NCBI GenBank assembly: GCA_020348925.1
Contig: CP070758.1
Coordinates: forward strand, 4,191,586-4,255,585
Origin: Gemmatimonadota bacterium
GTDB taxonomy: Bacteria > JBHIER01 > G020348925
Direction of reading: 5' to 3'
DNA length: 64,000 nt
Shown here: positions 1 to 64,000 of the stretch, one piece after another
How the letters are laid out: each line of letters starts with the position of its first letter
How positions within the stretch are numbered: position 1 is the stretch's first letter
The notes under the pieces: model-generated
What the model was told of the DNA's origin: nothing
Seen by the model: only the letters and a program-made list of their open reading frames with translations
Databases searched by the model: none
Program-made: the position numbers and the translations under genes

Positions 1-3000
1 TACCTAATATCTGTGATGGGATTGAACGGATTCGGACAGTTCTGGAACAATGCAAACACGTCCGGACTCTGATGCTGAGTGTGAGTGATCCCGACATCCC
101 CTGACACTGCCACAGTGATGGGTCTGCTGTAGAGTGTCAATTCGGTGGCGATCGTGTTGTTGATCTTGCATATATACGAACCAGCATGGGATGAATCCAC
201 TGAAGCAATCACATATGAACTGTTTTCCGCCCCTGGAATATCGACTCCATCTCTCATCCATTGGTATTGATTGGCCGTACCACCGACAGTCACGGCCAGC
301 TCCAGGCTTGAGCCTTGATTAACTGTGGTATCCTGTTCTTCGCCCACACTATCCTGAGGTACATAGACAAAACCAGGAACAAAGATGTTCGGTTCGATAT
401 CCTCGAAGGTGAATTTGTTGGAGTAAATTTGCAAATCTGTTAAACTTGTGTCTGCGGATAAATCTGGTAAATCTGTCAATGAATTCATATGAATTCTTAG
501 ATTACTTAATGTGAGCATATGTGCGCATCCATCGGGAATGGCTCCTGAAAGTTGATTAAAACTGAGATATAACCGTTGCACATTGGTGAGATTACCAATT
601 TCTGAAGGAATGGAACCAGAGAACTGATTTTCATGAAGGTATAAAAGTGTTACATTTGTCAAATTGCCGATTTCAGCGGGAATGGAACCTGAAAGTTGAT
701 TTCCATACAGTGATAACTCTTCTAAATGAGTCAGATGCCCGATCTCAGTTGGAATTGATCCTGAAAGTTGATTGCCGCCAAGATACAAACTTTCAAGATC
801 GGTGAGGTTTCCGATTTCAGGTGGTATGGAACCTGAGAGATTATTGCTATGAATGTTCAAGGCTCGTAACCTATTCATGTTTCCAATCTCTAGTGGAATG
901 GAACCTGAAAGTTGATTGTTGAAAAGAACCAAAAACTGCACATTCACCAAATTACCTAACTCTGGTGGAATAGAACCTGAAAGTTGGTTTGAATTGAAAT
1001 AAATTCCTCCTCTTAACTGCACTAAATTACCGATTTCTGGTGGGATTGAATCCTCGAGTTGGTTTTCGCTCAAATACAGATCCATTAAACTTTCTAAATT
1101 CCCTATCTCTGTCGGGATGGAACCTGTAAGTTCATTGTCCTTTAAATAGAGGTACTCGACATTGGATAAATTTCCGATTTCTGAAGGAATGGCACCTGTA
1201 AGGTAATTATGGGAAAGATATAATCTTTCCAGATTTGTCAGATCACCGATTTCAGGGGGAATTATCCCCACTAAATTGTTTTGCTCTAAATCTATCTCAG
1301 TCACTCGTCCACCAGATACGGTAACTCCATACCATGATGAAACAGGTCCAGTCAACCAGTTGGTATTGTCAGTCCAGTTCGCCCCATCCGTGCTATCATA
1401 CAGGGCAACGAGGGCGAGAGAGTCCTGCTCGAATCCTAAACTTTTTACAACTACATCAATGGGCCTGCTGTATAATGTCAATTCAGTGGCCACTGTATTA
1501 GTAATCTCGCACACATAGGTTCCTGCATCGGAGAGCTCCGCCGAAGCGATTGTATACGAACTGCTGTTGGCCCCTGGAATATCGACTCCATCTCTCATCC
1601 ATTGGTATTGATTGGCCGTACCACCGACAGTCACGGCCAGCTCCAGGCTTGAGCCTTGATTGACTGTGGTATCCTGTTCTTGGCCCACACTGTCCTGAGG
1701 TGAATAGACAAAATCGGGAACACCGATATTGGGTTCGATATCCTCGAACGTGAATTTGTTGCCCTGGATTTCCAATTGTGTCAATGTAGTGATAGAAGAA
1801 AGATCAGGCAGATCAATAAAATGATTATCGAACAATTGGAAATCTGTTAATTTATGAAGGCTAACTAACTCTGGTGGGATCGCACCTGAAAGCTGATTTC
1901 TCTCAAGATATAAAAATTCTAAATTTGTTAGATTGCCGATTTCAGGGGGAAGGGAACCGGAGAGTTGGTTGTCATAGAGATACAAACGTTCTAAATTTGT
2001 GAGATTACCGATTTCAGGGGGAATAGAGCCTGAAAGTTGGTTATCGTGGAGAAATACTCTTGTCAAATTGGTCAGGTTACCGATTTCAGGGGGAATGGAA
2101 CCTGAAAGTTGATTACCATACATATATAATTCTTCTAAATGAGTGAGATCCCAGATTTCAATTGGAATTGATCCTGAAAATTCATTGCTACTGAGACTGA
2201 TAACTATCAAATTGGTCAGGTTCCCGATCTCAGTTGGAATAGATCCTGAAAGCTGATTGATGTGAAGATCTAGTACAGTTAAATTGGTTAAATGAAATAT
2301 TTCGGCCGGGATTGGACCTGAAAGTTGATTTTGATTGAGTTTTAACAATTCCAATTTCGAAAGGTTGCCAATCTCTATTGGGATGGTGCCTGAAAATTGA
2401 TTAGCGTAAAAATCTAATTTTTCAAGATTGGTGAGGTTTCCGATTTCAGGAGGAATAGTGCCTGTAAATGAATTTTCATACAATCTTAATGTTGTCAATT
2501 GTGTTAGATTTCCTATTTCCTCAGGAATAGAACCACTCAATTGATTGCGAGACAGGTTCAGATTCGTCAGATGTACTAGATTAAAAATTTCAAGAGGAAG
2601 GGAATTTTCGAGCTGATTCGTATGAAAATTTAGATAGGTCAACTCGTTTAGATTACCAATCTCAGGAGGAATTGATCCTGACAATTGATTGTAATAGAGA
2701 GCCAATTCTTCCAGGTCTATCATATTACCGATTTCAGCCGGAATCTGACCTGTTAGCTGATTGTCATCGAGCCGTAACAAGATTAAATGGACGAGATTAC
2801 CAATCTCAGGGGGTATGGAACCTGCAAGTTGATTGTTGTATAGAATTAAGCTCTGTAGATTTGTTAGATTGCCAATTTCAGGAGGAATTGATCCAACCAA
2901 GTTATTGCCATTCAAAGAGACTGTAGTTACACGACCACCCAATACACCAACTCCATACCAGGTGGAAACTGGACCTGTCAGCCAGTTGGTGTTGTCTGTC

Positions 3001-4634
3001 CAGTTGGCCCCATCCGTGCTATCATACAGGGCAACGAGGGTGAGAGAATCCTGCTCTAATCCTAAACTTCTTACGAACACATCAACGGGTCTGCTGTATA
3101 GTGTCAATTCAGTGGCCACAGTATTGGTAATTCTACACATGTAGATTCCTCCATCGGAGTATTCCGCTGAAGCGATTGTATATGAACTGCTGTTCGCCCC
3201 TGAAATATCGACCCCATCCTTCATCCATTGATACACATTGTTCGAACCTCCGACAGTAACTCCAAGCTCCAGGCTCGAGCCTTCATCTATGGTTGTATCC
3301 TGTTCTTCGCCCACACTATCCTGGGGTGAATACACAAAACCATTCAAGCCAACATTGGGTTCAATATCCTCAAAGGTGAGTTTGTTGTTTTGGACTTCTA
3401 ATTCCTGAATAGAGGAACTCATAGGACTGCTGATATAATCAGGCATATCAACCAGTTGATTATTATATAACAATAAGGTTTCCAAATTCACAAGATCACC
3501 CAGCTCAGATGGAATAGTCCCACTTAACTGATTCTCAGCGATAGTCAATGAGTTCAAATTCGTCAGATTGCCTAATTCGGAGGGAATTGTTCCAATGAAT
3601 TGATTACCGCGGAGATTCAAATTTTGCAAATTCGAAAGATTACCTAATTCTACCGTTATAGTACCAGTTAATTGGTTATCACTAAGTAGCATAAGTTGCA
3701 AATTGGTCAAATTGCCCAATTCAGAAGGAATACTTCCGCTCAATTGATTATCATAAAGGTAAAGATATCGCAAATTGGATAGATTGCCCAACTCGGGTGG
3801 AATAGACCCACTCAATCGATTTTGATAAAGAGACAAATTTTGTAACTGAGACAGATTGCCTAATTCTATTGGTATAGCGCCCGTTAATTGATTATTGCGG
3901 AGATTTAAATATTGCAGACTGGACAGATTACCCAAGTCAGGCGGAATACTACCGCTTAATTGATTATTAAAAAGATACAATCTCTGCAAATTGGATAGAT
4001 TACCTAATACGGGCGGTATACTGCCGCTTATTTGATTATTTTGGAGATCCAAACGTTGCAACTGAGATAGATTGCCTAATGCTGAGGGGATACTGCCGTT
4101 TAATTGATTATCACTGAGATATAAACGTTGCAAATTGGACAGATCGCCTAATGCTGATGGGATACTGTCAGTGAACTGATTGGCATGAAGATACAATTCT
4201 TGCACATTCAAAAGATTTCCCAACTCGGTTGGGATACTACCATTTAACTGGTTATTATTGAGTTCTAAAAGTCTCAAATGAAACAGACCGCCCAATTCAA
4301 CCGGGATTGCGCCGCTTAATTGATTCGTATGGAGAGACAAAGTTTGTAAACTGTCCAGATTATCAAGTGTCGGCGGAATGGTTCCGATCAAATTATTATT
4401 ATTCAGAGAAATTTCCGTCACTCGTCCTTCAGATACCGTAATCCCATGCCATGTTGCAATAGGACCTGTCAGCCAGTTGGTGTTGTCCGTCCAGTTTGCC
4501 CCATCGGTGCTGTCATACAGGGCCACAAGCGCCAGGGAATCCTGTTCGCTCACCTGGGCTTCGGCTGTTTGATTCATCCCGATGAAGAGGGAAAAAATCA
4601 AAGCAACCGAGAGAATAACGACCATCTTTTTCAT
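1..4634 (-). CDS. Giant secreted leucine-rich-repeat/Ig-like protein with T9SS sorting tail, partial at left edge
   Basis: The frame stays open from an ATG at 4634, preceded by AGGAGG, to the window edge, giving at least 1544 residues. A signal peptide (MKKMVVILSVALIFSLFIG, ending near AEA) is followed by three modules starting at about residues 29, 527 and 1069. Each module has a cap (DSTDGANWTDNTNW), then about 14, 16 and 12 plant-type 24-residue repeats of the pattern LxxLxxLxLxxNQLSGSIPxEIGN, then an Ig-like domain (SYTIASAEYSDGG, then a Cys) of about 85 residues. The last visible residues, FALFQNCPNPFNPITDIR, match the start of a T9SS type A sorting domain, so export across the outer membrane and surface display or release is likely. 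Ligand unknown; such repeats usually bind protein or glycan. It is more AT-rich than the nuo genes. It is last in a same-strand run of surface-protein genes. The 3' end lies outside the window. Confidence 0.88.
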   Translation of the reverse strand, partial: MKKMVVILSVALIFSLFIGMNQTAEAQVSEQDSLALVALYDSTDGANWTDNTNWLTGPIATWHGITVSEGRVTEISLNNNNLIGTIPPTLDNLDSLQTLSLHTNQLSGAIPVELGGLFHLRLLELNNNQLNGSIPTELGNLLNVQELYLHANQFTDSIPSALGDLSNLQRLYLSDNQLNGSIPSALGNLSQLQRLDLQNNQISGSIPPVLGNLSNLQRLYLFNNQLSGSIPPDLGNLSSLQYLNLRNNQLTGAIPIELGNLSQLQNLSLYQNRLSGSIPPELGNLSNLRYLYLYDNQLSGSIPSELGNLTNLQLMLLSDNQLTGTITVELGNLSNLQNLNLRGNQFIGTIPSELGNLTNLNSLTIAENQLSGTIPSELGDLVNLETLLLYNNQLVDMPDYISSPMSSSIQELEVQNNKLTFEDIEPNVGLNGFVYSPQDSVGEEQDTTIDEGSSLELGVTVGGSNNVYQWMKDGVDISGANSSSYTIASAEYSDGGIYMCRITNTVATELTLYSRPVDVFVRSLGLEQDSLTLVALYDSTDGANWTDNTNWLTGPVSTWYGVGVLGGRVTTVSLNGNNLVGSIPPEIGNLTNLQSLILYNNQLAGSIPPEIGNLVHLILLRLDDNQLTGQIPAEIGNMIDLEELALYYNQLSGSIPPEIGNLNELTYLNFHTNQLENSLPLEIFNLVHLTNLNLSRNQLSGSIPEEIGNLTQLTTLRLYENSFTGTIPPEIGNLTNLEKLDFYANQFSGTIPIEIGNLSKLELLKLNQNQLSGPIPAEIFHLTNLTVLDLHINQLSGSIPTEIGNLTNLIVISLSSNEFSGSIPIEIWDLTHLEELYMYGNQLSGSIPPEIGNLTNLTRVFLHDNQLSGSIPPEIGNLTNLERLYLYDNQLSGSLPPEIGNLTNLEFLYLERNQLSGAIPPELVSLHKLTDFQLFDNHFIDLPDLSSITTLTQLEIQGNKFTFEDIEPNIGVPDFVYSPQDSVGQEQDTTVNQGSSLELAVTVGGTANQYQWMRDGVDIPGANSSSYTIASAELSDAGTYVCEITNTVATELTLYSRPIDVVVKSLGFEQDSLALVALYDSTDGANWTDNTNWLTGPVSSWYGVTVSGGRVTEIDLEQNNLVGIIPPEIGDLTNLERLYLSHNYLTGAIPSEIGNLSNVEYLYLKDNELTGSIPTEIGNLESLMDLYLSENQLEDSIPPEIGNLVQLRGGIYFNSNQLSGSIPPELGNLVNVQFLVLFNNQLSGSIPLEIGNMNRLRALNIHSNNLSGSIPPEIGNLTDLESLYLGGNQLSGSIPTEIGHLTHLEELSLYGNQLSGSIPAEIGNLTNVTLLYLHENQFSGSIPSEIGNLTNVQRLYLSFNQLSGAIPDGCAHMLTLSNLRIHMNSLTDLPDLSADTSLTDLQIYSNKFTFEDIEPNIFVPGFVYVPQDSVGEEQDTTVNQGSSLELAVTVGGTANQYQWMRDGVDIPGAENSSYVIASVDSSHAGSYICKINNTIATELTLYSRPITVAVSGDVGITHTQHQSPDVFALFQNCPNPFNPITDIR
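229..320. repeat. 92-bp exact repeat copy A (Ig-like domain of LRR protein)
   Basis: These 92 bases are identical to 1570-1661, at an offset of 1341 bases. Both encode the middle of an Ig-like domain, in modules 3 and 2 of the LRR protein. Flanking LRR repeats are much more diverged, so the Ig segment was copied or converted recently. Confidence 0.9.
1570..1661. repeat. 92-bp exact repeat copy B (Ig-like domain of LRR protein)
   Basis: Partner of 229-320, base-for-base identical. The equivalent Ig-like segment of module 1 (near 3200-3300) is related but diverged, so the exact identity is limited to modules 2 and 3. Confidence 0.9.
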
Positions 4635-4862
4635 GTCACCCTCCTTGTAGAGTGGATGGTTTTCTGAAATATTATTGTCTACTTCAGCTTTCGTATTGTC
4701 TCATTGTATGAAATACAGTTTCCCCATAACTACCCAATTGTGAATTACCAAGAATCCACGGGACGAAGAACGCCTTTACCAAGAGTCACAGAGTTCACCG
4801 CAACAGGAGCATCTTCTTGAGGGCTTGAAATAGCAGGATTTTCGAGGATGAACTTATTTCCC

Positions 4863-7800
4863 TCATTTTTTCGATTCCAGAGTTTCAACCCTCTGTTTTA
4901 ACGCCTCATTTTCCGCCTTTAGCTCTTTTATTGCGTTCAGCATTGTCCAGAGTATTGGATCATTATCCACAACAAGGAATCCATGATCAGCTTCACGCAC
5001 TGCTTCCGGGATAACTTCCTGAACATCCTGAGCAACCAATCCAATATATTCCTGCTCTGAAGGAGCCCCAAGTTGATTCTCTTCTTTATATTGGTAGCGA
5101 ATTGGCTGGAGCTTCAAAACTTTTTCAATACCATCTTTAAACTCGCCCTTAATATCTTTCAATCTCTTGTCTGAGAGGGTACCCCAACTTCCCCCGCCGA
5201 TCTTTTCTGCGGTGCTGCTGTTTACACCGAGGGAACCGTTGACATATAATTTGTAACTTCCCGGATTCCCGGTTCCTACACTGGTACTCCCATCCTCTTT
5301 TACCTTAAAAACCTCATGCCAACCCCCTACCCAGCTGTCACCCCTGATAAGGTATCCACTGCCGTGCTGGGATATGACCATGACACCATCACTCGTATTG
5401 CAATCCAGGGTTAAAGCCATCCCATCAGAGGCATGATTGACAATATGAGCGGTTGAACCGTCATATCCACTGTTTCCTCCGACCACTGCTAATTGATGAT
5501 CTCCAGGATCGTTTGTCTCTATGCCGACACCGCCATAAGCTTTAATAATGAATTGGCCCAGCCCAGTCGAAGAGAAATCGTAAATTGAATTATCACTCCA
5601 GACAAAGCATCCATCATGGTTGGCGAGTGCCCTATGCCCGGCGGCAAAGGAAAATGTACCGTCGGCAATGTTCTCACTTCCTCCACCGACAGTTGAATAA
5701 TGACCATTGGCAGTATTGTCATATCCCCCAGTCACAGTAGCACCAGTGCCATTAGCAATATTTCCACGACCTCCTCCAATGGCGCTGTAGTTCCCACTTG
5801 CCGAATTGGAATCAGCAGCATCACCTCCCCCACCCCCACTAACCACGGAGCAGGTGCCCCGGGCCCTGTTATAGATGCCCCCGCCGACAGTGGCCCCCTC
5901 ACCAACGGTGATGTTAAACTTACCACCGGAGACTGTGGACTCATCGCCACTGGCAGTGTTGTTAGCTCCCCCCCCGATAGTTGATGTAATACCACTGGCA
6001 GTATTGCTCCTACCTCCTCCGATAGTCGTCCACTCGTCCATTGCGTCGTTATGCTCACCCCCACCCACCGTGCTTACGTCGGCAAAGGTATAATTATCGT
6101 GGCCCCCAGCGATGGTTGACTTCCAGCCATGAGCGGTATTGTTCTCACCCCCACCAATAGTAGCCTTTTCACCAACGGCGGTGTTTTCCGACCCTCCACC
6201 AATTGTGGATTCCTCACCACTGGCTGTGTTATCGTAGCCCCCACCTACGGTAGCTTTGTTGTTACTTGCTATATTATCTAAACCCCCGCCAATGGTGGAG
6301 TGGGTGTGACTGGCGGTGTTGCTAAATCCTCCGCCGACTGTAGATGTCATACCACCCGCGGTGTTACCAGTACCCCCTCCAACCGTAGCCAACGGACCGT
6401 TTGCATTGTTCCCTTCACCCCCACCAACAGTGGCGTGACTCTGGCTGGCAGTATTGTTACTTCCCCCACCGACGGTGGCGTTATATGCGTCATAGAGATC
6501 CGAATTGTCGTTACCAGTCTGGTTGTCCCGCCCCCCACCCACTGTGCCGTAATGGTCGGTTACGCGATTGATGCCCGCAACACTCCCACCACCACCAATT
6601 GTTGCACCAGCCACGCCGGTCGTAACACTGTTACCGCTGTAGCCTCCAATAAGATTGATACTCAGCTCACCCCAAAGATCCAAGTCAGACTCTAACCGCA
6701 GAGCCCGTCCTTCATCGACATGCAATTCCAGCGCATCGGCAGTAATCGTATTGTTCGTCCCATCGATCACAATCGAATTTCCACTGGTGATGGTTCCGCT
6801 GGTTTTGATATTTCCCTCAACATCCAGTTTCTCGGACGGATATGATGTTCCAATGCCAACGTCGCCGGTGCTGTTCATGAGAAGATCAGTACGAGTGTTT
6901 TCCATATTGGCTATAGAAAATATACCATCCCGATTGATTTTTAATCCAAGATCAGACCCGGTGAATTGTGCTACGTCTGTAGTCCCATCCACAAGAAGAT
7001 ATAATGATGTCCGTGTTCCTCCTGCTGGATTGCCCAATATGAATGCTGCTTCTCCCCAACTGTTGTTTGGACTTCTATAGCTGACATGAAGCGGTGCCAG
7101 CGGGTTAGTGGTACCAATGCCAACATTTCCATCATCATCAACATAGACGGCATCAGTTGGATCGCCGTCTGCAGCATTCAGGGAAGAATGCTTGTGATCA
7201 CCAGCTGCAACCTGGTCAGACTCCATACCAATATCTGCACTCACTGTCGCTGTCGGACCGGTGGGATTGATCACCACTATGCCAGTGCCAGCGTCTATCT
7301 GTGAGACGCCACCGGCCGCCCCAACATCGTCAGTGCCGTCGGCAAAGCCAGACGGAATGTCCTTAATCTTGTTCCAACTCACTGGATCCCCGGGCTCATT
7401 CACCGTCCCATCATTGGTGTATAACTCTGTCTGGGTAAAATACCGGTCGTCATGCTGATGGCCTGAATCGGCAAAGGCACTGGCGTGTTTTCCGTCTACC
7501 TGATCGGCATCAATACCGTTGCCGTGTCCCATGCTCAATAGGCCATTATCCAGAAGGCCGGAGGTGAGATCAGCCGCGTCATGGGTGTGATTGCCTGCAG
7601 CTACTTGATCGGCACCGGCTCCGATGTCAGCAGCAACTGTTGCCGTCGGACCTGTGGGATTGGTTACGGTGATCCCGGTGCCGGCATCGATCTGAGAGAC
7701 GCCTTCACCCGCAGCACCAACATCATCCGTCCCATCAACAAAGCCTTGGGGTACGTCAGTCAAATTATTCCAGCTCATACGATTCGATCCCTGGTTGGGA

Positions 7801-8318
7801 GAGTCACCATCAGATGTGCTCAGCTCAGTCTCAGTATAGTACCGGTCATCGTGCTGATGGTTAGAGTCGGCAAAGGCACTGGAGTGTTTTCCATTCAGCT
7901 TGTCAGTATTTTCTGCCGATGCAGCTGTGACGGCCGAGTCGGCCACCGCCGCCCGAAAGGCACCCGGTACACTGACGAGCCGGTACCTCGGTGTGAGCTC
8001 ATCACCGCCTGTCACTTGTATGCCAAGCCAGTACTTTCCATCAAAATCAAGATTCAGGGGTGCCGTCAGACCCAGAATGACATTATACATACCGTTCTCA
8101 CAATTCACACCGATTGTTTCTGTCCATTGAGCTGTCCCACCTGATTCGACACTATAAATACAAAAGGTGATTTCATACTGGCCGCTCAACGGAGTGCCGG
8201 TACTGTCATGGAGTTTTCCCTGGAAACTGATGAATTTCGGCACATCTGCCAGGCACAAGTTTGCCATCACCAATACAGAAGAGATGGCTATTGCAACAAG
8301 CAACATTCGCTTATCCAT
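4863..8318 (-). CDS. Exported fibre-like protein with 15-residue beta-roll repeats and C-terminal endosialidase-type chaperone (peptidase S74)
   Basis: 1151 residues from the ATG at 8318, chosen because GAAGAAAGGAAG precedes it and a signal peptide (MDKRMLLVAIAIS... ending LCLA) follows; a longer frame upstream to 8423 lacks these. Order of parts: an N-terminal domain (residues 25-130, DVPKFISFQGKL...) shared with the protein at 10723-12402; two copies of a tail-fibre-like module (about 135-370) with GHQHDDRYxTxTEL; then about 19 repeats of roughly 15 residues (about 616-893) of the form TVGGGxxNTAxGxxS, like YadA or haemagglutinin head repeats; then a peptidase_S74 intramolecular chaperone domain with LSDKRLKDI near 1046; and a short terminal coiled coil. 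In known S74 proteins the fibre trimerises and the chaperone cleaves itself off at the Ser before Asp-Lys. A surface adhesin or fibre is likely. No T9SS tail is visible, so its export route is unclear. Confidence 0.85.
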   Translation of the reverse strand: MDKRMLLVAIAISSVLVMANLCLADVPKFISFQGKLHDSTGTPLSGQYEITFCIYSVESGGTAQWTETIGVNCENGMYNVILGLTAPLNLDFDGKYWLGIQVTGGDELTPRYRLVSVPGAFRAAVADSAVTAASAENTDKLNGKHSSAFADSNHQHDDRYYTETELSTSDGDSPNQGSNRMSWNNLTDVPQGFVDGTDDVGAAGEGVSQIDAGTGITVTNPTGPTATVAADIGAGADQVAAGNHTHDAADLTSGLLDNGLLSMGHGNGIDADQVDGKHASAFADSGHQHDDRYFTQTELYTNDGTVNEPGDPVSWNKIKDIPSGFADGTDDVGAAGGVSQIDAGTGIVVINPTGPTATVSADIGMESDQVAAGDHKHSSLNAADGDPTDAVYVDDDGNVGIGTTNPLAPLHVSYRSPNNSWGEAAFILGNPAGGTRTSLYLLVDGTTDVAQFTGSDLGLKINRDGIFSIANMENTRTDLLMNSTGDVGIGTSYPSEKLDVEGNIKTSGTITSGNSIVIDGTNNTITADALELHVDEGRALRLESDLDLWGELSINLIGGYSGNSVTTGVAGATIGGGGSVAGINRVTDHYGTVGGGRDNQTGNDNSDLYDAYNATVGGGSNNTASQSHATVGGGEGNNANGPLATVGGGTGNTAGGMTSTVGGGFSNTASHTHSTIGGGLDNIASNNKATVGGGYDNTASGEESTIGGGSENTAVGEKATIGGGENNTAHGWKSTIAGGHDNYTFADVSTVGGGEHNDAMDEWTTIGGGRSNTASGITSTIGGGANNTASGDESTVSGGKFNITVGEGATVGGGIYNRARGTCSVVSGGGGGDAADSNSASGNYSAIGGGRGNIANGTGATVTGGYDNTANGHYSTVGGGSENIADGTFSFAAGHRALANHDGCFVWSDNSIYDFSSTGLGQFIIKAYGGVGIETNDPGDHQLAVVGGNSGYDGSTAHIVNHASDGMALTLDCNTSDGVMVISQHGSGYLIRGDSWVGGWHEVFKVKEDGSTSVGTGNPGSYKLYVNGSLGVNSSTAEKIGGGSWGTLSDKRLKDIKGEFKDGIEKVLKLQPIRYQYKEENQLGAPSEQEYIGLVAQDVQEVIPEAVREADHGFLVVDNDPILWTMLNAIKELKAENEALKQRVETLESKK
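5640..6480. repeat. Coding tandem repeats (about 45-bp units) of the fibre protein
   Basis: About 19 degenerate units of roughly 45 bases, read on the minus strand, encode the GGGxxNTAxG beta-roll motif. Third codon positions vary between units, so this is an old array under protein-level selection rather than a fresh expansion. Period and coding frame rule out a CRISPR array. Confidence 0.85.
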
Positions 8319-8493
8319 TGGCTTTCTTCCTTTCTTCTTACACATGGATTCGGGTTTACACATTCTGCAATTTGTACCAACAAATATGCACCTCGGTCCG
8401 CCACCAATTGAACAAAGCGTCATTCACAATTTGAGGTTTGATTCCATTATGGCCATGATCAAAAAATTAAGATCTTCGTATAATCCCCTGAAA

Positions 8494-8976
8494 TCAAGGC
8501 TCACATTCGCCAAGGCCCAGAATCACGTTGACAATGCCCAGGCAATCGAGTACATCGATTTCACCATCCGCATTGCAATCGGCTCGGATAAGGGCGTCCC
8601 CTGTCAGAGGAGCAATGCCCAATATGTGATTGACTGTCGTCAACACATCCAGAATATTGATGCTCATATCTCCATTCACGTCGCCCCTCTGAGAGGTCGG
8701 CAGGCTATATTCATCCATTGTGCACGCCTGGAGTCCGGCAAAGACACAAAAATGTGAACTCTGTGAAATCCCTGAGGGCATCCCTTGCCCCACGGAGTTC
8801 CGCACACCAAAGCTGGTCGAATGTCCCGAACCACCTCCACTATTCATCACACAAGTTGTCATTCGAAAGTGAGGTTCGACCATCTGGGCGTCAACCGGGG
8901 AGAGCATAATTTGAAGCGTCGTGCCAAGGAGAAAAGCCGCTGGAACACACTGCCTTACCTTTTTTATGGTACTCAT
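8494..8976 (-). CDS. Small exported protein ending in a dockerin-like domain
   Basis: 160 residues. I prefer the ATG at 8976 (MSTIKKVRQ), with GGAAGG about 10 bases upstream; a GTG at 8982 is the alternative. A signal peptide runs to about residue 31 (...SPVDA). The middle part (about 33-90; SGGGSGHSTSFGVRNSVGQ) is a short glycine/serine-rich segment that I do not recognise. The C-terminal 65 residues are a type I dockerin-like pair of calcium loops (RGDVNGDMSINILDVL and ADCNADGEIDVLD), ending GECEP. Nearly the same pair occurs in the protein at 54898-57927. Dockerins bind cohesins in cellulosomes, but no cohesin is visible here, and in these phyla such tails often occur without cellulosomes. 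The gene lies 63 bases after the protease gene, probably in one transcript. Confidence 0.75.
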   Translation of the reverse strand: MSTIKKVRQCVPAAFLLGTTLQIMLSPVDAQMVEPHFRMTTCVMNSGGGSGHSTSFGVRNSVGQGMPSGISQSSHFCVFAGLQACTMDEYSLPTSQRGDVNGDMSINILDVLTTVNHILGIAPLTGDALIRADCNADGEIDVLDCLGIVNVILGLGECEP

Positions 8977-9039
8977 AATCACATCACCTTCCGTTGGTCG
9001 TTGAGTTTTCCGAGTCTCTCTGTGTGAAAGAGCCTATTC

Positions 9040-10704
9040 TCAGTCCTCCTGTATGGTCACCTGAAAACCCTTCAAAGTGAAAGGTCGATCAATAACGAGC
9101 ATGGCTGCGGAGTAAGTGTTGATTGTCCCGGCCTTGAAAATCAGGGTTGCATAATCTGGAGCCTCGTCTATTGCCTCCTCAATATTCTCGTAAGGATTAT
9201 TGGGGGAACCGTCACCCGGGCTGTCGTCCCCCACAAACTTCACCACGTCTTCAGGAGCTAATTGAATAGCAATACTCTGATCGACTGGGCAGCATTGATC
9301 CACAGTGAACCACCAGAAATCGTAATCCGCATTTCCCAGGTTCATGAGGAACTGGTCAGTGGCCCTGTTGTAGCCGAAGGCGAGAAAAGAATGGCCCCCG
9401 CAACCCGGTCCATAGCCCGCCATACCCACGGGCCGAAGCCATTGAATCTCCTCGATCATCGTCTCGACATCACCGGGATCATCCCTCATTTGACCTTTGG
9501 CATCGTGGTCGTAACGGAAATTATCCTCCAGAGCATCGACCATATCTCTCAACTGAGGATGCCACAGCCATGCTCCCGATCCCATGACCCCATAGTACAT
9601 ATCGATGGCCACACCGGCGTGATGGCAGAGGATTGCCGCCGCCGTGTCCCCGGCATCCAGCGGATCGGCCGGATTGTTGGGATCGTTCAAATGGAGATCG
9701 TCCATGAGATCCCATCGATATGTGGTCGCCCCGAAATTGGCCGGACAGTTCGTAAACCCTCGCGTCAGCCTGTTATACAGGGCATTGAGTGCGTTTAAAT
9801 AGGCCATGGAATCTGCTGCTGGACTGAGCGTACCGGCATGTTGCCGCGCACCTCCGATCAGACTCTCATCCCAGTAACCGGTCATTTCCAGCTCATCATT
9901 CACGGCATCGTATCTGAGACGGCTGTCCCACGGCCACCACGGCACGGGAAAATTGGGATCATTTGCCAGCGGCTCGGTAATCCAGTTGTTCGTCCAGCGG
10001 TACTCATAGTCCACACTGCGGCTACCCATCCCTGTATTCGGCCATCTCCAGTAATACATGATCTGTGCCATGGCCGTGCCGGTGCAGCCCACAACAACAT
10101 ACCACGGGTTCGCCTCGGGCAGGACAGGGCATTCGCTGTTGTACGGCCAATTTTGTCTCCATCCGCACGTCATATCGATCACCATCGACTGCGGTCCGTC
10201 AAAGAAACCGATCTCCTTTGTCGGAACAATGCCGGCCATAAGATCCTGCCAGACATCCTCTCTCTGTGAGAGGATGTCTTCGTATTGAAGCACACTCCTG
10301 TCTTTATTCTCCAATCCTTCACGAAGACATTTCAGCCTGTTTTCAATCTCCCATAAAAAATACTGACAATGCGGATCTCGAGAGTCATACTTCCCGCGCG
10401 GACTATAGATGGAGACGGGGAGAAGCAGCTGACTTGCACCACACAAACAGAAACCGCCACCGGACAGATGGGCGATATAGGCCACAATATCTCCGTCGAC
10501 CTCATAGGGCTCCATTCGTTCGACAAATGCATCCGGCCTTGCCTCTGCCGTTACATACCGAACCCATGTTTCAACAGCGGCCTTCACCTCATGTTCACCG
10601 AGTTCTCTTGAATGGGCAAATGCAGAAAACAGAAGTAAGATTGCAATTGGCAGAAAACCCGGATGACTGAGCGTAACTGCAATTTGAATTCGAAACCGTT
10701 TCAT
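9040..10704 (-). CDS. Secreted C10-family cysteine protease (streptopain-like)
   Basis: 554 residues from the ATG at 10704, with GGAGG 10 bases upstream; a GTG at 10710 is possible. It has an N-terminal hydrophobic signal (about 15-31), then a propeptide-like region of the Spi inhibitor type (about 35-140). The catalytic core has Cys207 in VVGCTGTAMAQIMYYW and His438 in GCGGHSFLAFGYN, the hallmark pair of peptidase family C10. The last 65 residues (GSPNNPYENIEEAIDEAP...) look like the first turns of a right-handed beta-helix and end abruptly at IQED, so the C-terminus may be shortened. Family members are secreted as inactive zymogens and degrade host or environmental proteins. The gene starts 18 bases after the preceding gene, which implies co-transcription. 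Confidence 0.85.
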   Translation of the reverse strand: MKRFRIQIAVTLSHPGFLPIAILLLFSAFAHSRELGEHEVKAAVETWVRYVTAEARPDAFVERMEPYEVDGDIVAYIAHLSGGGFCLCGASQLLLPVSIYSPRGKYDSRDPHCQYFLWEIENRLKCLREGLENKDRSVLQYEDILSQREDVWQDLMAGIVPTKEIGFFDGPQSMVIDMTCGWRQNWPYNSECPVLPEANPWYVVVGCTGTAMAQIMYYWRWPNTGMGSRSVDYEYRWTNNWITEPLANDPNFPVPWWPWDSRLRYDAVNDELEMTGYWDESLIGGARQHAGTLSPAADSMAYLNALNALYNRLTRGFTNCPANFGATTYRWDLMDDLHLNDPNNPADPLDAGDTAAAILCHHAGVAIDMYYGVMGSGAWLWHPQLRDMVDALEDNFRYDHDAKGQMRDDPGDVETMIEEIQWLRPVGMAGYGPGCGGHSFLAFGYNRATDQFLMNLGNADYDFWWFTVDQCCPVDQSIAIQLAPEDVVKFVGDDSPGDGSPNNPYENIEEAIDEAPDYATLIFKAGTINTYSAAMLVIDRPFTLKGFQVTIQED

Positions 10705-10722
10705 ATTCACAGCACCTCCTCC

Positions 10723-12402
10723 CTATTGCAGGCTGACAAGGACGAGAACCAGATCACGTCCTTCATCCAGCTCTGTCATGGCTTTTCCCAGAATCGCACC
10801 CTGAGCCTGTTCGTAGTCTGTCACCTTCATGGCATAGCCCGGCGTTGGAGATGTGGTCAGAAGATCTCCCGGCTCTATGGAACCGTACGAAGCATCACAC
10901 AGTCCATAGACGCGGCCGGTCAGGGCCACCTGGTGATCCCCATCGAAGAGCTCCTCCTGTGTCAGGATCAAGCCCGGTTTTACGCCCCCCCCACCGCTCA
11001 CAATGCCGGCCACGCATCGATCGTATGCTCTATTCGAGGCCTTCAATTTCCCGGGATTCTCAGGATCAATAACGACCACCATGCCGGGTTCTACGGCCCT
11101 CGGCTCCACAACATCGAAGGGTTCTGCGATGTCGCTGCCACCCGTAAGTTGCAGGACCGAACACGTCGTCCTGCCGTCATTTTCAACCCGAAAGGCGACG
11201 TGCCAACCACCAGTCCAGCTATCGCAGCGGAAGATATCACCTTCACCCTTTTGGGTTACGAGCAGAGGAAGATCGGTCGAAGTCGCTTCGACAATCATAC
11301 CCAGGCCGTCAGGGCTCGTGTTCTCTATGAAAGCCGTCGCACCGGCCACACCGCCGCCGTCGGACGTTACATGGATTCTGTGACTTCCCGGGTCGGTCGT
11401 CCCGATAGCCACATGGCCGTTCTCCGTAAGCGACATCTTCACCCCCTCGTTCGACTCGCCGACCCCCGGAACATACAAATCCAGATAGTCTCCGCGAACA
11501 CCATCCCAGCCGGTTTTCAAAATCTTGTTCGTGCCGGGGGAAAAAGAATCCCGAACCATCAGGCAATCACCGTAGCCCAATGCTATGCTGCCCATCACAT
11601 CCAACTTTGCCACAGGATTCGTGGCCCCAATGCCTACGTTGTCTTTCACGTACACATCGCCCATAAAGAATCCGGCGTAACTATCGGAGCTGTTGCCGTA
11701 CACACCGTAGAAAGGGCCTCCGATGTAGCCGTAGTTGCCGCTGATCGTGTTCTTACCATACACGCCGACTCTCCAGTCCGTGGGAATACCTGGCAACGAG
11801 TGGCCGAGACAGCCGTAGCTTTCGTCGTTTTCGCCTTTCACGGCGTAGGAATTCCCAATTACATGTAAATCACTCTCAGGCTCCGTCGTCCCGATGCCGA
11901 CAGGACTGAGAAGCGTGTACACCGGCCCGCTGTCAGGAGCATCAGGACAGTTCCAGCATTCGCCAGTACCGGAACCACCACCACTCCAGTAAGCATAGGG
12001 AACACTTGCCATTCGCTGTCTGGGAGTCATCTCAGGATCATCACCGACAGCTAATCCCAGCCAACGATCCGGATCCCCAAAGACAGCTGAGGGAATGCTC
12101 AATAACACATTGAAAAGACCACCAGTTACGGTCACGGACCCGTGAGTGTCTGTCCACTCAGCGGTTCCACCCGTCTCCGAATCGTAGACCGTAAAAGTCA
12201 TCGAAACAGTGGTATCCAGGGGATTCCCCCCATCGTCTGTCAGAACGCCCTGATAATTGATCAACCCAGGAACGTCTGCCAAAGATGATCCTGTCCCTGA
12301 GCGACTGACACCTTTCTTCGTATCATCGCCGGACCCGGCGAACATAGCCACCGTAAGACACATGGTGACCACCAAAACGAGAACACTGGTTCGCTTGGCC
12401 AT
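10723..12402 (-). CDS. Exported fibre-like protein of unknown function
   Basis: 559 residues. The ATG at 12402 is chosen because AAGGAGGA lies six bases upstream; the frame opens seven codons earlier. The N-terminus is hydrophobic (VLVLVVTMCLTVAMFAG), followed by a linker and then ADVPGLINYQGVLTDDGG, the same N-terminal domain as in the 1151-residue protein at 4863-8318 (similar YDSETGGTAEWT and MTPRQRMASVPYAY motifs). The middle contains repeated VGIGTTEPESDLHV / VGIGATNPVAKLDV segments typical of phage tail-fibre-like surface proteins. The C-terminal part (about 440-559; GGSDIAEPFDVVEPRAVEPG) resembles the peptidase G2/IMC autoprocessing type seen in tail spikes, not the S74 chaperone; that is a weak call. 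First gene of the surface-protein run. Confidence 0.72.
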   Translation of the reverse strand: MAKRTSVLVLVVTMCLTVAMFAGSGDDTKKGVSRSGTGSSLADVPGLINYQGVLTDDGGNPLDTTVSMTFTVYDSETGGTAEWTDTHGSVTVTGGLFNVLLSIPSAVFGDPDRWLGLAVGDDPEMTPRQRMASVPYAYWSGGGSGTGECWNCPDAPDSGPVYTLLSPVGIGTTEPESDLHVIGNSYAVKGENDESYGCLGHSLPGIPTDWRVGVYGKNTISGNYGYIGGPFYGVYGNSSDSYAGFFMGDVYVKDNVGIGATNPVAKLDVMGSIALGYGDCLMVRDSFSPGTNKILKTGWDGVRGDYLDLYVPGVGESNEGVKMSLTENGHVAIGTTDPGSHRIHVTSDGGGVAGATAFIENTSPDGLGMIVEATSTDLPLLVTQKGEGDIFRCDSWTGGWHVAFRVENDGRTTCSVLQLTGGSDIAEPFDVVEPRAVEPGMVVVIDPENPGKLKASNRAYDRCVAGIVSGGGGVKPGLILTQEELFDGDHQVALTGRVYGLCDASYGSIEPGDLLTTSPTPGYAMKVTDYEQAQGAILGKAMTELDEGRDLVLVLVSLQ

Positions 12403-12420
12403 CGATGTCCTCCTTTCTCT

Positions 12421-12439
12421 CACCCGACGGAGTCGGGTG
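12421..12439. promoter_or_regulatory. Leader hairpin before the surface-protein operon
   Basis: Perfect 8-bp stem CACCCGAC/GTCGGGTG with a GGA loop, just upstream of the ribosome binding site of the gene starting at 12402. It would sit in the 5' leader and could protect the message or modulate initiation. Confidence 0.5.
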
Positions 12440-12603
12440 TTCGAATGAAACGTGTTGTACTGCAGAAACTTGGACTCTTGAAAACTATAGAATTGGAAGC
12501 AAATTCGAGGAAGTCATGTCTAAGGGAATTGACTTTTCTGAGTGCACATCACCTCCTTGGTACACTCTTCTCAACAAACATACAACTTTTTTAACACGTT
12601 CAA

Positions 12604-12630
12604 ACTATAGTCTCAGGGATGAGTAGTCAA
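12604..12630 (-). promoter_or_regulatory. Possible sigma70-like promoter for the surface-protein operon
   Basis: On the minus strand TTGACT (12630-12625) and TATAGT (12609-12604) are separated by 15 bases, which is shorter than the ideal 17. Transcription would start near 12597, leaving a leader of about 195 bases that includes the hairpin at 12421-12439. Confidence 0.3.
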
Positions 12631-12680
12631 GCTATTTCTTGACTCTGGGTGACACCAAGGGGACAGGCTCTTTTTCTCAT

Positions 12681-12701
12681 CAAAAACAGCGACAAGGTCG
12701 C
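12681..12701 (-). terminator. Possible terminator after nuoN
   Basis: Read on the minus strand, a short GCGAC-CTT-GTCGC hairpin is followed by TGTTTTTG. The stem is only 5 bp, so this is a weak rho-independent terminator candidate about 280 bases after the nuoN stop. Confidence 0.4.
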
Positions 12702-12980
12702 CGCACTCCCTAAAAGGGCGTATTCACTACACTCCTATAATCTCAAACTGAGGGATTCAGACTCCCAGAGTATTCAAGACTTTGAGAGTCTTGGTTAGTA
12801 TTTAGCCTTGAAACCTGAGCCGTTGGATCATCCGGTGAGCGAAGCATCGAGATCCGCCATAGGGGCGCAAGCTCCTTGGAAATTTGCGAACATCGTAAGC
12901 AAAATTGTTCTTGGCCAGCAAAGAAAAAGAAGGAGAGAAATAATATAGATAGAGTGTGTTCCAGGAATGTCCAGCAGTTC

Positions 12981-14411
12981 CTACATTACCGCCTGCACGG
13001 CGGTCTGGAAGAGCTGGAGGAGGTTGGAGGGGAAAATACCAATGTAAAGGGTGGCTAATGCGGTGATGAGTAAGGCAACGGCCACGGTGGGGATGGTGCC
13101 GGGCAACTCGATCTCGCGCTCGGGCTCCTTCATGTACATGAAGACCACGATACGGAGATAGTAGTAGACCGAAATCATGGAGTTGACCACACCGATGATG
13201 ACAAGGGGAATCTGGCCGGCCTTGACGGCGGCGCTGAAGATGTAAAACTTGGCCATGAAGCCGGCGGCCGGCGGTATGCCCGCTAATGAGAACATGAAGA
13301 CCGTCATGGCCAGGGCGGTCAGGGGTTTGCGAAAACCCAGGCCCTGATAATCTGCGATCTCGAGGTTCTCCTCGCCGAATTTACCCAGGGCGATGACGAC
13401 CCCGAATGCACCCAGGTTCATGAAGGTGTAGGCGGTGAGGTAGAACAGGACACCGGCACCGCCCATGTCATTGTTGGCCACAATGCCGATGAGAAGATAG
13501 CCGGCGTGGGCGATGGAGGAGTAGGCCAGCATGCGTTTGATATTCGATTGCGAGAGAGCAATGATGTTGCCCACGAACATGGTCAATACGGCCAGTATCC
13601 ACAGCAGACCGCTCCAGTCACCGACCTGGCTCTTCAAGGCGATCATGAGCACCCTCAGCAGAGCGGCGAAACCGGCGGCCTTGGAGCCCACGGCCTTGAA
13701 AGCCGCAATAGGTGTTGGTGAGCCCTGGTCGACGTCAGGCGCCCACATATGGAAAGGCACCAGGGCGACCTTAAACCCGAACCCGATGACGATGAGGACC
13801 AGTCCCACGGTCAGAAGCGGATTGCTCAACCCCTGGGCTGCAATAGCACCGGCGATCTGGTGAAGGTCGGCGTATCCCGTGATGCCGTAAACAAGGGCGA
13901 TGCCATACAGCAGGAAGGCCGAGGCAAAGGCGCCCAGGAGAAAATACTTGAAGGCCGCTTCCAGGGAAAAGGGCTCGTCGCGGCGGATGCCGGCAAGAAT
14001 ATACAGGCTGATGGACAGGATCTCCAGTCCGAGAAAGATGGTGATGAGGTGCGTTCCCGAAGCCATGAACATCATGCCGGAGCAGGCGACAAGAATAAGA
14101 AAGAAGTACTCTGTATATGGTACATACTCGCCTTCAACTTTATTAATCGACAAAAGGAAGGTAATACCCGCACCGACGAGAAAAATGAATCCGAAGGCTA
14201 GACCGTAAGTATCGGCGGTCAGCATGGCCCAGAACCCATCCAGATTCAGCCCCCACAGCCGCGCGGAGAGAACGACGGCCACGACGATGCCGATCAGTCC
14301 CACCAGGGCCAAAACTTCCCGCTTTACCCTGGGAAAGAGGAGCCCCCACAAAAGGATTAAAAAGGCGAAGACGATCAGGACGACTTGAGGTGTGAGGACG
14401 ACGAGGTTCAT
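12981..14411 (-). CDS. nuoN: NADH-quinone oxidoreductase subunit N
   Basis: 476 residues, a normal length for the antiporter-like subunit NuoN in the membrane arm of complex I, which pumps protons while NADH reduces quinone. It is hydrophobic throughout, with about 14 membrane helices. Typical signatures are LSISLYILAGIRRDEPFSLE, the helix with FHMWAPDVDQGSPTP, and KRMLAYSSIAHAGYLL. Lysines expected in the proton half-channel are present (for example the K in SNIKRML). The ATG overlaps the stop of nuoM by four bases (ATGA), which indicates translational coupling. It is the last gene of the nuo operon. Confidence 0.95.
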   Translation of the reverse strand: MNLVVLTPQVVLIVFAFLILLWGLLFPRVKREVLALVGLIGIVVAVVLSARLWGLNLDGFWAMLTADTYGLAFGFIFLVGAGITFLLSINKVEGEYVPYTEYFFLILVACSGMMFMASGTHLITIFLGLEILSISLYILAGIRRDEPFSLEAAFKYFLLGAFASAFLLYGIALVYGITGYADLHQIAGAIAAQGLSNPLLTVGLVLIVIGFGFKVALVPFHMWAPDVDQGSPTPIAAFKAVGSKAAGFAALLRVLMIALKSQVGDWSGLLWILAVLTMFVGNIIALSQSNIKRMLAYSSIAHAGYLLIGIVANNDMGGAGVLFYLTAYTFMNLGAFGVVIALGKFGEENLEIADYQGLGFRKPLTALAMTVFMFSLAGIPPAAGFMAKFYIFSAAVKAGQIPLVIIGVVNSMISVYYYLRIVVFMYMKEPEREIELPGTIPTVAVALLITALATLYIGIFPSNLLQLFQTAVQAVM

Positions 14412-15984
14412 TCGGCGGTCTCCTTCTGCGCATCCTGTATAAACAAAAGATCTGCCGACCCCATCTTTTCCATCTTGATGACCTGAGCTTTTCGCGTCTC
14501 CACATGATTGATGAGGCTCTCCACCGAAGCCGACATCTTGTTCAAGAACGGTTTGGGATAGACTCCGATGAAGACAATAAAGATGATGACCGGCAACAGC
14601 ACGGCGATTTCCCGGGCCGATAAGTCAACCAGATTCTCATTCTCCGGTTTCGTGATCTTACCGAACATGACCCGCTGAAACATCCACAGCATGTAGACCG
14701 CAGCCAGGATAACACCTGTGGCAGCGAAGATCGCATAGACTTTGTTTTTCAAAAAAGTACCGAGCAGGATGAGAAACTCACCCACAAACCCGTTCAATCC
14801 CGGCAGTCCGATAGATGATCGGGTTACGATCATGAAGAAGGCCGCGAAGACGGGAATGACTTTGGAAGCCCCCCGAACTCGGCGATGAGCCGGGTGTGAC
14901 GTCGCTCGTAGATCATGCCCACGATCAAAAAGAGCGCCCCTGTGGAGAGACCGTGGTTGATCATCTGGAGGATACCCCCCTGGATGCCCTGTATGTTCAT
15001 GGCGAAGAGTCCGAGCATGACGAAACCCAAATGGCTGACACTGGAATAGGCCACCAGTTTCTTCACGTCAGGCTGAACCATGGCCACGAGGGCACCGTAG
15101 ATGATACCGATAATGGCCAGAACCGATATGAGTGGAATATACTGAACGGCGGCGTTGGGGAACAAGGGCAGGCAGAATCGCAGGAAACCGTAGGTGCCCA
15201 ACTTCAGGAGGACGCCGGCCAGAATGACGCTACCGGCTGTTGGTGCTTCGACGTGGGCATCCGGCAGCCACGTGTGGAAAGGAAACATGGGCACCTTGAT
15301 GGCAAAGCTCAAGCCGAAAGCGAGGAAGAGCCAGCTCTGAATTTTTAAGGGAAGGGCCATCTTCCCGATGGTTAGTAAATCGAAGGTGCCAACACCCGTC
15401 ATCCGCTGGTGGATGAAATAGAGGGCCAGAATGGCCACCAGCATGAGGAGGCTGCCCACCATGGTGTAGATGAAGAACTTGACCGCCGCATAGATGCGCC
15501 GTTCCCCGCCCCAGATGCCGATGATGAAGTACATGGGGATCAGGGTAAATTCCCAGAAGACGTAGAAGAGTATGAGATCAAGTCCCATGAAGACACCGAG
15601 CATGCCTGTTTCCAAAAGGAGCATGCAGATAGTGTACTCCTTGATCTTCTGTTCGATACTCCGCCACGAGGAGAGCAGGACGATGGGCGTCAGAAACGTC
15701 GTCAGGAGCACCAGCAGGAGACTGATCCCATCAATACCGAGATGATAGCTGATACCCAAGGATTTGATCCACGGCACGAACTCCCGGAACTGCATGCCCG
15801 CCTCCCCACTGTTAAAAAGGAAGTACAGGGGCAGCGACAGGAAAAAATTGATGATAGCGGCGATCAATCCCAGAGTCTTTATGAGCGTCGCCCGCTCCTT
15901 GTCCAGGAGCAGAAAGATGACGAGTGCCACTGCCGTGGGCAGCAGCAGAATGATTGAGAGTATTGGAAATCCAAGTTGGTTCAT
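14408..15984 (-). pseudogene. nuoM: NADH-quinone oxidoreductase subunit M, split by a one-base frameshift
   Basis: The 5' frame (15984-14830) carries NuoM up to IAEFGGLPK and then runs into SFPSSRPSS and a stop. The 3' frame (to 14408) resumes with VIPVFAAFF, then [20 protein letters not shown] to the normal C-terminus. Restoring one base near 14860 (AAG-GTC instead of AAGTC) gives a continuous antiporter subunit of about 525 residues with the expected helices, [14 protein letters not shown] and [16 protein letters not shown]. The upstream stop and a downstream ATG overlap as ATGA, so two polypeptides could be made in principle, but NuoM is not known to work in halves. An assembly error or a recent mutation is more likely. 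All other nuo genes are intact, which favours an error. Confidence 0.9.
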
Positions 15985-16000
15985 TCAAAAACTCCACACA

Positions 16001-17968
16001 TCATCTGAAAACAAAATATCCGATAATAATAACCACACCCAGCAGCATGAAAAATGCGTAGTTCTGAACGAATCCTGATTGAACCTTACGCATTCCGCGA
16101 CTTATCTTTTGCATCAAAGCAGCGACGCCGTTGACAATACCATCTATGATCAGTACGTCGAAAAATCGCCACAGAAAGAAGTCGGAGGTGTTTTTAATAG
16201 GCGAGACCACGGTGGCGTTGTAGATCTCGTCGACGTAGTACTTGTTGTAAGACAGCTTGTACAGGCCCCGAAGCTTCTGGCTCAATCGCTTCGGAATGTC
16301 GGGATTCTTGAGGTACATCATGTACGCAATCAAGATACCCACCAGGGCGATGATGACGGACAGGGCCATGAAGGTCAGCTCCAGACCTGCCGACCCGTGG
16401 TGAACGGCTTCGGCCGCATGGGCCTCGGTACCGTGGGCCGCCTCAGCAGCGTGGCTGGCAGCTTGTGCCCCATGTTCCCCCAGAACCGGATCGAGAAAAT
16501 GTTCGAACTTGCTGCCGCCGAAGACGGCCGGCAGGCCGATGTATCCTCCGATGACCGACAGAATCGCCAGGATCGTCAGCGGTACGGTCATCACCTTCGG
16601 TGATTCGTGGACGTGCTTCTCCACCTCCGGCTCCATTCGCGACTCGCCGAAGAAGGTGAGAAAAATAAGACGAAACATGTAAAAAGCCGTCATCCCCGCT
16701 GCCAGGGCCCCGATGAGCCACAGCAGAAAATGGCCGTGCGGACTGATGAAGGCCTGCCACAGGATCTCGTCCTTGGAGAAGAAACCGGAGAAGAGGGGAA
16801 TGCCGGCAATGGCCAGGGTGCCCATGAGCATGGTCCAGAAGGTGGCCGGCAGGTGTTTTCTTAAGCCTCCCATCTTCATCATGTCCGTCTCATTGGACAG
16901 AGCGTGCATGACGCTGCCGGCGGCCAGAAAGAGGAGGGCCTTGAAGAAGGCATGGGTCATGAGGTGAAAGATGCCGGCGGCAAAGGCACCCACACCCAAA
17001 GCGAGGAACATGTATCCCAGCTGGCTGATGGTGGAATAGGCCAGGACGCGCTTAATATCCCTGTTTGTCAGGGCGATGGAGGCGGCGTAGATGGCCGTGG
17101 CCGCCCCGATGATGGCCACAACGGCCATGGAGACCGAAGATAGGCGAAAGAGCACGTTACACCGGGCCACCATGTAGATCCCGGCGGTGACCATGGTCGC
17201 GGCGTGGATGAGGGCCGAGACAGGCGTCGGACCGGCCATGGCGTCGGGCAGCCAGACGTAGAGTGGAATCTGAGCCGATTTCCCTGTGGCTCCAACGAAC
17301 AACAGAAGCGTAATGGCCGTGATAGCCCAGGCCCCGGTACCGGCTGAAGCCTGATGAAACACGGCGTCGAAGTTGAGGCTGCCGAAGACGAGGAAAATGA
17401 GGAACATGGCCAGGGTGAACCCGTAATCGCCGATCCGGTTCACCACGAAAGCCTTGCGCCCGGCGTAGGCGTTGTAATCCACCTCGTACCAGAATCCGAT
17501 GAGCAGATACGAGCAGAGCCCCACACCCTCCCAGCCGACGAACATGAGCAAAAAGTTGTCTCCCAGGACGAGCAGGAGCATGGAGAAGGTGAAGAGGTTC
17601 AGGTAGGTAAAGAACCGGTCGTACCCCCGATCGCCGTGCATGTACCCGATGGAATAGACATGAATCAGGAATCCGACGCCGGTGACCACCAGCATCATGA
17701 CGGTCGAAAGCGGATCCACCAGGAAGCTGATATTCACCTGGAATCCACCTGACACGATCCACGTGTAAATGATCTTCTTGATCTCCCTGGCCTCCGCCGG
17801 AAGCCCCAGGAGACTGAAGAGGATACTGACGGCCGTGGCGAAGGAGAGTCCCACCATCAACGAACCGAAGACGCCGACAAACTTATCACCCAGCTTCTTG
17901 CCCAGCAGACCGTTGATAAAAACGCCGATGAGTGGAAATAATGGTATGAGCCAGACGAAATCTATCAT
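16001..17968 (-). CDS. nuoL: NADH-quinone oxidoreductase subunit L
   Basis: 655 residues, the distal antiporter-like subunit of complex I with the long lateral helix. Recognisable motifs are GWEGVGLCSYLLIGFWY, the helix with YVWLPDAMAGPTPVSALIHA, and KRVLAYSTISQLGYMF. A His/Ala-rich stretch near residues 505-535 (EAAHGTEAHAAEAVHHG) is an unusual loop between membrane helices and could be a low-complexity insertion. The gene lies 46 bases downstream of nuoK and 16 bases upstream of nuoM. Confidence 0.96.
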   Translation of the reverse strand: MIDFVWLIPLFPLIGVFINGLLGKKLGDKFVGVFGSLMVGLSFATAVSILFSLLGLPAEAREIKKIIYTWIVSGGFQVNISFLVDPLSTVMMLVVTGVGFLIHVYSIGYMHGDRGYDRFFTYLNLFTFSMLLLVLGDNFLLMFVGWEGVGLCSYLLIGFWYEVDYNAYAGRKAFVVNRIGDYGFTLAMFLIFLVFGSLNFDAVFHQASAGTGAWAITAITLLLFVGATGKSAQIPLYVWLPDAMAGPTPVSALIHAATMVTAGIYMVARCNVLFRLSSVSMAVVAIIGAATAIYAASIALTNRDIKRVLAYSTISQLGYMFLALGVGAFAAGIFHLMTHAFFKALLFLAAGSVMHALSNETDMMKMGGLRKHLPATFWTMLMGTLAIAGIPLFSGFFSKDEILWQAFISPHGHFLLWLIGALAAGMTAFYMFRLIFLTFFGESRMEPEVEKHVHESPKVMTVPLTILAILSVIGGYIGLPAVFGGSKFEHFLDPVLGEHGAQAASHAAEAAHGTEAHAAEAVHHGSAGLELTFMALSVIIALVGILIAYMMYLKNPDIPKRLSQKLRGLYKLSYNKYYVDEIYNATVVSPIKNTSDFFLWRFFDVLIIDGIVNGVAALMQKISRGMRKVQSGFVQNYAFFMLLGVVIIIGYFVFR

Positions 17969-18014
17969 CTATTTCTCCACCATTTCATTGAAACGCAATC
18001 GATCATCTATCCTC

Positions 18015-18317
18015 TCACCACTTCATCAAATTAATCTCGTCGGCATTGATCGTCCCCTTGGTCCTGAAGAGGGCGACGATGATGGCCAGACCTACGGCCA
18101 CCTCGGCCGCTGCCACAGCCATGACCATGAAGACAAAGATGTGACCGTCCAGGGAGTTCAAGTACCGGGCGAAAGCGATGATGGTCAGGTTTACGGCATT
18201 GAGCATGAGCTCGATGGACATGAAGATGACGATGGCGTTTCGTCGTATGAGAACACCGATGACACCCAGGACGAACAATATGGCACTCAGGACGAGATAA
18301 CTGTTCAGTGAAACCAT
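18015..18317 (-). CDS. nuoK: NADH-quinone oxidoreductase subunit K
   Basis: 100 residues with three membrane helices, the standard size for NuoK. The helix with glutamate in [16 protein letters not shown] carries a residue needed for proton transfer. It starts 2 bases after the nuoJ stop, so translation is probably coupled. Confidence 0.95.
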
Positions 18318-18319
18318 AT

Positions 18320-18832
18320 CTATTCCTTCTCTTCTTCCTTGATCTTTTTCTTCGTCAAAACGACCGCTCCGACAATACCGATCAACAGCAGGATTGAGAC
18401 CATCTCAAAGGGCAACAAATATTTCGAAAAGAGCACCGTTCCCACGGCTTCGACCGTACCAAAACCCTCGGAGAGCTCGGCAGTCGGTTGTCCTGTATAT
18501 CCTTTCAGAAAGTGTATGCCCTCAATGAGAAGCAGTCCGGCCAGCACAAAGCCAAAAACTTTGAACCATCGAAATTTTCCCCACCTCAGCTCCCAGTCCC
18601 TCAGGTTCATGAGCATGATGACGAAGAGCACGAGGACCATAATGGCCCCGGCATAGACCAATATCTGCAGAATGGCGATGAGGTGGGCCGAGAGCAGGAC
18701 GTAAAGCGCCGCCAGGCAGAAGAAGCAGACCACCATGGACAGGGCGCTGTTGATGGGATTCCTGAAGGTGATGACCAGAAAGGCGGCTAAGACCGCGACA
18801 ACGGCAAATATGTAAAAGAGAACTGCGCCCAT
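18320..18832 (-). CDS. nuoJ: NADH-quinone oxidoreductase subunit J
   Basis: 170 residues with five membrane helices. Family features are [20 protein letters not shown] at the N-terminus and the third-helix stretch [16 protein letters not shown], where a pi-bulge controls coupling in known structures. The C-terminus is lysine/glutamate-rich. It begins directly after the nuoI stop codon. Confidence 0.95.
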
Positions 18833-19333
18833 TTAAGATTCCTTCTTCTCAGGCAAATTGCTGGGAGGATCCAGCAGGTACTTTTTATCATAGATGAGGG
18901 ACTGTCGCGTGAAATCGCTCAATTCATACTCCCCCGTCATTTCCAGGGCTTCGACAGGACATGCTTCCACACATAAGCCGCAGAAGATGCATCGGAGAAT
19001 GTCGATCTCATACCGCTCCGGCATTTTCTCAATCTCCGGGTCCGGATGCTCCGTGGCCTCGATGGTGATGCACTGGGCCGGACAGACCGTGGCGCAGAGA
19101 TGGCAGGCCACGCACTTGACCGTGCCATCATCGCGTTTCTTCAGCCGGTGCCGCCCGCGAAAGCGGGGTGAGAATTCACGCCGCTCATCCGGATACTCGA
19201 TGGTCGGCATCTGTTTCCGATGCGTCAGGTTCCTGAGGAGATGCCGCAGGGTGATGGTCAATCCCCGAAAAATCTCAAAGAGATAAATCCGGCCCAGAAA
19301 GGAAAACTGAATCTTGTGCTTTTCTTGACTCAA
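18833..19333 (-). CDS. nuoI: NADH-quinone oxidoreductase subunit I (2 x 4Fe-4S)
   Basis: 166 residues from a TTG at 19333 whose bases overlap the menA stop (TTGA). This start is chosen because SQEKHKIQFSFLGRIYLFEIFRGL matches the membrane-contacting N-terminus of NuoI; the open frame upstream to 19603 only mirrors menA. Two ferredoxin motifs, CVACHLCATVCP and CIFCGLCVEACP, bind clusters N6a and N6b, which pass electrons from the peripheral arm towards quinone. The usual neighbour order H-I is interrupted here by menA. Confidence 0.93.
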   Translation of the reverse strand: MSQEKHKIQFSFLGRIYLFEIFRGLTITLRHLLRNLTHRKQMPTIEYPDERREFSPRFRGRHRLKKRDDGTVKCVACHLCATVCPAQCITIEATEHPDPEIEKMPERYEIDILRCIFCGLCVEACPVEALEMTGEYELSDFTRQSLIYDKKYLLDPPSNLPEKKES

Positions 19334-20271
19334 CTTAAAAACCTCTCCAGCACATAGCCCACGCACAGCAGTACGCCCACGGAGGAGTGAATCATAATCG
19401 TGGCCGCGTTCGACGGAGCGAGCTTCAAACTGTCGTCGTAAAATTTCCGCGCGTTCAGATACGAGCGCACGGTCAACGGTGTTGTGATAAGGACAATCAA
19501 TGCGTATGGAGTGATGATGTTCAAAGCCACCGCAATAATGACTGAAACGTAGGCCAGCCCCATAATAACCACATAACCCAGAACCGCCTTCTCTTTGCCC
19601 CACCTGACCACGAGATGATTCTTTCCCACGGCCTTATCCGCCGTATAATCCTGAAACTCATTGATGTAGAGCACGGCGGCAATGAGAAACGTGACAGGCA
19701 GCCCTGCTGCGACCGGCTCCCAGCTCAAGAATCCGGTCTGCACGTAGAAGGTTCCCAGAACCATGAGCACGCCGAAATTGATCCCTACCACCGCTTCGCC
19801 TATTCCGAGATTGGCCAGCCGGAAGGGTGGGGCCGTGTAAAAGAACCCTGAAAAGACACCGATGAGACCGAGCAGCAGAATCATGGGGCCGCGCATCCAG
19901 GCCAGGTAGAGACCGATAAGACATCCGATTGTAAAAAAGACAATGGATTCGGTGAGCACCTCCCTGGGCGTCATGATCCCCTTCTGGATCATGCGGCTGC
20001 CGCCGGTGAAGGGGCGAACGAACTCGGTATTGATGTCATCGTCGGAGCTTTTGTGATCGAAATAATCGTTGGCCACATTCGTCCCGATGTGGAGACAGAC
20101 GCCGGCCACAAAGGTCAGGAGGAAAAGACCCCAGTGAAAAGTGCCGGTCACCACCCAGGCGATGACGGCTCCCAACAGGATCGGGACAATGCTGGCCGTC
20201 AGAAAAGGCGCCCGCGCTTCAGTGATCCATATGTTCATTCGTTTCAACATTCCAGATATCTTATCATCCAA
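19330..20271 (-). CDS. menA: 1,4-dihydroxy-2-naphthoate polyprenyltransferase (UbiA family), inside the nuo operon
   Basis: 313 residues with about eight to nine membrane helices. The two Asp-rich motifs of UbiA prenyltransferases are visible: NVANDYFDHKSSDDD (about residues 66-80) and NEFQDYTADKAVGK (about 203-216). MenA attaches the prenyl tail to dihydroxynaphthoate in menaquinone synthesis; assignment to MenA rather than UbiA rests on overall resemblance and on the anaerobic setting. Its ATG lies inside the end of nuoH (8-base overlap) and its stop overlaps the nuoI start, so it is fully embedded in the operon. That ties quinone supply to complex I. Confidence 0.82.
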   Translation of the reverse strand: MDDKISGMLKRMNIWITEARAPFLTASIVPILLGAVIAWVVTGTFHWGLFLLTFVAGVCLHIGTNVANDYFDHKSSDDDINTEFVRPFTGGSRMIQKGIMTPREVLTESIVFFTIGCLIGLYLAWMRGPMILLLGLIGVFSGFFYTAPPFRLANLGIGEAVVGINFGVLMVLGTFYVQTGFLSWEPVAAGLPVTFLIAAVLYINEFQDYTADKAVGKNHLVVRWGKEKAVLGYVVIMGLAYVSVIIAVALNIITPYALIVLITTPLTVRSYLNARKFYDDSLKLAPSNAATIMIHSSVGVLLCVGYVLERFLS

Positions 20272-21331
20272 TCAGAAGAAGAATGATTCCCGTAACAAAG
20301 ATGTTCAAGAGTGCCAAAGGCAGCATTACCTTCCAGCCAAGCCCCATGAGCTGGTCGTACCGGAACCGCGGTACGGTCCACCGCACCCAGACGAAAAACC
20401 ACAAAAAGAAGAACAGCTTCGCCGCAAAGGCCGCGATCTGGAGCAGCGCCGTGACGATCGGTCCCACGGCTGCCACCAGGGTCGCCGTCGGCAGCCACGG
20501 GATCTGCCATCCCCCGAAGAAGAGGGTGACGATGACGCCGGAGGCCACCACCATGGCCATGTACTCGGCCATGAAGAACATGGCAAATTTGATACTGCTG
20601 TATTCGAGATGATAGCCGGCCACGATCTCGGAATCGGCTTCCGGCAGATCAAAGGGCGTGCGGTTCGTCTCGGCAAAAGCTGCGACGAGAAACAGGATGA
20701 ACCCCAGGGGCTGCAGAACCACACCCCAGGCCGGCAAAAATCCGAAGAGGAGGTTCCCCTGCGCCCTGGCGATTTCGTTCAAACGCAATGTCTCGAAAAC
20801 CATCAGAATGCCGATGACGGACAGGCCCATGGCGATCTCATAGGAGATCATCTGGGCCGAGCACCTGAGACCACCCATGAGGGAATATTTGTTGTTGGAC
20901 GACCAACCGGCCAGCAGGACACCATAGACGCTGAAGGAGGCCAGGGCAAAAATGTAGAGCAGCCCGAAATTCACATCGGCCACCTGGAGCGGGATCGTCA
21001 TGCCGCCGATTTCCAGCACATCCCCGTAAGGTATCACAGCAAAGGTGGTGAAAGCCACGAAGACGACGAGAAAAGGGGCCAGAAGAAAGAGGGTCCGGTT
21101 CACGTTCGCCGGGATGATGTCCTCCTTCAGGAAGAGCTTGACCACGTCGGCCACCGGCTGGATGAGGCCGGCGTTGCGCCTGCCGAAGATGGGAATGCGA
21201 TTGGGCCCCGGCCGGTCCTGAATGAAACCGCTGCCCCGCCGCTCCAGCCAAACTTCTATGGGAACGCAACAGACCACGGCAATGGGTGCGACCAGCGCCT
21301 TGACTATCATGATGATGTATTCGAGTACCAT
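20264..21331 (-). CDS. nuoH: NADH-quinone oxidoreductase subunit H
   Basis: 355 residues with eight or more helices. The quinone-chamber signature ERRGSGFIQDRPGPNRI near the N-terminus and ETNRTPFDLPEADSEIVAGY in the middle are diagnostic for NuoH. This subunit forms the quinone tunnel with NuoB and NuoD. The start codon lies one base from the nuoD stop. Confidence 0.96.
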   Translation of the reverse strand: MVLEYIIMIVKALVAPIAVVCCVPIEVWLERRGSGFIQDRPGPNRIPIFGRRNAGLIQPVADVVKLFLKEDIIPANVNRTLFLLAPFLVVFVAFTTFAVIPYGDVLEIGGMTIPLQVADVNFGLLYIFALASFSVYGVLLAGWSSNNKYSLMGGLRCSAQMISYEIAMGLSVIGILMVFETLRLNEIARAQGNLLFGFLPAWGVVLQPLGFILFLVAAFAETNRTPFDLPEADSEIVAGYHLEYSSIKFAMFFMAEYMAMVVASGVIVTLFFGGWQIPWLPTATLVAAVGPIVTALLQIAAFAAKLFFFLWFFVWVRWTVPRFRYDQLMGLGWKVMLPLALLNIFVTGIILLLIG

Positions 21332-21332
21332 G

Positions 21333-22559
21333 TTACCTGTCCAATTCTCCAGCGACGATATTCATACTGCTCAATATGGCCACTGCGTCGGCGATGAGGT
21401 GTCCCTTGATCAGTTCTCCGTATGCCTGGTAAACGGCGTAACACGGCGGCCGGACCTTGATCCGGTAGGGCTGCCCGCTGCCGTCGCTGACGATATAGAA
21501 GCCCAGTTCCCCGTTGGCTGCTTCGGTGTACGAGTAAACCTCACCGGCAGGAGGCCGGATGCCGTCGATAATGATCTTGAAATGGTGAATGAGCCCCTCG
21601 ATCTCATTGTAGACGTTCTCCTTAGGCGGCAGCGTCAGCTTCGGATCGTCAATCATGATCGGCCCGTCGGGTAGATTTTCCAGGACCTGCTCCACAATTC
21701 GGATGCTCTGATACATCTCCTTCATCCGGACCATGTACCGGTCAAAGGTATCGCCGTTGTCTCCCAGGGGTATGTCGAATTCGAACCGGTCATAGTCATA
21801 GTAGGGATAGGCCTTCCGGACGTCGTAGGGCACGCCGGCCGCTCTCAGGCACGGGCCGGTGAAGCCGTAGCTGATGGCATCTTCAGGGGATATGGCTCCG
21901 ATCCAGCGGGTCCGGTCGATGAAGATCCTGTTCTTATTGAGGAGGCCCTGCACGTCTTCGAGTAACGGCTTGGAAGTTTTGATCATCTCCCTGGCGCGGT
22001 CGATCCAACCATCCGGAATATCCTCGGCCACCCCGCCGATCCTGGTGTAGCTCGTCATCATTCGCGCCCCGCACAGGGGCTCGATGAGATCGTACATCTT
22101 CTCCCTGACCTGAAAGAGATACCAGTACACCGTCAGGGCACCCAGGTCCACCAACTGGGGTCCGAGGCACAGACAGTGATCGCTGATCCGCGACAGCTCG
22201 CACAACAGCACCCGGATGTACTGCGCCCGCTTGGGGATCTCGATGCCCAGCAGCTTCTCGACGGCCATGGCGTAGCCGACGTTGTTCATGCCAGGGGAGG
22301 CGTAGTTGAGCCGGTCGGAAAAGGGAATCACCTGATGATAGGTCCGGTGCTCGGACATCTTTTCGAAGCAGCGGTGAAGGTATCCGATCTCAGGTATGGC
22401 CTCGACGATGGTTTCACCGTCCAGGCCCAACATGACCCTGAGCGCCCCGTGCATCGTCGGATGCGACGGGCCGAAGTTCACCGGTGTGAGGTCCGATGAT
22501 ATCCTGGGGTACGCGGATTTCTCCACGTCCTGCGATCTCTTTTCTGTCGTAACCTCCAT
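21333..22559 (-). CDS. nuoD: NADH-quinone oxidoreductase subunit D
   Basis: 408 residues. The family motifs NFGPSHPTMHGALRV (first quinone-site loop with the conserved histidine) and ERGELGFY-like NGELGFYIVSDGSGQPYRIK are present, as is the C-terminal SMNIVAGELDR. NuoD is the quinone-binding 49-kDa subunit, derived from hydrogenase large subunits but lacking the nickel cysteines, as expected. nuoC and nuoD are separate genes here, unlike the fused E. coli form. Confidence 0.96.
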   Translation of the reverse strand: MEVTTEKRSQDVEKSAYPRISSDLTPVNFGPSHPTMHGALRVMLGLDGETIVEAIPEIGYLHRCFEKMSEHRTYHQVIPFSDRLNYASPGMNNVGYAMAVEKLLGIEIPKRAQYIRVLLCELSRISDHCLCLGPQLVDLGALTVYWYLFQVREKMYDLIEPLCGARMMTSYTRIGGVAEDIPDGWIDRAREMIKTSKPLLEDVQGLLNKNRIFIDRTRWIGAISPEDAISYGFTGPCLRAAGVPYDVRKAYPYYDYDRFEFDIPLGDNGDTFDRYMVRMKEMYQSIRIVEQVLENLPDGPIMIDDPKLTLPPKENVYNEIEGLIHHFKIIIDGIRPPAGEVYSYTEAANGELGFYIVSDGSGQPYRIKVRPPCYAVYQAYGELIKGHLIADAVAILSSMNIVAGELDR

Positions 22560-22561
22560 CT

Positions 22562-23050
22562 CTACTCCTCGGCAAAAGGGGTCGGCCGGCTCAGCTCCTG
22601 CCGCCCGTCCAGGGGATAATCCTTGCGCAGGGCGTGGCCGACGAATTCATCGTGGGTCAGAATCCTCCTCAGATCAGGATGGCCGCTGAAGGTGATGCCG
22701 AACAGGTCGTACACCTCCCGCTCAAACCAGTTGGCCGCTTTCCACAGGTGGGTCACCGTGGGCACCGTCGGATCACCCTCGGACACCTGGGCTTTGATCC
22801 TCACCCGCTCTTTCGTCTCCAGGGACATGAGGTGGTAGACCACCTCGAAACGCGGTTCTCGTCCCAGGTAGTCAACACCGCAGATATCGAGCATCATGGC
22901 GAACGCCCCGCCCTCTGGACTCAGCAGAAAGGCACCCACATCGGCGATCCGCTCCCTTCTGACCGTTATGGCCAGATCTCCCCTGAAGTCACTCACAGCC
23001 ATCACATCCTCAGCGAATTTTTCCCGCAGGCTCTGTTCGATGTCACTCAT
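22562..23050 (-). CDS. nuoC: NADH-quinone oxidoreductase subunit C
   Basis: 162 residues, the 30-kDa subunit. The diagnostic stretch EREVYDLFGITFSGHPDLRR is followed by LTHDEFVGHALRKDYPL. It stabilises the interface with NuoD. Two bases separate its stop from the nuoD start. Confidence 0.95.
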   Translation of the reverse strand: MSDIEQSLREKFAEDVMAVSDFRGDLAITVRRERIADVGAFLLSPEGGAFAMMLDICGVDYLGREPRFEVVYHLMSLETKERVRIKAQVSEGDPTVPTVTHLWKAANWFEREVYDLFGITFSGHPDLRRILTHDEFVGHALRKDYPLDGRQELSRPTPFAEE

Positions 23051-23056
23051 GCGCTC

Positions 23057-23536
23057 TTATTTCCAATCCTTGACCGATTCCTTCTCGATCTTCTCCCACA
23101 GCTTCAATACGCCGTGAATGATGCCCTCCGGCGTGGGCGGGCAGCCCGGCACATAGACGTCCACAGGTATGTACTGGTCGATGCCCTGAACCACGGAATA
23201 GTTGTTGTACAATCCCCCCGAGCAGGCACAGGCACCGACGGCGATCACCCACTTCGGCTCGCACATCTGATTGTAGATCCGCTTCAGGATCGGCACCATT
23301 TTTGTGTTGATGGTCCCCATGACGAGCATCAGATCCGACTGGCGCGGTGAAAACCTGACCACCTCGGCCCCGAACCGGGCCAGATCGTAGTGGGATGAGA
23401 CCACGGACATATACTCAATGGCGCAGCAGGCCGTCCCGAAGGGCATGGGCCACAGGGAATATTTTCTTGCCCAGTTGACCACTTTGTCAAGCTGTGTCGT
23501 GATGGCCGGACTTCCGATAGCCGTTTCTATTCCCAC
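23057..23536 (-). CDS. nuoB: NADH-quinone oxidoreductase subunit B (N2 cluster)
   Basis: 159 residues. The tandem cysteines in [11 protein letters not shown] plus those in GACACSGG and GCPPTPEGI ligate cluster N2, the last iron-sulfur centre before quinone. The 5' end overlaps nuoA by ten bases. Confidence 0.96.
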
Positions 23537-23883
23537 TCCAATGCTCCTCGCTTCCAGACGTAAAAGAGACCGATGATTAAGATCACAAGAAAAATCCCCA
23601 TCTCGATCAGGCCGAACAGTCCCAGCTTCCTGAACAGAACAGCCCAGGGGTACAGGAAGATGACCTCAATATCGAAGACCAGAAAAATGATGGCGATAAT
23701 GAAAAACTTGATGGAGAACCGCAGTCTGGCGTCCCCGATGGGGTCGATGCCGCACTCGTAGGTCATCAGCTTCTCCGGCGTCTCACGCCTCGGCCCCATG
23801 ATGTGGGAGAAGACGATGAAGAACAGGGCCAAGCCGGCGGAGAAAATAAAAATGATCAGTAATGGTATGTATTGATTAATCAT
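23527..23883 (-). CDS. nuoA: NADH-quinone oxidoreductase subunit A
   Basis: 118 residues with three membrane helices. The loop motif [20 protein letters not shown] is diagnostic for NuoA; its cysteine contacts the quinone cavity. The C-terminus ([11 protein letters not shown]) is typical. It follows nuoG by 13 bases, so this operon has the order E-F-G then A-B-C-D rather than A-to-N. Confidence 0.96.
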
Positions 23884-23896
23884 CTATCCTTATATC

Positions 23897-25471
23897 CTAT
23901 ATCTTCACTCCCTGATTGCCGATTTTATCGTAGCTCAACCCTTTATAGCGCTGCACCTTCCGGGCAATCTCATCAAAGACATCGCTGGCCGATGAATAGC
24001 CGTAATCGTGCCCCATCTTCCGGACCAGGGCCGAAATCGTCATACACCCAGGCAAAACATCCTCATGCCGAAAGGCAGGTCGAATGCGCTGAACCCGGCC
24101 CTCAAAGTTGGTGAAGGTGCCGTCCATTTCCGCAAAGGAAGCCTTGGGAAGAACGAAATGGGCCAACGCCGCTGTCCCATTCATATTCGTGTCCTGAACA
24201 ACGAGTAGTTCAAGAGCGCTCAGGGCTTCCTTGACAAGATTCTTCTCGGGGAACCGATCAATCACATCCTGGCCCATCACAAATAAAGCTTTCAGCTTAC
24301 CCTGACGCGCTGCACTCATCATGCGCTCAACATCCAGTCCCTCGCCCCTGCACCCCATCTCCTCTGCCCCCCTGCTGTTCGGACTCTTGTCAGCCTGGAT
24401 CAGGAACGCGTCACTGGAGCCCTCGCCCCTTCCGGCGGGGATGAAATCGATGTTCTTCGAACCCAGCACCTCCCTGAAGAATTTTGCAAAGAGATAATTC
24501 TCCTCGTTCGTGCAGGATGAGGAGGCTATGCCTCCCACGGAGTCCGGTCCGTGTTCGTCCGTAATCTTCCTCAGGATTTCTCCAATTGACGACAGGCCAT
24601 CATCCAGATCGACCTGCTTGTTTTGACCATCGACCTTGTGCAGCGGATCCAGGATTCGATTCGAATCGTTCACAAAGGCGTAGGACATCCTGCCTTCATC
24701 GCACAGCCAGCGGCCGTTCACATCATCATTCTGCCTGGCCCGAAACCGATAGACGGTCTGGTCTTTGAAATCGATGAGCACATTGCATCCCCGGCTGCAG
24801 CCCGGGCAGACCGACTCGGCGCTGTTCAAGCGCCATACCCGGGCTTTAAATCGAAAATCGCGGCTGGTGAGAGCACCAACGGGGCACAATTCCACAAGGC
24901 TCCCCTGGTAGTTGTTCTCAAGAGTTTTATCAATGTAGGTCCCAACCGTGGTCCGGGCCCCCCGCTCAAACACACCGTACTCTTCGATGCCGATGACGTC
25001 GCGACAGAATCGAACGCAACGAGTACAATGGACACATCGGTTCATATCCCGGACGATTTTCGAGCCGATGTCCTGCCTGGGATAACGACGCTTCTCCTCG
25101 ACATAACGGCTCTCGGCCGCCCCGTAATCGAATACGTAATCCTGGAGATCGCACTCACCGGCCTGATCGCAGACCGGACAATCCAGAGGATGGTTGATCA
25201 GTAAAAATTCCAGTACGGCGCGGCGCGCCTTCTGCACCCTGGGATTCTTTGTGGATACAATCATACCATCGCGCACCTCGGTACTGCAGGCTGTCTGCAG
25301 TTTCGGTGTATTTTCCACCTCCACGAGACAGACGCGACATGTGGCGATGATCTTCAATGACGCGTGGTAGCAAAAATGTGGGATATGAATACCCGCGGTC
25401 TTGGCCGCCTCCAGAATCGTCGTCCCGTCCGGGACATGCACATCAATATCGTCTATTTTCAGATTCGGCAC
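23897..25471 (-). CDS. nuoG: NADH-quinone oxidoreductase subunit G, short form
   Basis: 524 residues starting at a GTG (25471). Present are the 2Fe-2S ferredoxin domain (CRVCLVEVEN), the His-Cys 4Fe-4S motif (CVHCTRCVRFCRD) and the second 4Fe-4S region (ELCPVGAL), then a molybdopterin-type Fe4S4 domain (CPGCSRGCNV). The remaining oxidoreductase-like region is only about 270 residues, so the protein is much shorter than the 680-900 residues common for NuoG. The end (LSYDKIGNQGVKI) shows no sign of frameshift. Short NuoG forms exist in other bacteria; electron transfer needs only the N-terminal half. Confidence 0.92.
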   Translation of the reverse strand: MPNLKIDDIDVHVPDGTTILEAAKTAGIHIPHFCYHASLKIIATCRVCLVEVENTPKLQTACSTEVRDGMIVSTKNPRVQKARRAVLEFLLINHPLDCPVCDQAGECDLQDYVFDYGAAESRYVEEKRRYPRQDIGSKIVRDMNRCVHCTRCVRFCRDVIGIEEYGVFERGARTTVGTYIDKTLENNYQGSLVELCPVGALTSRDFRFKARVWRLNSAESVCPGCSRGCNVLIDFKDQTVYRFRARQNDDVNGRWLCDEGRMSYAFVNDSNRILDPLHKVDGQNKQVDLDDGLSSIGEILRKITDEHGPDSVGGIASSSCTNEENYLFAKFFREVLGSKNIDFIPAGRGEGSSDAFLIQADKSPNSRGAEEMGCRGEGLDVERMMSAARQGKLKALFVMGQDVIDRFPEKNLVKEALSALELLVVQDTNMNGTAALAHFVLPKASFAEMDGTFTNFEGRVQRIRPAFRHEDVLPGCMTISALVRKMGHDYGYSSASDVFDEIARKVQRYKGLSYDKIGNQGVKI

Positions 25472-25474
25472 CTT

Positions 25475-26755
25475 TTAATTTCCCACAATGGAGCGCTTAT
25501 GCTCGATAAAATATTCGTATTCGTTCCGGAACTTCCGGACCGTGCTCAACACCGGTCCGGTGGCGGCATCGCCCATGGGACAGAGAGTATTTCCGAAGAT
25601 GTTGTCGCAGATATCGGCCAGGAGGTCGATATCCTCCGGTCGTCCTTCCCCCCTCACGATTCGCGCCAGGATCTTCTCCATCCAAGCCGTCCCCTCACGG
25701 CAGGGCGTGCACTGGCCGCAGGACTCATGCTCGTAAAATTTCGACAGCCGCCACGTCGAGCGGACAATGCAAGTGGTCTCATCCATGACAATGACGGCCC
25801 CTGAACCCAGGGCGGTGCCCAAAGCCTCCAGTGACTCATAATCAAGGGTGACCTTCTCCGCCTCCTCGGCCGTCAGAATGGGCGTCGAGGACCCTCCCGG
25901 AATGACGGCTTTAAGCCTGTGACCCTCCCCCAGCCCACCCGCAACATTGTAGATGAGTTCTTTCAAGGGGACACCCAGAGGCAGCTCGTACACACCCGGC
26001 TTCTGAACGTGTCCGGAGATGCAGAAGAGCTTCGTCCCCGTACTCTTCTCCGTACCAATGCCGGCATACCAATCGCCACCCTTGGTAACGATGTGCGGCA
26101 CGTTCGAAAGGGTCTCAACATTGTTGATGACGGTCGGTCCTCCGTACAATCCGACGACAGCGGGAAATGGCGGTTTGTTGCGCGGGTTCCCGCGCTTGCC
26201 CTCCAGGGATTCCATGAGGGCCGTCTCCTCACCGCAGATATATGCTCCGGCACCACGATGGACGTAGAGATCAACGTCAAATCCCGAGCCGAGAATGTTC
26301 TTTCCCAGAAACCCGTTCTCGTGTGCCTCGGCAATGGCCTGCTCCAAAATGCGGGCTCCCTTGACGAACTCGCCCCGAATGTAAATGTAGGCGGTGTGGA
26401 TGCCGATGGCGTAACAGGAGATGATGATGCCCTCTATGAGCTGGTGAGGATCACGCTCGATGAGGACCCTGTCCTTAAAGGTTCCAGGCTCACCCTCGTC
26501 AGCATTGCAGCACAGATATTTCGGTTTTTCCGACTCTTTGGGCACAAAGCTCCATTTCAATCCGGCCGGAAAGCCGGCACCTCCCCTACCCCTGACACCC
26601 GATTTCTTGACTTCTTCGACGATCTCGCCGGGCTTCATCTCCTTCAGGGCTTTGACCAGAGCCTTGTAACCACCGCTCTCTCTGTAAACACCGATGGACT
26701 CCGAATTGGGGCGGTCTACATTCTGTAATAAAATAATCTCAGAACTGTTCATCAC
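25475..26755 (-). CDS. nuoF: NADH-quinone oxidoreductase subunit F (NADH/FMN site)
   Basis: 426 residues. GRGGAGFPAGLKWSF binds FMN and NADH, and ESCGQCTPCREGTAWM with a later cysteine (NTLCPMGDAA) holds cluster N3. This subunit oxidises NADH and passes electrons to NuoE/NuoG. Its ATG overlaps the nuoE stop by four bases. Confidence 0.96.
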   Translation of the reverse strand: MMNSSEIILLQNVDRPNSESIGVYRESGGYKALVKALKEMKPGEIVEEVKKSGVRGRGGAGFPAGLKWSFVPKESEKPKYLCCNADEGEPGTFKDRVLIERDPHQLIEGIIISCYAIGIHTAYIYIRGEFVKGARILEQAIAEAHENGFLGKNILGSGFDVDLYVHRGAGAYICGEETALMESLEGKRGNPRNKPPFPAVVGLYGGPTVINNVETLSNVPHIVTKGGDWYAGIGTEKSTGTKLFCISGHVQKPGVYELPLGVPLKELIYNVAGGLGEGHRLKAVIPGGSSTPILTAEEAEKVTLDYESLEALGTALGSGAVIVMDETTCIVRSTWRLSKFYEHESCGQCTPCREGTAWMEKILARIVRGEGRPEDIDLLADICDNIFGNTLCPMGDAATGPVLSTVRKFRNEYEYFIEHKRSIVGN

Positions 26756-27237
26756 TCTGAATTTCTTCTCAACTGGTCGAGGAGCGCATCGAGCTTTTCG
26801 ATCGTCAGATCCTCATAATAATCATCATTCACCATCATAACGGGCGCGTTTCCGCAGGCACCAAGACACTCAACTTCAATGAGGGTGAAGAGACCATCGG
26901 CCGTTGTTTCCCCAACCTTGATTCCCAAGGTCTCTCCGAGATAGGTTACCAGTTTCTCCGCCCCCAAGAGGGAACAGGAGACATTGGTACAGACTTGCAG
27001 GAGGTATTTCCCGACCTCCTGCCGCTGATACATTGTATAAAAGCTGACACCCCGGTAGACACGAACGTGGGGCAGGCCGAGAAGTCCGGCAATAGCATCC
27101 ATCCGATCAACGGTGAAAGAACCGAACTCCTTCTGGGCGAGATGAAGGGTAGGCAGTAACGCGGATTCCTTGTCCGGATATCGTGTGAGAATATTTTCGA
27201 AAGCTTTTTTACCTTCAGCGGAAAACTCGAATGCCAT
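26752..27237 (-). CDS. nuoE: NADH-quinone oxidoreductase subunit E (2Fe-2S)
   Basis: 161 residues, thioredoxin-like fold. Cysteines of the 2Fe-2S cluster appear in VCTNVSCSLLGA and ECLGACGNAPVM. It is the first gene of the nuo operon. I see no strong Shine-Dalgarno sequence before the ATG at 27237. Confidence 0.95.
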   Translation of the reverse strand: MAFEFSAEGKKAFENILTRYPDKESALLPTLHLAQKEFGSFTVDRMDAIAGLLGLPHVRVYRGVSFYTMYQRQEVGKYLLQVCTNVSCSLLGAEKLVTYLGETLGIKVGETTADGLFTLIEVECLGACGNAPVMMVNDDYYEDLTIEKLDALLDQLRRNSE

Positions 27238-27937
27238 AATGCGTCAACATTGGAAAAAATATAATCTATCACTCATCACAGTGTAAGGCGCTACAGTATA
27301 GAGCACGATGGGTTAACACGCCACCCTTTTGAGCCCTCAAAAATAGAACAGATAATATAATATATCGACCGCAAAGATGCAAAATATCTTTTCTGAAAAT
27401 CGGAAAAATTTTGATCCACTTCTCGAAGAGAACGCATCAATTTAAAAAGAGATGATCGGGAATCGTATCCATTCGGCACAAAGTTTCCCGAATGTAGTGA
27501 AGGCTGAATGCAATCGGAAAGACGAGGTTTCTTTATCCGGCATTTCTGGGGGACGGATGATCAATGTCAACAGCAGTTTTCAAACAGCTATAAATTATGT
27601 TTGGGTAAAAGCCATCGCAATTGTACTGGAAATGACTGACAACGAGATGACGGTCCTCACGAAATAAGGAAGCCTGTATCATAAGAATAATAGGCACACT
27701 GACACCTTTCTTGAGACCACCGAGAAAAACTCAGGAACTATTTTTCACCGTAAGCTCAAGCGGTAGCGTGGCGGTTCGTGCACAGACATGGAAATCCGGT
27801 ATAACTCTATAGAAAATAATGAATCCATATAGGTATCAACGAACGATTTTCGTGCAATTTTTGTGTCAATTACCTTGTCTTTTTCCGAAAATCGGAACGG
27901 AAAATGACTGTTTCACCAGGACATCGATACGATATGA
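27238..27937. other. 700-base region upstream of the nuo operon, no gene recognised
   Basis: AT-rich spacer between nuoE and the multiheme cytochrome gene. It should hold the nuo promoter. A weak minus-strand candidate has TATATT near 27356-27361 with TTGCAT 17 bases upstream. Small open frames here lack ribosome sites and recognisable products. Confidence 0.5.
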
Positions 27938-29896
27938 TCATTTCCTCTCATTTTTTTGGACGTTCTTCAACAAAACCTCATATTCAAGAGGATGCTCCTT
28001 GATCATTTCCTCCTCTGAAATTCTGCCCGTAATACATGTGGTTTTCATGGGAAAGGTTTCCGGATCAAAGAAGACGAAGTAGAAATGCCACACAATAATA
28101 GCCAGGGTGGCTAGGATTGCTTCATAGTAGTGAACGACAGTAGCGACGTCCATGATAACTTTTGGAAATGTTTTCATGGCTGCATTCTCGAACCACAGGA
28201 TGAGGCCTGAAACCCCCATGACGAATGTTCCCCAAACGAGGGCCCAATACTCCGCTTTTTCGGCATAATTGTACCGCCCGTACTTCGGTCTCTCTTTGGA
28301 AAGCCCCACCAGGTAGAGAAACATTTGGACGACATCCCGCATATCCTGAAAATTTGGAAGAAGCGCCACAATCTGTTCACGGCCCCGTTTTGTGAAGGCT
28401 ATGTAAAAGGCATGATATACTGCCAGGATGATAAAAATCCCCCCTGCCAGTCGGTGCACAAACCCACGCAGGGCGAACATTCCAGGGATTTTCAGCAGGG
28501 GAGCAACCAACCAGCATTCAGGGAATTTTAATGCGAAGCCCGTAATAACGAGGATAAAGAAGCTGGTGAACAAGATGAAATGTTGCACCCGCTCATTGAG
28601 TGTCAGTCGGACAAACTCCTTATCGCCTAAGGTTTCAGGTTCGTGTTCACGAATTCCTTTAAATTTGGCGATGATTTTCTTGAGCAGATCCAAACCATTA
28701 TGTAGGAGCATTCCCCCGATCACACACACTATGAGAATGATGTAAACGGCAGTGAGATAGTATATGGTTTTGTCTCTCTGGGGGGAGGGTAGAAGGTGAA
28801 TGGACCCAACGGCCACCTTCTCACCGACGTCAGGATGGCATCTCCCGCAGGTTGCAGGGAGATTGGCTTTGTTGACAGAGGAGCTCGGATCATCGTGCGG
28901 TCTGATATCATGGAGGCCGTGACAGTCCCCACAGGTGGCCGTTTTCGCGTCGCCGGACCTCGCTGCCAAGCCGTGGAAATCATCCAAATAACTTTCAACA
29001 ATGCCCGGGGTGAGTCCGTACTTGGCAAGAATTCTGTCGGAACTGTGGCACCAGATGCAATCACCGACCGAAGGATCTCCCTTGTAGAGGAGCTCACCCG
29101 TCTCCCAAGGTTTCGAAAAGACGTGCTCCCCGTGACAATCACTGCACGTCGGTGCATCCGCGGCACCGGCCAGAACGGCCTTGGCATGGATCCCTTCCAG
29201 GTAAGCATCCTGTTCTTCAGGATGGCACGATCCGCATGTTTTGTGGATTTTGAGCCGATTGATCATCGACTCCGGGTCAGTGGCCGACTTCAAAGTGTGA
29301 CTGCCATGGCAATCGTTACAGGCGGCTGCTCCAAACGACTCATTTTCCGTAAGTGCGACAAAATGGATGCCGTTCTTGTATCCATCTGTTGGATAGGGTC
29401 CAGGCGTCGACAGCTGCTCAACGTGCCGATGATCGGCATGGCACTTCGCACACATCTGGACAATGTTGGGAGGATACAACTTCGACTTCTCATCATCCTC
29501 CGTCAGAATATAATGGGCACCATGACACCCAGAGCACGTGGGAGCATCCTTCACCTTCTTGGCCAGAGCCTTTCCGTGGAGACTCTCCGCATAGAGTTCC
29601 TGAGCATCATCGTGACAGAGACCGCAATCAACAGGACCCGATGTCTCACCGGGGTGTGTTTCCATATCAACGTCGGTGTGGCAGCCACCACACTCAACGG
29701 GACCATGAACGGACTCTAAGAACCGCTCCTCGTCTACAAAGAGAGAAATTTCAACACCCTCTTCCGTCTCCATGGTCAACGTACTGTCCCCGTGGCAGGC
29801 AGAGCAATCGTTATCCGGACCGGCCGCAGCCGGTGTTGCTCCAAGAAACAAAAAATACACAGGAAACATCCACATGAAAGGTCTTGGGAAACGCAT
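27938..29896 (-). CDS. Undecaheme cytochrome c fused to FdnI/HydC-type cytochrome b (CbcL-like)
   Basis: 652 residues. A signal sequence (residues 1-25, ending PAAA) exports residues 31-365, which contain eleven CxxCH heme sites: CSACH, CGGCH, CGLCH, CSGCH, CAKCH, CNDCH, CGSCH, CSDCH, CIWCH, CGDCH and CGRCH. Several extra histidines (ESVHG, ESLHG, GIHAK, DFHG) could be distal ligands. Residues 385-620 form a membrane domain with about five helices and well-placed histidines (MLLHNG, ERVQHFILF, VHRLAGG, VYHAFY, VVHYYEA, VWHFYF), like the cytochrome b of formate dehydrogenase-N and hydrogenases. This c-b fusion recalls CbcL of Geobacter, a menaquinol oxidase that feeds periplasmic cytochromes. 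Here it lies near fdhAB, which have no separate FdnI, so it may take electrons from formate or from menaquinol; that is inference. GGAG precedes the ATG. Confidence 0.85.
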   Translation of the reverse strand: MRFPRPFMWMFPVYFLFLGATPAAAGPDNDCSACHGDSTLTMETEEGVEISLFVDEERFLESVHGPVECGGCHTDVDMETHPGETSGPVDCGLCHDDAQELYAESLHGKALAKKVKDAPTCSGCHGAHYILTEDDEKSKLYPPNIVQMCAKCHADHRHVEQLSTPGPYPTDGYKNGIHFVALTENESFGAAACNDCHGSHTLKSATDPESMINRLKIHKTCGSCHPEEQDAYLEGIHAKAVLAGAADAPTCSDCHGEHVFSKPWETGELLYKGDPSVGDCIWCHSSDRILAKYGLTPGIVESYLDDFHGLAARSGDAKTATCGDCHGLHDIRPHDDPSSSVNKANLPATCGRCHPDVGEKVAVGSIHLLPSPQRDKTIYYLTAVYIILIVCVIGGMLLHNGLDLLKKIIAKFKGIREHEPETLGDKEFVRLTLNERVQHFILFTSFFILVITGFALKFPECWLVAPLLKIPGMFALRGFVHRLAGGIFIILAVYHAFYIAFTKRGREQIVALLPNFQDMRDVVQMFLYLVGLSKERPKYGRYNYAEKAEYWALVWGTFVMGVSGLILWFENAAMKTFPKVIMDVATVVHYYEAILATLAIIVWHFYFVFFDPETFPMKTTCITGRISEEEMIKEHPLEYEVLLKNVQKNERK

Positions 29897-30127
29897 TGAT
29901 TTACTCCATCTGCATCGTCTTTTTTGTTATCACAATGATCAACTTTAATAATTATGGTAGCTTGATTGCTCAATACCATCGTTCAAAGGATTTAAATATA
30001 TAAAAAATTGATTTGGTATGCATTAAGAAATCTGGTTTTTTGTATGATTGAGAATAAAAAAGGGGGACACACTACTCTGGGAGTGAAGTGATTACAATGA
30101 AGAGTTCATCAGGGGTGGGTTGGATGC

Positions 30128-30167
30128 CACTGTCGCCGGGATCACACAAAGGATCCCGGCGACAGTG
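30128..30167 (-). terminator. Long perfect hairpin after the tetraheme cytochrome gene
   Basis: Sixteen base pairs (30128-30143 with 30152-30167) and an 8-base loop, starting ten bases after the stop of the gene ending at 30177. No T-run follows on the minus strand, so it may act as an mRNA 3' stabiliser or a factor-assisted terminator. Confidence 0.7.
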
Positions 30168-30176
30168 TCCAACACG

Positions 30177-30788
30177 TTACTCCTTTTTTTCGGTCTCTTC
30201 AGGAGGGTACGGATGCGCTATTGCCTGAACGGCTTCTTTGAATTTGAAAGGTTTGTACGTCGGACTGTTTTTGTTGTGGCATGTCACGCAGAGTTCCTCG
30301 GTCTGGTCCCACAGACCCACTTCCTTGCGATCCTGTGTTCCTGCTCTCAAAGCTTTCATCACCTTGTTCGACCAATAGTCCGAACCCGGACCGTGACAGG
30401 CTTCGCAACTCACACCCTCCTCGTACGTCAGGCGTTCGCTCTTGAGGCTGTCAGGAACTCCATATGCTGTCACATGACAGGGCAAACACTCGGCGGCCTT
30501 CTGGGGTTCCGTCTTCAGCTCGAGCTTCTTGGCGAGTTCAAGAGACTGTTCGCTCGCCAATTCCGCAAATGCCTTGGCGTGAGGTCCACTCTCCCACACC
30601 TTGGATTGGGCGCCGATCTTACTTCCCAAGTGGCATGGTTTGCATTTCTTATACCCGACATACGAGAAAACCTTTTCAGGAGCTTTTATCTTCTCGGTCT
30701 TGGCCTCCTCCTGATCGCTGCACATGGTGCCCACTGCAAATATGAGACCCATGGCAACGAGTACGGCCAAGAGTTTTAAAAATCTCAT
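30177..30788 (-). CDS. Tetraheme cytochrome c (c554-like)
   Basis: 203 residues. A signal sequence (MRFLKLLAVLVAMGLIFAV) ends in GTMCSDQ; the cysteine might be lipidated although the lipobox is poor. Four CxxCH sites follow: CKPCH, CLPCH, CEACH and CVTCH, spaced as in cytochrome c554-type proteins, with GPHAKAF giving a likely distal histidine. It is predicted to be a periplasmic or membrane-anchored electron carrier. The gene is 59 bases behind a porin gene and is followed by a long hairpin, so porin plus cytochrome form one unit. That pairing is typical of porin-cytochrome conduits, but an outer-surface cytochrome is not seen here. Confidence 0.82.
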   Translation of the reverse strand: MRFLKLLAVLVAMGLIFAVGTMCSDQEEAKTEKIKAPEKVFSYVGYKKCKPCHLGSKIGAQSKVWESGPHAKAFAELASEQSLELAKKLELKTEPQKAAECLPCHVTAYGVPDSLKSERLTYEEGVSCEACHGPGSDYWSNKVMKALRAGTQDRKEVGLWDQTEELCVTCHNKNSPTYKPFKFKEAVQAIAHPYPPEETEKKE

Positions 30789-30847
30789 ATGGTACCCTCC
30801 TTTCCATACATCTCCGTTCCAGAAGGGACGGGTAAACGACTCTAAGC

Positions 30848-31894
30848 CTATGGAGCAACGTGGAATTGGAGTAAGATCAAATCGTTGTCGATGGACTCGT
30901 CCATCCCCCAGTCTTCCTGCTCCATTTTGTGGATGAAGTTGAGGTAGATCATCGCATTCCAGGAATCGATATAATGGTTCACACCCAAGGTGATCCAGGT
31001 CCAGGCATCTTCTTTCGACTCGCTGTCAGTATTCGGGTCAACGAAATCGTAGCGTCCAAGAATCCCCCACTGCGCATTGACCTTGTACTCGGCATGAGCA
31101 TAGTAACTCATACTTGATACGTCATCAGCGTTCCCGAACATTTCCTGGGTCCTGGAAATGAACTCAACTGTACCCTCAAACTGCTCATGCATGAACGAGG
31201 CAAAACCGCCGAACATATTGGTTGCAAGGTCCTCGTCTTCTGAAAGAAGAAGATTCCCTAACCAGGCATAGCCTCCGATATGGAGCATCGATGCCATCTC
31301 CTTCTTCCAGTCAACACGTAAGAGGACATCCTTGGCGTCATTGTCATCAGACCAGTTGTTGGTACAGATTCCATCGCAGTCACTTCCATTGAAGACACCC
31401 ACATTAAAGTTCCACATACCGGCTTCATTCTCAATCTGGGTGTCAGTTTGAAAACCGACCTGACGCCAAACAGCAAATCCATATCCGGAATGGAGAAATA
31501 GCGGGTAGTTAATCATATTGAGCTTGCCGGTATGCATGGGCATGTATTTAGTGAAGTTGGGGAGAAACCGACCTATGATGATGCTCGTCTTTGGAATGTA
31601 ATTGAGGAGGATCATCTTGTAATCCAGAATAGCAGGTGCCCCCACAAACTCAGTCTGGACAAAATATTTTACACGATCAGGGCAGATGGTACCAGACAAG
31701 AGAAGTCTGGCTCTGTTCAACGTGAATTGACCGTTCGTGACTAGCGAGTCCTCCTCCAAGCTATAGTCAAAACGAGATTGTAATATGGCCCCAATTTTCA
31801 GGTCGCCCTTGCCCACCTTCACTTCGGCCAACTGCGCTGAGGCCACGCTGGCTATAAAAAACACCGCAATTCCTATCACCATTAACCTTTTCAT
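30848..31894 (-). CDS. Outer-membrane beta-barrel porin (phosphate-selective porin O/P type)
   Basis: 348 residues with a clear signal peptide (MKRLMVIGIAVFFIASVASA). The mature part alternates hydrophobic and polar residues in strands (KIGAILQSRFDYSLEE, FTLNRARLLLSGTI, YFVQTEFVGA), and ends in an aromatic-rich strand (LILLQFHVAP). It resembles OprO/OprP-like porins often found next to cytochromes in respiratory clusters. It might pass small anions or ensheath a cytochrome; the sequence cannot distinguish these. AGGAGG precedes the ATG. Confidence 0.75.
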   Translation of the reverse strand: MKRLMVIGIAVFFIASVASAQLAEVKVGKGDLKIGAILQSRFDYSLEEDSLVTNGQFTLNRARLLLSGTICPDRVKYFVQTEFVGAPAILDYKMILLNYIPKTSIIIGRFLPNFTKYMPMHTGKLNMINYPLFLHSGYGFAVWRQVGFQTDTQIENEAGMWNFNVGVFNGSDCDGICTNNWSDDNDAKDVLLRVDWKKEMASMLHIGGYAWLGNLLLSEDEDLATNMFGGFASFMHEQFEGTVEFISRTQEMFGNADDVSSMSYYAHAEYKVNAQWGILGRYDFVDPNTDSESKEDAWTWITLGVNHYIDSWNAMIYLNFIHKMEQEDWGMDESIDNDLILLQFHVAP

Positions 31895-32090
31895 CTCATT
31901 CTCCTCCTTTTAAATTAAGATCGCAAACAAATGTTCCCATCCTTCTCTGCCCAAAAACACAGGTGAAATGGCCGATCAAATCACCCCATACACACCTCCT
32001 TTCTTTTTTCCCATACATCTTTCTCCGTCTGTTTATCCTCTCAATGTATCGACCTCCTTTCAAACCCCATATATCCCTCCTCTATCTTAC

Positions 32091-33233
32091 TTATTCCTGG
32101 TTCAAATATCCCTCTTTCTTTAATTCCTGATACAGATCTTTCCCCTCCCCAAGACTCATAAAAATGAGTTGAGAACTGATTGTGGCTGATGTCACCGCAT
32201 CAACCTCCGGATCGAAATCGAACGCCTCCAGGAGTGACCTGCCCTCGAGTCGATCCCTCATCTTCCCGACATCCTTATCATCCCACTCCCAATTGCCCTT
32301 CTTCGTCAGGTGAACCGGATCGAAACGAAGAATGATTCCCTCTTCGTCAAAGACATAGATGAAATGGATGTCGTGACACACATCGCAGAAGGAGGCCCTT
32401 GAAACAATTTTAGCGAAGCGCTTCTTCTGTCCGTCATCACAGGAAAGATTTCCTACGTAGACAACACCCGCTTCCGGGAGGTTGACTCTCTTCATTTCCG
32501 TCACCCTTCCACCCGTATCCTCCATGGAACGCGTGATCATATCGACGAGTTCCTCCTCTGACAGAGCGGGTTTTATCTCCTCCTTCACTTGAATCGGCAC
32601 CTCGGAGGATCGCCGCAGGGTGAGCAAACCCACATCATACTGAAGGACCGCCCGTATCTCTTCCACAAAACCCTTATCGGAATAGATCACCCCCCTGTGA
32701 GCACTGGCAACGATTCTGTGGCCTTGACTATCCTTTCGGAGTAAAATGGTGAACGGCGTTTTGGGACTTCCAACAGCGTCATAAGCCACGAAGTCGGCAT
32801 CAGGCACAAGGGGAAACTGAACTCCCGTCTCCCCGCGGAACACCTCCAGCTGGTGACGCGTGTTGCCGGCTCCGACACCGATCATCTTGACTCTGTCACG
32901 AAGGTTCGCATCGGCCTCAATGGCGTTATATGCCAGAACAAAGACCGGTGCTTGCACCTGACAGTGAAAACAGTACTTATTCAAGAACTCGACAACCACC
33001 AACTCTTCCTCGATATCCTCGACCGTGAAGGTCTCCTCATCCCCGAGACCGAGATACTCCCGCTCCCTCTCATTTAAAACGTTGGGAAAGGCAAGATCCG
33101 GAAACACATCCCCCAGCCTGAGTATCGGGCTTCGATCCTCATTGAGGGCCGAAGATCCCCAAAGCAGGGATATCCAGAGGACCACTATCCCTGGGAAACG
33201 AATCAGCAGGAAAGTATGTTTCGCAGTATGCAT
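32091..33233 (-). CDS. Exported thioredoxin-like protein with a CxxCH heme motif and FMN-binding-like tail
   Basis: 380 residues from the ATG at 33233, with GAAGGG upstream and a hydrophobic export signal (about 8-30); a GTG at 33269 overlapping the fdhE stop is the alternative. Residues 40-200 look like a TlpA-type thioredoxin domain with CFHC at 88-91. The C-terminal part has CDVCH at 283-287, a possible c-type heme site, and DAVTSATISS near 345-354, which resembles the threonine motif where FMN is attached in FMN_bind domains. A periplasmic redox protein serving cytochrome or formate dehydrogenase maturation is plausible. I know no named protein with this order of parts. Confidence 0.55.
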   Translation of the reverse strand: MHTAKHTFLLIRFPGIVVLWISLLWGSSALNEDRSPILRLGDVFPDLAFPNVLNEREREYLGLGDEETFTVEDIEEELVVVEFLNKYCFHCQVQAPVFVLAYNAIEADANLRDRVKMIGVGAGNTRHQLEVFRGETGVQFPLVPDADFVAYDAVGSPKTPFTILLRKDSQGHRIVASAHRGVIYSDKGFVEEIRAVLQYDVGLLTLRRSSEVPIQVKEEIKPALSEEELVDMITRSMEDTGGRVTEMKRVNLPEAGVVYVGNLSCDDGQKKRFAKIVSRASFCDVCHDIHFIYVFDEEGIILRFDPVHLTKKGNWEWDDKDVGKMRDRLEGRSLLEAFDFDPEVDAVTSATISSQLIFMSLGEGKDLYQELKKEGYLNQE

Positions 33234-33265
33234 TTCGAAAATCCCTTCTTCCTTCTCTTCATGCT

Positions 33266-34174
33266 TCACCCGTTCCTGGCAAGAGGTTCCTCTTCAATCC
33301 CAAATAAGTATTGCCCGGGATTCCGAAATCCCTCTTGAGCAGCCAAGATGTCCAGAAAAATGGTGGCCAAGTTTTCGACGGCAAGAATCACCTCTTTGCC
33401 TTCCTCCATCTTGCGCTCATCGACCGTCTTTATATATCTTTTACACGCATCGCACACATCCACCCGATAAGGGCTCCCCTCGTCGACGAAGAAGAACCTC
33501 AACGTCTCGTGATCGTCGTTGAGACAATAAGGACACTGAAGGCGGCGAAAGGCCCACTCAGTACTGCACAAGGAACACTGAAAAATACGGCGTCCCTCCT
33601 CTTTTTCCAGTGCGGCCATAATTGGCTCGTGGCCGCATACCGGACAAAACGGCTCCACCCATTTGGCGTCCTTAACCGTATTCATCACTTTGCTAGCCAA
33701 CAGTTCGAAAAAAGGCTTGACCGTCTGGATTCCGAGATACTGAAGATGTTCGCCGTCCACTTCGAACTCTCTTGATAACAATTCGAAATAATGCACATCT
33801 CTTTCTGCGGCCTTGCGGACAAACTCCCTGATATCGAACGAGGTATCGTTCACTGTTTTTCTGAGACGCTGGATATCATCAGAGTCCCCTGGTCCATATT
33901 TTTCCAGAGTATCACAGATATTCCGGAACAGATCCTCAAAAGGTACACCTTCGAGCGTGATATGCGTAAAATCCAAAAGATGAACGCCATCCTTCATTTT
34001 CTGAGCCATCTCCGGCGAAGAGATGCCGATCGACAACCTCTTGTTTTCCAAATTTTTCTTGAATTCCAACTGGTGCCGAGTGAGATCTTTGAAAAAAGAA
34101 ACGAGTTCTTGCGGTACATGCTCGTTCTTTCGGAGTAACTCGATCTCTACTTCAATAGTGTCCCAGGATACCAT
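33266..34174 (-). CDS. fdhE: Formate dehydrogenase accessory protein FdhE
   Basis: 302 residues from the ATG at 34174; a TTG at 34204 would add ten residues. Four rubredoxin-like CxxC pairs are visible: CPVCG, CSLC, CPYC and CDAC, which bind iron in known FdhE. FdhE helps assemble or activate respiratory formate dehydrogenases before Tat export. It lies between fdhD and the thioredoxin-like gene in a mobA-fdhD-fdhE unit, matching the Tat-exported selenoenzyme at 37023-40040. Confidence 0.9.
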   Translation of the reverse strand: MVSWDTIEVEIELLRKNEHVPQELVSFFKDLTRHQLEFKKNLENKRLSIGISSPEMAQKMKDGVHLLDFTHITLEGVPFEDLFRNICDTLEKYGPGDSDDIQRLRKTVNDTSFDIREFVRKAAERDVHYFELLSREFEVDGEHLQYLGIQTVKPFFELLASKVMNTVKDAKWVEPFCPVCGHEPIMAALEKEEGRRIFQCSLCSTEWAFRRLQCPYCLNDDHETLRFFFVDEGSPYRVDVCDACKRYIKTVDERKMEEGKEVILAVENLATIFLDILAAQEGFRNPGQYLFGIEEEPLARNG

Positions 34175-34300
34175 ATATAGGTGTTTCCATAAAGAAGTCC
34201 ACAAAATAGCCGAAAAATAATTTCAGAAATTATAACATTATATGAGGTAAAAGTCAAGTGTTTTTTTAAGATCATCCCACATTTTTTCCAAAGGACAGAC

Positions 34301-35101
34301 TTAGAAGAGGGGGACGGATTCGGCTTTTTGAACCACCCGTTCATCTCCAGAATAGACGGTCAGTCTCGCACCTCTGACAAATCCAATGAGTGTAACTTTG
34401 AGTTTTTTTGCGAGATGAATGGCTAAATCCGTAGGCCCAGATCTGGACACAAGCATCGGTACTGCCTGCTTGGCCACCTTGATGAGCATCTCTGACGTCA
34501 ATCTTCCACTCGTTACCATAATCTTATCGTCCGTCCTGATTTCTTCTAAAAAACACTCTCCCAATATCTTATCAATTGCATTATGTCTCCCTATATCCTC
34601 TCTGAACATCACAATCTCATCTCCCAGACACAGTGCACACGTGTGCACGCCTCCTGTCGCTTTGAAAAGCTCTGATTTTCCATTCACTTCCCTCATGAGG
34701 TTCCGGATAGTGCTTGGCATAACCCGGACCTTCGACGTGACAGGTCGACATTGCAGGCGATCGGCGGCATTGTAAAAGACGGCTCCTTTTCCACATCCCG
34801 ATGTGATGGTTCTTTTTTGAAAGATTTCTCTGGGGAACTCTATATCACGTGATGTCTGAACACTCACCGTTCCCCGATCCTCGGAAAACACGACCGATTG
34901 CACATCCTCCTTTTCTTGAAGGAAGCCCTCGGACAATAAGAAGCCGACGGCCAAATTTTTCTGGTAAGAGGGAGTACACAACAAGGTGACGAGCTCCTGA
35001 CCGTTGAGAACAACGGTCAGGGGTGTTTCCCGAGCTACGACATCCTCCATTCTATTTTCTTTATCCTCCGAAATGCGAAGGATCTCGACACCTTCCGTCA
35101 C
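34301..35101 (-). CDS. fdhD: Formate dehydrogenase sulfurtransferase FdhD
   Basis: 266 residues, starting at a GTG (35101) seven bases after mobA. The mobile-loop CxxC motif GGVHTCALCLGDE that accepts sulfur from IscS is present, followed by REDIGRHNAIDKILG, a strong family signature. FdhD sulfurates the molybdenum-bis-MGD cofactor, which is essential for formate dehydrogenase activity. Confidence 0.95.
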   Translation of the reverse strand: MTEGVEILRISEDKENRMEDVVARETPLTVVLNGQELVTLLCTPSYQKNLAVGFLLSEGFLQEKEDVQSVVFSEDRGTVSVQTSRDIEFPREIFQKRTITSGCGKGAVFYNAADRLQCRPVTSKVRVMPSTIRNLMREVNGKSELFKATGGVHTCALCLGDEIVMFREDIGRHNAIDKILGECFLEEIRTDDKIMVTSGRLTSEMLIKVAKQAVPMLVSRSGPTDLAIHLAKKLKVTLIGFVRGARLTVYSGDERVVQKAESVPLF

Positions 35102-35108
35102 CCCATGC

Positions 35109-35753
35109 TTACGACTCCTGGCCTTCGATAAGCGCCTTCATCTTCTGATAGTCCTCTCGATAATTGATATTGAAAAAGGTTCTGAGCTCGGGATCGAAAC
35201 GTTCAATCTCGTTCTGCTGGATATACTTCGTCCGAACCGACCCATAAAAGGACTGCAGCTTCAAAACGCCTCTTTGTAAATTGTTCTGGATGGGCTCGAG
35301 ACATGCCTTTGAATAGACGGCGTGCAAGGGCTCAAGACCGGCCGCAAGCTGGGGTACTACGACGTCAAATTTTTCGCAACCAACCAGCATATACCCAATG
35401 AGATCGGAATTGAGAAAGGGCATGTCGCAGGCGACGACAAAATTGTATTGCGTCTCAGAGACCGAGAGGCCCGTGTACAGTCCGCCCAATGGCCCTTTCC
35501 CAGAGACAATATCCCTGACTTTTGAAGCAACGGGAAAATCATATTCTTCGGGCTGATTCGTCACAAGAACAATTGTCTCACAGAGCGCATCCAGCGTTTC
35601 TATGATATCCAGGATAAGTGGGCGATCGCCCAGAGGCAGAAGGGCCTTATTCGTCGATATTCTGGTGCAACGCCCACCGGCAAGGATAATACCCGTTACG
35701 GATTCGTTCTTGTCGGCCCGGTGGTATTTTTTATGTGATTGATAAGGACTCAC
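35109..35753 (-). CDS. mobA: Molybdenum cofactor guanylyltransferase
   Basis: 214 residues, GTG start. The nucleotide-binding motif ILAGGRCTRISTNKALLPLG is near the N-terminus, then VVACDMPFLNSDLI, as in MobA. It adds GMP to molybdopterin to make MGD, the cofactor form used by FdhA. It is the first gene of the mobA-fdhD-fdhE unit, and a palindrome (35932-35947) lies in its promoter region. Confidence 0.9.
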   Translation of the reverse strand: MSPYQSHKKYHRADKNESVTGIILAGGRCTRISTNKALLPLGDRPLILDIIETLDALCETIVLVTNQPEEYDFPVASKVRDIVSGKGPLGGLYTGLSVSETQYNFVVACDMPFLNSDLIGYMLVGCEKFDVVVPQLAAGLEPLHAVYSKACLEPIQNNLQRGVLKLQSFYGSVRTKYIQQNEIERFDPELRTFFNINYREDYQKMKALIEGQES

Positions 35754-35931
35754 AAACGACTCAATTCAACTCTCAATCTCTTCCCAGTCAATCTCAGAAT
35801 TCTTTGTTCTTCTCACGCAACTCTCAAAAAAAATGATGATCATCCATTCTTTATCATGTTCTCGTCTCAGTCCCCACGTCGCCCTCATCATCTTGAGAGG
35901 CCTTGAAGAGACTATACGTTAAATTAATGAT

Positions 35932-35947
35932 ATTCCCCATGGGGAAT
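35932..35947. promoter_or_regulatory. Perfect 16-bp palindrome upstream of mobA
   Basis: ATTCCCCATGGGGAAT. On the minus strand TTGATT overlaps its start and TAATTT follows about 18 bases later, so the palindrome would sit between the -35 and -10 boxes, as repressor operators often do. The binding protein is unknown. Confidence 0.45.
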
Positions 35948-36168
35948 CAAGTCATTTTCCAGTAGACTCCAGTATTTTAGCCACGTTAGGAAATCCTTGA
36001 GGCCGTAACCCAATAGGGAGGAGTATGTTGAGGGAAACATGCTGCTGACGACCGATCGGAATCAAACTGATCAATCAACGTTCCATCTCCATTTTTTTCC
36101 AATGAGGGAGAAGCTCTTGAGGATTTTTCAGAGGAATCAATTCGGACATTTTCCGCGTCTCAACATGA

Positions 36169-36204
36169 AATACCCCGAGGTCTCTTCCGAGACCTCGGGG
36201 TATT
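36169..36204 (-). terminator. Terminator-like hairpin after fdhB
   Basis: Perfect 16-bp stem (36169-36184 with 36189-36204) and TTCC loop, 35 bases after the fdhB stop. No long T-run follows. Confidence 0.7.
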
Positions 36205-36238
36205 CGAAACCCGAACGTGACTCCTGAGATGCTCCTTC

Positions 36239-37018
36239 TTATGAAACTTCGACGTTCTCTTTCTCTCTCCTCATACCCTCCTCACGTCTCTTGAAGAGCA
36301 TACCCAGAAATCCCGCAGTAAGCCACACAGGTGCCATCGGCGAGAAGACTTTCTTCATCCCGTACTTCACCTTCGAAACCTCCCGCAACAGACCCATCTC
36401 AAACCGATCCTCGGCTTCGTGCAACAGATAGATCCAGCGCACGTCTTCCAGATCCATGAGTTGAGCGTTCGGATAGCTCTTCCCCAAATCCTGCAACCGC
36501 TTCTGAGCCAGAGCCATAATCTTATCACGGTCACCGAAGGTCAGTGTCCCGGTGGGACAGGCCTTGACACAGGCCGGCTTCAACCCATTGGCCACCCGAT
36601 CATGACAGAAGGTGCACTTGACCCACTCCGACTTGACATCGCTCCACCGAGGAATATCCCACGGGCACGCCTCGTTTAAGTCCTTCAACTGCTTCGTTTT
36701 GTCCGTGTAGACGACGCAGCCATTGTCGTCCACCACAATGGCCCCCGGAGCCTCATCATCGGCCGTCATCTTACAAGGAGGGTCAACACAGTGACGGCAC
36801 TGGTCCTTGAAGAAGTTCCATTTCATCTCGCCGCCCACAGAAAGCTCCTTGAAACGGACCACAGTGTACGTCATACCCGACAAATCGGGTGGGTTCTGGT
36901 AAGTGCCCCGGTTCTTCGTCTTCTCCGCCGGCAGTTCGTTCCACTGCTTGCAGGCCACCTGGCACCCCCGACACCCGATACACTTGGAAACGTCTATCAA
37001 AACCGATTTTCCAGCCAC
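36239..37018 (-). CDS. fdhB: Formate dehydrogenase iron-sulfur subunit
   Basis: 259 residues with four 4Fe-4S sets: CIGCRGCQVACKQW at the N-terminus, CRHCVDPPC, a cysteine in EACPWDIPRW, and CTFCHDR...ACVKACPTGT. It passes electrons from FdhA towards a membrane acceptor. Near the C-terminus PVWLTAGFLGMLF is hydrophobic and may be a membrane anchor, as in FdnH. The gene starts four bases after fdhA. No FdnI-type subunit follows; a hairpin ends the unit. The N-terminus lacks a Sec or Tat signal, so it would be carried across with FdhA. Confidence 0.92.
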   Translation of the reverse strand: MAGKSVLIDVSKCIGCRGCQVACKQWNELPAEKTKNRGTYQNPPDLSGMTYTVVRFKELSVGGEMKWNFFKDQCRHCVDPPCKMTADDEAPGAIVVDDNGCVVYTDKTKQLKDLNEACPWDIPRWSDVKSEWVKCTFCHDRVANGLKPACVKACPTGTLTFGDRDKIMALAQKRLQDLGKSYPNAQLMDLEDVRWIYLLHEAEDRFEMGLLREVSKVKYGMKKVFSPMAPVWLTAGFLGMLFKRREEGMRREKENVEVS

Positions 37019-37022
37019 TCTG

Positions 37023-40000
37023 TCACACCCCCTTTCTCACGTTGACCAGAAAGGCCTTCGATTCTTGAATCATGGTGTTGGCATCACCGATGTTGGGAAC
37101 GAGGACGTTGGCACTGTCCCCTGTGGCCAAACCCATAAAACCGTAGCACCACGGTAAACCAACCTGATGAACAATGGTGTCACCGATCTTGAAGGGTTTG
37201 AACCGCTCGGTCACGATGGCCACTGCCTTGATATCGCCTCGGGCCGACTGGACGGTGCACTTTTCACCGTTCTTGATCTGCAGCTCACCAGCCAGCTCTG
37301 TGCTCATCTCAACGAACATATCCGGCTGAAGCTCAGCCAGCCACGGCTGCTGACGGGTCATGGCCCCGGTCTGCCAGTGCTCGGAGACACGGTAGGTCGT
37401 AGCCACGATGGGATATCTCGGATCGCACACCCCGGCGAACTTGTCCATATCACCACCAAGCTTATCCCAACGCTTGGACGTCGGGTTGAGCTGGACGCTA
37501 GACATCATGTTCTTGGTCGGACACTCCAGCGGTTCATAATGCTCGGGGAACGGTCCATCGGCAAGTCCCATCCCGAAGATTCTGGCATGGCCCTCCGGCT
37601 TCATAATGAAGGGATGTTTTGTCTTCTCCGCATTCACCATCGGCGGCCAACCACCGTCAGGTACATCACCGACCCAACCGCCCGCACCGTCCTTTGCGGT
37701 AGGATCCCACCGAATGACAGGATGCTCCTTGTCCCAGGGTTGGCCGTTCTTATCCACGGAAGCCCGATTGTAGATGATCCGGCGGTTCACCGGCCAGCAC
37801 CAGGACCACTCAGAATAGAGACCGACGCCCGACTTATCCTCGGTACTCCTGCGGGCTGCCATGTTACCGGCCTCGGTGTAGCTGGCGCAATAGAGCCAGT
37901 TGCCGGATGATGTTGTCCCATCATCCATCAATTTACCGAAAGAGGGCAACAACTCTCCGGTTGTCAGATCGTACCCGTTAATCTCCTTGGCTACTGCGTG
38001 AACGTCGACGTGATCGCCTTTGGCATAGTCCCATTTCAATTTGGTCACCGCTTCGGGCAAAACACCGCCTTCTTGGTCATACAGTTTCTTCACGCGAACG
38101 TAAAGCTCATTGATGATCTCGCTGTCGGGGAGAGCATCACCAGGAGGATCGACCGCCTTGTAACGCCACTGGCTCCAGCGCCCGCTGTTGGTGATGGAGC
38201 CTTCCTTCTCCATGGACGCGGCGCAGGGCAGTAAGAAGACTTCGGTCTTGATCTTCTTTGGATCCGCCCCAGGTCCTTTCCAGAACGCGCCCGTCTCCGT
38301 CTCCCAGAGGTTCACGTTGACCATCCAGTCCAGCTTGCTCAAGGCTTCGCGGGTCATGTTCGAATTCGGCCCGCTCACGGCCGGATTCATGCCCCAGGCG
38401 AAGAACCCCTTAAACTCGCCGTTGTACATGGCATTGAAGAGTGAAATCCACGAATAGTTCGCACCATCGTCCAGTTTGGGCAGATATTGATAGTCGAACT
38501 CATTCGCCGCAGTGGCATGATCACCATAGAACGACTTCAGCAAGCTCACTGAGTACTTGGCATAATTGCCCCACCAGTTGGCACTCTTGGGATCTTTTGT
38601 CTTGGGCGTGTATTTCTCATTGTACGCCTGAAGAGTGGTATCCGAAGCCCGCGGAGTCTTCAGGTAGCCGGGGAGAATATGGAAGAGCAAGCAGTGATCC
38701 GTTGAACCCTGCACGTTGGACTCTCCCCGAAGCGCGTTCACACCACCACCCGCCACACCGATGTTGCCCAAGAGGAGCTGAATGATGGCCATGGTTCGGA
38801 TGTTCTGGGTACCCACCGTATGCTGGGTCCAACCCATGGCGTACATGATGGTCGCAGCCTTGCCGGGTTTCCCCGTGGCTGAATATGCCTTGTAAACCTT
38901 GAGCAGATCCTCCTTGGGCGTCCCAGTGATGGATGAAACCTTGTCCAAATCATACCGGGAGAAATGCTTCTTGAGGAGCTGAAAAGCGCACCGCGGATTT
39001 TTCAGGGTTTTGTCCTGCTTCGGGATGCCATTCCCGTCCAGCTGATAGGCCCACGTCGCTTTGTCATATTTACCCGCTTTCTCGTCATACCCCGAGAAGA
39101 GGCCATCCTCAAAATCGAACTTTTCGCTGATCAAAAGCGATCCGTTCGTATACTCGGCCACATACTCCATGTTATAGAGGTCATTGTCCAGGATGTGTTT
39201 GATCATTCCGCCCAAAAAGGAGATATCCGTTCCTGAACGGAGTCGAGCATAGATATGTGCCTTGGAAGATGTCCTCGTGAATCGGGGATCGACGCTGATC
39301 AGGGTCGCACCGTTCTCCACGGCCTTCATCACCCATTTGAAGGAGATGGGGTGATTCTCAGCCGCATTACTTCCCATAACCAAAATACAGTCGCTATTTC
39401 CAATATCGATCCAATGATTGGTCATAGCACCTCGGCCGAACGACTCTGCCAGAGCCGCAACAGTGGCCGAGTGTCATATACGCGCCTGGTGTTCGATATA
39501 CACCAGGCCCAACGAGCGCAAAAATTTCTGATAGAGCCAGCACTCCTCATTGTCCAGGGCCGCACTCCCCACGGAAGCGAGCCCATCGCAACGGTTGACC
39601 ACTTGCCCCTTTGCGTTCTTCGCTGCAAATGTGTCGTCACGTGCTTTCTTGATCCGTTTGGCAATCTCATCAAGAGCCCAGTCCCAGGATTTTTTCTCCC
39701 ACGTGTCGCTGTAGGGAGCTCGATACATCACGTGTGTAATCCGGCGCTCGTTGTTGGCCAGCTGATACAACGAAGAGCCCTTCGAGCACAGCGAGCCTTG
39801 ATTGATGGGATGATCGGGATCACCCTCGATGTTGATCACCTTCCCCTTGCTGGCTGACACGATCGCTCCACAGCCGACGGCACAATAGGGACAGATAGTC
39901 GTACTCTCTTTCGCGTATTTGATCTTCAACTCTTGGGCGTATGCGCGTGCCGGTCCCAGATCGAAGAGACGATGTCCCAGAAGACCACCAGTCGCGGTTG

Positions 40001-40040
40001 CACCCGCCAGTTTGAAAAATCCTCTTCTCGAAATGCCCAT
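37023..40040 (-). CDS. fdhA: Selenocysteine formate dehydrogenase major subunit (UGA read-through at codon 189)
   Basis: 1005 residues if the in-frame TGA at 39476-39474 is read as selenocysteine. The flanking protein, EHQARI-Sec-HSATVAALAESFGRGAMTNHWIDIG, matches the active site of FdnG/FdoG-type enzymes, and the length is close to theirs. A Tat signal (ISRRGFFKLAGA) precedes a 4Fe-4S motif (CPYCAVGCG...CSKGS). The enzyme oxidises formate to CO2 on the periplasmic side using molybdenum- or tungsten-bis-MGD. A typical bacterial SECIS hairpin follows the UGA (39428-39473). Without recoding it would look like two genes, 39474-40040 and 37023-39425. fdhB follows at once; mobA, fdhD and fdhE lie downstream. 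selABCD are not in the window. Confidence 0.95.
39428..39476 (-). promoter_or_regulatory. SECIS element directing selenocysteine insertion in fdhA
   Basis: Starting right after UGA, CACUCGGCC (39473-39465) pairs with GGCCGAGGUG (39437-39428, one bulged G). An upper stem ACU-G-UUGC (39464-39457) pairs with GCAGAGU (39449-39443), closing the loop GGCUCUG. The loop begins 17 bases after UGA and is preceded by GUUGC, as I recall for E. coli fdhF, where SelB binds the apical loop. Confidence 0.85.
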
Positions 40041-40517
40041 TTTTTAAAACTCACCCCCTTCGCCAAAAATGAACGTTTCTCTTTTCCTTACGACAACTCT
40101 CACTTTCCTCTGAAATGCCTCTGATCTCACCTCCTTTTCAGAATAGAGTACTGTTCATGACTCCTTATTATATTAATTATAAATCCCTGCAGATATACAA
40201 TTTCCCTTTTAATATAAAGAACAGGTTTCCCTTTGAATATAAAGAACAGGTTAGAGCAAATCCCAAAAAGCACGTGCGGTTCATTGAAGGAAAGGCCAGG
40301 GAATGCGTCATTGCCCTCTTTTTCGAACTTTCCTCCTGACCAAATCAACTGAGAAATCTACTGAAAATCATTAAATAGACCAAATAGATATATTCTATAC
40401 AATAAATAGAATAATTCTATAATTAACAGAAATCGCTCACAGCACCGAGCCACAGGGAGGTCCATGCGAGCGCCTTTTCCCTGCCGAATTATATAAAAAT
40501 GATAGAGCCTTTGGATT
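40041..40517. other. Region upstream of fdhA, with tandem repeats
   Basis: 477 AT-rich bases without a gene. It should hold the fdhA promoter. A 25-bp tandem duplication lies at 40201-40250, about 160-210 bases before the fdhA start. The stretch 40376-40430 is very AT-rich with several AATAGA/ATTCTA motifs. Confidence 0.6.
40201..40250. repeat. 25-bp direct tandem repeat upstream of fdhA
   Basis: Two adjacent 25-base units (40201-40225 and 40226-40250) differ at one position. On the minus strand each reads CCTGTTCTTTATATT followed by A/C-rich bases. The spacing of about 2.4 helical turns is compatible with cooperative regulator binding. Confidence 0.85.
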
Positions 40518-40994
40518 TCAGAGATGTTCGGGTGTTATATTATTCCCTTGGGGTAAAACCTCCAGGATTTCCTCTATAGCATCAAGCCGGAACAGACGGT
40601 CTGCTCCTCTCAGTTCACAGAAAGCTGAAAAGTACGGGCCAATAGACTCATCAGCAATTTCGTATGGCCTGACGACACGCTCCGTGGTTTCGCCGGTGGT
40701 ATGAGCATGGTATCGAATACGCAGTCGTTGGCCCTGACTCAATGCACTCTTGACCTGTTGAAAAATCACAGGATCAACCTCATGGTATTCGAACGTTTCA
40801 TAAATTTCTTTAAGTTCCTGCATTACTAAAGATTTTATCTCTGCAATGTCCTCATCACTGAGAGTCGGTTTGACCTTATCCCAGATCCGCTTCAAGGTAT
40901 TATCATCCGCCACGGTGAACCGTTCAAAACCGAGCTGGCAGAGCAATGCAATCTCAAAAAGTTCGTCCTTGGTCAAAGATATGTTGTCAGGCAT
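40518..40994 (-). CDS. Small WYL-domain protein
   Basis: 158 residues. The central to C-terminal part (VKSALSQGQRLRIRYHAH... ERVVRPYEI...FSAFCELRGADRLFRLDAIEEI) matches the WYL domain, which binds ligands or nucleic acids in bacterial regulators. The usual N-terminal winged helix is absent or replaced by a short helical part, so this may be a stand-alone ligand sensor. It lies upstream of fdhA on the same strand, 477 bases away. Confidence 0.7.
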   Translation of the reverse strand: MPDNISLTKDELFEIALLCQLGFERFTVADDNTLKRIWDKVKPTLSDEDIAEIKSLVMQELKEIYETFEYHEVDPVIFQQVKSALSQGQRLRIRYHAHTTGETTERVVRPYEIADESIGPYFSAFCELRGADRLFRLDAIEEILEVLPQGNNITPEHL

Positions 40995-41138
40995 TCAGGG
41001 TATCCTTTCCTTGGAACAGAGTAATCATAGAGACACGAACCTTCAAAATATTCGAATATAATTTAAAGTACTGGAGGAGGAAAATCCTAAAGAAAAAATA
41101 TGCTCAAAGTTTTCATATGTGATAAGGATTGAGAATAT

Positions 41139-41386
41139 CTAAAAGATGAGCTTAATCCAAAATGCGAAGAAGAGAATGATTCCGAAGAACAAATAAAGCA
41201 CCATAAAGAGCCAAGGTAATCGCGCTTCGGGATCAGAAAAATTAATCCTTGGCCAGGAATCATGTTGCCCATTTCATCCCGCGGATAAAGTTTGCCTTCT
41301 TTGTGGAACATCCTTATCGAGTCTGGCATTTCGTCTTCCATATCCCGGAGAGTATCAATACGAAGCTTGAGAGGATGACCTTTTTC
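41139..41386 (-). pseudogene. Possible small membrane protein broken by frameshifts
   Basis: One frame gives MEDEMPDSIRMFHKEGKL then YPRDEMGNM and drifts into an unlikely tail. Another frame, entered near 41262, gives WPRINFSDPEARLPW then a clean transmembrane helix (LFMVLYLFFGIILFFAFW) and a stop at 41139. A third frame upstream offers MKKVILSSFVLILSG at 41386 with AAGGA before it. Joining the first two by one base yields a plausible 80-residue membrane protein. I do not recognise a family. It may be a relic or a sequencing error. Confidence 0.35.
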
Positions 41387-41470
41387 ATTGATCGAAGATT
41401 CCTTTTAAGGATGAATGCTAAGTTTAATATGTTTTGTCAATGAATTTTCTATGAGTCACGAGATTTTTTC

Positions 41471-41496
41471 GGACAGGAGTAAACCCTGTCCCTATG
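41471..41496 (-). repeat. Dispersed repeat, copy 1 (minus orientation)
   Basis: Reverse complement reads CATAGGGACAGGGTTTACTC then CTGTCC. It matches 51249-51273 apart from a few changes. Both copies are intergenic. Confidence 0.6.
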
Positions 41497-41513
41497 ATTT
41501 CTGCAGGATCTCC

Positions 41514-41578
41514 GGAGTTACCGCTTCAGCGGTTTATTCAACCGCTTTTCCGGTATAATCCCGTAAACGGGTAACTCC
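41514..41578. other. 65-nt element with three hairpins enclosed by a 9-bp stem
   Basis: GGAGTTACC (41514-41522) pairs with GGTAACTCC (41570-41578). Within are CCGC-TTCA-GCGG (41521-41532), ACCG-CTTTTC-CGGT (41541-41554) and CCCGT-AA-ACGGG (41560-41571), some sharing bases with the outer stem. It is cruciform-like on DNA or a junction on RNA. It lies 62 bases after the end of the PfkB gene, beside the dispersed repeat. It lacks an anticodon arm or a CCA end, so it is not a tRNA. Confidence 0.6.
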
Positions 41579-41640
41579 TTGCGCGCTATGAAAAGTGTGG
41601 CTGCAATCTTAAGCCCATGGTCTCAAAGACTCCAGAATTC

Positions 41641-42738
41641 TCAAGACCACATACTTCTCTCTCGGAGAAAATCCAACGTTTCTTGAAGGGAAGGAATGCC
41701 CGTCCGGCCGCCGAGTTTGGTGCATTTGAGGGCGGCCACACCACTGGCGAACGTGACTGTCTTCTTCAGATCCCATTCCTGCAACACTCCGAACACAAAA
41801 GCCCCGTGAAAGACATCACCGGCCCCCGTCGTGTCCGCGACATCGACCTCAAATCCAGGATACGAAAACTTCTCTTTTGGGGTGAAGCATACCCCTCCGC
41901 GCTCACCCTGAGTGATGACGACGACCTCAGGGCCTGAGGCAAGCAGATCTTTACAAACATCGGCTGAACTTTTATCCGGTGCATAATCGGAAACAAAATA
42001 CTCCGGGGCAATAACGACATCGACGAATTTCAACAACTCGGTCGCGTCCGGTTTGAATGCCCCGGTGTCGAGGACGACTTGAATTCCTTTATCCCTGGCC
42101 ATCTTTACGCCCGCAAGACCCGCCTCAGGATGAAGGCTGTCAATCAATAATATCTTTCCTGAAAAAAGCAATTCCGTATTCAAATCCTCTGGAGAAAGAG
42201 GATCCACCGTGCCACGGTTGTGAACAATACTCCGTTTACCGCTTGTCCCTTCCATGATAACGAGGGAAAGGGGTGATGACTTGCCGTGTTCGACGATGAG
42301 TCCTCGGGTGGCAACCCCCTCCTCGGCCAAGCCATCAACGATCCCCTGCCCCCAGATGTCATCACCCACCTTACCGATGATGGCCACCCTCGCGCCCAAT
42401 CGAGAAAGCGTCACCGCGGCCGTAGCGGCAGGTCCCCCGCCCTGCTGAAAGGATTCGAGGGCCTCCAACTTTGAGTCTGGCTGAGGAAATTCGTCAACAA
42501 CAAAAAGAAGATCCCAGGCACAATGGCCCAGACAGACAACATCGATATTCATGATCACAAAAGAAAGCTCAGGTAATTCCTGAATGATTTTGGAAAAGTC
42601 CTCAAAAGGAATTGCTCGCCAGGTTTCGGTATTCACCTCACCTTCGGCGCTGACCATGGCCACAAACTTGAAGATGGCTTTCTCTTCCGGCGCCTCAAGT
42701 ATCAGCACAGAATCGTACGTACCGAGAGTGGCGTACAT
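41641..42738 (-). CDS. GYD-domain / PfkB-family sugar kinase fusion
   Basis: In one frame, residues 1-57 (MYATLGTYDSVLILEAPEEK... VNTETWRAIPFEDFSKII) match the second half of a GYD domain, and residues 63-365 are a PfkB/ribokinase-type kinase. The kinase has GGGPAATAAVTLSRLGA near its start and the ATP/active-site motif DTTGAGDVFHGAFVFG. No stop lies between the parts. The kinase could instead start at the ATG at 42552 (MNIDVVCLG), giving 303 residues, a normal size, but that ATG has no good ribosome site. Sugar or nucleoside substrate unknown. The first half of the GYD domain lies upstream, partly out of frame. Confidence 0.7.
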   Translation of the reverse strand: MYATLGTYDSVLILEAPEEKAIFKFVAMVSAEGEVNTETWRAIPFEDFSKIIQELPELSFVIMNIDVVCLGHCAWDLLFVVDEFPQPDSKLEALESFQQGGGPAATAAVTLSRLGARVAIIGKVGDDIWGQGIVDGLAEEGVATRGLIVEHGKSSPLSLVIMEGTSGKRSIVHNRGTVDPLSPEDLNTELLFSGKILLIDSLHPEAGLAGVKMARDKGIQVVLDTGAFKPDATELLKFVDVVIAPEYFVSDYAPDKSSADVCKDLLASGPEVVVITQGERGGVCFTPKEKFSYPGFEVDVADTTGAGDVFHGAFVFGVLQEWDLKKTVTFASGVAALKCTKLGGRTGIPSLQETLDFLRERSMWS

Positions 42739-42850
42739 TGCAATCAGTTCGATCGCACACGCTTTCGGACTGCGTATAGTGCTCGCGAAACGCTGCGGAG
42801 CCTCCTTAATATTCTCCTTGCCTGCTCAATCCCAGAAGCATGATGTATCG
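42739..42850 (-). pseudogene. Displaced N-terminal half of the GYD domain
   Basis: In frame with the downstream gene but after a TGA (42828-42826), the DNA encodes GKENIKEAPQRFASTI then RSPKACAIELIA, the expected continuation of a GYD domain before MYATLG. The first strand, YIMLLG, is at 42847-42830 in another frame. At least one indel separates it from a working start, so the gene is damaged or misassembled here. Confidence 0.5.
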
Positions 42851-42913
42851 GACTAGAGGCTACCTTCCTCAGGCAATATCTTCACGATCGTTCGTTTCAT
42901 CGATCAACGGCAG

Positions 42914-44518
42914 CTACTCTTCGTTTTTTCCAAGAGGCCGCCATTCGGCGATGTTCTCGAAATGGACTTCAGCCCTCGGCTCAGCGGTCCAGAAAACGTT
43001 CGAATTGTAGCTCCACTCCAAATACTCGGAATTGCCGCCACCAAACGTGGTCAGCAGAAATCGGTTGGACAGGTGCGCGATACTCCTCGTCTGATCCCTG
43101 GGCCAGTCCTTATCACCGCCCTGAGGATCCCAGTGAATCCAGCCGTAATTGGGCAGATAGACCTGGGCCCAACGATGGAAGTACTCATCGTAGGACGCAT
43201 CGTCACCGCGTACAACCAGGGAACCGACGTATCGGGCCGGCACCCCTGCCGCTCGACACATGGAGATAAAGACAAAGGTGTACTCCGAACAGGAGCCTGT
43301 TCCGCGCTTCAATACTGTCGGGGCCACGTTCCAACCCCCGACAAGCTCATATTCCATATGGGTACGAATGTGATCGAAGATCTTTCGGACAATCCAATAG
43401 GGGTTCTTCTCACCTCCGACCACTCCCCTCACCGTTTCCTGAATGTAGGGATGACTTATATTGTACTTGTCCTCATCCACGAGATATTGGGACTTGATAT
43501 TTTTGGGTATGTCCCCCAGGGGTCCGACTTTGTCAGGGTAAATGTAATATTGAATGTCATATACCCTTGCCTTCACCCTCACGGTCGGTGCGACAATCTG
43601 CCCCGGGGCAATGTTCTCAAAGACAAAGTGGGCTGTCTTCTGATCCCACCGGTCCGCGACCACACCTACGGGCTGGGGGTCGAATTCAATCTCACCCTCC
43701 AACTGTTGAGAGTCCTCGTCTTTGGGAATGGCGAAATAGAAATCCGCTCTTTCAACGAATCCTGTCCCAAAGTTCTTCAATTGGTGGACAAACTCCACCT
43801 CCGCGTATCGCTCCTCGCTCAGAGCGTACCGCTCGTTATCACGAACGACCAGCTGGTAAATCATGTCATTCTCATAATCGGCGTTCCAGAGATACGTATC
43901 GTCGAAGGCCAAACCCCAGGCATAGGGCCCTGGAGACTCGACATGGAACAGAACAACTCCGTTCTCAGGCCACAGGACATAGATCTCGTTGTTCACCCGA
44001 TCCGAAACCCACAGGTACGTGCCATCGAAGGCCAAGCCCTGTGGATTTTTCGTCGGGGCTTGTATCGAGATGATGGTCGTCCCATCCTGCGAACTTATCT
44101 TGTCGATTTTTCCTTTCCGGTAATCGCTGACCCATAAATATTGACCGTCCCAGGTCAATCCCATTGGATATGAAACCGGAGCCTCCACTGTTCTGACAAT
44201 AAGCCCATTCTCGGGATCGATTTGAAAGATTTTCTTTTGTTCGGAATCGACATTCCAGAGATAGCGCCCGTCCCACGCCAGGCCCATGGGCCAAAAGGCG
44301 GGTGATGGAATATTGGATAGAATAGCACCGTCCGTGGGATCGATACGATAGAGCTGATCGGTCTTTCGATCTGCAACCCACAGATCTTTTCCATCAAAGG
44401 TCATGCCTGTGGGACAAGGTCCTGGAGACGGAATCTTCGACATAACATCCCCCGGTTTTGCCACAAGGGATTGGGTCAGGAAGCAGATCATAGCGATACA
44501 AAGAAAAACCGTTCTCAT
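42914..44518 (-). CDS. Exported beta-propeller/transglutaminase-like protein
   Basis: 534 residues from the ATG at 44518 (AAGGAGAG upstream), with a signal peptide (MRTVFLCIAMICFLTQSLVA). Residues 24-260 contain five repeats with a GLAWDGxYLWxxD pattern, an NHL/SMP-30-like beta-propeller. The middle (about 260-350) is a beta-rich linker. The C-terminal part is a transglutaminase-like domain with the triad Cys410 (GTGSCSEYTF), His448 (DEYFHRWAQV) and Asp464 (WIHWDPQ). Such domains act as cysteine peptidases or cross-linking enzymes in the periplasm or outside the cell. Substrate unknown. Same strand as, and 119 bases after, tryptophanase. Confidence 0.8.
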   Translation of the reverse strand: MRTVFLCIAMICFLTQSLVAKPGDVMSKIPSPGPCPTGMTFDGKDLWVADRKTDQLYRIDPTDGAILSNIPSPAFWPMGLAWDGRYLWNVDSEQKKIFQIDPENGLIVRTVEAPVSYPMGLTWDGQYLWVSDYRKGKIDKISSQDGTTIISIQAPTKNPQGLAFDGTYLWVSDRVNNEIYVLWPENGVVLFHVESPGPYAWGLAFDDTYLWNADYENDMIYQLVVRDNERYALSEERYAEVEFVHQLKNFGTGFVERADFYFAIPKDEDSQQLEGEIEFDPQPVGVVADRWDQKTAHFVFENIAPGQIVAPTVRVKARVYDIQYYIYPDKVGPLGDIPKNIKSQYLVDEDKYNISHPYIQETVRGVVGGEKNPYWIVRKIFDHIRTHMEYELVGGWNVAPTVLKRGTGSCSEYTFVFISMCRAAGVPARYVGSLVVRGDDASYDEYFHRWAQVYLPNYGWIHWDPQGGDKDWPRDQTRSIAHLSNRFLLTTFGGGNSEYLEWSYNSNVFWTAEPRAEVHFENIAEWRPLGKNEE

Positions 44519-44637
44519 TGCACTCTCCTTTCGTTTGGAAACAGAATGCGCTTCGCCTGTTGAGTTCCTTTTCCTTTGTGCTCCTGTATCCACATATTGG
44601 CTTTTGAGTTTTGAATTTTGGGTTTTGGATTTTGGCC

Positions 44638-46014
44638 TTATTCGACCCTCTCAAATTTCGCTGTAAAATGCCTCAGGTACTGAGTTTCGTGTGTAATTTT
44701 CATACCCTTGATAGCGTCCTTTCGATCATAAACATTTTGAAGCGCCTCAGCCAAAAAGTCAACGTGGCTCTGGGTATAGACCCGTCTGGGAATGGCCAGT
44801 CGAACGAGTTCCAGATCGGCCGGTTTCTCCTGACCGGATTCTTGATCTCTTCGACCGAACATGACGCTCCCGATCTCAACGGCCCGAATACCGGCCTCCA
44901 AATACATCTCAGCGACGAGTGCTTGTCCCGGATACTGGGTGGGAGGAATATGAGGTAATAATGCTTGCGCATCGATATAGATGGCGTGTGCGCCGGGTGG
45001 TTCAAATATATCGAAACCCGCCTGCCGGAGTTTCTTTCCCAAATACCGCGCCGAGGCCAACCGATACTCAAGATAGTGTTCGTCCAGCGCCTCTTCCAAT
45101 CCTACGACGATGGCCTCCATGTCTCGCCCGGCCAGCCCACCATACGTTGGAAATCCCTCTGTTAAAATGAGGTGGGTACGGGCCCGCTCGGCGAGCACAT
45201 CGTCGTTCAGGGCCAGAAATCCACCCATGTTGGCCAGACCGTCCTTCTTGGCACTCATGGTGCACCCATCGGCGTATGAAAATATTTCCTGGGCAATTTC
45301 CAACACACTCTTATCCCCGTAACCGTCCTCCCGGAGTTTGATAAAATACGAATTTTCAGCGAAACGACACGCATCGATAAAAAGAGGAATCGCGTGGCGT
45401 GAGAGGATCTCTTTCATACCCCGAATATTGGCCAGAGAGACGGGCTGGCCGCCGCCGGAGTTGTTGGTAATCGTAACCATGGCCAATGGAATCCGATCGG
45501 AACCCACCCTCTTGATCAAATCTTCCAGCTTGCCCAGATCCATATTCCCTTTGAACGGATGATCGACGCTGGGAATGCGACCTTCATCAATGTACAGATC
45601 GACAGCCTCGGCGCCGGAAAATTCGACGTTCGCACGGGTGGTATCGAAGTGAGTGTTATTGGGAATAACTTTCCCTTTCCCGCCGAGAAGAGAGAAGAGA
45701 ATATGTTCGGCGGCTCGGCCTTGATGTGTCGGAATAACATGCTTCAATCCGGTAATTTTTTTTATCTGATTCTCGAATCGGAAAAAACTCCGACTCCCGG
45801 CGTACGATTCGTCCCCCAGCATGATCCCAGCCCATTGACTTGCACTCATGGCTGCCGTTCCTGAATCGGTCAGGAGATCGAGAAGGATGTCCTCCGCTTT
45901 GACCATGAAGAGATTATAGTGGGCTCCCTTCAAGATCTCCTCTCTCTCTTTCCGGGTCGTATAACGAATGGGCTCCACCATTTTTATCTTGAAAGGTTCA
46001 ATAATAGTCTTCAT
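44638..46014 (-). CDS. tnaA: Tryptophanase
   Basis: 458 residues from the ATG at 46014, with GAGAGGAAG upstream. It belongs to the beta-eliminating lyases. DLLTDSGT, PTHQGRAAEH, NSGGGQPVSLANI and the PLP lysine in MSAKKDGLANMGG are all present. Tyrosine phenol-lyase needs an Arg in the SMERG segment (Arg381); here the segment is RAVEIGS, as in tryptophanase. It splits tryptophan to indole, pyruvate and ammonia, feeding the TCA genes encoded divergently at 46625. No TnaC leader or permease gene is visible upstream. Confidence 0.88.
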   Translation of the reverse strand: MKTIIEPFKIKMVEPIRYTTRKEREEILKGAHYNLFMVKAEDILLDLLTDSGTAAMSASQWAGIMLGDESYAGSRSFFRFENQIKKITGLKHVIPTHQGRAAEHILFSLLGGKGKVIPNNTHFDTTRANVEFSGAEAVDLYIDEGRIPSVDHPFKGNMDLGKLEDLIKRVGSDRIPLAMVTITNNSGGGQPVSLANIRGMKEILSRHAIPLFIDACRFAENSYFIKLREDGYGDKSVLEIAQEIFSYADGCTMSAKKDGLANMGGFLALNDDVLAERARTHLILTEGFPTYGGLAGRDMEAIVVGLEEALDEHYLEYRLASARYLGKKLRQAGFDIFEPPGAHAIYIDAQALLPHIPPTQYPGQALVAEMYLEAGIRAVEIGSVMFGRRDQESGQEKPADLELVRLAIPRRVYTQSHVDFLAEALQNVYDRKDAIKGMKITHETQYLRHFTAKFERVE

Positions 46015-46624
46015 ACGTGCTTCCTCTCGGTTTTGTTCACTGAACGGATACTCTGTCTCTAGGCAGGGTGGCTTTCCGCGACCCCCGGGGATTGAATTAG
46101 ATGGTACAATATACAGAGAAGAAATAGATTCGACAAGCCATTTCTTGCGGACCGTTTGAGATCCCTGAAGGCCTTTCCATATTCGGGAGTCTCTATTGAC
46201 CGGTGAAAAGTCCAAGAAAAAAAATTCACGAACTATGGATTATTCATAACGTCAACGAGAACTCGAGGTAACATGAATATATTTGAAACGTTAGAATGAA
46301 CACAGGTCTTCGGCTTTTTTCCAGACCATCTTCCACGATGAGAGACAGCGTCATTCCGGATCTATCAGGAATCTCCTTCATCGAGAGTCTGTGGTAGAGT
46401 GGGAGATTTCCAGTATTAAATACGGGGAAGGACAGCTTTTGATTTTTTACGCATTCCCCAGGCTAATTTTTCATAAAATTCGTCGAAAAATACCTATTTC
46501 ATTAGATTATTCTGTTGACAGTTGTTTAAAAAATATGTATATTCTCAAGCTCCGAGTTGGGACATTGTTTCCACGCAGTTCAGCGACGGTTGTACCCTTA
46601 AACTTTTATGAAAGGAGGTCTTAC
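46015..46624. other. Divergent intergenic region between tnaA and gltA
   Basis: 610 bases carrying the promoters of both genes. The gltA promoter is at 46515-46543. No convincing gene and no TnaC-like leader peptide were seen. Confidence 0.7.
46515..46543 (+). promoter_or_regulatory. Consensus sigma70-type promoter of gltA
   Basis: TTGACA (46515-46520), 17-base spacer, TATATT (46538-46543). Transcription would start near 46550, leaving a leader of about 75 bases before the ATG at 46625. Confidence 0.8.
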
Positions 46625-47902
46625 ATGGCCACACTTCATGACAAACTGGCTGAGCAGATTCCTGTTCTTCGAGAAGATTTGAAAAATCTCGGGAAAGAAT
46701 ATGGTGACACAAAGATTTCCGATGTCACTATTGCTCAGGCGTACGGAGGTATGCGCGGCGTGAAGGGCATGATCTGCGACACCTCTGTGGTTGAACCGGA
46801 TAAAGGTCTCATTATCCGAGGCATTCCGCTCCTCGAAGGCTTGACGGAAAAATGGCCAGAAGAAATTTTCTATTTGCTGCTGACCGGCGAACTGCCGGAT
46901 GAGGAAGCCACAAAATCCGTCCAGGAGGATTTCAGAAAACGCCAGGGCGTTCCCTCGTATGTTTGGGATGTGCTTCGAGCCATGCCCGAAGATTCCCATC
47001 CCATGGCCATGTTCGATACGGGTATCCTGGTGATGGAAAAGGAATCCATGTTCAGAAAGCGTTACACCGAGGGGATGACCAAAACCGATTACTGGAAACC
47101 GGCCCTCGAAGATTCCTTGCAGCTCTTGGCAAAACTTCCGGAATTGGCCGCTGGGGTTTACCGCATTCGGTATAAGAAAGGTGACCTGATTCCACCGGAT
47201 AACAATCTGGATTGGGGTGCCAATTACGGGCACATGCTGGGCAACGACCAGCCGGACTTCTACGAATGCATGCGACTTTATCTCACCCTCCACTGCGATC
47301 ATGAGGGGGGGAACGTCAGCGCCAACACGTGTCACACGGTTGGCTCCGCTCTGTCCGATCCCTACTACGCGGTGAGCGCTGGACTGAACGGTCTCGCCGG
47401 TCCGCTTCACGGCTTGGCGAATCAGGAATGCCTGGGATGGATCCTCGAACTCATGGATAAGTTCGGTGGAACGCCCACGGCAGAGCAGATCAAGGAACAT
47501 GCTTGGGAGACATTGAACAGCGGTAAGGTTATTCCTGGATATGGCCATGCGGTACTGAGAGTGACCGATCCACGATTCGTGGCTTTCAATGCCTTTGGGA
47601 AAAAGCACTTCCCCGACGATCCTGTGTTCAAGACCGTGGACTTGGTCTACCAGATCGTACCGGAAGTTTTGAAAGAGCATGGTAAGGCGAAGAATCCGTG
47701 GCCGAACGTCGACGCCGGATCAGGCGCGCTCCTGTATTATTACGGCATCAAAGAGTTCGAATATTACACTGTGTTCTTCAGTGTATCCAGGGCCATGGGT
47801 ATGTGCTCCCAGCTCGTTCTCAATCGTGCCATGGGAACCGCCATCACGAGACCGAAATCCGTTTCCACCAAATGGATCAAGGACTTCGTATCCAAGCAGT
47901 AA
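46625..47902 (+). CDS. gltA: Citrate synthase, mitochondrial-like type
   Basis: 425 residues; the ATG at 46625 follows AAAGGAGGT. It condenses acetyl-CoA and oxaloacetate, the first TCA step. HCDHEGGNVSANTCHTVGSA, GLAGPLHGLANQECL (catalytic His), GYGHAVLRVTDPR (second His) and the catalytic Asp in NVDAGSGALLYYYG follow the eukaryotic-type citrate synthase also known from Geobacter, rather than the NADH-sensitive E. coli form. First gene of the cluster gltA-acnA-icd-mdh, with a hairpin behind it. Confidence 0.94.
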   Translation: MATLHDKLAEQIPVLREDLKNLGKEYGDTKISDVTIAQAYGGMRGVKGMICDTSVVEPDKGLIIRGIPLLEGLTEKWPEEIFYLLLTGELPDEEATKSVQEDFRKRQGVPSYVWDVLRAMPEDSHPMAMFDTGILVMEKESMFRKRYTEGMTKTDYWKPALEDSLQLLAKLPELAAGVYRIRYKKGDLIPPDNNLDWGANYGHMLGNDQPDFYECMRLYLTLHCDHEGGNVSANTCHTVGSALSDPYYAVSAGLNGLAGPLHGLANQECLGWILELMDKFGGTPTAEQIKEHAWETLNSGKVIPGYGHAVLRVTDPRFVAFNAFGKKHFPDDPVFKTVDLVYQIVPEVLKEHGKAKNPWPNVDAGSGALLYYYGIKEFEYYTVFFSVSRAMGMCSQLVLNRAMGTAITRPKSVSTKWIKDFVSKQ

Positions 47903-47947
47903 GGTGAAACACCTTTGCTTTTCATGAGGAAGGTTTTCCTTTGAAGA

Positions 47948-47981
47948 AAGAGGAGGCGGATCGTCTGATCCGCCTCCTCTT
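47948..47981 (+). terminator. Hairpin between gltA and acnA
   Basis: Perfect 15-bp GC-rich stem (47948-47962 with 47967-47981) and GTCT loop, 45 bases after the gltA stop. It lacks a T-run; it may attenuate transcription into acnA or protect the gltA message. Confidence 0.65.
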
Positions 47982-48071
47982 CGTAATTGAAATCCTTTGC
48001 AGGGCATAAACCTTCGGTCTAAAAGAAAGAAAATAAGACCTGAGATCCCGGATGAAGGAGGGCTCGAGAAT

Positions 48072-50018
48072 ATGGCCAATATAGTTGAAAAAATTATCAA
48101 GAGCCATCTCGTCGAAGGTGAGATGGTCCCCGGACAGCCCATCGCCATTCGCATTGATCAAACCCTCACTCAGGACGCTACAGGGACCATGGCCTACCTC
48201 CAATTCGAGGCCATGGGCATTCCCCGCGTCCAGACGGAGCTTTCAGTCAGTTACATCGACCATAACACGCTTCAGGAAGGTTTCGAGAACGCCGACGATC
48301 ATCGCTACCTTCAGAGCGTAGCAGCCAAGTACGGCATCCATCTCTCCAAGGCCGGCAACGGTATCTGTCACCAGGTCCACCTGGAGCGATTCGGAAAACC
48401 GGGGAAAACCCTTCTCGGTTCCGACAGTCACACACCGACAGGCGGAGGGATCGGTATGATCGCCATCGGGGCTGGCGGTCTCGATGTCGCCGTGGCTATG
48501 GGCGGAGGTGCCTTCTACCTGACCTGTCCCCGGATCGTGAAAGTGAACCTCACCGGACAATTGAAACCCTGGGTATCTGCCAAGGATGTCATCCTGAAGA
48601 TGCTGGAGATCCTGACCACGAAGGGCAATGTGGGTTCAGTAGTAGAGTACGGCGGTGAAGGCGTCAGAGCCCTGTCCGTTCCCGAGCGAGCGACGATCAC
48701 CAATATGGGCGCGGAATTGGGAGTGACCACGTCGATCTTCCCCAGCGATGAGACCACGAAGGCATTTCTCAAGGCCCAGGGTCGCGAAGAGGACTGGAGC
48801 GAGCTGCTTGCAGATCCTGATGCGGAGTATGATCGAACCATCGATCTGGCTCTCGGTGAGATCGTACCTCTCCTGGCCCAACCCCACTCGCCGGATAACA
48901 TATGCCCCGTCTCCGCTATCGCCGGGATGAAGGTCAATCAAGTCTGTATCGGGAGCTGCACCAACTCATCCGTCAAGGATCTCATGACGGTGGCCAAGAC
49001 GCTCGAAGGAAAGCACGTCCATCCTGAAGTGAGTTTCGTCGTCGCCCCAGGATCGAAACAGGTCCTGCGCATGATCTCCGACAACGGGGCGCTCTCCACA
49101 CTCATCGCGGCCGGGGCTCGGATCGCTGAGACCGCCTGCGGATTCTGCATCGGCAATGGGATGGCCCCTCAGACGGATGCCATCAGTATTCGGACGAACA
49201 ATCGCAACTTCGAAGGACGATCCGGCACAAAGAGCGCTCAGGTGTATCTGGCCAGTCCTGAAACCGCTGCGGCCTGTGCTCTGAAAGGGGTCATTACGGA
49301 TCCGAGGGATCTGGGTAACGATACCTATCCGGCCATCGACATGCAGGAACAATTCACTATCGATGACAGCCTCGTTTTCCCGCCTTCGGACGAACCCGCG
49401 CAGGTCAAGATTTCCAGAGGCCCGAACATCGGAGATCCTCCGGCCAATGAACCTTTACCGGACTCCCTGAGGGGTGAGATCATGCTCAAAGTGGGCGATA
49501 AGATCACGACCGACCACATCATGCCGGCCGGCAGCAGACTCAAGTACCGGTCCAACGTCCCGAAGTACGCGACCTTCGTCTTCGAACCCGTCGATCCGAC
49601 CTTTGCCACCCGCTGTGTCAAAAATAAGGAGGTGGGGACCCACAACTTCGTCCTGGGCGGTATGAGCTACGGTCAGGGTTCATCCCGCGAACACGCTGCT
49701 CTCTGTCCCATGTACCTCGGTGTGAAGGCTGTAATTGCCAAATCCCTGGAGCGCATTCATACCGCGAATCTCATCAACTTTGGAATCTTACCCCTGACCT
49801 TCACGAAGGAGAGCGACTACAACATTATCGAGCAAGGGGATGAGGTCGAAATCCCCAATATCCGCCAGGCACTCTCGGCGGGTCAAGAACTGAACCTGTT
49901 AAATGAAACGAAGAAGAGGGCGTTCAGGCTGAAATACGACCTGAGTGAACGACAGAAAAACATCATTCTTGCCGGCGGTTTATTGAACTACACAAAGGCC
50001 GGTGGTACCGAATCTTAA
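48072..50018 (+). CDS. acnA: Aconitate hydratase
   Basis: 648 residues from the ATG at 48072, with GGAGGG upstream. It isomerises citrate to isocitrate with a 4Fe-4S cluster. The three cluster cysteines are in CIGSCTNSSV and CGFCIGNG. Substrate motifs SDSHTPTGGGIGM, TDHIMPAGS and YGQGSSREHAA (active-site Ser) are intact. The length fits the roughly 650-residue bacterial and mitochondrial-like class rather than AcnB. icd follows after 20 bases. Confidence 0.93.
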   Translation: MANIVEKIIKSHLVEGEMVPGQPIAIRIDQTLTQDATGTMAYLQFEAMGIPRVQTELSVSYIDHNTLQEGFENADDHRYLQSVAAKYGIHLSKAGNGICHQVHLERFGKPGKTLLGSDSHTPTGGGIGMIAIGAGGLDVAVAMGGGAFYLTCPRIVKVNLTGQLKPWVSAKDVILKMLEILTTKGNVGSVVEYGGEGVRALSVPERATITNMGAELGVTTSIFPSDETTKAFLKAQGREEDWSELLADPDAEYDRTIDLALGEIVPLLAQPHSPDNICPVSAIAGMKVNQVCIGSCTNSSVKDLMTVAKTLEGKHVHPEVSFVVAPGSKQVLRMISDNGALSTLIAAGARIAETACGFCIGNGMAPQTDAISIRTNNRNFEGRSGTKSAQVYLASPETAAACALKGVITDPRDLGNDTYPAIDMQEQFTIDDSLVFPPSDEPAQVKISRGPNIGDPPANEPLPDSLRGEIMLKVGDKITTDHIMPAGSRLKYRSNVPKYATFVFEPVDPTFATRCVKNKEVGTHNFVLGGMSYGQGSSREHAALCPMYLGVKAVIAKSLERIHTANLINFGILPLTFTKESDYNIIEQGDEVEIPNIRQALSAGQELNLLNETKKRAFRLKYDLSERQKNIILAGGLLNYTKAGGTES

Positions 50019-50038
50019 ACGAGAGGAGGAAGTACAGT

Positions 50039-51208
50039 ATGAGTGACGAAACCATGGAAAGAGCACGAACACATTTTGAAACCCTCGTCAATGAACAACT
50101 CGAACGCGTTGAGCGCATGAAGCAGGCCGAGGACTGGATCGATTACAGCACCCTGAAACCGATCATTGTCGGTGTCTGCTGGGGTGATGGTATTGGACCC
50201 ATCATCTCCCAGGAAACCCAGCGAATCCTCGAGTTCCTGCTCGCAGACGAGCTGAAAAGTGGAAAGGTCGAGTTCCGGACCATCGAGGGACTGACCATCG
50301 AGAACCGGGCCAAGCACAAGAAAGCCATTCCTGATGATGTGCTGGAGGAGCTCAAGGCCTGTCATGTCATACTCAAGGCCCCCACGACAACCCCTGAAAA
50401 GGGCGACCAGTGGCCCAACATCGAGAGCGCCAATGTTGCCATGAGGCGATACCTGGACCTCTTCGCCAACGTCAGGCCGGTCAAGGTCCCCCAGGAAGGC
50501 ATCGACTGGATCTTCTTCCGTGAAAACACGGAAGGGGCCTACGTTCTGGGCAGCAAGGGAATTCAGGTCACCGAGGATCTGGCCTTCGATTTCACCGTCA
50601 CCACGAAGCAGGGGGCCGAGCGGCTCATCCGCCTTGCCTTTGATCACGCCAAGAAGAACAACATCGACTATGTCACCATCGTCACGAAGGCCAACGTGGT
50701 GAAGACAACCGACGGACTGTTCCTTGAAACGGCCGCTCGGGTGGCCAAGGATTATCCGGGCATCCGCTGGGAGGGCTGGTACATCGACATCATGACGGCC
50801 AAGCTCGTCGATCCCAAACGGCGCACCCAGTTCAGGGTCATTGCCCTCCAAAACCTCTACGGTGACATTCTCACCGACGAGGCGGCCGAATTCCAGGGCG
50901 GCGTCGGAACGGCCGGCAGCGCCAACATCGGCAAGCGCTACGCCATGTTCGAGGCCATCCACGGTAGCGCTCCCCGGATGATTAAGGAAGGGCGCGGCAA
51001 ATACGCCGACCCGTGCAGCCTCATCCGGGCCGGAGCCATGATGCTCAACCACATCGGATTTACCGAGAAAGGGAAAAAGCTCGAAATGGCCCTCGACATC
51101 TGCGGTCAGTACGAAAAGAAACTCACCATCACTGGCCGTGATACGGGGTGTACAGGTGAGGAGTTCGGAAACTATCTCATGGAGACTATGCAGGACCCGA
51201 ACCTGTAA
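50039..51208 (+). CDS. icd: Isocitrate dehydrogenase (isocitrate/isopropylmalate dehydrogenase family)
   Basis: 389 residues; the ATG at 50039 follows GAGGAGGAAG. It oxidises isocitrate to 2-oxoglutarate. Family motifs are WGDGIGPIISQETQRI, FFRENTEGAYV, the lysine in TKANVVK, and NLYGDILTDEAAEFQGG. After HGSAP the cofactor-selecting positions read Arg-Met, neither the Lys-Tyr of NADP enzymes nor the Asp-Ile of typical NAD enzymes, so the cofactor is open. Context (gltA, acnA, mdh) supports isocitrate rather than isopropylmalate. An N-terminal helical extension of about 35 residues is present. Confidence 0.9.
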   Translation: MSDETMERARTHFETLVNEQLERVERMKQAEDWIDYSTLKPIIVGVCWGDGIGPIISQETQRILEFLLADELKSGKVEFRTIEGLTIENRAKHKKAIPDDVLEELKACHVILKAPTTTPEKGDQWPNIESANVAMRRYLDLFANVRPVKVPQEGIDWIFFRENTEGAYVLGSKGIQVTEDLAFDFTVTTKQGAERLIRLAFDHAKKNNIDYVTIVTKANVVKTTDGLFLETAARVAKDYPGIRWEGWYIDIMTAKLVDPKRRTQFRVIALQNLYGDILTDEAAEFQGGVGTAGSANIGKRYAMFEAIHGSAPRMIKEGRGKYADPCSLIRAGAMMLNHIGFTEKGKKLEMALDICGQYEKKLTITGRDTGCTGEEFGNYLMETMQDPNL

Positions 51209-51248
51209 TCCAAGTGGGAAGGTTACGTGAAAGGGTAATAAAGAATTG

Positions 51249-51273
51249 TAGGGACAGGGTTTATCCCTGCCCC
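51249..51273 (+). repeat. Dispersed repeat, copy 2 (plus orientation)
   Basis: TAGGGACAGGGTTTATCC then CTGCCCC, between icd and mdh. It matches the copy at 41471-41496 in the opposite orientation. Each copy can fold on itself (GGGACAGGG/CCCTGCCCC). Confidence 0.6.
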
Positions 51274-51368
51274 GTTGAATAAGTTATTCTGCGGGGTCTG
51301 TCCTCGGACAGCCACAAAGACTGTCCCTCCAACGGAGCAAAAACATACGCAGCAAAGGAGGTCACATC

Positions 51369-52322
51369 ATGTTCAACAAAATCGGTGTTGTCGGTGGTGG
51401 AAACATCGGCGGCGTTCTGGTCCAGGAGCTGTTCAAGCGGAACCTGGCCAAGACCGTGGCCTTGATGGACGTCAAGGAGCCGGATCTGGCCAAGGGAAAA
51501 TGTCTGGATATTGCTGAAGGCTCCCCCATCATTGGTGCTGATGTCAAGTATGACGGAGGGAGAGATTACGACGTTCTCAAAGGTTCTGAGATCGTCATCA
51601 ATACGGCTGGTGTCCCCCGCACCAAGAGACCTGATGGCACCATTCCCAGCCGCGAGGAGCTGCTGGCCACGAATTTGAAGATCACGGACATGGTGGCCGA
51701 GGGCATAAAGAAGTACTGCCCCAAAGCCATCATCATCTCCATCGCCAATCCTCTGGACGCCATCGTGTATCGTCTCTACCAGCAACTGAAACCGCCGAAG
51801 CAAAAACTGATGGGAATGGCCGGTGCGCTCGACTCTTCACGCTATCGCCATTTTGTCGCTTACGAAGCCGGCGTCTCCGTGGAGAACGTCGAGGCCATGG
51901 TGCTCGGCGGCCACGGCGACACCATGGTCCCTGTCCGGAGCTGTTGCCGGGTTGCCGGTATGCCTGTCGAAAAATTTCTCGACGAGGAGAAACTGGGGGC
52001 CATCGAAACCCGCACCCGGAAAGCCGGCGGCGAGGTCGTCGGTCTGCTCGGCGTGGGCTCGGCGTTCGTCTCGCCCTCGTGGGCGGCCCTGGACATGGTC
52101 GAAGCCATCGTCTTCGACAAGAAGAAGATCATTCCCTCCTGTGTCCTTCTGGAAGGTGAGTACGGGATCGACGGTCTCTTCATCGGTGTCCCCGCCCTTC
52201 TGGGCAAGGACGGTGTGGAGAAGATCATCGAGGTCGACCTCACCGACGACGAAAAAGAGGCCTTGAAGAAATCAGCAGCCGCCGTTCAGAAGACAGTTGA
52301 TGAGGTCAAAGCAGTAGCTTAA
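51369..52322 (+). CDS. mdh: Malate dehydrogenase (LDH-like) with enlarged substrate loop
   Basis: 317 residues; the ATG at 51369 follows AAAGGAGGT. The NAD-binding motif IGVVGGGNIGG, ANPLDAIVY and the catalytic histidine loop GGHGDTMVPV place it in the LDH/MDH family. The substrate-specificity loop reads GVPRTKRPDGTIPSREELL, about five residues longer than the common RKPGM-type loop of malate dehydrogenases; the specificity Arg is present. Its place in a TCA cluster supports malate as substrate, but the loop makes this less certain than usual. A terminator follows. Confidence 0.85.
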   Translation: MFNKIGVVGGGNIGGVLVQELFKRNLAKTVALMDVKEPDLAKGKCLDIAEGSPIIGADVKYDGGRDYDVLKGSEIVINTAGVPRTKRPDGTIPSREELLATNLKITDMVAEGIKKYCPKAIIISIANPLDAIVYRLYQQLKPPKQKLMGMAGALDSSRYRHFVAYEAGVSVENVEAMVLGGHGDTMVPVRSCCRVAGMPVEKFLDEEKLGAIETRTRKAGGEVVGLLGVGSAFVSPSWAALDMVEAIVFDKKKIIPSCVLLEGEYGIDGLFIGVPALLGKDGVEKIIEVDLTDDEKEALKKSAAAVQKTVDEVKAVA

Positions 52323-52647
52323 TCCCAAGAAGTATTTCGAAAACAAAACGTCCGGCCTGATTGCATGGTCCGGGCGTTTTTCTTTCCCACGCATTTCCTC
52401 TCGTCATTGCCAAGCGTGCAAGGCCGAAGCACACTTGTCCCATCGCCCAGGAATTGTTCCGGGCAAAGCATGCTGGGCTCCTGTCTTTTTTGGGGGAAAA
52501 TGCAACCGGAGCATCGGGTCGACCGTTCCTTAACCTGTCCACCCATCTCCTCCAATCCGACAAAAAAGAGCTTGACGATGCGTTTATTTCGTCGTATCCT
52601 CATGGAACGAGAACTGAAACGATTCACGATCCTTAAGCTGGAGTACT
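52323..52647. other. Intergenic region between mdh and transporter gene
   Basis: 325 bases holding the mdh terminator (52346-52384) and otherwise no recognisable gene or repeat. Confidence 0.6.
52346..52384 (+). terminator. Rho-independent terminator after mdh
   Basis: AACGTCCGG (52347-52355) pairs with CCGGGCGTT (52370-52378, one G-U pair) and is followed by a T-rich run. It ends the TCA cluster. Confidence 0.8.
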
Positions 52648-53994
52648 ATGGACACAGAAACATACCGGAACACACTCGACTTCAGAATCCACAACAGACT
52701 GAACATTCATACAGCACTTTCCGAGAGCAGCCTGCTTCGTTACATACTCTTTTCTGCGCTTTATTTTGCGCAGGGATTACCCAACGGCCTGATGATGGTC
52801 GCCTTTCCCGCCTGGCTGGCCGAGCGGCAACTCGGTACTGCTGAGATCGGTTCATTCATAGCCATCGTCTCAATACCGACGAGTTTCAAATTCCTCATGG
52901 GCCCACTTCTGGATCGTTACGGTTTTCTGCCCATGGGGCGGCGACGACCGTGGGTCCTGGTGGCCCAGCTCGGATTTTTTATCACCTTCGCCTTGATATC
53001 CGGGGTATCCGATCCGGTGAAAAATCTTGATCACGTCATCTTCATAGGATTCATCGTCACCATCTTCATGACTCTGCAGGATGTGGCGGTCGACGGGCTG
53101 GCAATCGAAATTATTCCTATCGAAGAGCGGGCTCGAGCGAACGGCTTTATGTGGGGCAGCAAGACCTTGGGCATAGCCGCAGGTGCGTCAGGCGGCGGAG
53201 TGCTCCTGAGCATATTCGGATTCGGACCGACCGTTTTGACCGTGGCCATACTCATCGGACTCATCACGGTATTTCCCTTGATCCTTCGCGAACGCCAGGG
53301 TGAACGGTTCCTTCCCTGGACCCGGGGCAGAGCATCGGAGGTCGCCATTCGACTCCAGCTCCACACTTGGAAAACCTTGGGTCGCGGACTCCTTCGGGCT
53401 CTTTGGACACCGGTAAATTTCAAAGCAATCGGCGCGGCTTTCCTCTTCATGTTTGGCCTGGGTCTCCTCCAGCCGCTCCTGCCCGTTCTCTCCGTGCAGG
53501 AGCTTGGTTGGAATCACAAGGAGTTTTCGAACCTATTCGCCCTTGCCGGTATCATCGCCTGTATCGTGGGGATGTTCCTGAGTGCAACCATCCTCAATCG
53601 GCTGGGTCCAATCCGCACTCTTGTCCTCATCACGCTTCTTTTTATGATTCTTGAAATAGGCGCTGGATCAGCGATCCACGTGTGGATGACACGGACCGCA
53701 TTCGCCATATTCGTAATAAGTTTTAGTATCATCAAATTTTGCGGCATCGTTGCGATTCTGGCGATGTTTATGAACATGTGCTGGAAGCGCGTCGCGGCAA
53801 CTCAATTCGCGCTCTTTATGGCTTTCGCCAACTTGGGTGCTTCAGCCGGTGCCGCCCTTGCCGGACCTTTGGACACCGTTTTCGAATACGCCCACATATT
53901 CTTTCTCATGGCGTTTGTAATCGGTTTGGTCCTGCTGCTGTTGCGATCCGTCGATTTAAAAGCTCACCAAGAATACCTCAACAGCCTCGCATAA
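52648..53994 (+). CDS. Major facilitator transporter, AmpG-like
   Basis: 448 residues with about 12 membrane helices; GGAG lies five bases before the ATG. Motifs FAQGLPNGLMMVAFPAWLAE in helix 1 and MGRRRPWVLVAQ in the loop after helix 2 resemble the AmpG / SLC33-type MFS branch, whose members import muropeptides or export acetyl-CoA. The conserved region LQDVAVDGLAIE is also typical. Substrate cannot be fixed from sequence. It is on the plus strand and separated from mdh by a terminator. Confidence 0.8.
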   Translation: MDTETYRNTLDFRIHNRLNIHTALSESSLLRYILFSALYFAQGLPNGLMMVAFPAWLAERQLGTAEIGSFIAIVSIPTSFKFLMGPLLDRYGFLPMGRRRPWVLVAQLGFFITFALISGVSDPVKNLDHVIFIGFIVTIFMTLQDVAVDGLAIEIIPIEERARANGFMWGSKTLGIAAGASGGGVLLSIFGFGPTVLTVAILIGLITVFPLILRERQGERFLPWTRGRASEVAIRLQLHTWKTLGRGLLRALWTPVNFKAIGAAFLFMFGLGLLQPLLPVLSVQELGWNHKEFSNLFALAGIIACIVGMFLSATILNRLGPIRTLVLITLLFMILEIGAGSAIHVWMTRTAFAIFVISFSIIKFCGIVAILAMFMNMCWKRVAATQFALFMAFANLGASAGAALAGPLDTVFEYAHIFFLMAFVIGLVLLLLRSVDLKAHQEYLNSLA

Positions 53995-54150
53995 TCAGGC
54001 AGGAGAACCTTTCTCAAAACATCTGTCACATTGGCTTCCATTTATTTGTCTAAGGGAATGAAGTCAAAGTGCTCAATAGTAGTTTGAACTTCAAAGATGA
54101 ATTCAGTCTTTCGAAAGTGTATGCCACACGGATATCATCGAGGAGGAAAT

Positions 54151-54597
54151 ATGAAAGACAAGAAAGCACTGACGGCACCCTGCGGGCTGGATTGCTTCAA
54201 CTGCGAAATTTATGAAGAAAATCTGACGGAGGAGCTTGCCGCATCGATTCATACAAAAACGGGAGTCCCGAAGGGTGAGATTGCCTGCCAGGGCTGCCGC
54301 CAGGAGGACGGGAGGCATTATCATTTTCCGCCGGAGGGCTGCGCCACTCTCAATTGTGTCAAGTCCAGGGGCGTTGAGCTGTGCTGCAATTGCACCGGTT
54401 TTCCGTGCGAATTGTTGGCACCATTGGCTGATGGGGCCAACTCCTATCCGCACAACATGAAGGTCTACAATCTCTGCCGGATCAAGAAGATCGGACTTGA
54501 GCGTTGGATCCGAGAGGAAGCCGGGCACATTCGTAAAAACTATTTCACAGCCAAATTCATTGTCGGCAGGGGTCAAGGGATGCCACGGGAACTGTGA
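54151..54597 (+). CDS. DUF3795 cysteine-rich protein
   Basis: 148 residues from the ATG at 54151 with GAGGAGGAAA upstream. Clustered cysteines (CGLDCFNCEIY, CQGCRQ, CATLNC, CCNCTGFPC) are spaced like those of DUF3795 proteins, probably a metal-binding fold. Function unknown. No obvious partner next to it. Confidence 0.75.
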   Translation: MKDKKALTAPCGLDCFNCEIYEENLTEELAASIHTKTGVPKGEIACQGCRQEDGRHYHFPPEGCATLNCVKSRGVELCCNCTGFPCELLAPLADGANSYPHNMKVYNLCRIKKIGLERWIREEAGHIRKNYFTAKFIVGRGQGMPREL

Positions 54598-54897
54598 AAG
54601 TACTTTTGGGAACAGGGACTGCGAACCATGTATCATGAATTTTCCTTGACTCATAAGTCAATTATTTTCAGAATCTAATGCAAGATACACTTGAACTATT
54701 TTTCACCCTCCTTGACATAAAATTGAAACAGTCGACCGTTTTTATTGTCTAAAATCATTAAGAAGAAAAACGAAAATGATATTATATTCACCTGATTCGA
54801 TGTTCGGTCTACACATCGAGACGCAGAGAAGAGAGAAGTCGAATTTCGGGCTTTAAGAACGCAGAATGTGCGAGCAGTAAATGCAAGGAGGTCTGTC
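54598..54897. other. Intergenic region before the DUF362/T9SS gene
   Basis: 300 AT-rich bases. It contains TTGACA near 54714 but no well-spaced -10 box. No gene seen. Confidence 0.5.
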
Positions 54898-57800
54898 ATG
54901 CGTTTCCAAAGGAAGTGTCTTAAAATTTTCGAAAGATGGTATTGGCTTGTCGGTCCTGTGGCCTTTCTCTGGGTACTGCTCAGAAGCGCCACGAATCCGA
55001 AGAGGTTGACATACCCCTGCCAGCGTGCGGCTATGCCCCTTGCAGCCAATTGGGCTCTGGCCGCGATTGCACTTTTGACCGGGAGCATGGTTCTTCGAAA
55101 GTTTGCGAAGCTTTCAGCCGCGGCCGTCTTGATTGCAGGAACGATCTGGTTCATCGGAGGAATGCCCGATTTCGGCACATCCGGGATACATGAGATACCG
55201 TCTCTGCCCGTGTGGGACGTGGTCGATCCCCTCTCGAGGGTTTTCGTCATGGATGCTGTTCCGCCGACGACCGGTTCACTGGCAGCCGGTGACGCCTCCG
55301 TTCCCGACGCATATCTCTCCGATCCAGCCATCGATACGTTGGTGGCTATGCTCGAAGCCGGCGGTGTGTTCCTGCATCAAACCGCATCCCACCCCGAAGG
55401 TATTGTCGGTGTTGACAATGTCGTCGTCATAAAGGGAAATTTCCAGTGGACCAGCAGGAACACGACGAGCACCGATCGCATCAAAGGACTTGTATGGCAA
55501 ATTTTAAATCACCCCGACGGCTTTTCCGGCGAAATACTCGTGTGTGACAACACCCAGGATCTTGGCACCGGTATCAACCACAACGACAACAACTCCGAAG
55601 ATCCCGACCAATCCATCGTCGATGTGGTCAATACTTTCTATAGCAAGGGTTACCCCCTGTATCTCCTGGACTGGGTCTCCATATGGGACGACGTGGCCTC
55701 CGAATACTCCGACGGCGATTACGATGACGGATACGTTTACGAGTCCGAGACCATGGTATCCTACCCCAAATTCCGTTCCCCTTCCGGTAACCATTACATT
55801 TCGCTTCGCCACGGTATCTGGGATTCGCTTTCAGGAGAGTACGATGCCTCCCGTCTGTGTATCATCGACTTTCCGGTGCTGAAAGCTCACTTTCGTGGCG
55901 GTTCAACCATAGCCGTCAAGAACTGGATCGGAGTACTTACGACCGCATATAGAGAGGAGCGGTACGGCGGCATCGATCCCCTGCACGACGACCTTTTCTT
56001 CGGGCCATACGCCCTGGTTGCCCGGGTCATGGCTGTGACTTTCCCCCGACTCTCCATTGTGGATGCAGCCTGGACGACGAGACAGGGTCCGATCAATCTG
56101 TCACTGGTGGAGAATACGAGGATGCTGCTCGCTTCCACTGATCCTGTGGCAGTATCCTGGTACGCCGCAAAATTCATCCTGACACCGATCGCCGTCAATC
56201 CTTTCGAAACCGATCCGGACCGGCCGGGAGGACTGTACAATACTATCCTGGACAGGTGGACGACGTTCCTGGCCGACTCGGCAGGATTTGCCTGCACGAA
56301 TACCTCCTCGAGGATCGCTGTCTGTGACAGAACGATCCTGGGGAGCCCCTATATCTGGCTGAACGACTACACTGTGGATGACAGCCAGGGCAACAACAAC
56401 GGGAGACCGGACGAAGGCGAAACCGTAAGCCTCGTCGCGACCCTGACCAACATGAACCTGGACGCAACCGGAATCTCGGTGACCCTCACGACCGACGATC
56501 CGGATGTCCAGATCATCGACCCCACTGTCGAATTCGGTGGTCTGGCCAAGGACGAAAGTATTACAAACGAGGGAAATCCATTTTCATTCTCCATCGATAC
56601 TGCTACTGTCGCCCATCTCTGCCAATTTCAATTGAATATTGCAGCCGACGGTGGATACACAAAATCCTTCGACATCGAACTCATCGTCGGAACGCCCACG
56701 ATTCTCCTTGTGGACGACGATGCGGGGGTTCAATACGAACAGAACTACACACTCGCTTTGAGGACCACACAGATTTTTCCCGAGGAATGGGACGCATCCC
56801 TGATGGGCACTCCGACCGCAGAGATATTGCAGCAGTACGAAACCGTCATCTGGTTCACCGGGGATGACCGGATCAGCACCCTGACCTCGGAAGAACAATC
56901 CGCCATTAGGACTTTGCTGGATGGAGGCGGAAAACTTCTGATCGCCGGCCAGAACATCGGTTACGATTTGGTGGAGGATGGCACGATAAGCGACGCGGAC
57001 TTCTATGCCAATTACCTGCATGCCGACTACTTGAGCGATTCGGCCCAGGAGACATTCCTCTACGGGATCGCGGGCGACCCGATCTCAGGCGAATACCAAT
57101 TTCTTCCCATCGGTGAAAACCAAACCTCTCCGGATGCCATTGCTCCCCGGGAAGGGGCCAGTCCCGTCTTTCTCTACCAGGTCTCCCGGGAGGCGGCTGC
57201 CATAAAATACGATGGCGATCACAAGGTGGTCTATTTTGGCCTCGGTCTCGAGGGCATTCGACCTCTGTCCGGAGACGAGTATGAGGTTCGGGGAACGATC
57301 ATGGGGAAAATCATTCAGTGGCTCGGCTACGTCGAGACCCGGGGCGATGTGACCCAGGACGGTGCGATAGATATCCTGGACGTCCTCACGTCGGTGAATA
57401 TGATACTTGGAACGGTCCAACCGACGCCGACTCAGGAGTGGGCGGCCGATTGCAATAGCGATGGGACCGTCGATATTCTCGACGTCCTCGGCATTGTGAA
57501 CGTCATTCTCGGCATCGGCACCTGTCCACCGGAAGGCACGGTCGGGATCTCCCCGACCGCTCTCAAATACATTCAATCGCTGGAATCTCTCTTGACACCT
57601 GAGAATTTTTCAACCCTCATGACCCTCATCAAGGAGGTGTACGCACCACAAAAGTACCGTCTCGCCCAGAACTACCCCAATCCCTTCAATCCCAGCACGG
57701 ATATCAGATACCAGATACCAGACGGGAGAGATCCCGTCCGTACCACCCTAAAGATTTATAACATTTTGGGACAGGAGGTGAAAGTGTTGGTGGACGAGGT

Positions 57801-57927
57801 TCAGGAACCGGGGCATCACGCCGTCACCTGGGATGCGTCCGATGTGAGCAGTGGTGTCTATTTCTACAGACTATCAGTAAATGATGGTCAGTGGTCGGAG
57901 ACGAAGCGGATGGTGTTGATGAAATAA
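54898..57927 (+). CDS. Large DUF362 / dockerin / T9SS-sorted protein
   Basis: 1009 residues; the ATG at 54898 follows AAGGAGG. The N-terminus has three hydrophobic stretches (about 14-32, 47-64, 68-85) around NPKRLTYPCQRAA. Residues about 165-440 are a DUF362 domain (VVVIKGNFQW, FPVLKAHFRGGSTIAVKNWIG, STDPVAVSWYAAK). After a beta-sandwich part (about 470-605), residues 610-800 hold an ILLVDDDAG domain often seen in secreted proteins of these phyla. Two dockerin-like calcium loops (about 815-880) resemble those at 8494-8976. The end is a T9SS type A sorting domain starting YRLAQNYPNPFNPSTDIR and finishing with FYRLSVND...KRMVLMK. DUF362 is usually linked to iron-sulfur proteins; its role outside the cell is unknown. 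Confidence 0.85.
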   Translation: MRFQRKCLKIFERWYWLVGPVAFLWVLLRSATNPKRLTYPCQRAAMPLAANWALAAIALLTGSMVLRKFAKLSAAAVLIAGTIWFIGGMPDFGTSGIHEIPSLPVWDVVDPLSRVFVMDAVPPTTGSLAAGDASVPDAYLSDPAIDTLVAMLEAGGVFLHQTASHPEGIVGVDNVVVIKGNFQWTSRNTTSTDRIKGLVWQILNHPDGFSGEILVCDNTQDLGTGINHNDNNSEDPDQSIVDVVNTFYSKGYPLYLLDWVSIWDDVASEYSDGDYDDGYVYESETMVSYPKFRSPSGNHYISLRHGIWDSLSGEYDASRLCIIDFPVLKAHFRGGSTIAVKNWIGVLTTAYREERYGGIDPLHDDLFFGPYALVARVMAVTFPRLSIVDAAWTTRQGPINLSLVENTRMLLASTDPVAVSWYAAKFILTPIAVNPFETDPDRPGGLYNTILDRWTTFLADSAGFACTNTSSRIAVCDRTILGSPYIWLNDYTVDDSQGNNNGRPDEGETVSLVATLTNMNLDATGISVTLTTDDPDVQIIDPTVEFGGLAKDESITNEGNPFSFSIDTATVAHLCQFQLNIAADGGYTKSFDIELIVGTPTILLVDDDAGVQYEQNYTLALRTTQIFPEEWDASLMGTPTAEILQQYETVIWFTGDDRISTLTSEEQSAIRTLLDGGGKLLIAGQNIGYDLVEDGTISDADFYANYLHADYLSDSAQETFLYGIAGDPISGEYQFLPIGENQTSPDAIAPREGASPVFLYQVSREAAAIKYDGDHKVVYFGLGLEGIRPLSGDEYEVRGTIMGKIIQWLGYVETRGDVTQDGAIDILDVLTSVNMILGTVQPTPTQEWAADCNSDGTVDILDVLGIVNVILGIGTCPPEGTVGISPTALKYIQSLESLLTPENFSTLMTLIKEVYAPQKYRLAQNYPNPFNPSTDIRYQIPDGRDPVRTTLKIYNILGQEVKVLVDEVQEPGHHAVTWDASDVSSGVYFYRLSVNDGQWSETKRMVLMK

Positions 57928-58063
57928 AGAGAAGTGATGTCGGAGTGTGTGCAGTACGTTCCTGCAAACACCGGTTCGAAACTTAGGGGAGGTTCGCTCG
58001 GTACAAACTTCTTTCAGCCAACAGCGTTCGACAAGCTGTCTGGTCTCTTCCTTCCACCCATTT

Positions 58064-59473
58064 CTAAGCGATAGAATTCAGCGCCTGATCCAGATCGGCG
58101 ATGACATCGTCCGGGTGCTCACCGCCGACGCAGAGCCGCACCATGTTGGGTGGAACGTCCGCCATACACCGGGCTTCCTCACCCTGCTGCTGATGCGTTG
58201 AAACGGCCGGTATCGTGGCCACCGATTTGATACGACCCAGGTCCGTAGCCCGCCAGATCCGCTTCAGGCTGTCGAACATGGTTCGTGTTTGTTGTGCTCC
58301 CCCTTTCACCCGAAAGGACATGAGGTGACCGTATCGATTCACAGGCTCACCGTAGTCGTATTCCGAATCGACCAGCACCATATACTTCGCTGCCAATTCG
58401 TGTAAAGGATGAGATTGCAGTCCCAGATAATCCACCTGCTCCACCCTCGGATGCTGTTCCAAAAATTCGGCCACCTTCATAGTATTTCTGCTCAGCAGAT
58501 CCATCTTCGACCGGATGGTTCGGATATCGTTCAAGGTCAGAATGGCCTGAATGGGTGACAGACACGGGCCGTTGTCGCGATTCGGTAAAAATTTCACATA
58601 TTCCGCGAAGTTCTCCTGCATCGGTGGATTGTCAAAGTTGGTCGCTATATTCTTCCTGGCAATGAGGGCTCCACTGATACCGAAACCACTGCTGGTAAGG
58701 CTTTTCGTAGCACTCTGAATGACGATATCGGCGCCCCGGGCGAGGGGCCGGAGCAGTGCCGGGGTGGCCACGGTCGTGTCGACGATCATAGGAATACCAT
58801 GGGAGTGGGCCAGCTCGGTGACCGTGTCCAAGTCGAAGAAGGCCTGACCCGGATTGGATGGCATCTCGCCGTACAGAAAACGGGTGTCCTTGTCGATCCT
58901 CGAAGCCCACTCGTCAAGGTCGTGGGAGTGGACAACCCATCTGCATTCAATCCCACGATCCGTCATCTTCCGCTCGGCGAACTGTTGGAAGGTCCCACCG
59001 TACACTTGACAGGTGGCCACGAAATTGATCTTCTCGTCGAGCTTCTTCGTCCGCCTTACAAGCAGCGGATCGATGGCGCTCATGATAGCCGCCATGCCTG
59101 AGGAGGTGGAGCAGCAGGAGGCCTCTACATCAGAACCGTAGGTTTCCAAGAGGGCGAGTGTCCATTCGAGGTAGTAGGTTGATGGGTTGGCGATGCGCGA
59201 ATAGCACCATGTCGGAATGAGGTAGGCCAGAGCTGCCTCCATTTCATCGGAATCGCGATACGCCTGGGAGGCGCTCATGAACATGGGCTCGATAATTGCC
59301 CCCTGGTTGTGGTCAAGGGATTCCTCGACCGTGTACAGACCGTGGACGGCAATCGTATCGAACTTCCACTTCTTGACGACCTCTTGGACATATCTATCGC
59401 GTTCAGCTAAAGCTTTCTTCGCTTGTTCAACATAGCGCATCACGCCCGGACTGTACGATTGTTCCTCTGACAT
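58064..59473 (-). CDS. Cys/Met-metabolism PLP enzyme, divergent
   Basis: 469 residues from the ATG at 59473, with GGGAGG eight bases upstream. It belongs to the trans-sulfuration family (cystathionine synthase/lyase, O-acetylhomoserine sulfhydrylase). STSSGMAAI, VDTTVATPALLRPL and the PLP lysine in QSATKSLTSSGFG are visible. About 60 extra N-terminal residues and the altered motif CYSRIANPST instead of YTRxGNPT set it apart from the enzyme at 62600-63787. The exact reaction is uncertain. Faces the gene at 54898 tail to tail. Confidence 0.75.
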   Translation of the reverse strand: MSEEQSYSPGVMRYVEQAKKALAERDRYVQEVVKKWKFDTIAVHGLYTVEESLDHNQGAIIEPMFMSASQAYRDSDEMEAALAYLIPTWCYSRIANPSTYYLEWTLALLETYGSDVEASCCSTSSGMAAIMSAIDPLLVRRTKKLDEKINFVATCQVYGGTFQQFAERKMTDRGIECRWVVHSHDLDEWASRIDKDTRFLYGEMPSNPGQAFFDLDTVTELAHSHGIPMIVDTTVATPALLRPLARGADIVIQSATKSLTSSGFGISGALIARKNIATNFDNPPMQENFAEYVKFLPNRDNGPCLSPIQAILTLNDIRTIRSKMDLLSRNTMKVAEFLEQHPRVEQVDYLGLQSHPLHELAAKYMVLVDSEYDYGEPVNRYGHLMSFRVKGGAQQTRTMFDSLKRIWRATDLGRIKSVATIPAVSTHQQQGEEARCMADVPPNMVRLCVGGEHPDDVIADLDQALNSIA

Positions 59474-59606
59474 GATAGCCACCTCCCTGCGGGTAAATCA
59501 AGTCATTGAAAAATGCATAAAGTAAAAGTCACAACAAGTACTCAGTTCTATTGAATTGAATCCACCTCTTTAGAACTACCTCTTCTCACAAGACCAACGA
59601 CGGTTT

Positions 59607-61019
59607 TTACAGATTAAAACAGACCACCTTCGGCTCCGTCATCTCCAACAGGGCGAACTTGAGCCCTTCGCGACCCAGACCGGAGTACTTCACGCCACCG
59701 AAGGGCATGAGATCAATGCGATAATCCGAGGAGTCGTTGATCATGATGCCGCCCACGTCGATCTCTTTGATGAGTTTAAAGGCCGTCTTGATATCTTTGG
59801 TAAAGACACCGGCGTGGAGCCCGAACCGGACATCGTTGGCCTTGGCAACGGCCTCGTCCATATCCTTCACCTTGAACAGACACACGGCCGGCCCGAAGAC
59901 CTCCTCGCAGGCGATGGTGACACCCTCGGGCACATTCGACAGAACCGTCGGTTGAAAAACGGTCCCCTCACGAGTTCCACCTGTCAGGAGTGTCGCACTC
60001 TTTTCAACGGCCTCCCTCACCCACGCCTCGACCCGGGCGGCCTCGCCCTCGGTAATCATCGGGCCCATGTCCGTGTCCTCATCCAGCTGGCGACCGACCT
60101 TCATCTTTTTCGTCCGCTCGACAAACATCGATTCGAACCGGTCATAGATCGCCTCGTGAATATAAATCCGCTGCACACCGATGCAGTTCTGACCGACGGC
60201 CCAGAAGGCGCCGGACACCGAAGATTCAACGGCCAGTTCGAGATCCGCATCTTCGGCCACAACCACGGGTGAGTTCGAGCCCAACTCCATGCCGATCTTT
60301 TTCAAGCCGGCTTTTCGCACAATCTCTTCACCGGCCTCGGTCCCGCCGGTAAAGGTGATCATTCGAACCCGCTTATCCGTAACCATGGCATCACCAATCT
60401 TGCTCCCGTATCCGGTGACGATGTTCAACACCTTGGGAGGGAGACCCGCTTCCAACAGGGCTTCACCTAACTTCAGGGCCGAGAGCGGTGTCACTGTGGC
60501 CGGCTTCAGGACGACGGAGTTGCCACCCGCTATGGCAGGACCCAATTTATGCGCAACCAGGTTGAGGGGATCGTTGAAGGGCGTGATGGCTGCGATGATA
60601 CCGATGGGAAACCGGTAGTAATACCCGACGCGATTCTCGGAACCGGCCATACTATCGAAGGGTATCGTCTCTCCCAAGATCCTCCGCGCCTCCTCGGCCG
60701 CTACCGTCATGGTCTGAGCGGCCCGGAAGGCCTCCTTTCGCGCCTCCTTAATGGTTTTACTCCCTTCGGTGGCAATCGTCCTGGCAAACTCCTCCTGTCG
60801 TTCGTCAAGGATGTTCGCCGTTCCCTTCAGTATCTCGATTCGCTTGTGGACCGGCAGATCGCGGTTGATGCGAAATCCCTCCTCAGCACTATCTATGGCC
60901 GCTTTCACATCCTTGGCCGTGCCGGACGGCACCGTATCGATGACCCGGCCATCGTAGGGATCAACAACGTTTATCTTCTCCTCTCGATCAACCCACTCTC
61001 CGTGGATGAGCATCTTCAT
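59607..61019 (-). CDS. NAD(P)-dependent aldehyde dehydrogenase
   Basis: 470 residues, with GGAG upstream of the ATG. Standard aldehyde dehydrogenase features: ITPFNDPLN, the cofactor-loop FTGGTEAGE, catalytic Glu in MELGSNSP, catalytic Cys in GQNCIGVQRIY, and EEVFGPAV. It resembles the lactaldehyde/succinate-semialdehyde group; substrate unknown. It starts 15 bases after the homoserine dehydrogenase stop, so the two are co-transcribed, which suggests an aldehyde arising in homoserine or threonine metabolism. Confidence 0.88.
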   Translation of the reverse strand: MKMLIHGEWVDREEKINVVDPYDGRVIDTVPSGTAKDVKAAIDSAEEGFRINRDLPVHKRIEILKGTANILDERQEEFARTIATEGSKTIKEARKEAFRAAQTMTVAAEEARRILGETIPFDSMAGSENRVGYYYRFPIGIIAAITPFNDPLNLVAHKLGPAIAGGNSVVLKPATVTPLSALKLGEALLEAGLPPKVLNIVTGYGSKIGDAMVTDKRVRMITFTGGTEAGEEIVRKAGLKKIGMELGSNSPVVVAEDADLELAVESSVSGAFWAVGQNCIGVQRIYIHEAIYDRFESMFVERTKKMKVGRQLDEDTDMGPMITEGEAARVEAWVREAVEKSATLLTGGTREGTVFQPTVLSNVPEGVTIACEEVFGPAVCLFKVKDMDEAVAKANDVRFGLHAGVFTKDIKTAFKLIKEIDVGGIMINDSSDYRIDLMPFGGVKYSGLGREGLKFALLEMTEPKVVCFNL

Positions 61020-61034
61020 AGTATTCTCTCCTGT

Positions 61035-62069
61035 CTACTTTTTCAAGGTTCTGTGTATATCCAGCAGATCGGTCAAGACGCTGTATCCGGTCTCGCGTTT
61101 GCCTGCACCTGCGCCCACGACCGTCACCTGACCCAGCAGATCGGTATCAAAGGTCAAGGCATTGGTGGCCCCTCCGACGCCGGCCAGGGGATCGCTCGTA
61201 GGAATCATCTCCGGCGACACTTTGGCCTTGATGGAACCGTTCTCTTTTCTGGTCTGACCGATGAGTTTCCAGCGTTTCCCCGCATCCTTGGCCTTTCGGA
61301 TATCCTCCAGCGTTATCTTCGTAATGCCTTCACGCTCTACATCGGAGACCTTCAAGGCTCCACCCATGACGACATTGGACAGAATGAGTACTTTCGCCAG
61401 GGCATCCCAGCCCTCGACATCGGCATCGGGCACGGCCTCCGCGTAGCCCAGTTCCTGAGCCTGCTTCAGGGCTGCCTCATAGCTCTGACCCTTCTCCATC
61501 TCGGTCAGGATATAGTTGGTCGTTCCGTTGAGAATCCCGCGGATTTCTCGAATATCGTTCCCCGCCAGGCAGAGGGTAGCAAGATTCACGACCGGAGTAC
61601 CACTCATCACCGTGCCTTCAATCCGAAACTGGACACCCTTCTCCTCAGCCATCTCCGCCAGCTCCTTGTAAGCCAGGGCAACCGGCCCCTTATTCGTGGT
61701 GACGAGATGCTTGCCTGTCTCGAAGGCCGCCTTGAAATGGGACATGGCCGGCTCACCTGTCTCAATGTTCGTGAAGGAGAGTTCCACAATGATGTCGGCA
61801 TTGCTCTCTGTGATGGTTTTGAGACTGTCCCAACCCTTGATTCCACGGGGATATCCTTCGATATTTCCATTCTCTGCAACCAATGACAATAGTTTTTGGA
61901 TTTCCAATCCCTTTTCGTCGTAGACCGACCCTTTCTGTATGTCGGAGACAGCGACTACGGAGTAATCAAACCCGTGTCGTTTTTTGAGATCCTCCGCTTT
62001 TTCAATGAGAATCTCCACCAACCCCTGCCCCACCACACCAAAACCTACCAATGCCAGATTGTGCTTCAT
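61035..62069 (-). CDS. hom: Homoserine dehydrogenase
   Basis: 344 residues from the ATG at 62069 (GGAG about 13 bases upstream; the frame opens seven codons earlier). The nucleotide motif ALVGFGVVGQGLVEIL, KHLVTTNKGPVALAY, GILNGTTNYILTEM and the catalytic region AEAVPDADVEGWDALAK are diagnostic. It reduces aspartate semialdehyde to homoserine, precursor of methionine and threonine. No ACT regulatory domain is present. Neighbours are two trans-sulfuration enzymes and an aldehyde dehydrogenase. Confidence 0.93.
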   Translation of the reverse strand: MKHNLALVGFGVVGQGLVEILIEKAEDLKKRHGFDYSVVAVSDIQKGSVYDEKGLEIQKLLSLVAENGNIEGYPRGIKGWDSLKTITESNADIIVELSFTNIETGEPAMSHFKAAFETGKHLVTTNKGPVALAYKELAEMAEEKGVQFRIEGTVMSGTPVVNLATLCLAGNDIREIRGILNGTTNYILTEMEKGQSYEAALKQAQELGYAEAVPDADVEGWDALAKVLILSNVVMGGALKVSDVEREGITKITLEDIRKAKDAGKRWKLIGQTRKENGSIKAKVSPEMIPTSDPLAGVGGATNALTFDTDLLGQVTVVGAGAGKRETGYSVLTDLLDIHRTLKK

Positions 62070-62123
62070 AGCAGGAGCTCCTTCCTTCAATCACACGATA
62101 TAACAGTCCTTTCCGAGAGGGAA

Positions 62124-62507
62124 TCACCCCGGAATTGTAAATATCTTGGATACTATTTTCCAACCATCCTCAAATTTGTAGAGCAGCATATAATCTGTGG
62201 AAAAATGAAGACCCCTTTTATACACATCGAGTTTGACAACTGCCGCATTGCCCGTTATGTCAACAGATTGAAAGGTATGCGTCGTCTCACCACTCCAGAG
62301 TTCCGGATTCTCCGCTTTCAATTTTTCAATCCGAGCAAACCAAGTATCGAGCGTGACTCTCTCAATGGTATTATCCTGTTTTACAAACATAATAAAATCA
62401 TGATGAAATCCTCTTCTCACGGTTCCCTCATCCTGACTTCCGTGAATTCCCTGAATATACGACGCCTCAATCACCTCTTTGATGGCCTCTTTCTCAACGT
62501 TCACCAT
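62124..62507 (-). CDS. SnoaL/lumazine-binding-like (NTF2 fold) protein
   Basis: 127 residues; AGAGGAGG precedes the ATG. The pattern AIKEVIEASYIQGIHGSQD... VDITGNAAVVKLDVY...YMLLYKFEDGWKIVSKIF is that of the small NTF2-like family annotated as putative lumazine-binding. No catalytic residues can be assigned. It sits 54 bases before hom on the same strand. Confidence 0.7.
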   Translation of the reverse strand: MVNVEKEAIKEVIEASYIQGIHGSQDEGTVRRGFHHDFIMFVKQDNTIERVTLDTWFARIEKLKAENPELWSGETTHTFQSVDITGNAAVVKLDVYKRGLHFSTDYMLLYKFEDGWKIVSKIFTIPG

Positions 62508-62599
62508 GATCGAATCCTCCTCTCTTCGGCAAACCTTTTAGTGCTCGAGCTCTCGAGGGGGCAGTCCATCTCGTCTTCGTAGAATAGATTTCACACATA

Positions 62600-63787
62600 T
62601 CAGAGCGTACTCAAGGCCTGCTCAAGGTCTTCCTTCAAATCCTTAAAATCTTCACACCCTACGGACAACCGGACGAGATCGTCGGTGATGCCCGCTTTTT
62701 CACTTTCCTCATTGGACATTGCAGCATGGGTCATGGACGCAGGATGTTGGATGAGTGTCTCGATACCACCTAATGAAACAGCCAATGTCGCCAGGGAAAC
62801 AGTGTTCATGATGGTCCGGCCGGCATCAAGCCCGCCTTTAACGCCGAAGCTCAACAGTGCTCCGGGTCCGTCCATCTGCCTTTTGGCCAGCTCATATTGA
62901 GGATGGCTTCGAAGTCCGGGGTACTTCACCCAGTTGACCTTCGAGTGGTCCTCCAAGAACTTGGCCAGCTTCAGAGCATTGTCCTGGCACCTATCCATGC
63001 GAAGCGGAAGTGTTTTCAAGCCCCTCTGGACGAGCCAGGCTTGATGCGGATCGATGGTACCTCCCATGTAGTGGAGTACAGCTCGGATCTGTTTGAACAC
63101 CGACTCGTCTTTGCACACGATCATCCCGGCGACCACATCGCTGTGGCCGTTGATAAATTTCGTCATGGAATGGACGACAATATCAGCTCCCAGATCCAGT
63201 GGCCGCTGCAGATAGGGGCTCATGAACGTGTTGTCCACAGCCAAAAGGGCACCGTGCTCATGAGCGATATCGGCACACGCCTCGATATCGGTAAGAACGA
63301 TGGTGGGATTTGCCGGTGTTTCGATGAAGAGAAGACGTGTGTTCGGTTTGAAGGATTGTTCCACTTCTTCGATGTTCGAGGTATTCACATATGAATACTC
63401 CACCCCGAAGCGGGAGAAATCCCGTTCCATGACAACACGGGAGGGTCCATACAGGCAGTCGGTACTTACCATATGGAGCTCTTGACCTAAAAAGGTCATA
63501 TAAACCGTCGTGACTGCAGCCATGCCGGATGAGGTCGCCAGCGCCCCGCAGCCGTTCTCCAACACCGCCACATTCTCTTCCAAAGCCTTCGTCGTCGGAT
63601 TGCCCATCCGGGTATAGATGTACCCCTCAGTTTTTTGGGCAAAAAGATCCGCTCCATGATTCGCATCCTTAAAGGCAAAGGTTGATGTTTGAAAGATAGG
63701 CGTCGTGATGCTGCCCGCTGCTTCCTCCACTTGTCCCGAGTGGATTGTTTTGGAGTGAAACCCTAACTTGTCAGTGTGCGAAGCCAT
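62600..63787 (-). CDS. Trans-sulfuration family PLP enzyme (methionine gamma-lyase / cystathionine gamma-lyase type)
   Basis: 395 residues from the ATG at 63787, with GAGGG seven bases upstream; an ATG at 63793 is the alternative. YTRMGNPTTKALE, SSGMAAVT, DNTFMSPYLQRPL and the PLP lysine in HSMTKFINGHSDVVAG are present. MGGTIDPHQAWLVQRGLKTL near residue 240 favours the gamma-lyase or sulfhydrylase branch. The methionine gamma-lyase cysteine expected after YG is replaced (LYGPSRVV), so the side reaction cannot be decided. An Lrp-family gene lies just upstream. Confidence 0.82.
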   Translation of the reverse strand: MASHTDKLGFHSKTIHSGQVEEAAGSITTPIFQTSTFAFKDANHGADLFAQKTEGYIYTRMGNPTTKALEENVAVLENGCGALATSSGMAAVTTVYMTFLGQELHMVSTDCLYGPSRVVMERDFSRFGVEYSYVNTSNIEEVEQSFKPNTRLLFIETPANPTIVLTDIEACADIAHEHGALLAVDNTFMSPYLQRPLDLGADIVVHSMTKFINGHSDVVAGMIVCKDESVFKQIRAVLHYMGGTIDPHQAWLVQRGLKTLPLRMDRCQDNALKLAKFLEDHSKVNWVKYPGLRSHPQYELAKRQMDGPGALLSFGVKGGLDAGRTIMNTVSLATLAVSLGGIETLIQHPASMTHAAMSNEESEKAGITDDLVRLSVGCEDFKDLKEDLEQALSTL

Positions 63788-63811
63788 TTGCATCCCTCGT
63801 TTTGTGAATGA

Positions 63812-63847
63812 TTAGTGCACTGAAAATTTTGTTTCGTACTTGACAGT
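63812..63847 (-). pseudogene. 3' relic of a second Lrp-family gene
   Basis: Twelve codons ending TAA encode TVKYETKFSVH, almost the same as the end of the next gene, TVKYETKFPVE. The codons differ mostly at silent positions, so this looks like the remnant of a diverged paralogue rather than a fresh duplication. Upstream sequence in this frame is not Lrp-like. Confidence 0.55.
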
Positions 63848-63884
63848 CCATCGGAAGCCATTTGTATTGACGCTTCTTGAGTAA

Positions 63885-64000
63885 CTACTCCACCGGAAAT
63901 TTCGTTTCGTATTTCACTGTGGAAAGAATAAAAGACGTTTTAATCTTACTGAGCGCCGGCAGTTTCGTCAACTTCTTCAGAATAAAGTTTTCATACTCGT
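63885..64000 (-). CDS. Lrp/AsnC-family regulator, C-terminal part (cut by right edge)
   Basis: The last 38 residues, YENFILKKLTKLPALSKI then KTSFILSTVKYETKFPVE, match the end of the Lrp/AsnC ligand-binding (RAM) domain. Such regulators respond to amino acids. Its position just before the trans-sulfuration gene suggests that it controls the sulfur amino acid genes. The DNA-binding half lies outside the window. Confidence 0.75.
   Translation of the reverse strand, partial: EYENFILKKLTKLPALSKIKTSFILSTVKYETKFPVE

Follow-up and report, generated by a model that had tools for sequence, protein, structure and literature searches.

A predicted CbcL-like 11-heme cytochrome c/b fusion encoded beside a Desulfovibrio-type formate dehydrogenase in a Gemmatimonadota genome

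Gene order and hairpins of the locus

The window analyzed here, a 64 kb stretch of DNA, is part of a 5.04 Mb single-contig genome, and all of its genes from fdhA through the gene for a multiheme cytochrome c/b fusion share the minus strand and form one run. The run opens with fdhA (37023..40040), which encodes the molybdo/tungsto formate dehydrogenase alpha subunit with selenocysteine at an in-frame TGA; this codon and a bSECIS-like stem-loop 3′ of it occupy 39424..39478 (z -2.5). The next gene, fdhB (36239..37018), encodes the iron-sulfur beta subunit with three, not four, [4Fe-4S] motifs and an FdnH-like C-terminal hydrophobic helix, and at the end of fdhAB lies a perfect, terminator-like hairpin with 16-bp arms and a weak U tail (36169..36204, z -5.6). 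The accessory genes comprise a mobA-like molybdenum cofactor nucleotidyltransferase (35109..35753), the formate dehydrogenase (FDH) sulfurtransferase fdhD (34301..35101; PF02634, 4e-84), and the FDH accessory gene fdhE (33266..34204), with a promoter-like site just 5′ of the latter (34257-34229; 11/12, extended -10). FdhE shares a 4-base overlap with a gene for a thioredoxin-like protein that has one CxxCH and a C-terminal FMN_bind-like region (32091..33269). Then come a 348-aa Porin_O_P-like outer-membrane porin (30848..31894), a periplasmic tetraheme cytochrome c of the c554 family (30177..30788), a second perfect hairpin with 16-bp arms in the gap between the tetraheme and fusion genes (30128..30167, z -7.5), and, as the next gene 3′ of the tetraheme gene, the fusion itself (27938..29896), a protein of 652 aa consisting of a signal peptide, a c domain, a linking helix and a b domain. 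The end of fdhAB is thus separated from the group of porin, tetraheme and fusion by 6.3 kb on the minus strand. The initial annotation of this DNA had described fdhA and fdhB as lacking a separate cytochrome b and ending in a hairpin, with one protein of eleven CxxCH sites and an FdnI/HydC-like domain about 6 kb further on the same strand and a porin and tetraheme cytochrome beside it, and this description proved correct throughout.

Both hairpins belong to a set of just three perfect inverted repeats that the 64 kb window contains with arms of 13 bp or more and loops of 3-12. The hairpin at 30128-30167, which the initial annotation did not contain, is as strong as the one after fdhB; it sits directly 3′ of the tetraheme gene and is followed by 231 bp of 34% GC and then by the fusion. 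As a strong U tract is absent from both hairpins, we infer termination at the two sites from the stems. If a hairpin marks the end of fdhAB, as the initial annotation had it, then by that same criterion the hairpin at 30128-30167 would place the fusion in a separate unit: the unit of fdh accessory, porin and tetraheme genes would stop before the fusion, which would be transcribed on its own.

The FMN_bind-like C-terminus of the thioredoxin-like protein contains the motif DAVTSATIS, and a full-length thioredoxin/FMN_bind homolog is encoded directly 5′ of fdhA in another genome (G419; L174 11547-12497). No Rfam family matched the region at gathering threshold, the fdhA stem-loop included. Elsewhere in the window, reading by eye showed a UbiA/MenA-like prenyltransferase frame (19330-20271) among the complex I genes (about 12981-27237), an arrangement that may link menaquinone synthesis with nuo.

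Formate dehydrogenase and the cytochrome fusion

FdhA carries a Tat signal (RRGFFKL), and the single in-frame TGA of fdhA falls on the selenocysteine codon, as it does in almost every relative. Against D. gigas FdhA (1h0h_A), the protein reaches 1356 bits, compared with 982 bits against E. coli FdnG, and for FdhB the E-values are 3e-70 with D. vulgaris FdhB and 5e-46 with FdnH. All four Cys ligands of one cluster are missing from FdhB, three from the third motif and one, the last, from the second motif; the same four Cys are kept in Zixibacteria FdhB and in all examined FdhB with FdnI or NrfD partners. Judged from its sequence, FdhAB is of the Desulfovibrio type, being nearest to the soluble FdhAB of D. 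gigas and D. vulgaris and not to FdnGH. A C-terminal hydrophobic helix of FdhB (about residues 224-242, hydropathy 1.54) aligns with the FdnH membrane helix and probably tethers the protein; it is also found in FdhB of Zixibacteria from which both FdnI and the fusion are missing (L046, L096, L097). The three-cluster Desulfovibrio pattern and an FdnH-like C-terminal membrane helix are thereby seen together in one protein. A family search found no separate FdnI/HydC-type b subunit in the fdh operon or in the genome, where PF01292 is matched only by the fusion and by the cytochrome b of the bc complex; the latter was considered as a second FdnI candidate and rejected. Desulfovibrio FdhAB are soluble enzymes without FdnI that pass electrons to the tetraheme cytochrome TpIc3 and then to menaquinone via Qrc (PMC13397495). 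Since the absence of FdnI is normal for FdhAB of this type, its absence here needs no substitute.

The c domain of the fusion spans residues 31-367 and contains exactly 11 CxxCH sites (residues 31-354), which cannot be attributed to chance because all 11 are invariant in 15 aligned homologs of 37-45% identity. Eleven further c-domain His (64, 81, 107, 128, 178, 200, 237, 258, 308, 329 and 367) are invariant in the 15 homologs, a pattern that fits 11 bis-histidine c hemes with presumed one-to-one His pairing. By hydropathy, five hydrophobic segments follow residue 375 (the signal peptide not counted), one linking and four FdnI-like, and the low-confidence AlphaFold2 model of the fusion agrees with these five; run on single sequences, AlphaFold2 reached a mean pLDDT of 45 for the fusion and 32 for the porin, and only the run of membrane helices came out as expected. 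The four-helix b domain (residues 430-612) belongs with FdnI by family models, as the HMM comparison proposed in the initial annotation bears out: the fusion matches Pfam Ni_hydr_CYTB at 2.3e-15, the NCBIfam FdnI gamma model TIGR01583 at 7.7e-22 (under the equivalog cut-off), and 1kqf_C at 3.4e-9. Four invariant His of this domain (H439, H481, H589 and H604) align with H18, H57, H155 and H169 of E. coli FdnI, its heme ligands in the 1kqf structure, and the residue opposite N110 of the FdnI quinone site is N543. The initial annotation had allowed that the b domain might lack quinone- and heme-binding residues, which is not so. A direct search of the genome contigs returned one b-domain fragment only.

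These features support the fusion as a CbcL-like, quinone-linked membrane cytochrome with intact b-heme ligands, the placement with CbcL/MtrH/MtoC being made by domain architecture, heme ligands and published descriptions. The analogy with CbcL drawn in the initial annotation is therefore borne out by the intact b-heme ligands, the multiheme c domain and the FdnI-like b domain. The CbcL/MtrH/MtoC family comprises 138 homologs from 15 phyla with 3-23 CxxCH and lengths of 416-1034 aa, and its members are proposed to run in both directions (PMC6295460). CbcL itself carries nine c hemes with bis-His ligation, its c domain has a midpoint near -194 mV, and PpcA receives its electrons (PMC9129911).

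Occurrence and neighborhoods in other genomes

We compared the locus with 133 Zixibacteria genomes and with 290 genomes sampled from many bacterial families; in the comparison, the phylum of the window is represented by the window genome alone, and conservation of neighborhoods is accordingly read outside the phylum. The fusion is matched at E < 1e-20 in 108 of the 133 Zixibacteria genomes, mostly at full length, and at the same threshold in 61 of the 290 scattered genomes, some with split c and b domains. The best matches mostly have 11 hemes, otherwise 10, 13, 17 or 19. FdhA is encoded in 18 of the 133 Zixibacteria genomes. With p-values that ignore shared ancestry and MAG incompleteness, the fusion is present in 12 of these 18 and in 96 of the 115 FdhA-negative Zixibacteria genomes (p 0.11, odds ratio <1), and, in a count that takes in partial matches, in 11/26 FdhA-positive versus 50/264 FdhA-negative genomes of the 290 (odds ratio 3.1, p 0.01), a co-occurrence above expectation. 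Elsewhere, fusion genes stand alone, beside longer c/b paralogs, or near other multiheme cytochrome clusters. The longer paralogs (about 930-980 aa, 19-21 CxxCH) lie in tandem with the fusion in Zixibacteria (L057 10763-13714, L059 6079-8928, L060 1313-4153, L063 484-3279). The survey for a fusion near fdhAB without fdnI, which the initial annotation had suggested, found no other locus, among those read in Zixibacteria and elsewhere, with the fusion adjoining fdh, and a conserved fdh-fusion neighborhood was rejected. The fusion architecture is common and is not tied to formate dehydrogenase.

The tetraheme cytochrome was likewise rejected as an FDH-linked gene: its homologs are found in 105 of the 133 Zixibacteria genomes, and the closest ones adjoin neither fdh nor the fusion. 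As another type of cytochrome-quinone link, a row of genes elsewhere in the window genome for a heptaheme cytochrome, Fe-S, NrfD-like and molybdopterin subunits, a hexaheme NrfH-like protein and an HdrD-like protein (G000:C1:4529000-4539000, L048) could encode a Psr/Qrc/DsrOP-like complex; the cluster was rejected as a clear Qrc, since none of its matches reached equivalog level.

The usual gene order of Zixibacteria FDH loci is fdhE, in part a diheme cytochrome gene, fdhA, fdhB, a porin gene, a gene for a six-helix protein, and mobB/mobA/fdhD. In many of these FDH operons, the gene separating fdhE from fdhA encodes a small diheme cytochrome c (L046 11479-11997, L097 1806-2288, L100, L102, L104, L113), which is not seen in the window and is a likely electron acceptor. 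The six-helix membrane protein 3′ of the porin is conserved in these operons and has a weak ABC_cobalt match (L046 16900-17541 and homologs). Outside Zixibacteria, fdhAB is accompanied by fdnI (L169, L172, L177), by an NrfD-like subunit (L173, L174, L176, L180, L181, L186), or by neither (L178, L182 and others). On the FdhA tree (n=38), the window copy falls into a supported clade that mixes these partner classes; partners have thus been exchanged.

The porin shows the closest association with FDH, having homologs in 13 of the 18 FdhA-positive and in none of the 115 FdhA-negative Zixibacteria genomes (p 2e-14, again ignoring ancestry and MAG incompleteness). In 11 of the 13 genomes, its gene is adjacent to fdhAB, usually directly 3′ of fdhB; besides window 30848-31894, porins of this family are encoded at L046, L096, L099-L101, L104-L108 and L112. 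The window porin itself has no significant Pfam match, MtrB_PioB included, and none in a PDB profile search; among 12 porin homologs, three match Porin_O_P (best 7.5e-13) and none matches MtrB_PioB. The simplest reading of the exclusive FDH link is that the porin probably admits formate across the outer membrane, and the link makes outer-membrane formate uptake testable. We found no description of this FDH-linked porin family, which is apparently undescribed. Beside FDH operons, mostly those with the NrfD-like subunit, lie genes of another porin family, which is divergent, about 380-410 aa long and weakly similar to DcaP (L097 6163-7386, L109 4881-6110, L180 12093-13211, L186 5719-6855).

Possible electron routes and comparison with known systems

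The locus probably comprises two side-by-side modules, a Desulfovibrio-type FdhAB and an independent cytochrome of the CbcL type, connected, if at all, via periplasmic cytochromes. In the first module, formate would enter via the porin and be oxidized in the periplasm by FdhAB, served by its maturation genes, and the electrons would pass to a cytochrome c, for which the neighboring tetraheme protein is a candidate. In the second, the fusion would hold 11 bis-histidine c hemes on the periplasmic side and two b hemes in its FdnI-like four-helix domain, and would exchange electrons between menaquinone, bound near the cytoplasmic side, and periplasmic cytochromes c. The two modules, if they meet, would do so through the periplasmic cytochrome pool. 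With the FdnI-like quinone site on the cytoplasmic side, energy would be conserved when electrons run from the c hemes to menaquinone and spent when they run the other way. The initial annotation had put the fusion in place of FdnI, a claim that is not supported: FDH of the Desulfovibrio type normally lacks FdnI, the fusion is set off by a hairpin of its own, and it is frequent in FdhA-negative Zixibacteria and missing from 6 of the 18 FdhA-positive ones. An intact fdnI elsewhere in the genome, combined with loss of the fusion from relatives that keep fdhAB, had been named as evidence against that claim; a second fdnI was not found, whereas several relatives that keep fdhAB do lack the fusion. 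Counting against the two-module reading are the run of genes on one strand, the position of the fusion next to the tetraheme gene, the FdhB membrane helix, which would suit a membrane partner, and the co-occurrence of FdhA and the fusion across the 290 genomes.

The same observations leave some room for a route in which the fusion substitutes functionally for FdnI without docking to FDH, with electrons passing from FdhAB through the tetraheme cytochrome, the 11-heme domain and the b hemes to menaquinone; we regard it as possible, though tentatively so. It would agree with the failure to find another FdnI in the genome, with the retained quinone-site and heme residues, and with the closeness of the genes, and the cross-family co-occurrence points the same way. 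The potential of formate is near -0.42 V and that of menaquinone near -0.07 V. The path from formate through a CbcL-like c domain (-194 mV in CbcL, PMC9129911) to menaquinone would thus run downhill, in a family proposed to be bidirectional (PMC6295460). However, most fusion-bearing Zixibacteria have no FdhA, the FdhA-bearing ones without the fusion (incomplete MAGs) number 6 of 18, a hairpin precedes the fusion, and the widespread tetraheme homologs in their closest cases stand next to neither partner. Given a cytoplasmic-side quinone site, such a route would form an energy-conserving redox loop doing the job of Qrc or FdnI. A complete formate loop, in which porin-fed FdhAB would reduce menaquinone through a periplasmic cytochrome and the 11-heme fusion working in the quinone-reducing direction, seems to us doubtful; if true, it would mean energy conservation by components more commonly associated with electron transfer to the outside of the cell.

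Physical docking of FdhAB on the b domain, which would make the fusion a true FdnI replacement with an 11-heme exit, could draw on the FdnH-like helix of FdhB and the FdnI-like b domain, but it is very improbable: FdhB lacks one cluster of the FdnH relay, its helix is kept where both FdnI and the fusion are missing, the fusion adjoins fdh at no other locus read, and on the periplasmic face of the b domain FdhAB would be expected to meet competition from the fusion's own c domain. The porin-cytochrome conduit to extracellular acceptors suggested in the initial annotation, formed from the porin, tetraheme and fusion, is the least credible reading. Gene order favors it, as do Zixibacteria fusion homologs that are sometimes near clusters of 8-10-heme cytochromes (L061, L062). 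Yet the porin, at 348 aa, would be small for an Mtr-type sheath, is Porin_O_P-like in 3 of 12 homologs and is linked to FDH rather than to cytochromes; the only multiheme cytochrome adjacent to the porin is the tetraheme, whose homologs have only a signal peptide; and a genome search with the MtrB/PioB family model, which does not cover Geobacter-type conduit porins, gave no match.

The preferred combination of two modules resembles several known systems in part. FdhAB shares with the Desulfovibrio enzymes (PDB 1h0h, 6sdr) the nearest sequence, selenocysteine, a three-cluster beta subunit and the absence of a gamma subunit, and differs in the C-terminal hydrophobic helix of FdhB and in the nearby porin and thioredoxin/FMN genes. 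With E. coli FdnGHI (PDB 1kqf), it has in common the C-terminal helix of the beta subunit, and the b domain of the fusion is an FdnI homolog that keeps the four His ligands of the hemes; however, there is no separate FdnI here, and one of the four beta-subunit clusters is missing. As in FdhABC3 and in the FdhAB-TpIc3-Qrc route of SRB, a periplasmic FDH would feed multiheme cytochromes c and then menaquinone, whereas any quinone partner would in this case be of the CbcL type; a Qrc equivalog was not detected. The porin recalls Porin_O_P (OprO/OprP) in size and in the weak family matches of three homologs, but is tied to FDH. Finally, the fusion shares with CbcL/MtrH/MtoC of Geobacter, Rhodoferax and Dechloromonas an N-terminal bis-His multiheme c domain, an HydC/FdnI-like b domain and predicted electron exchange between quinone and cytochrome c, and differs in having 11 instead of 9 c hemes, five predicted helices (six in most members, 4-5 in a few), and an fdh/porin neighborhood that is not described for CbcL; an 11-heme CbcL-type cytochrome is thereby placed in the lineage of the window.
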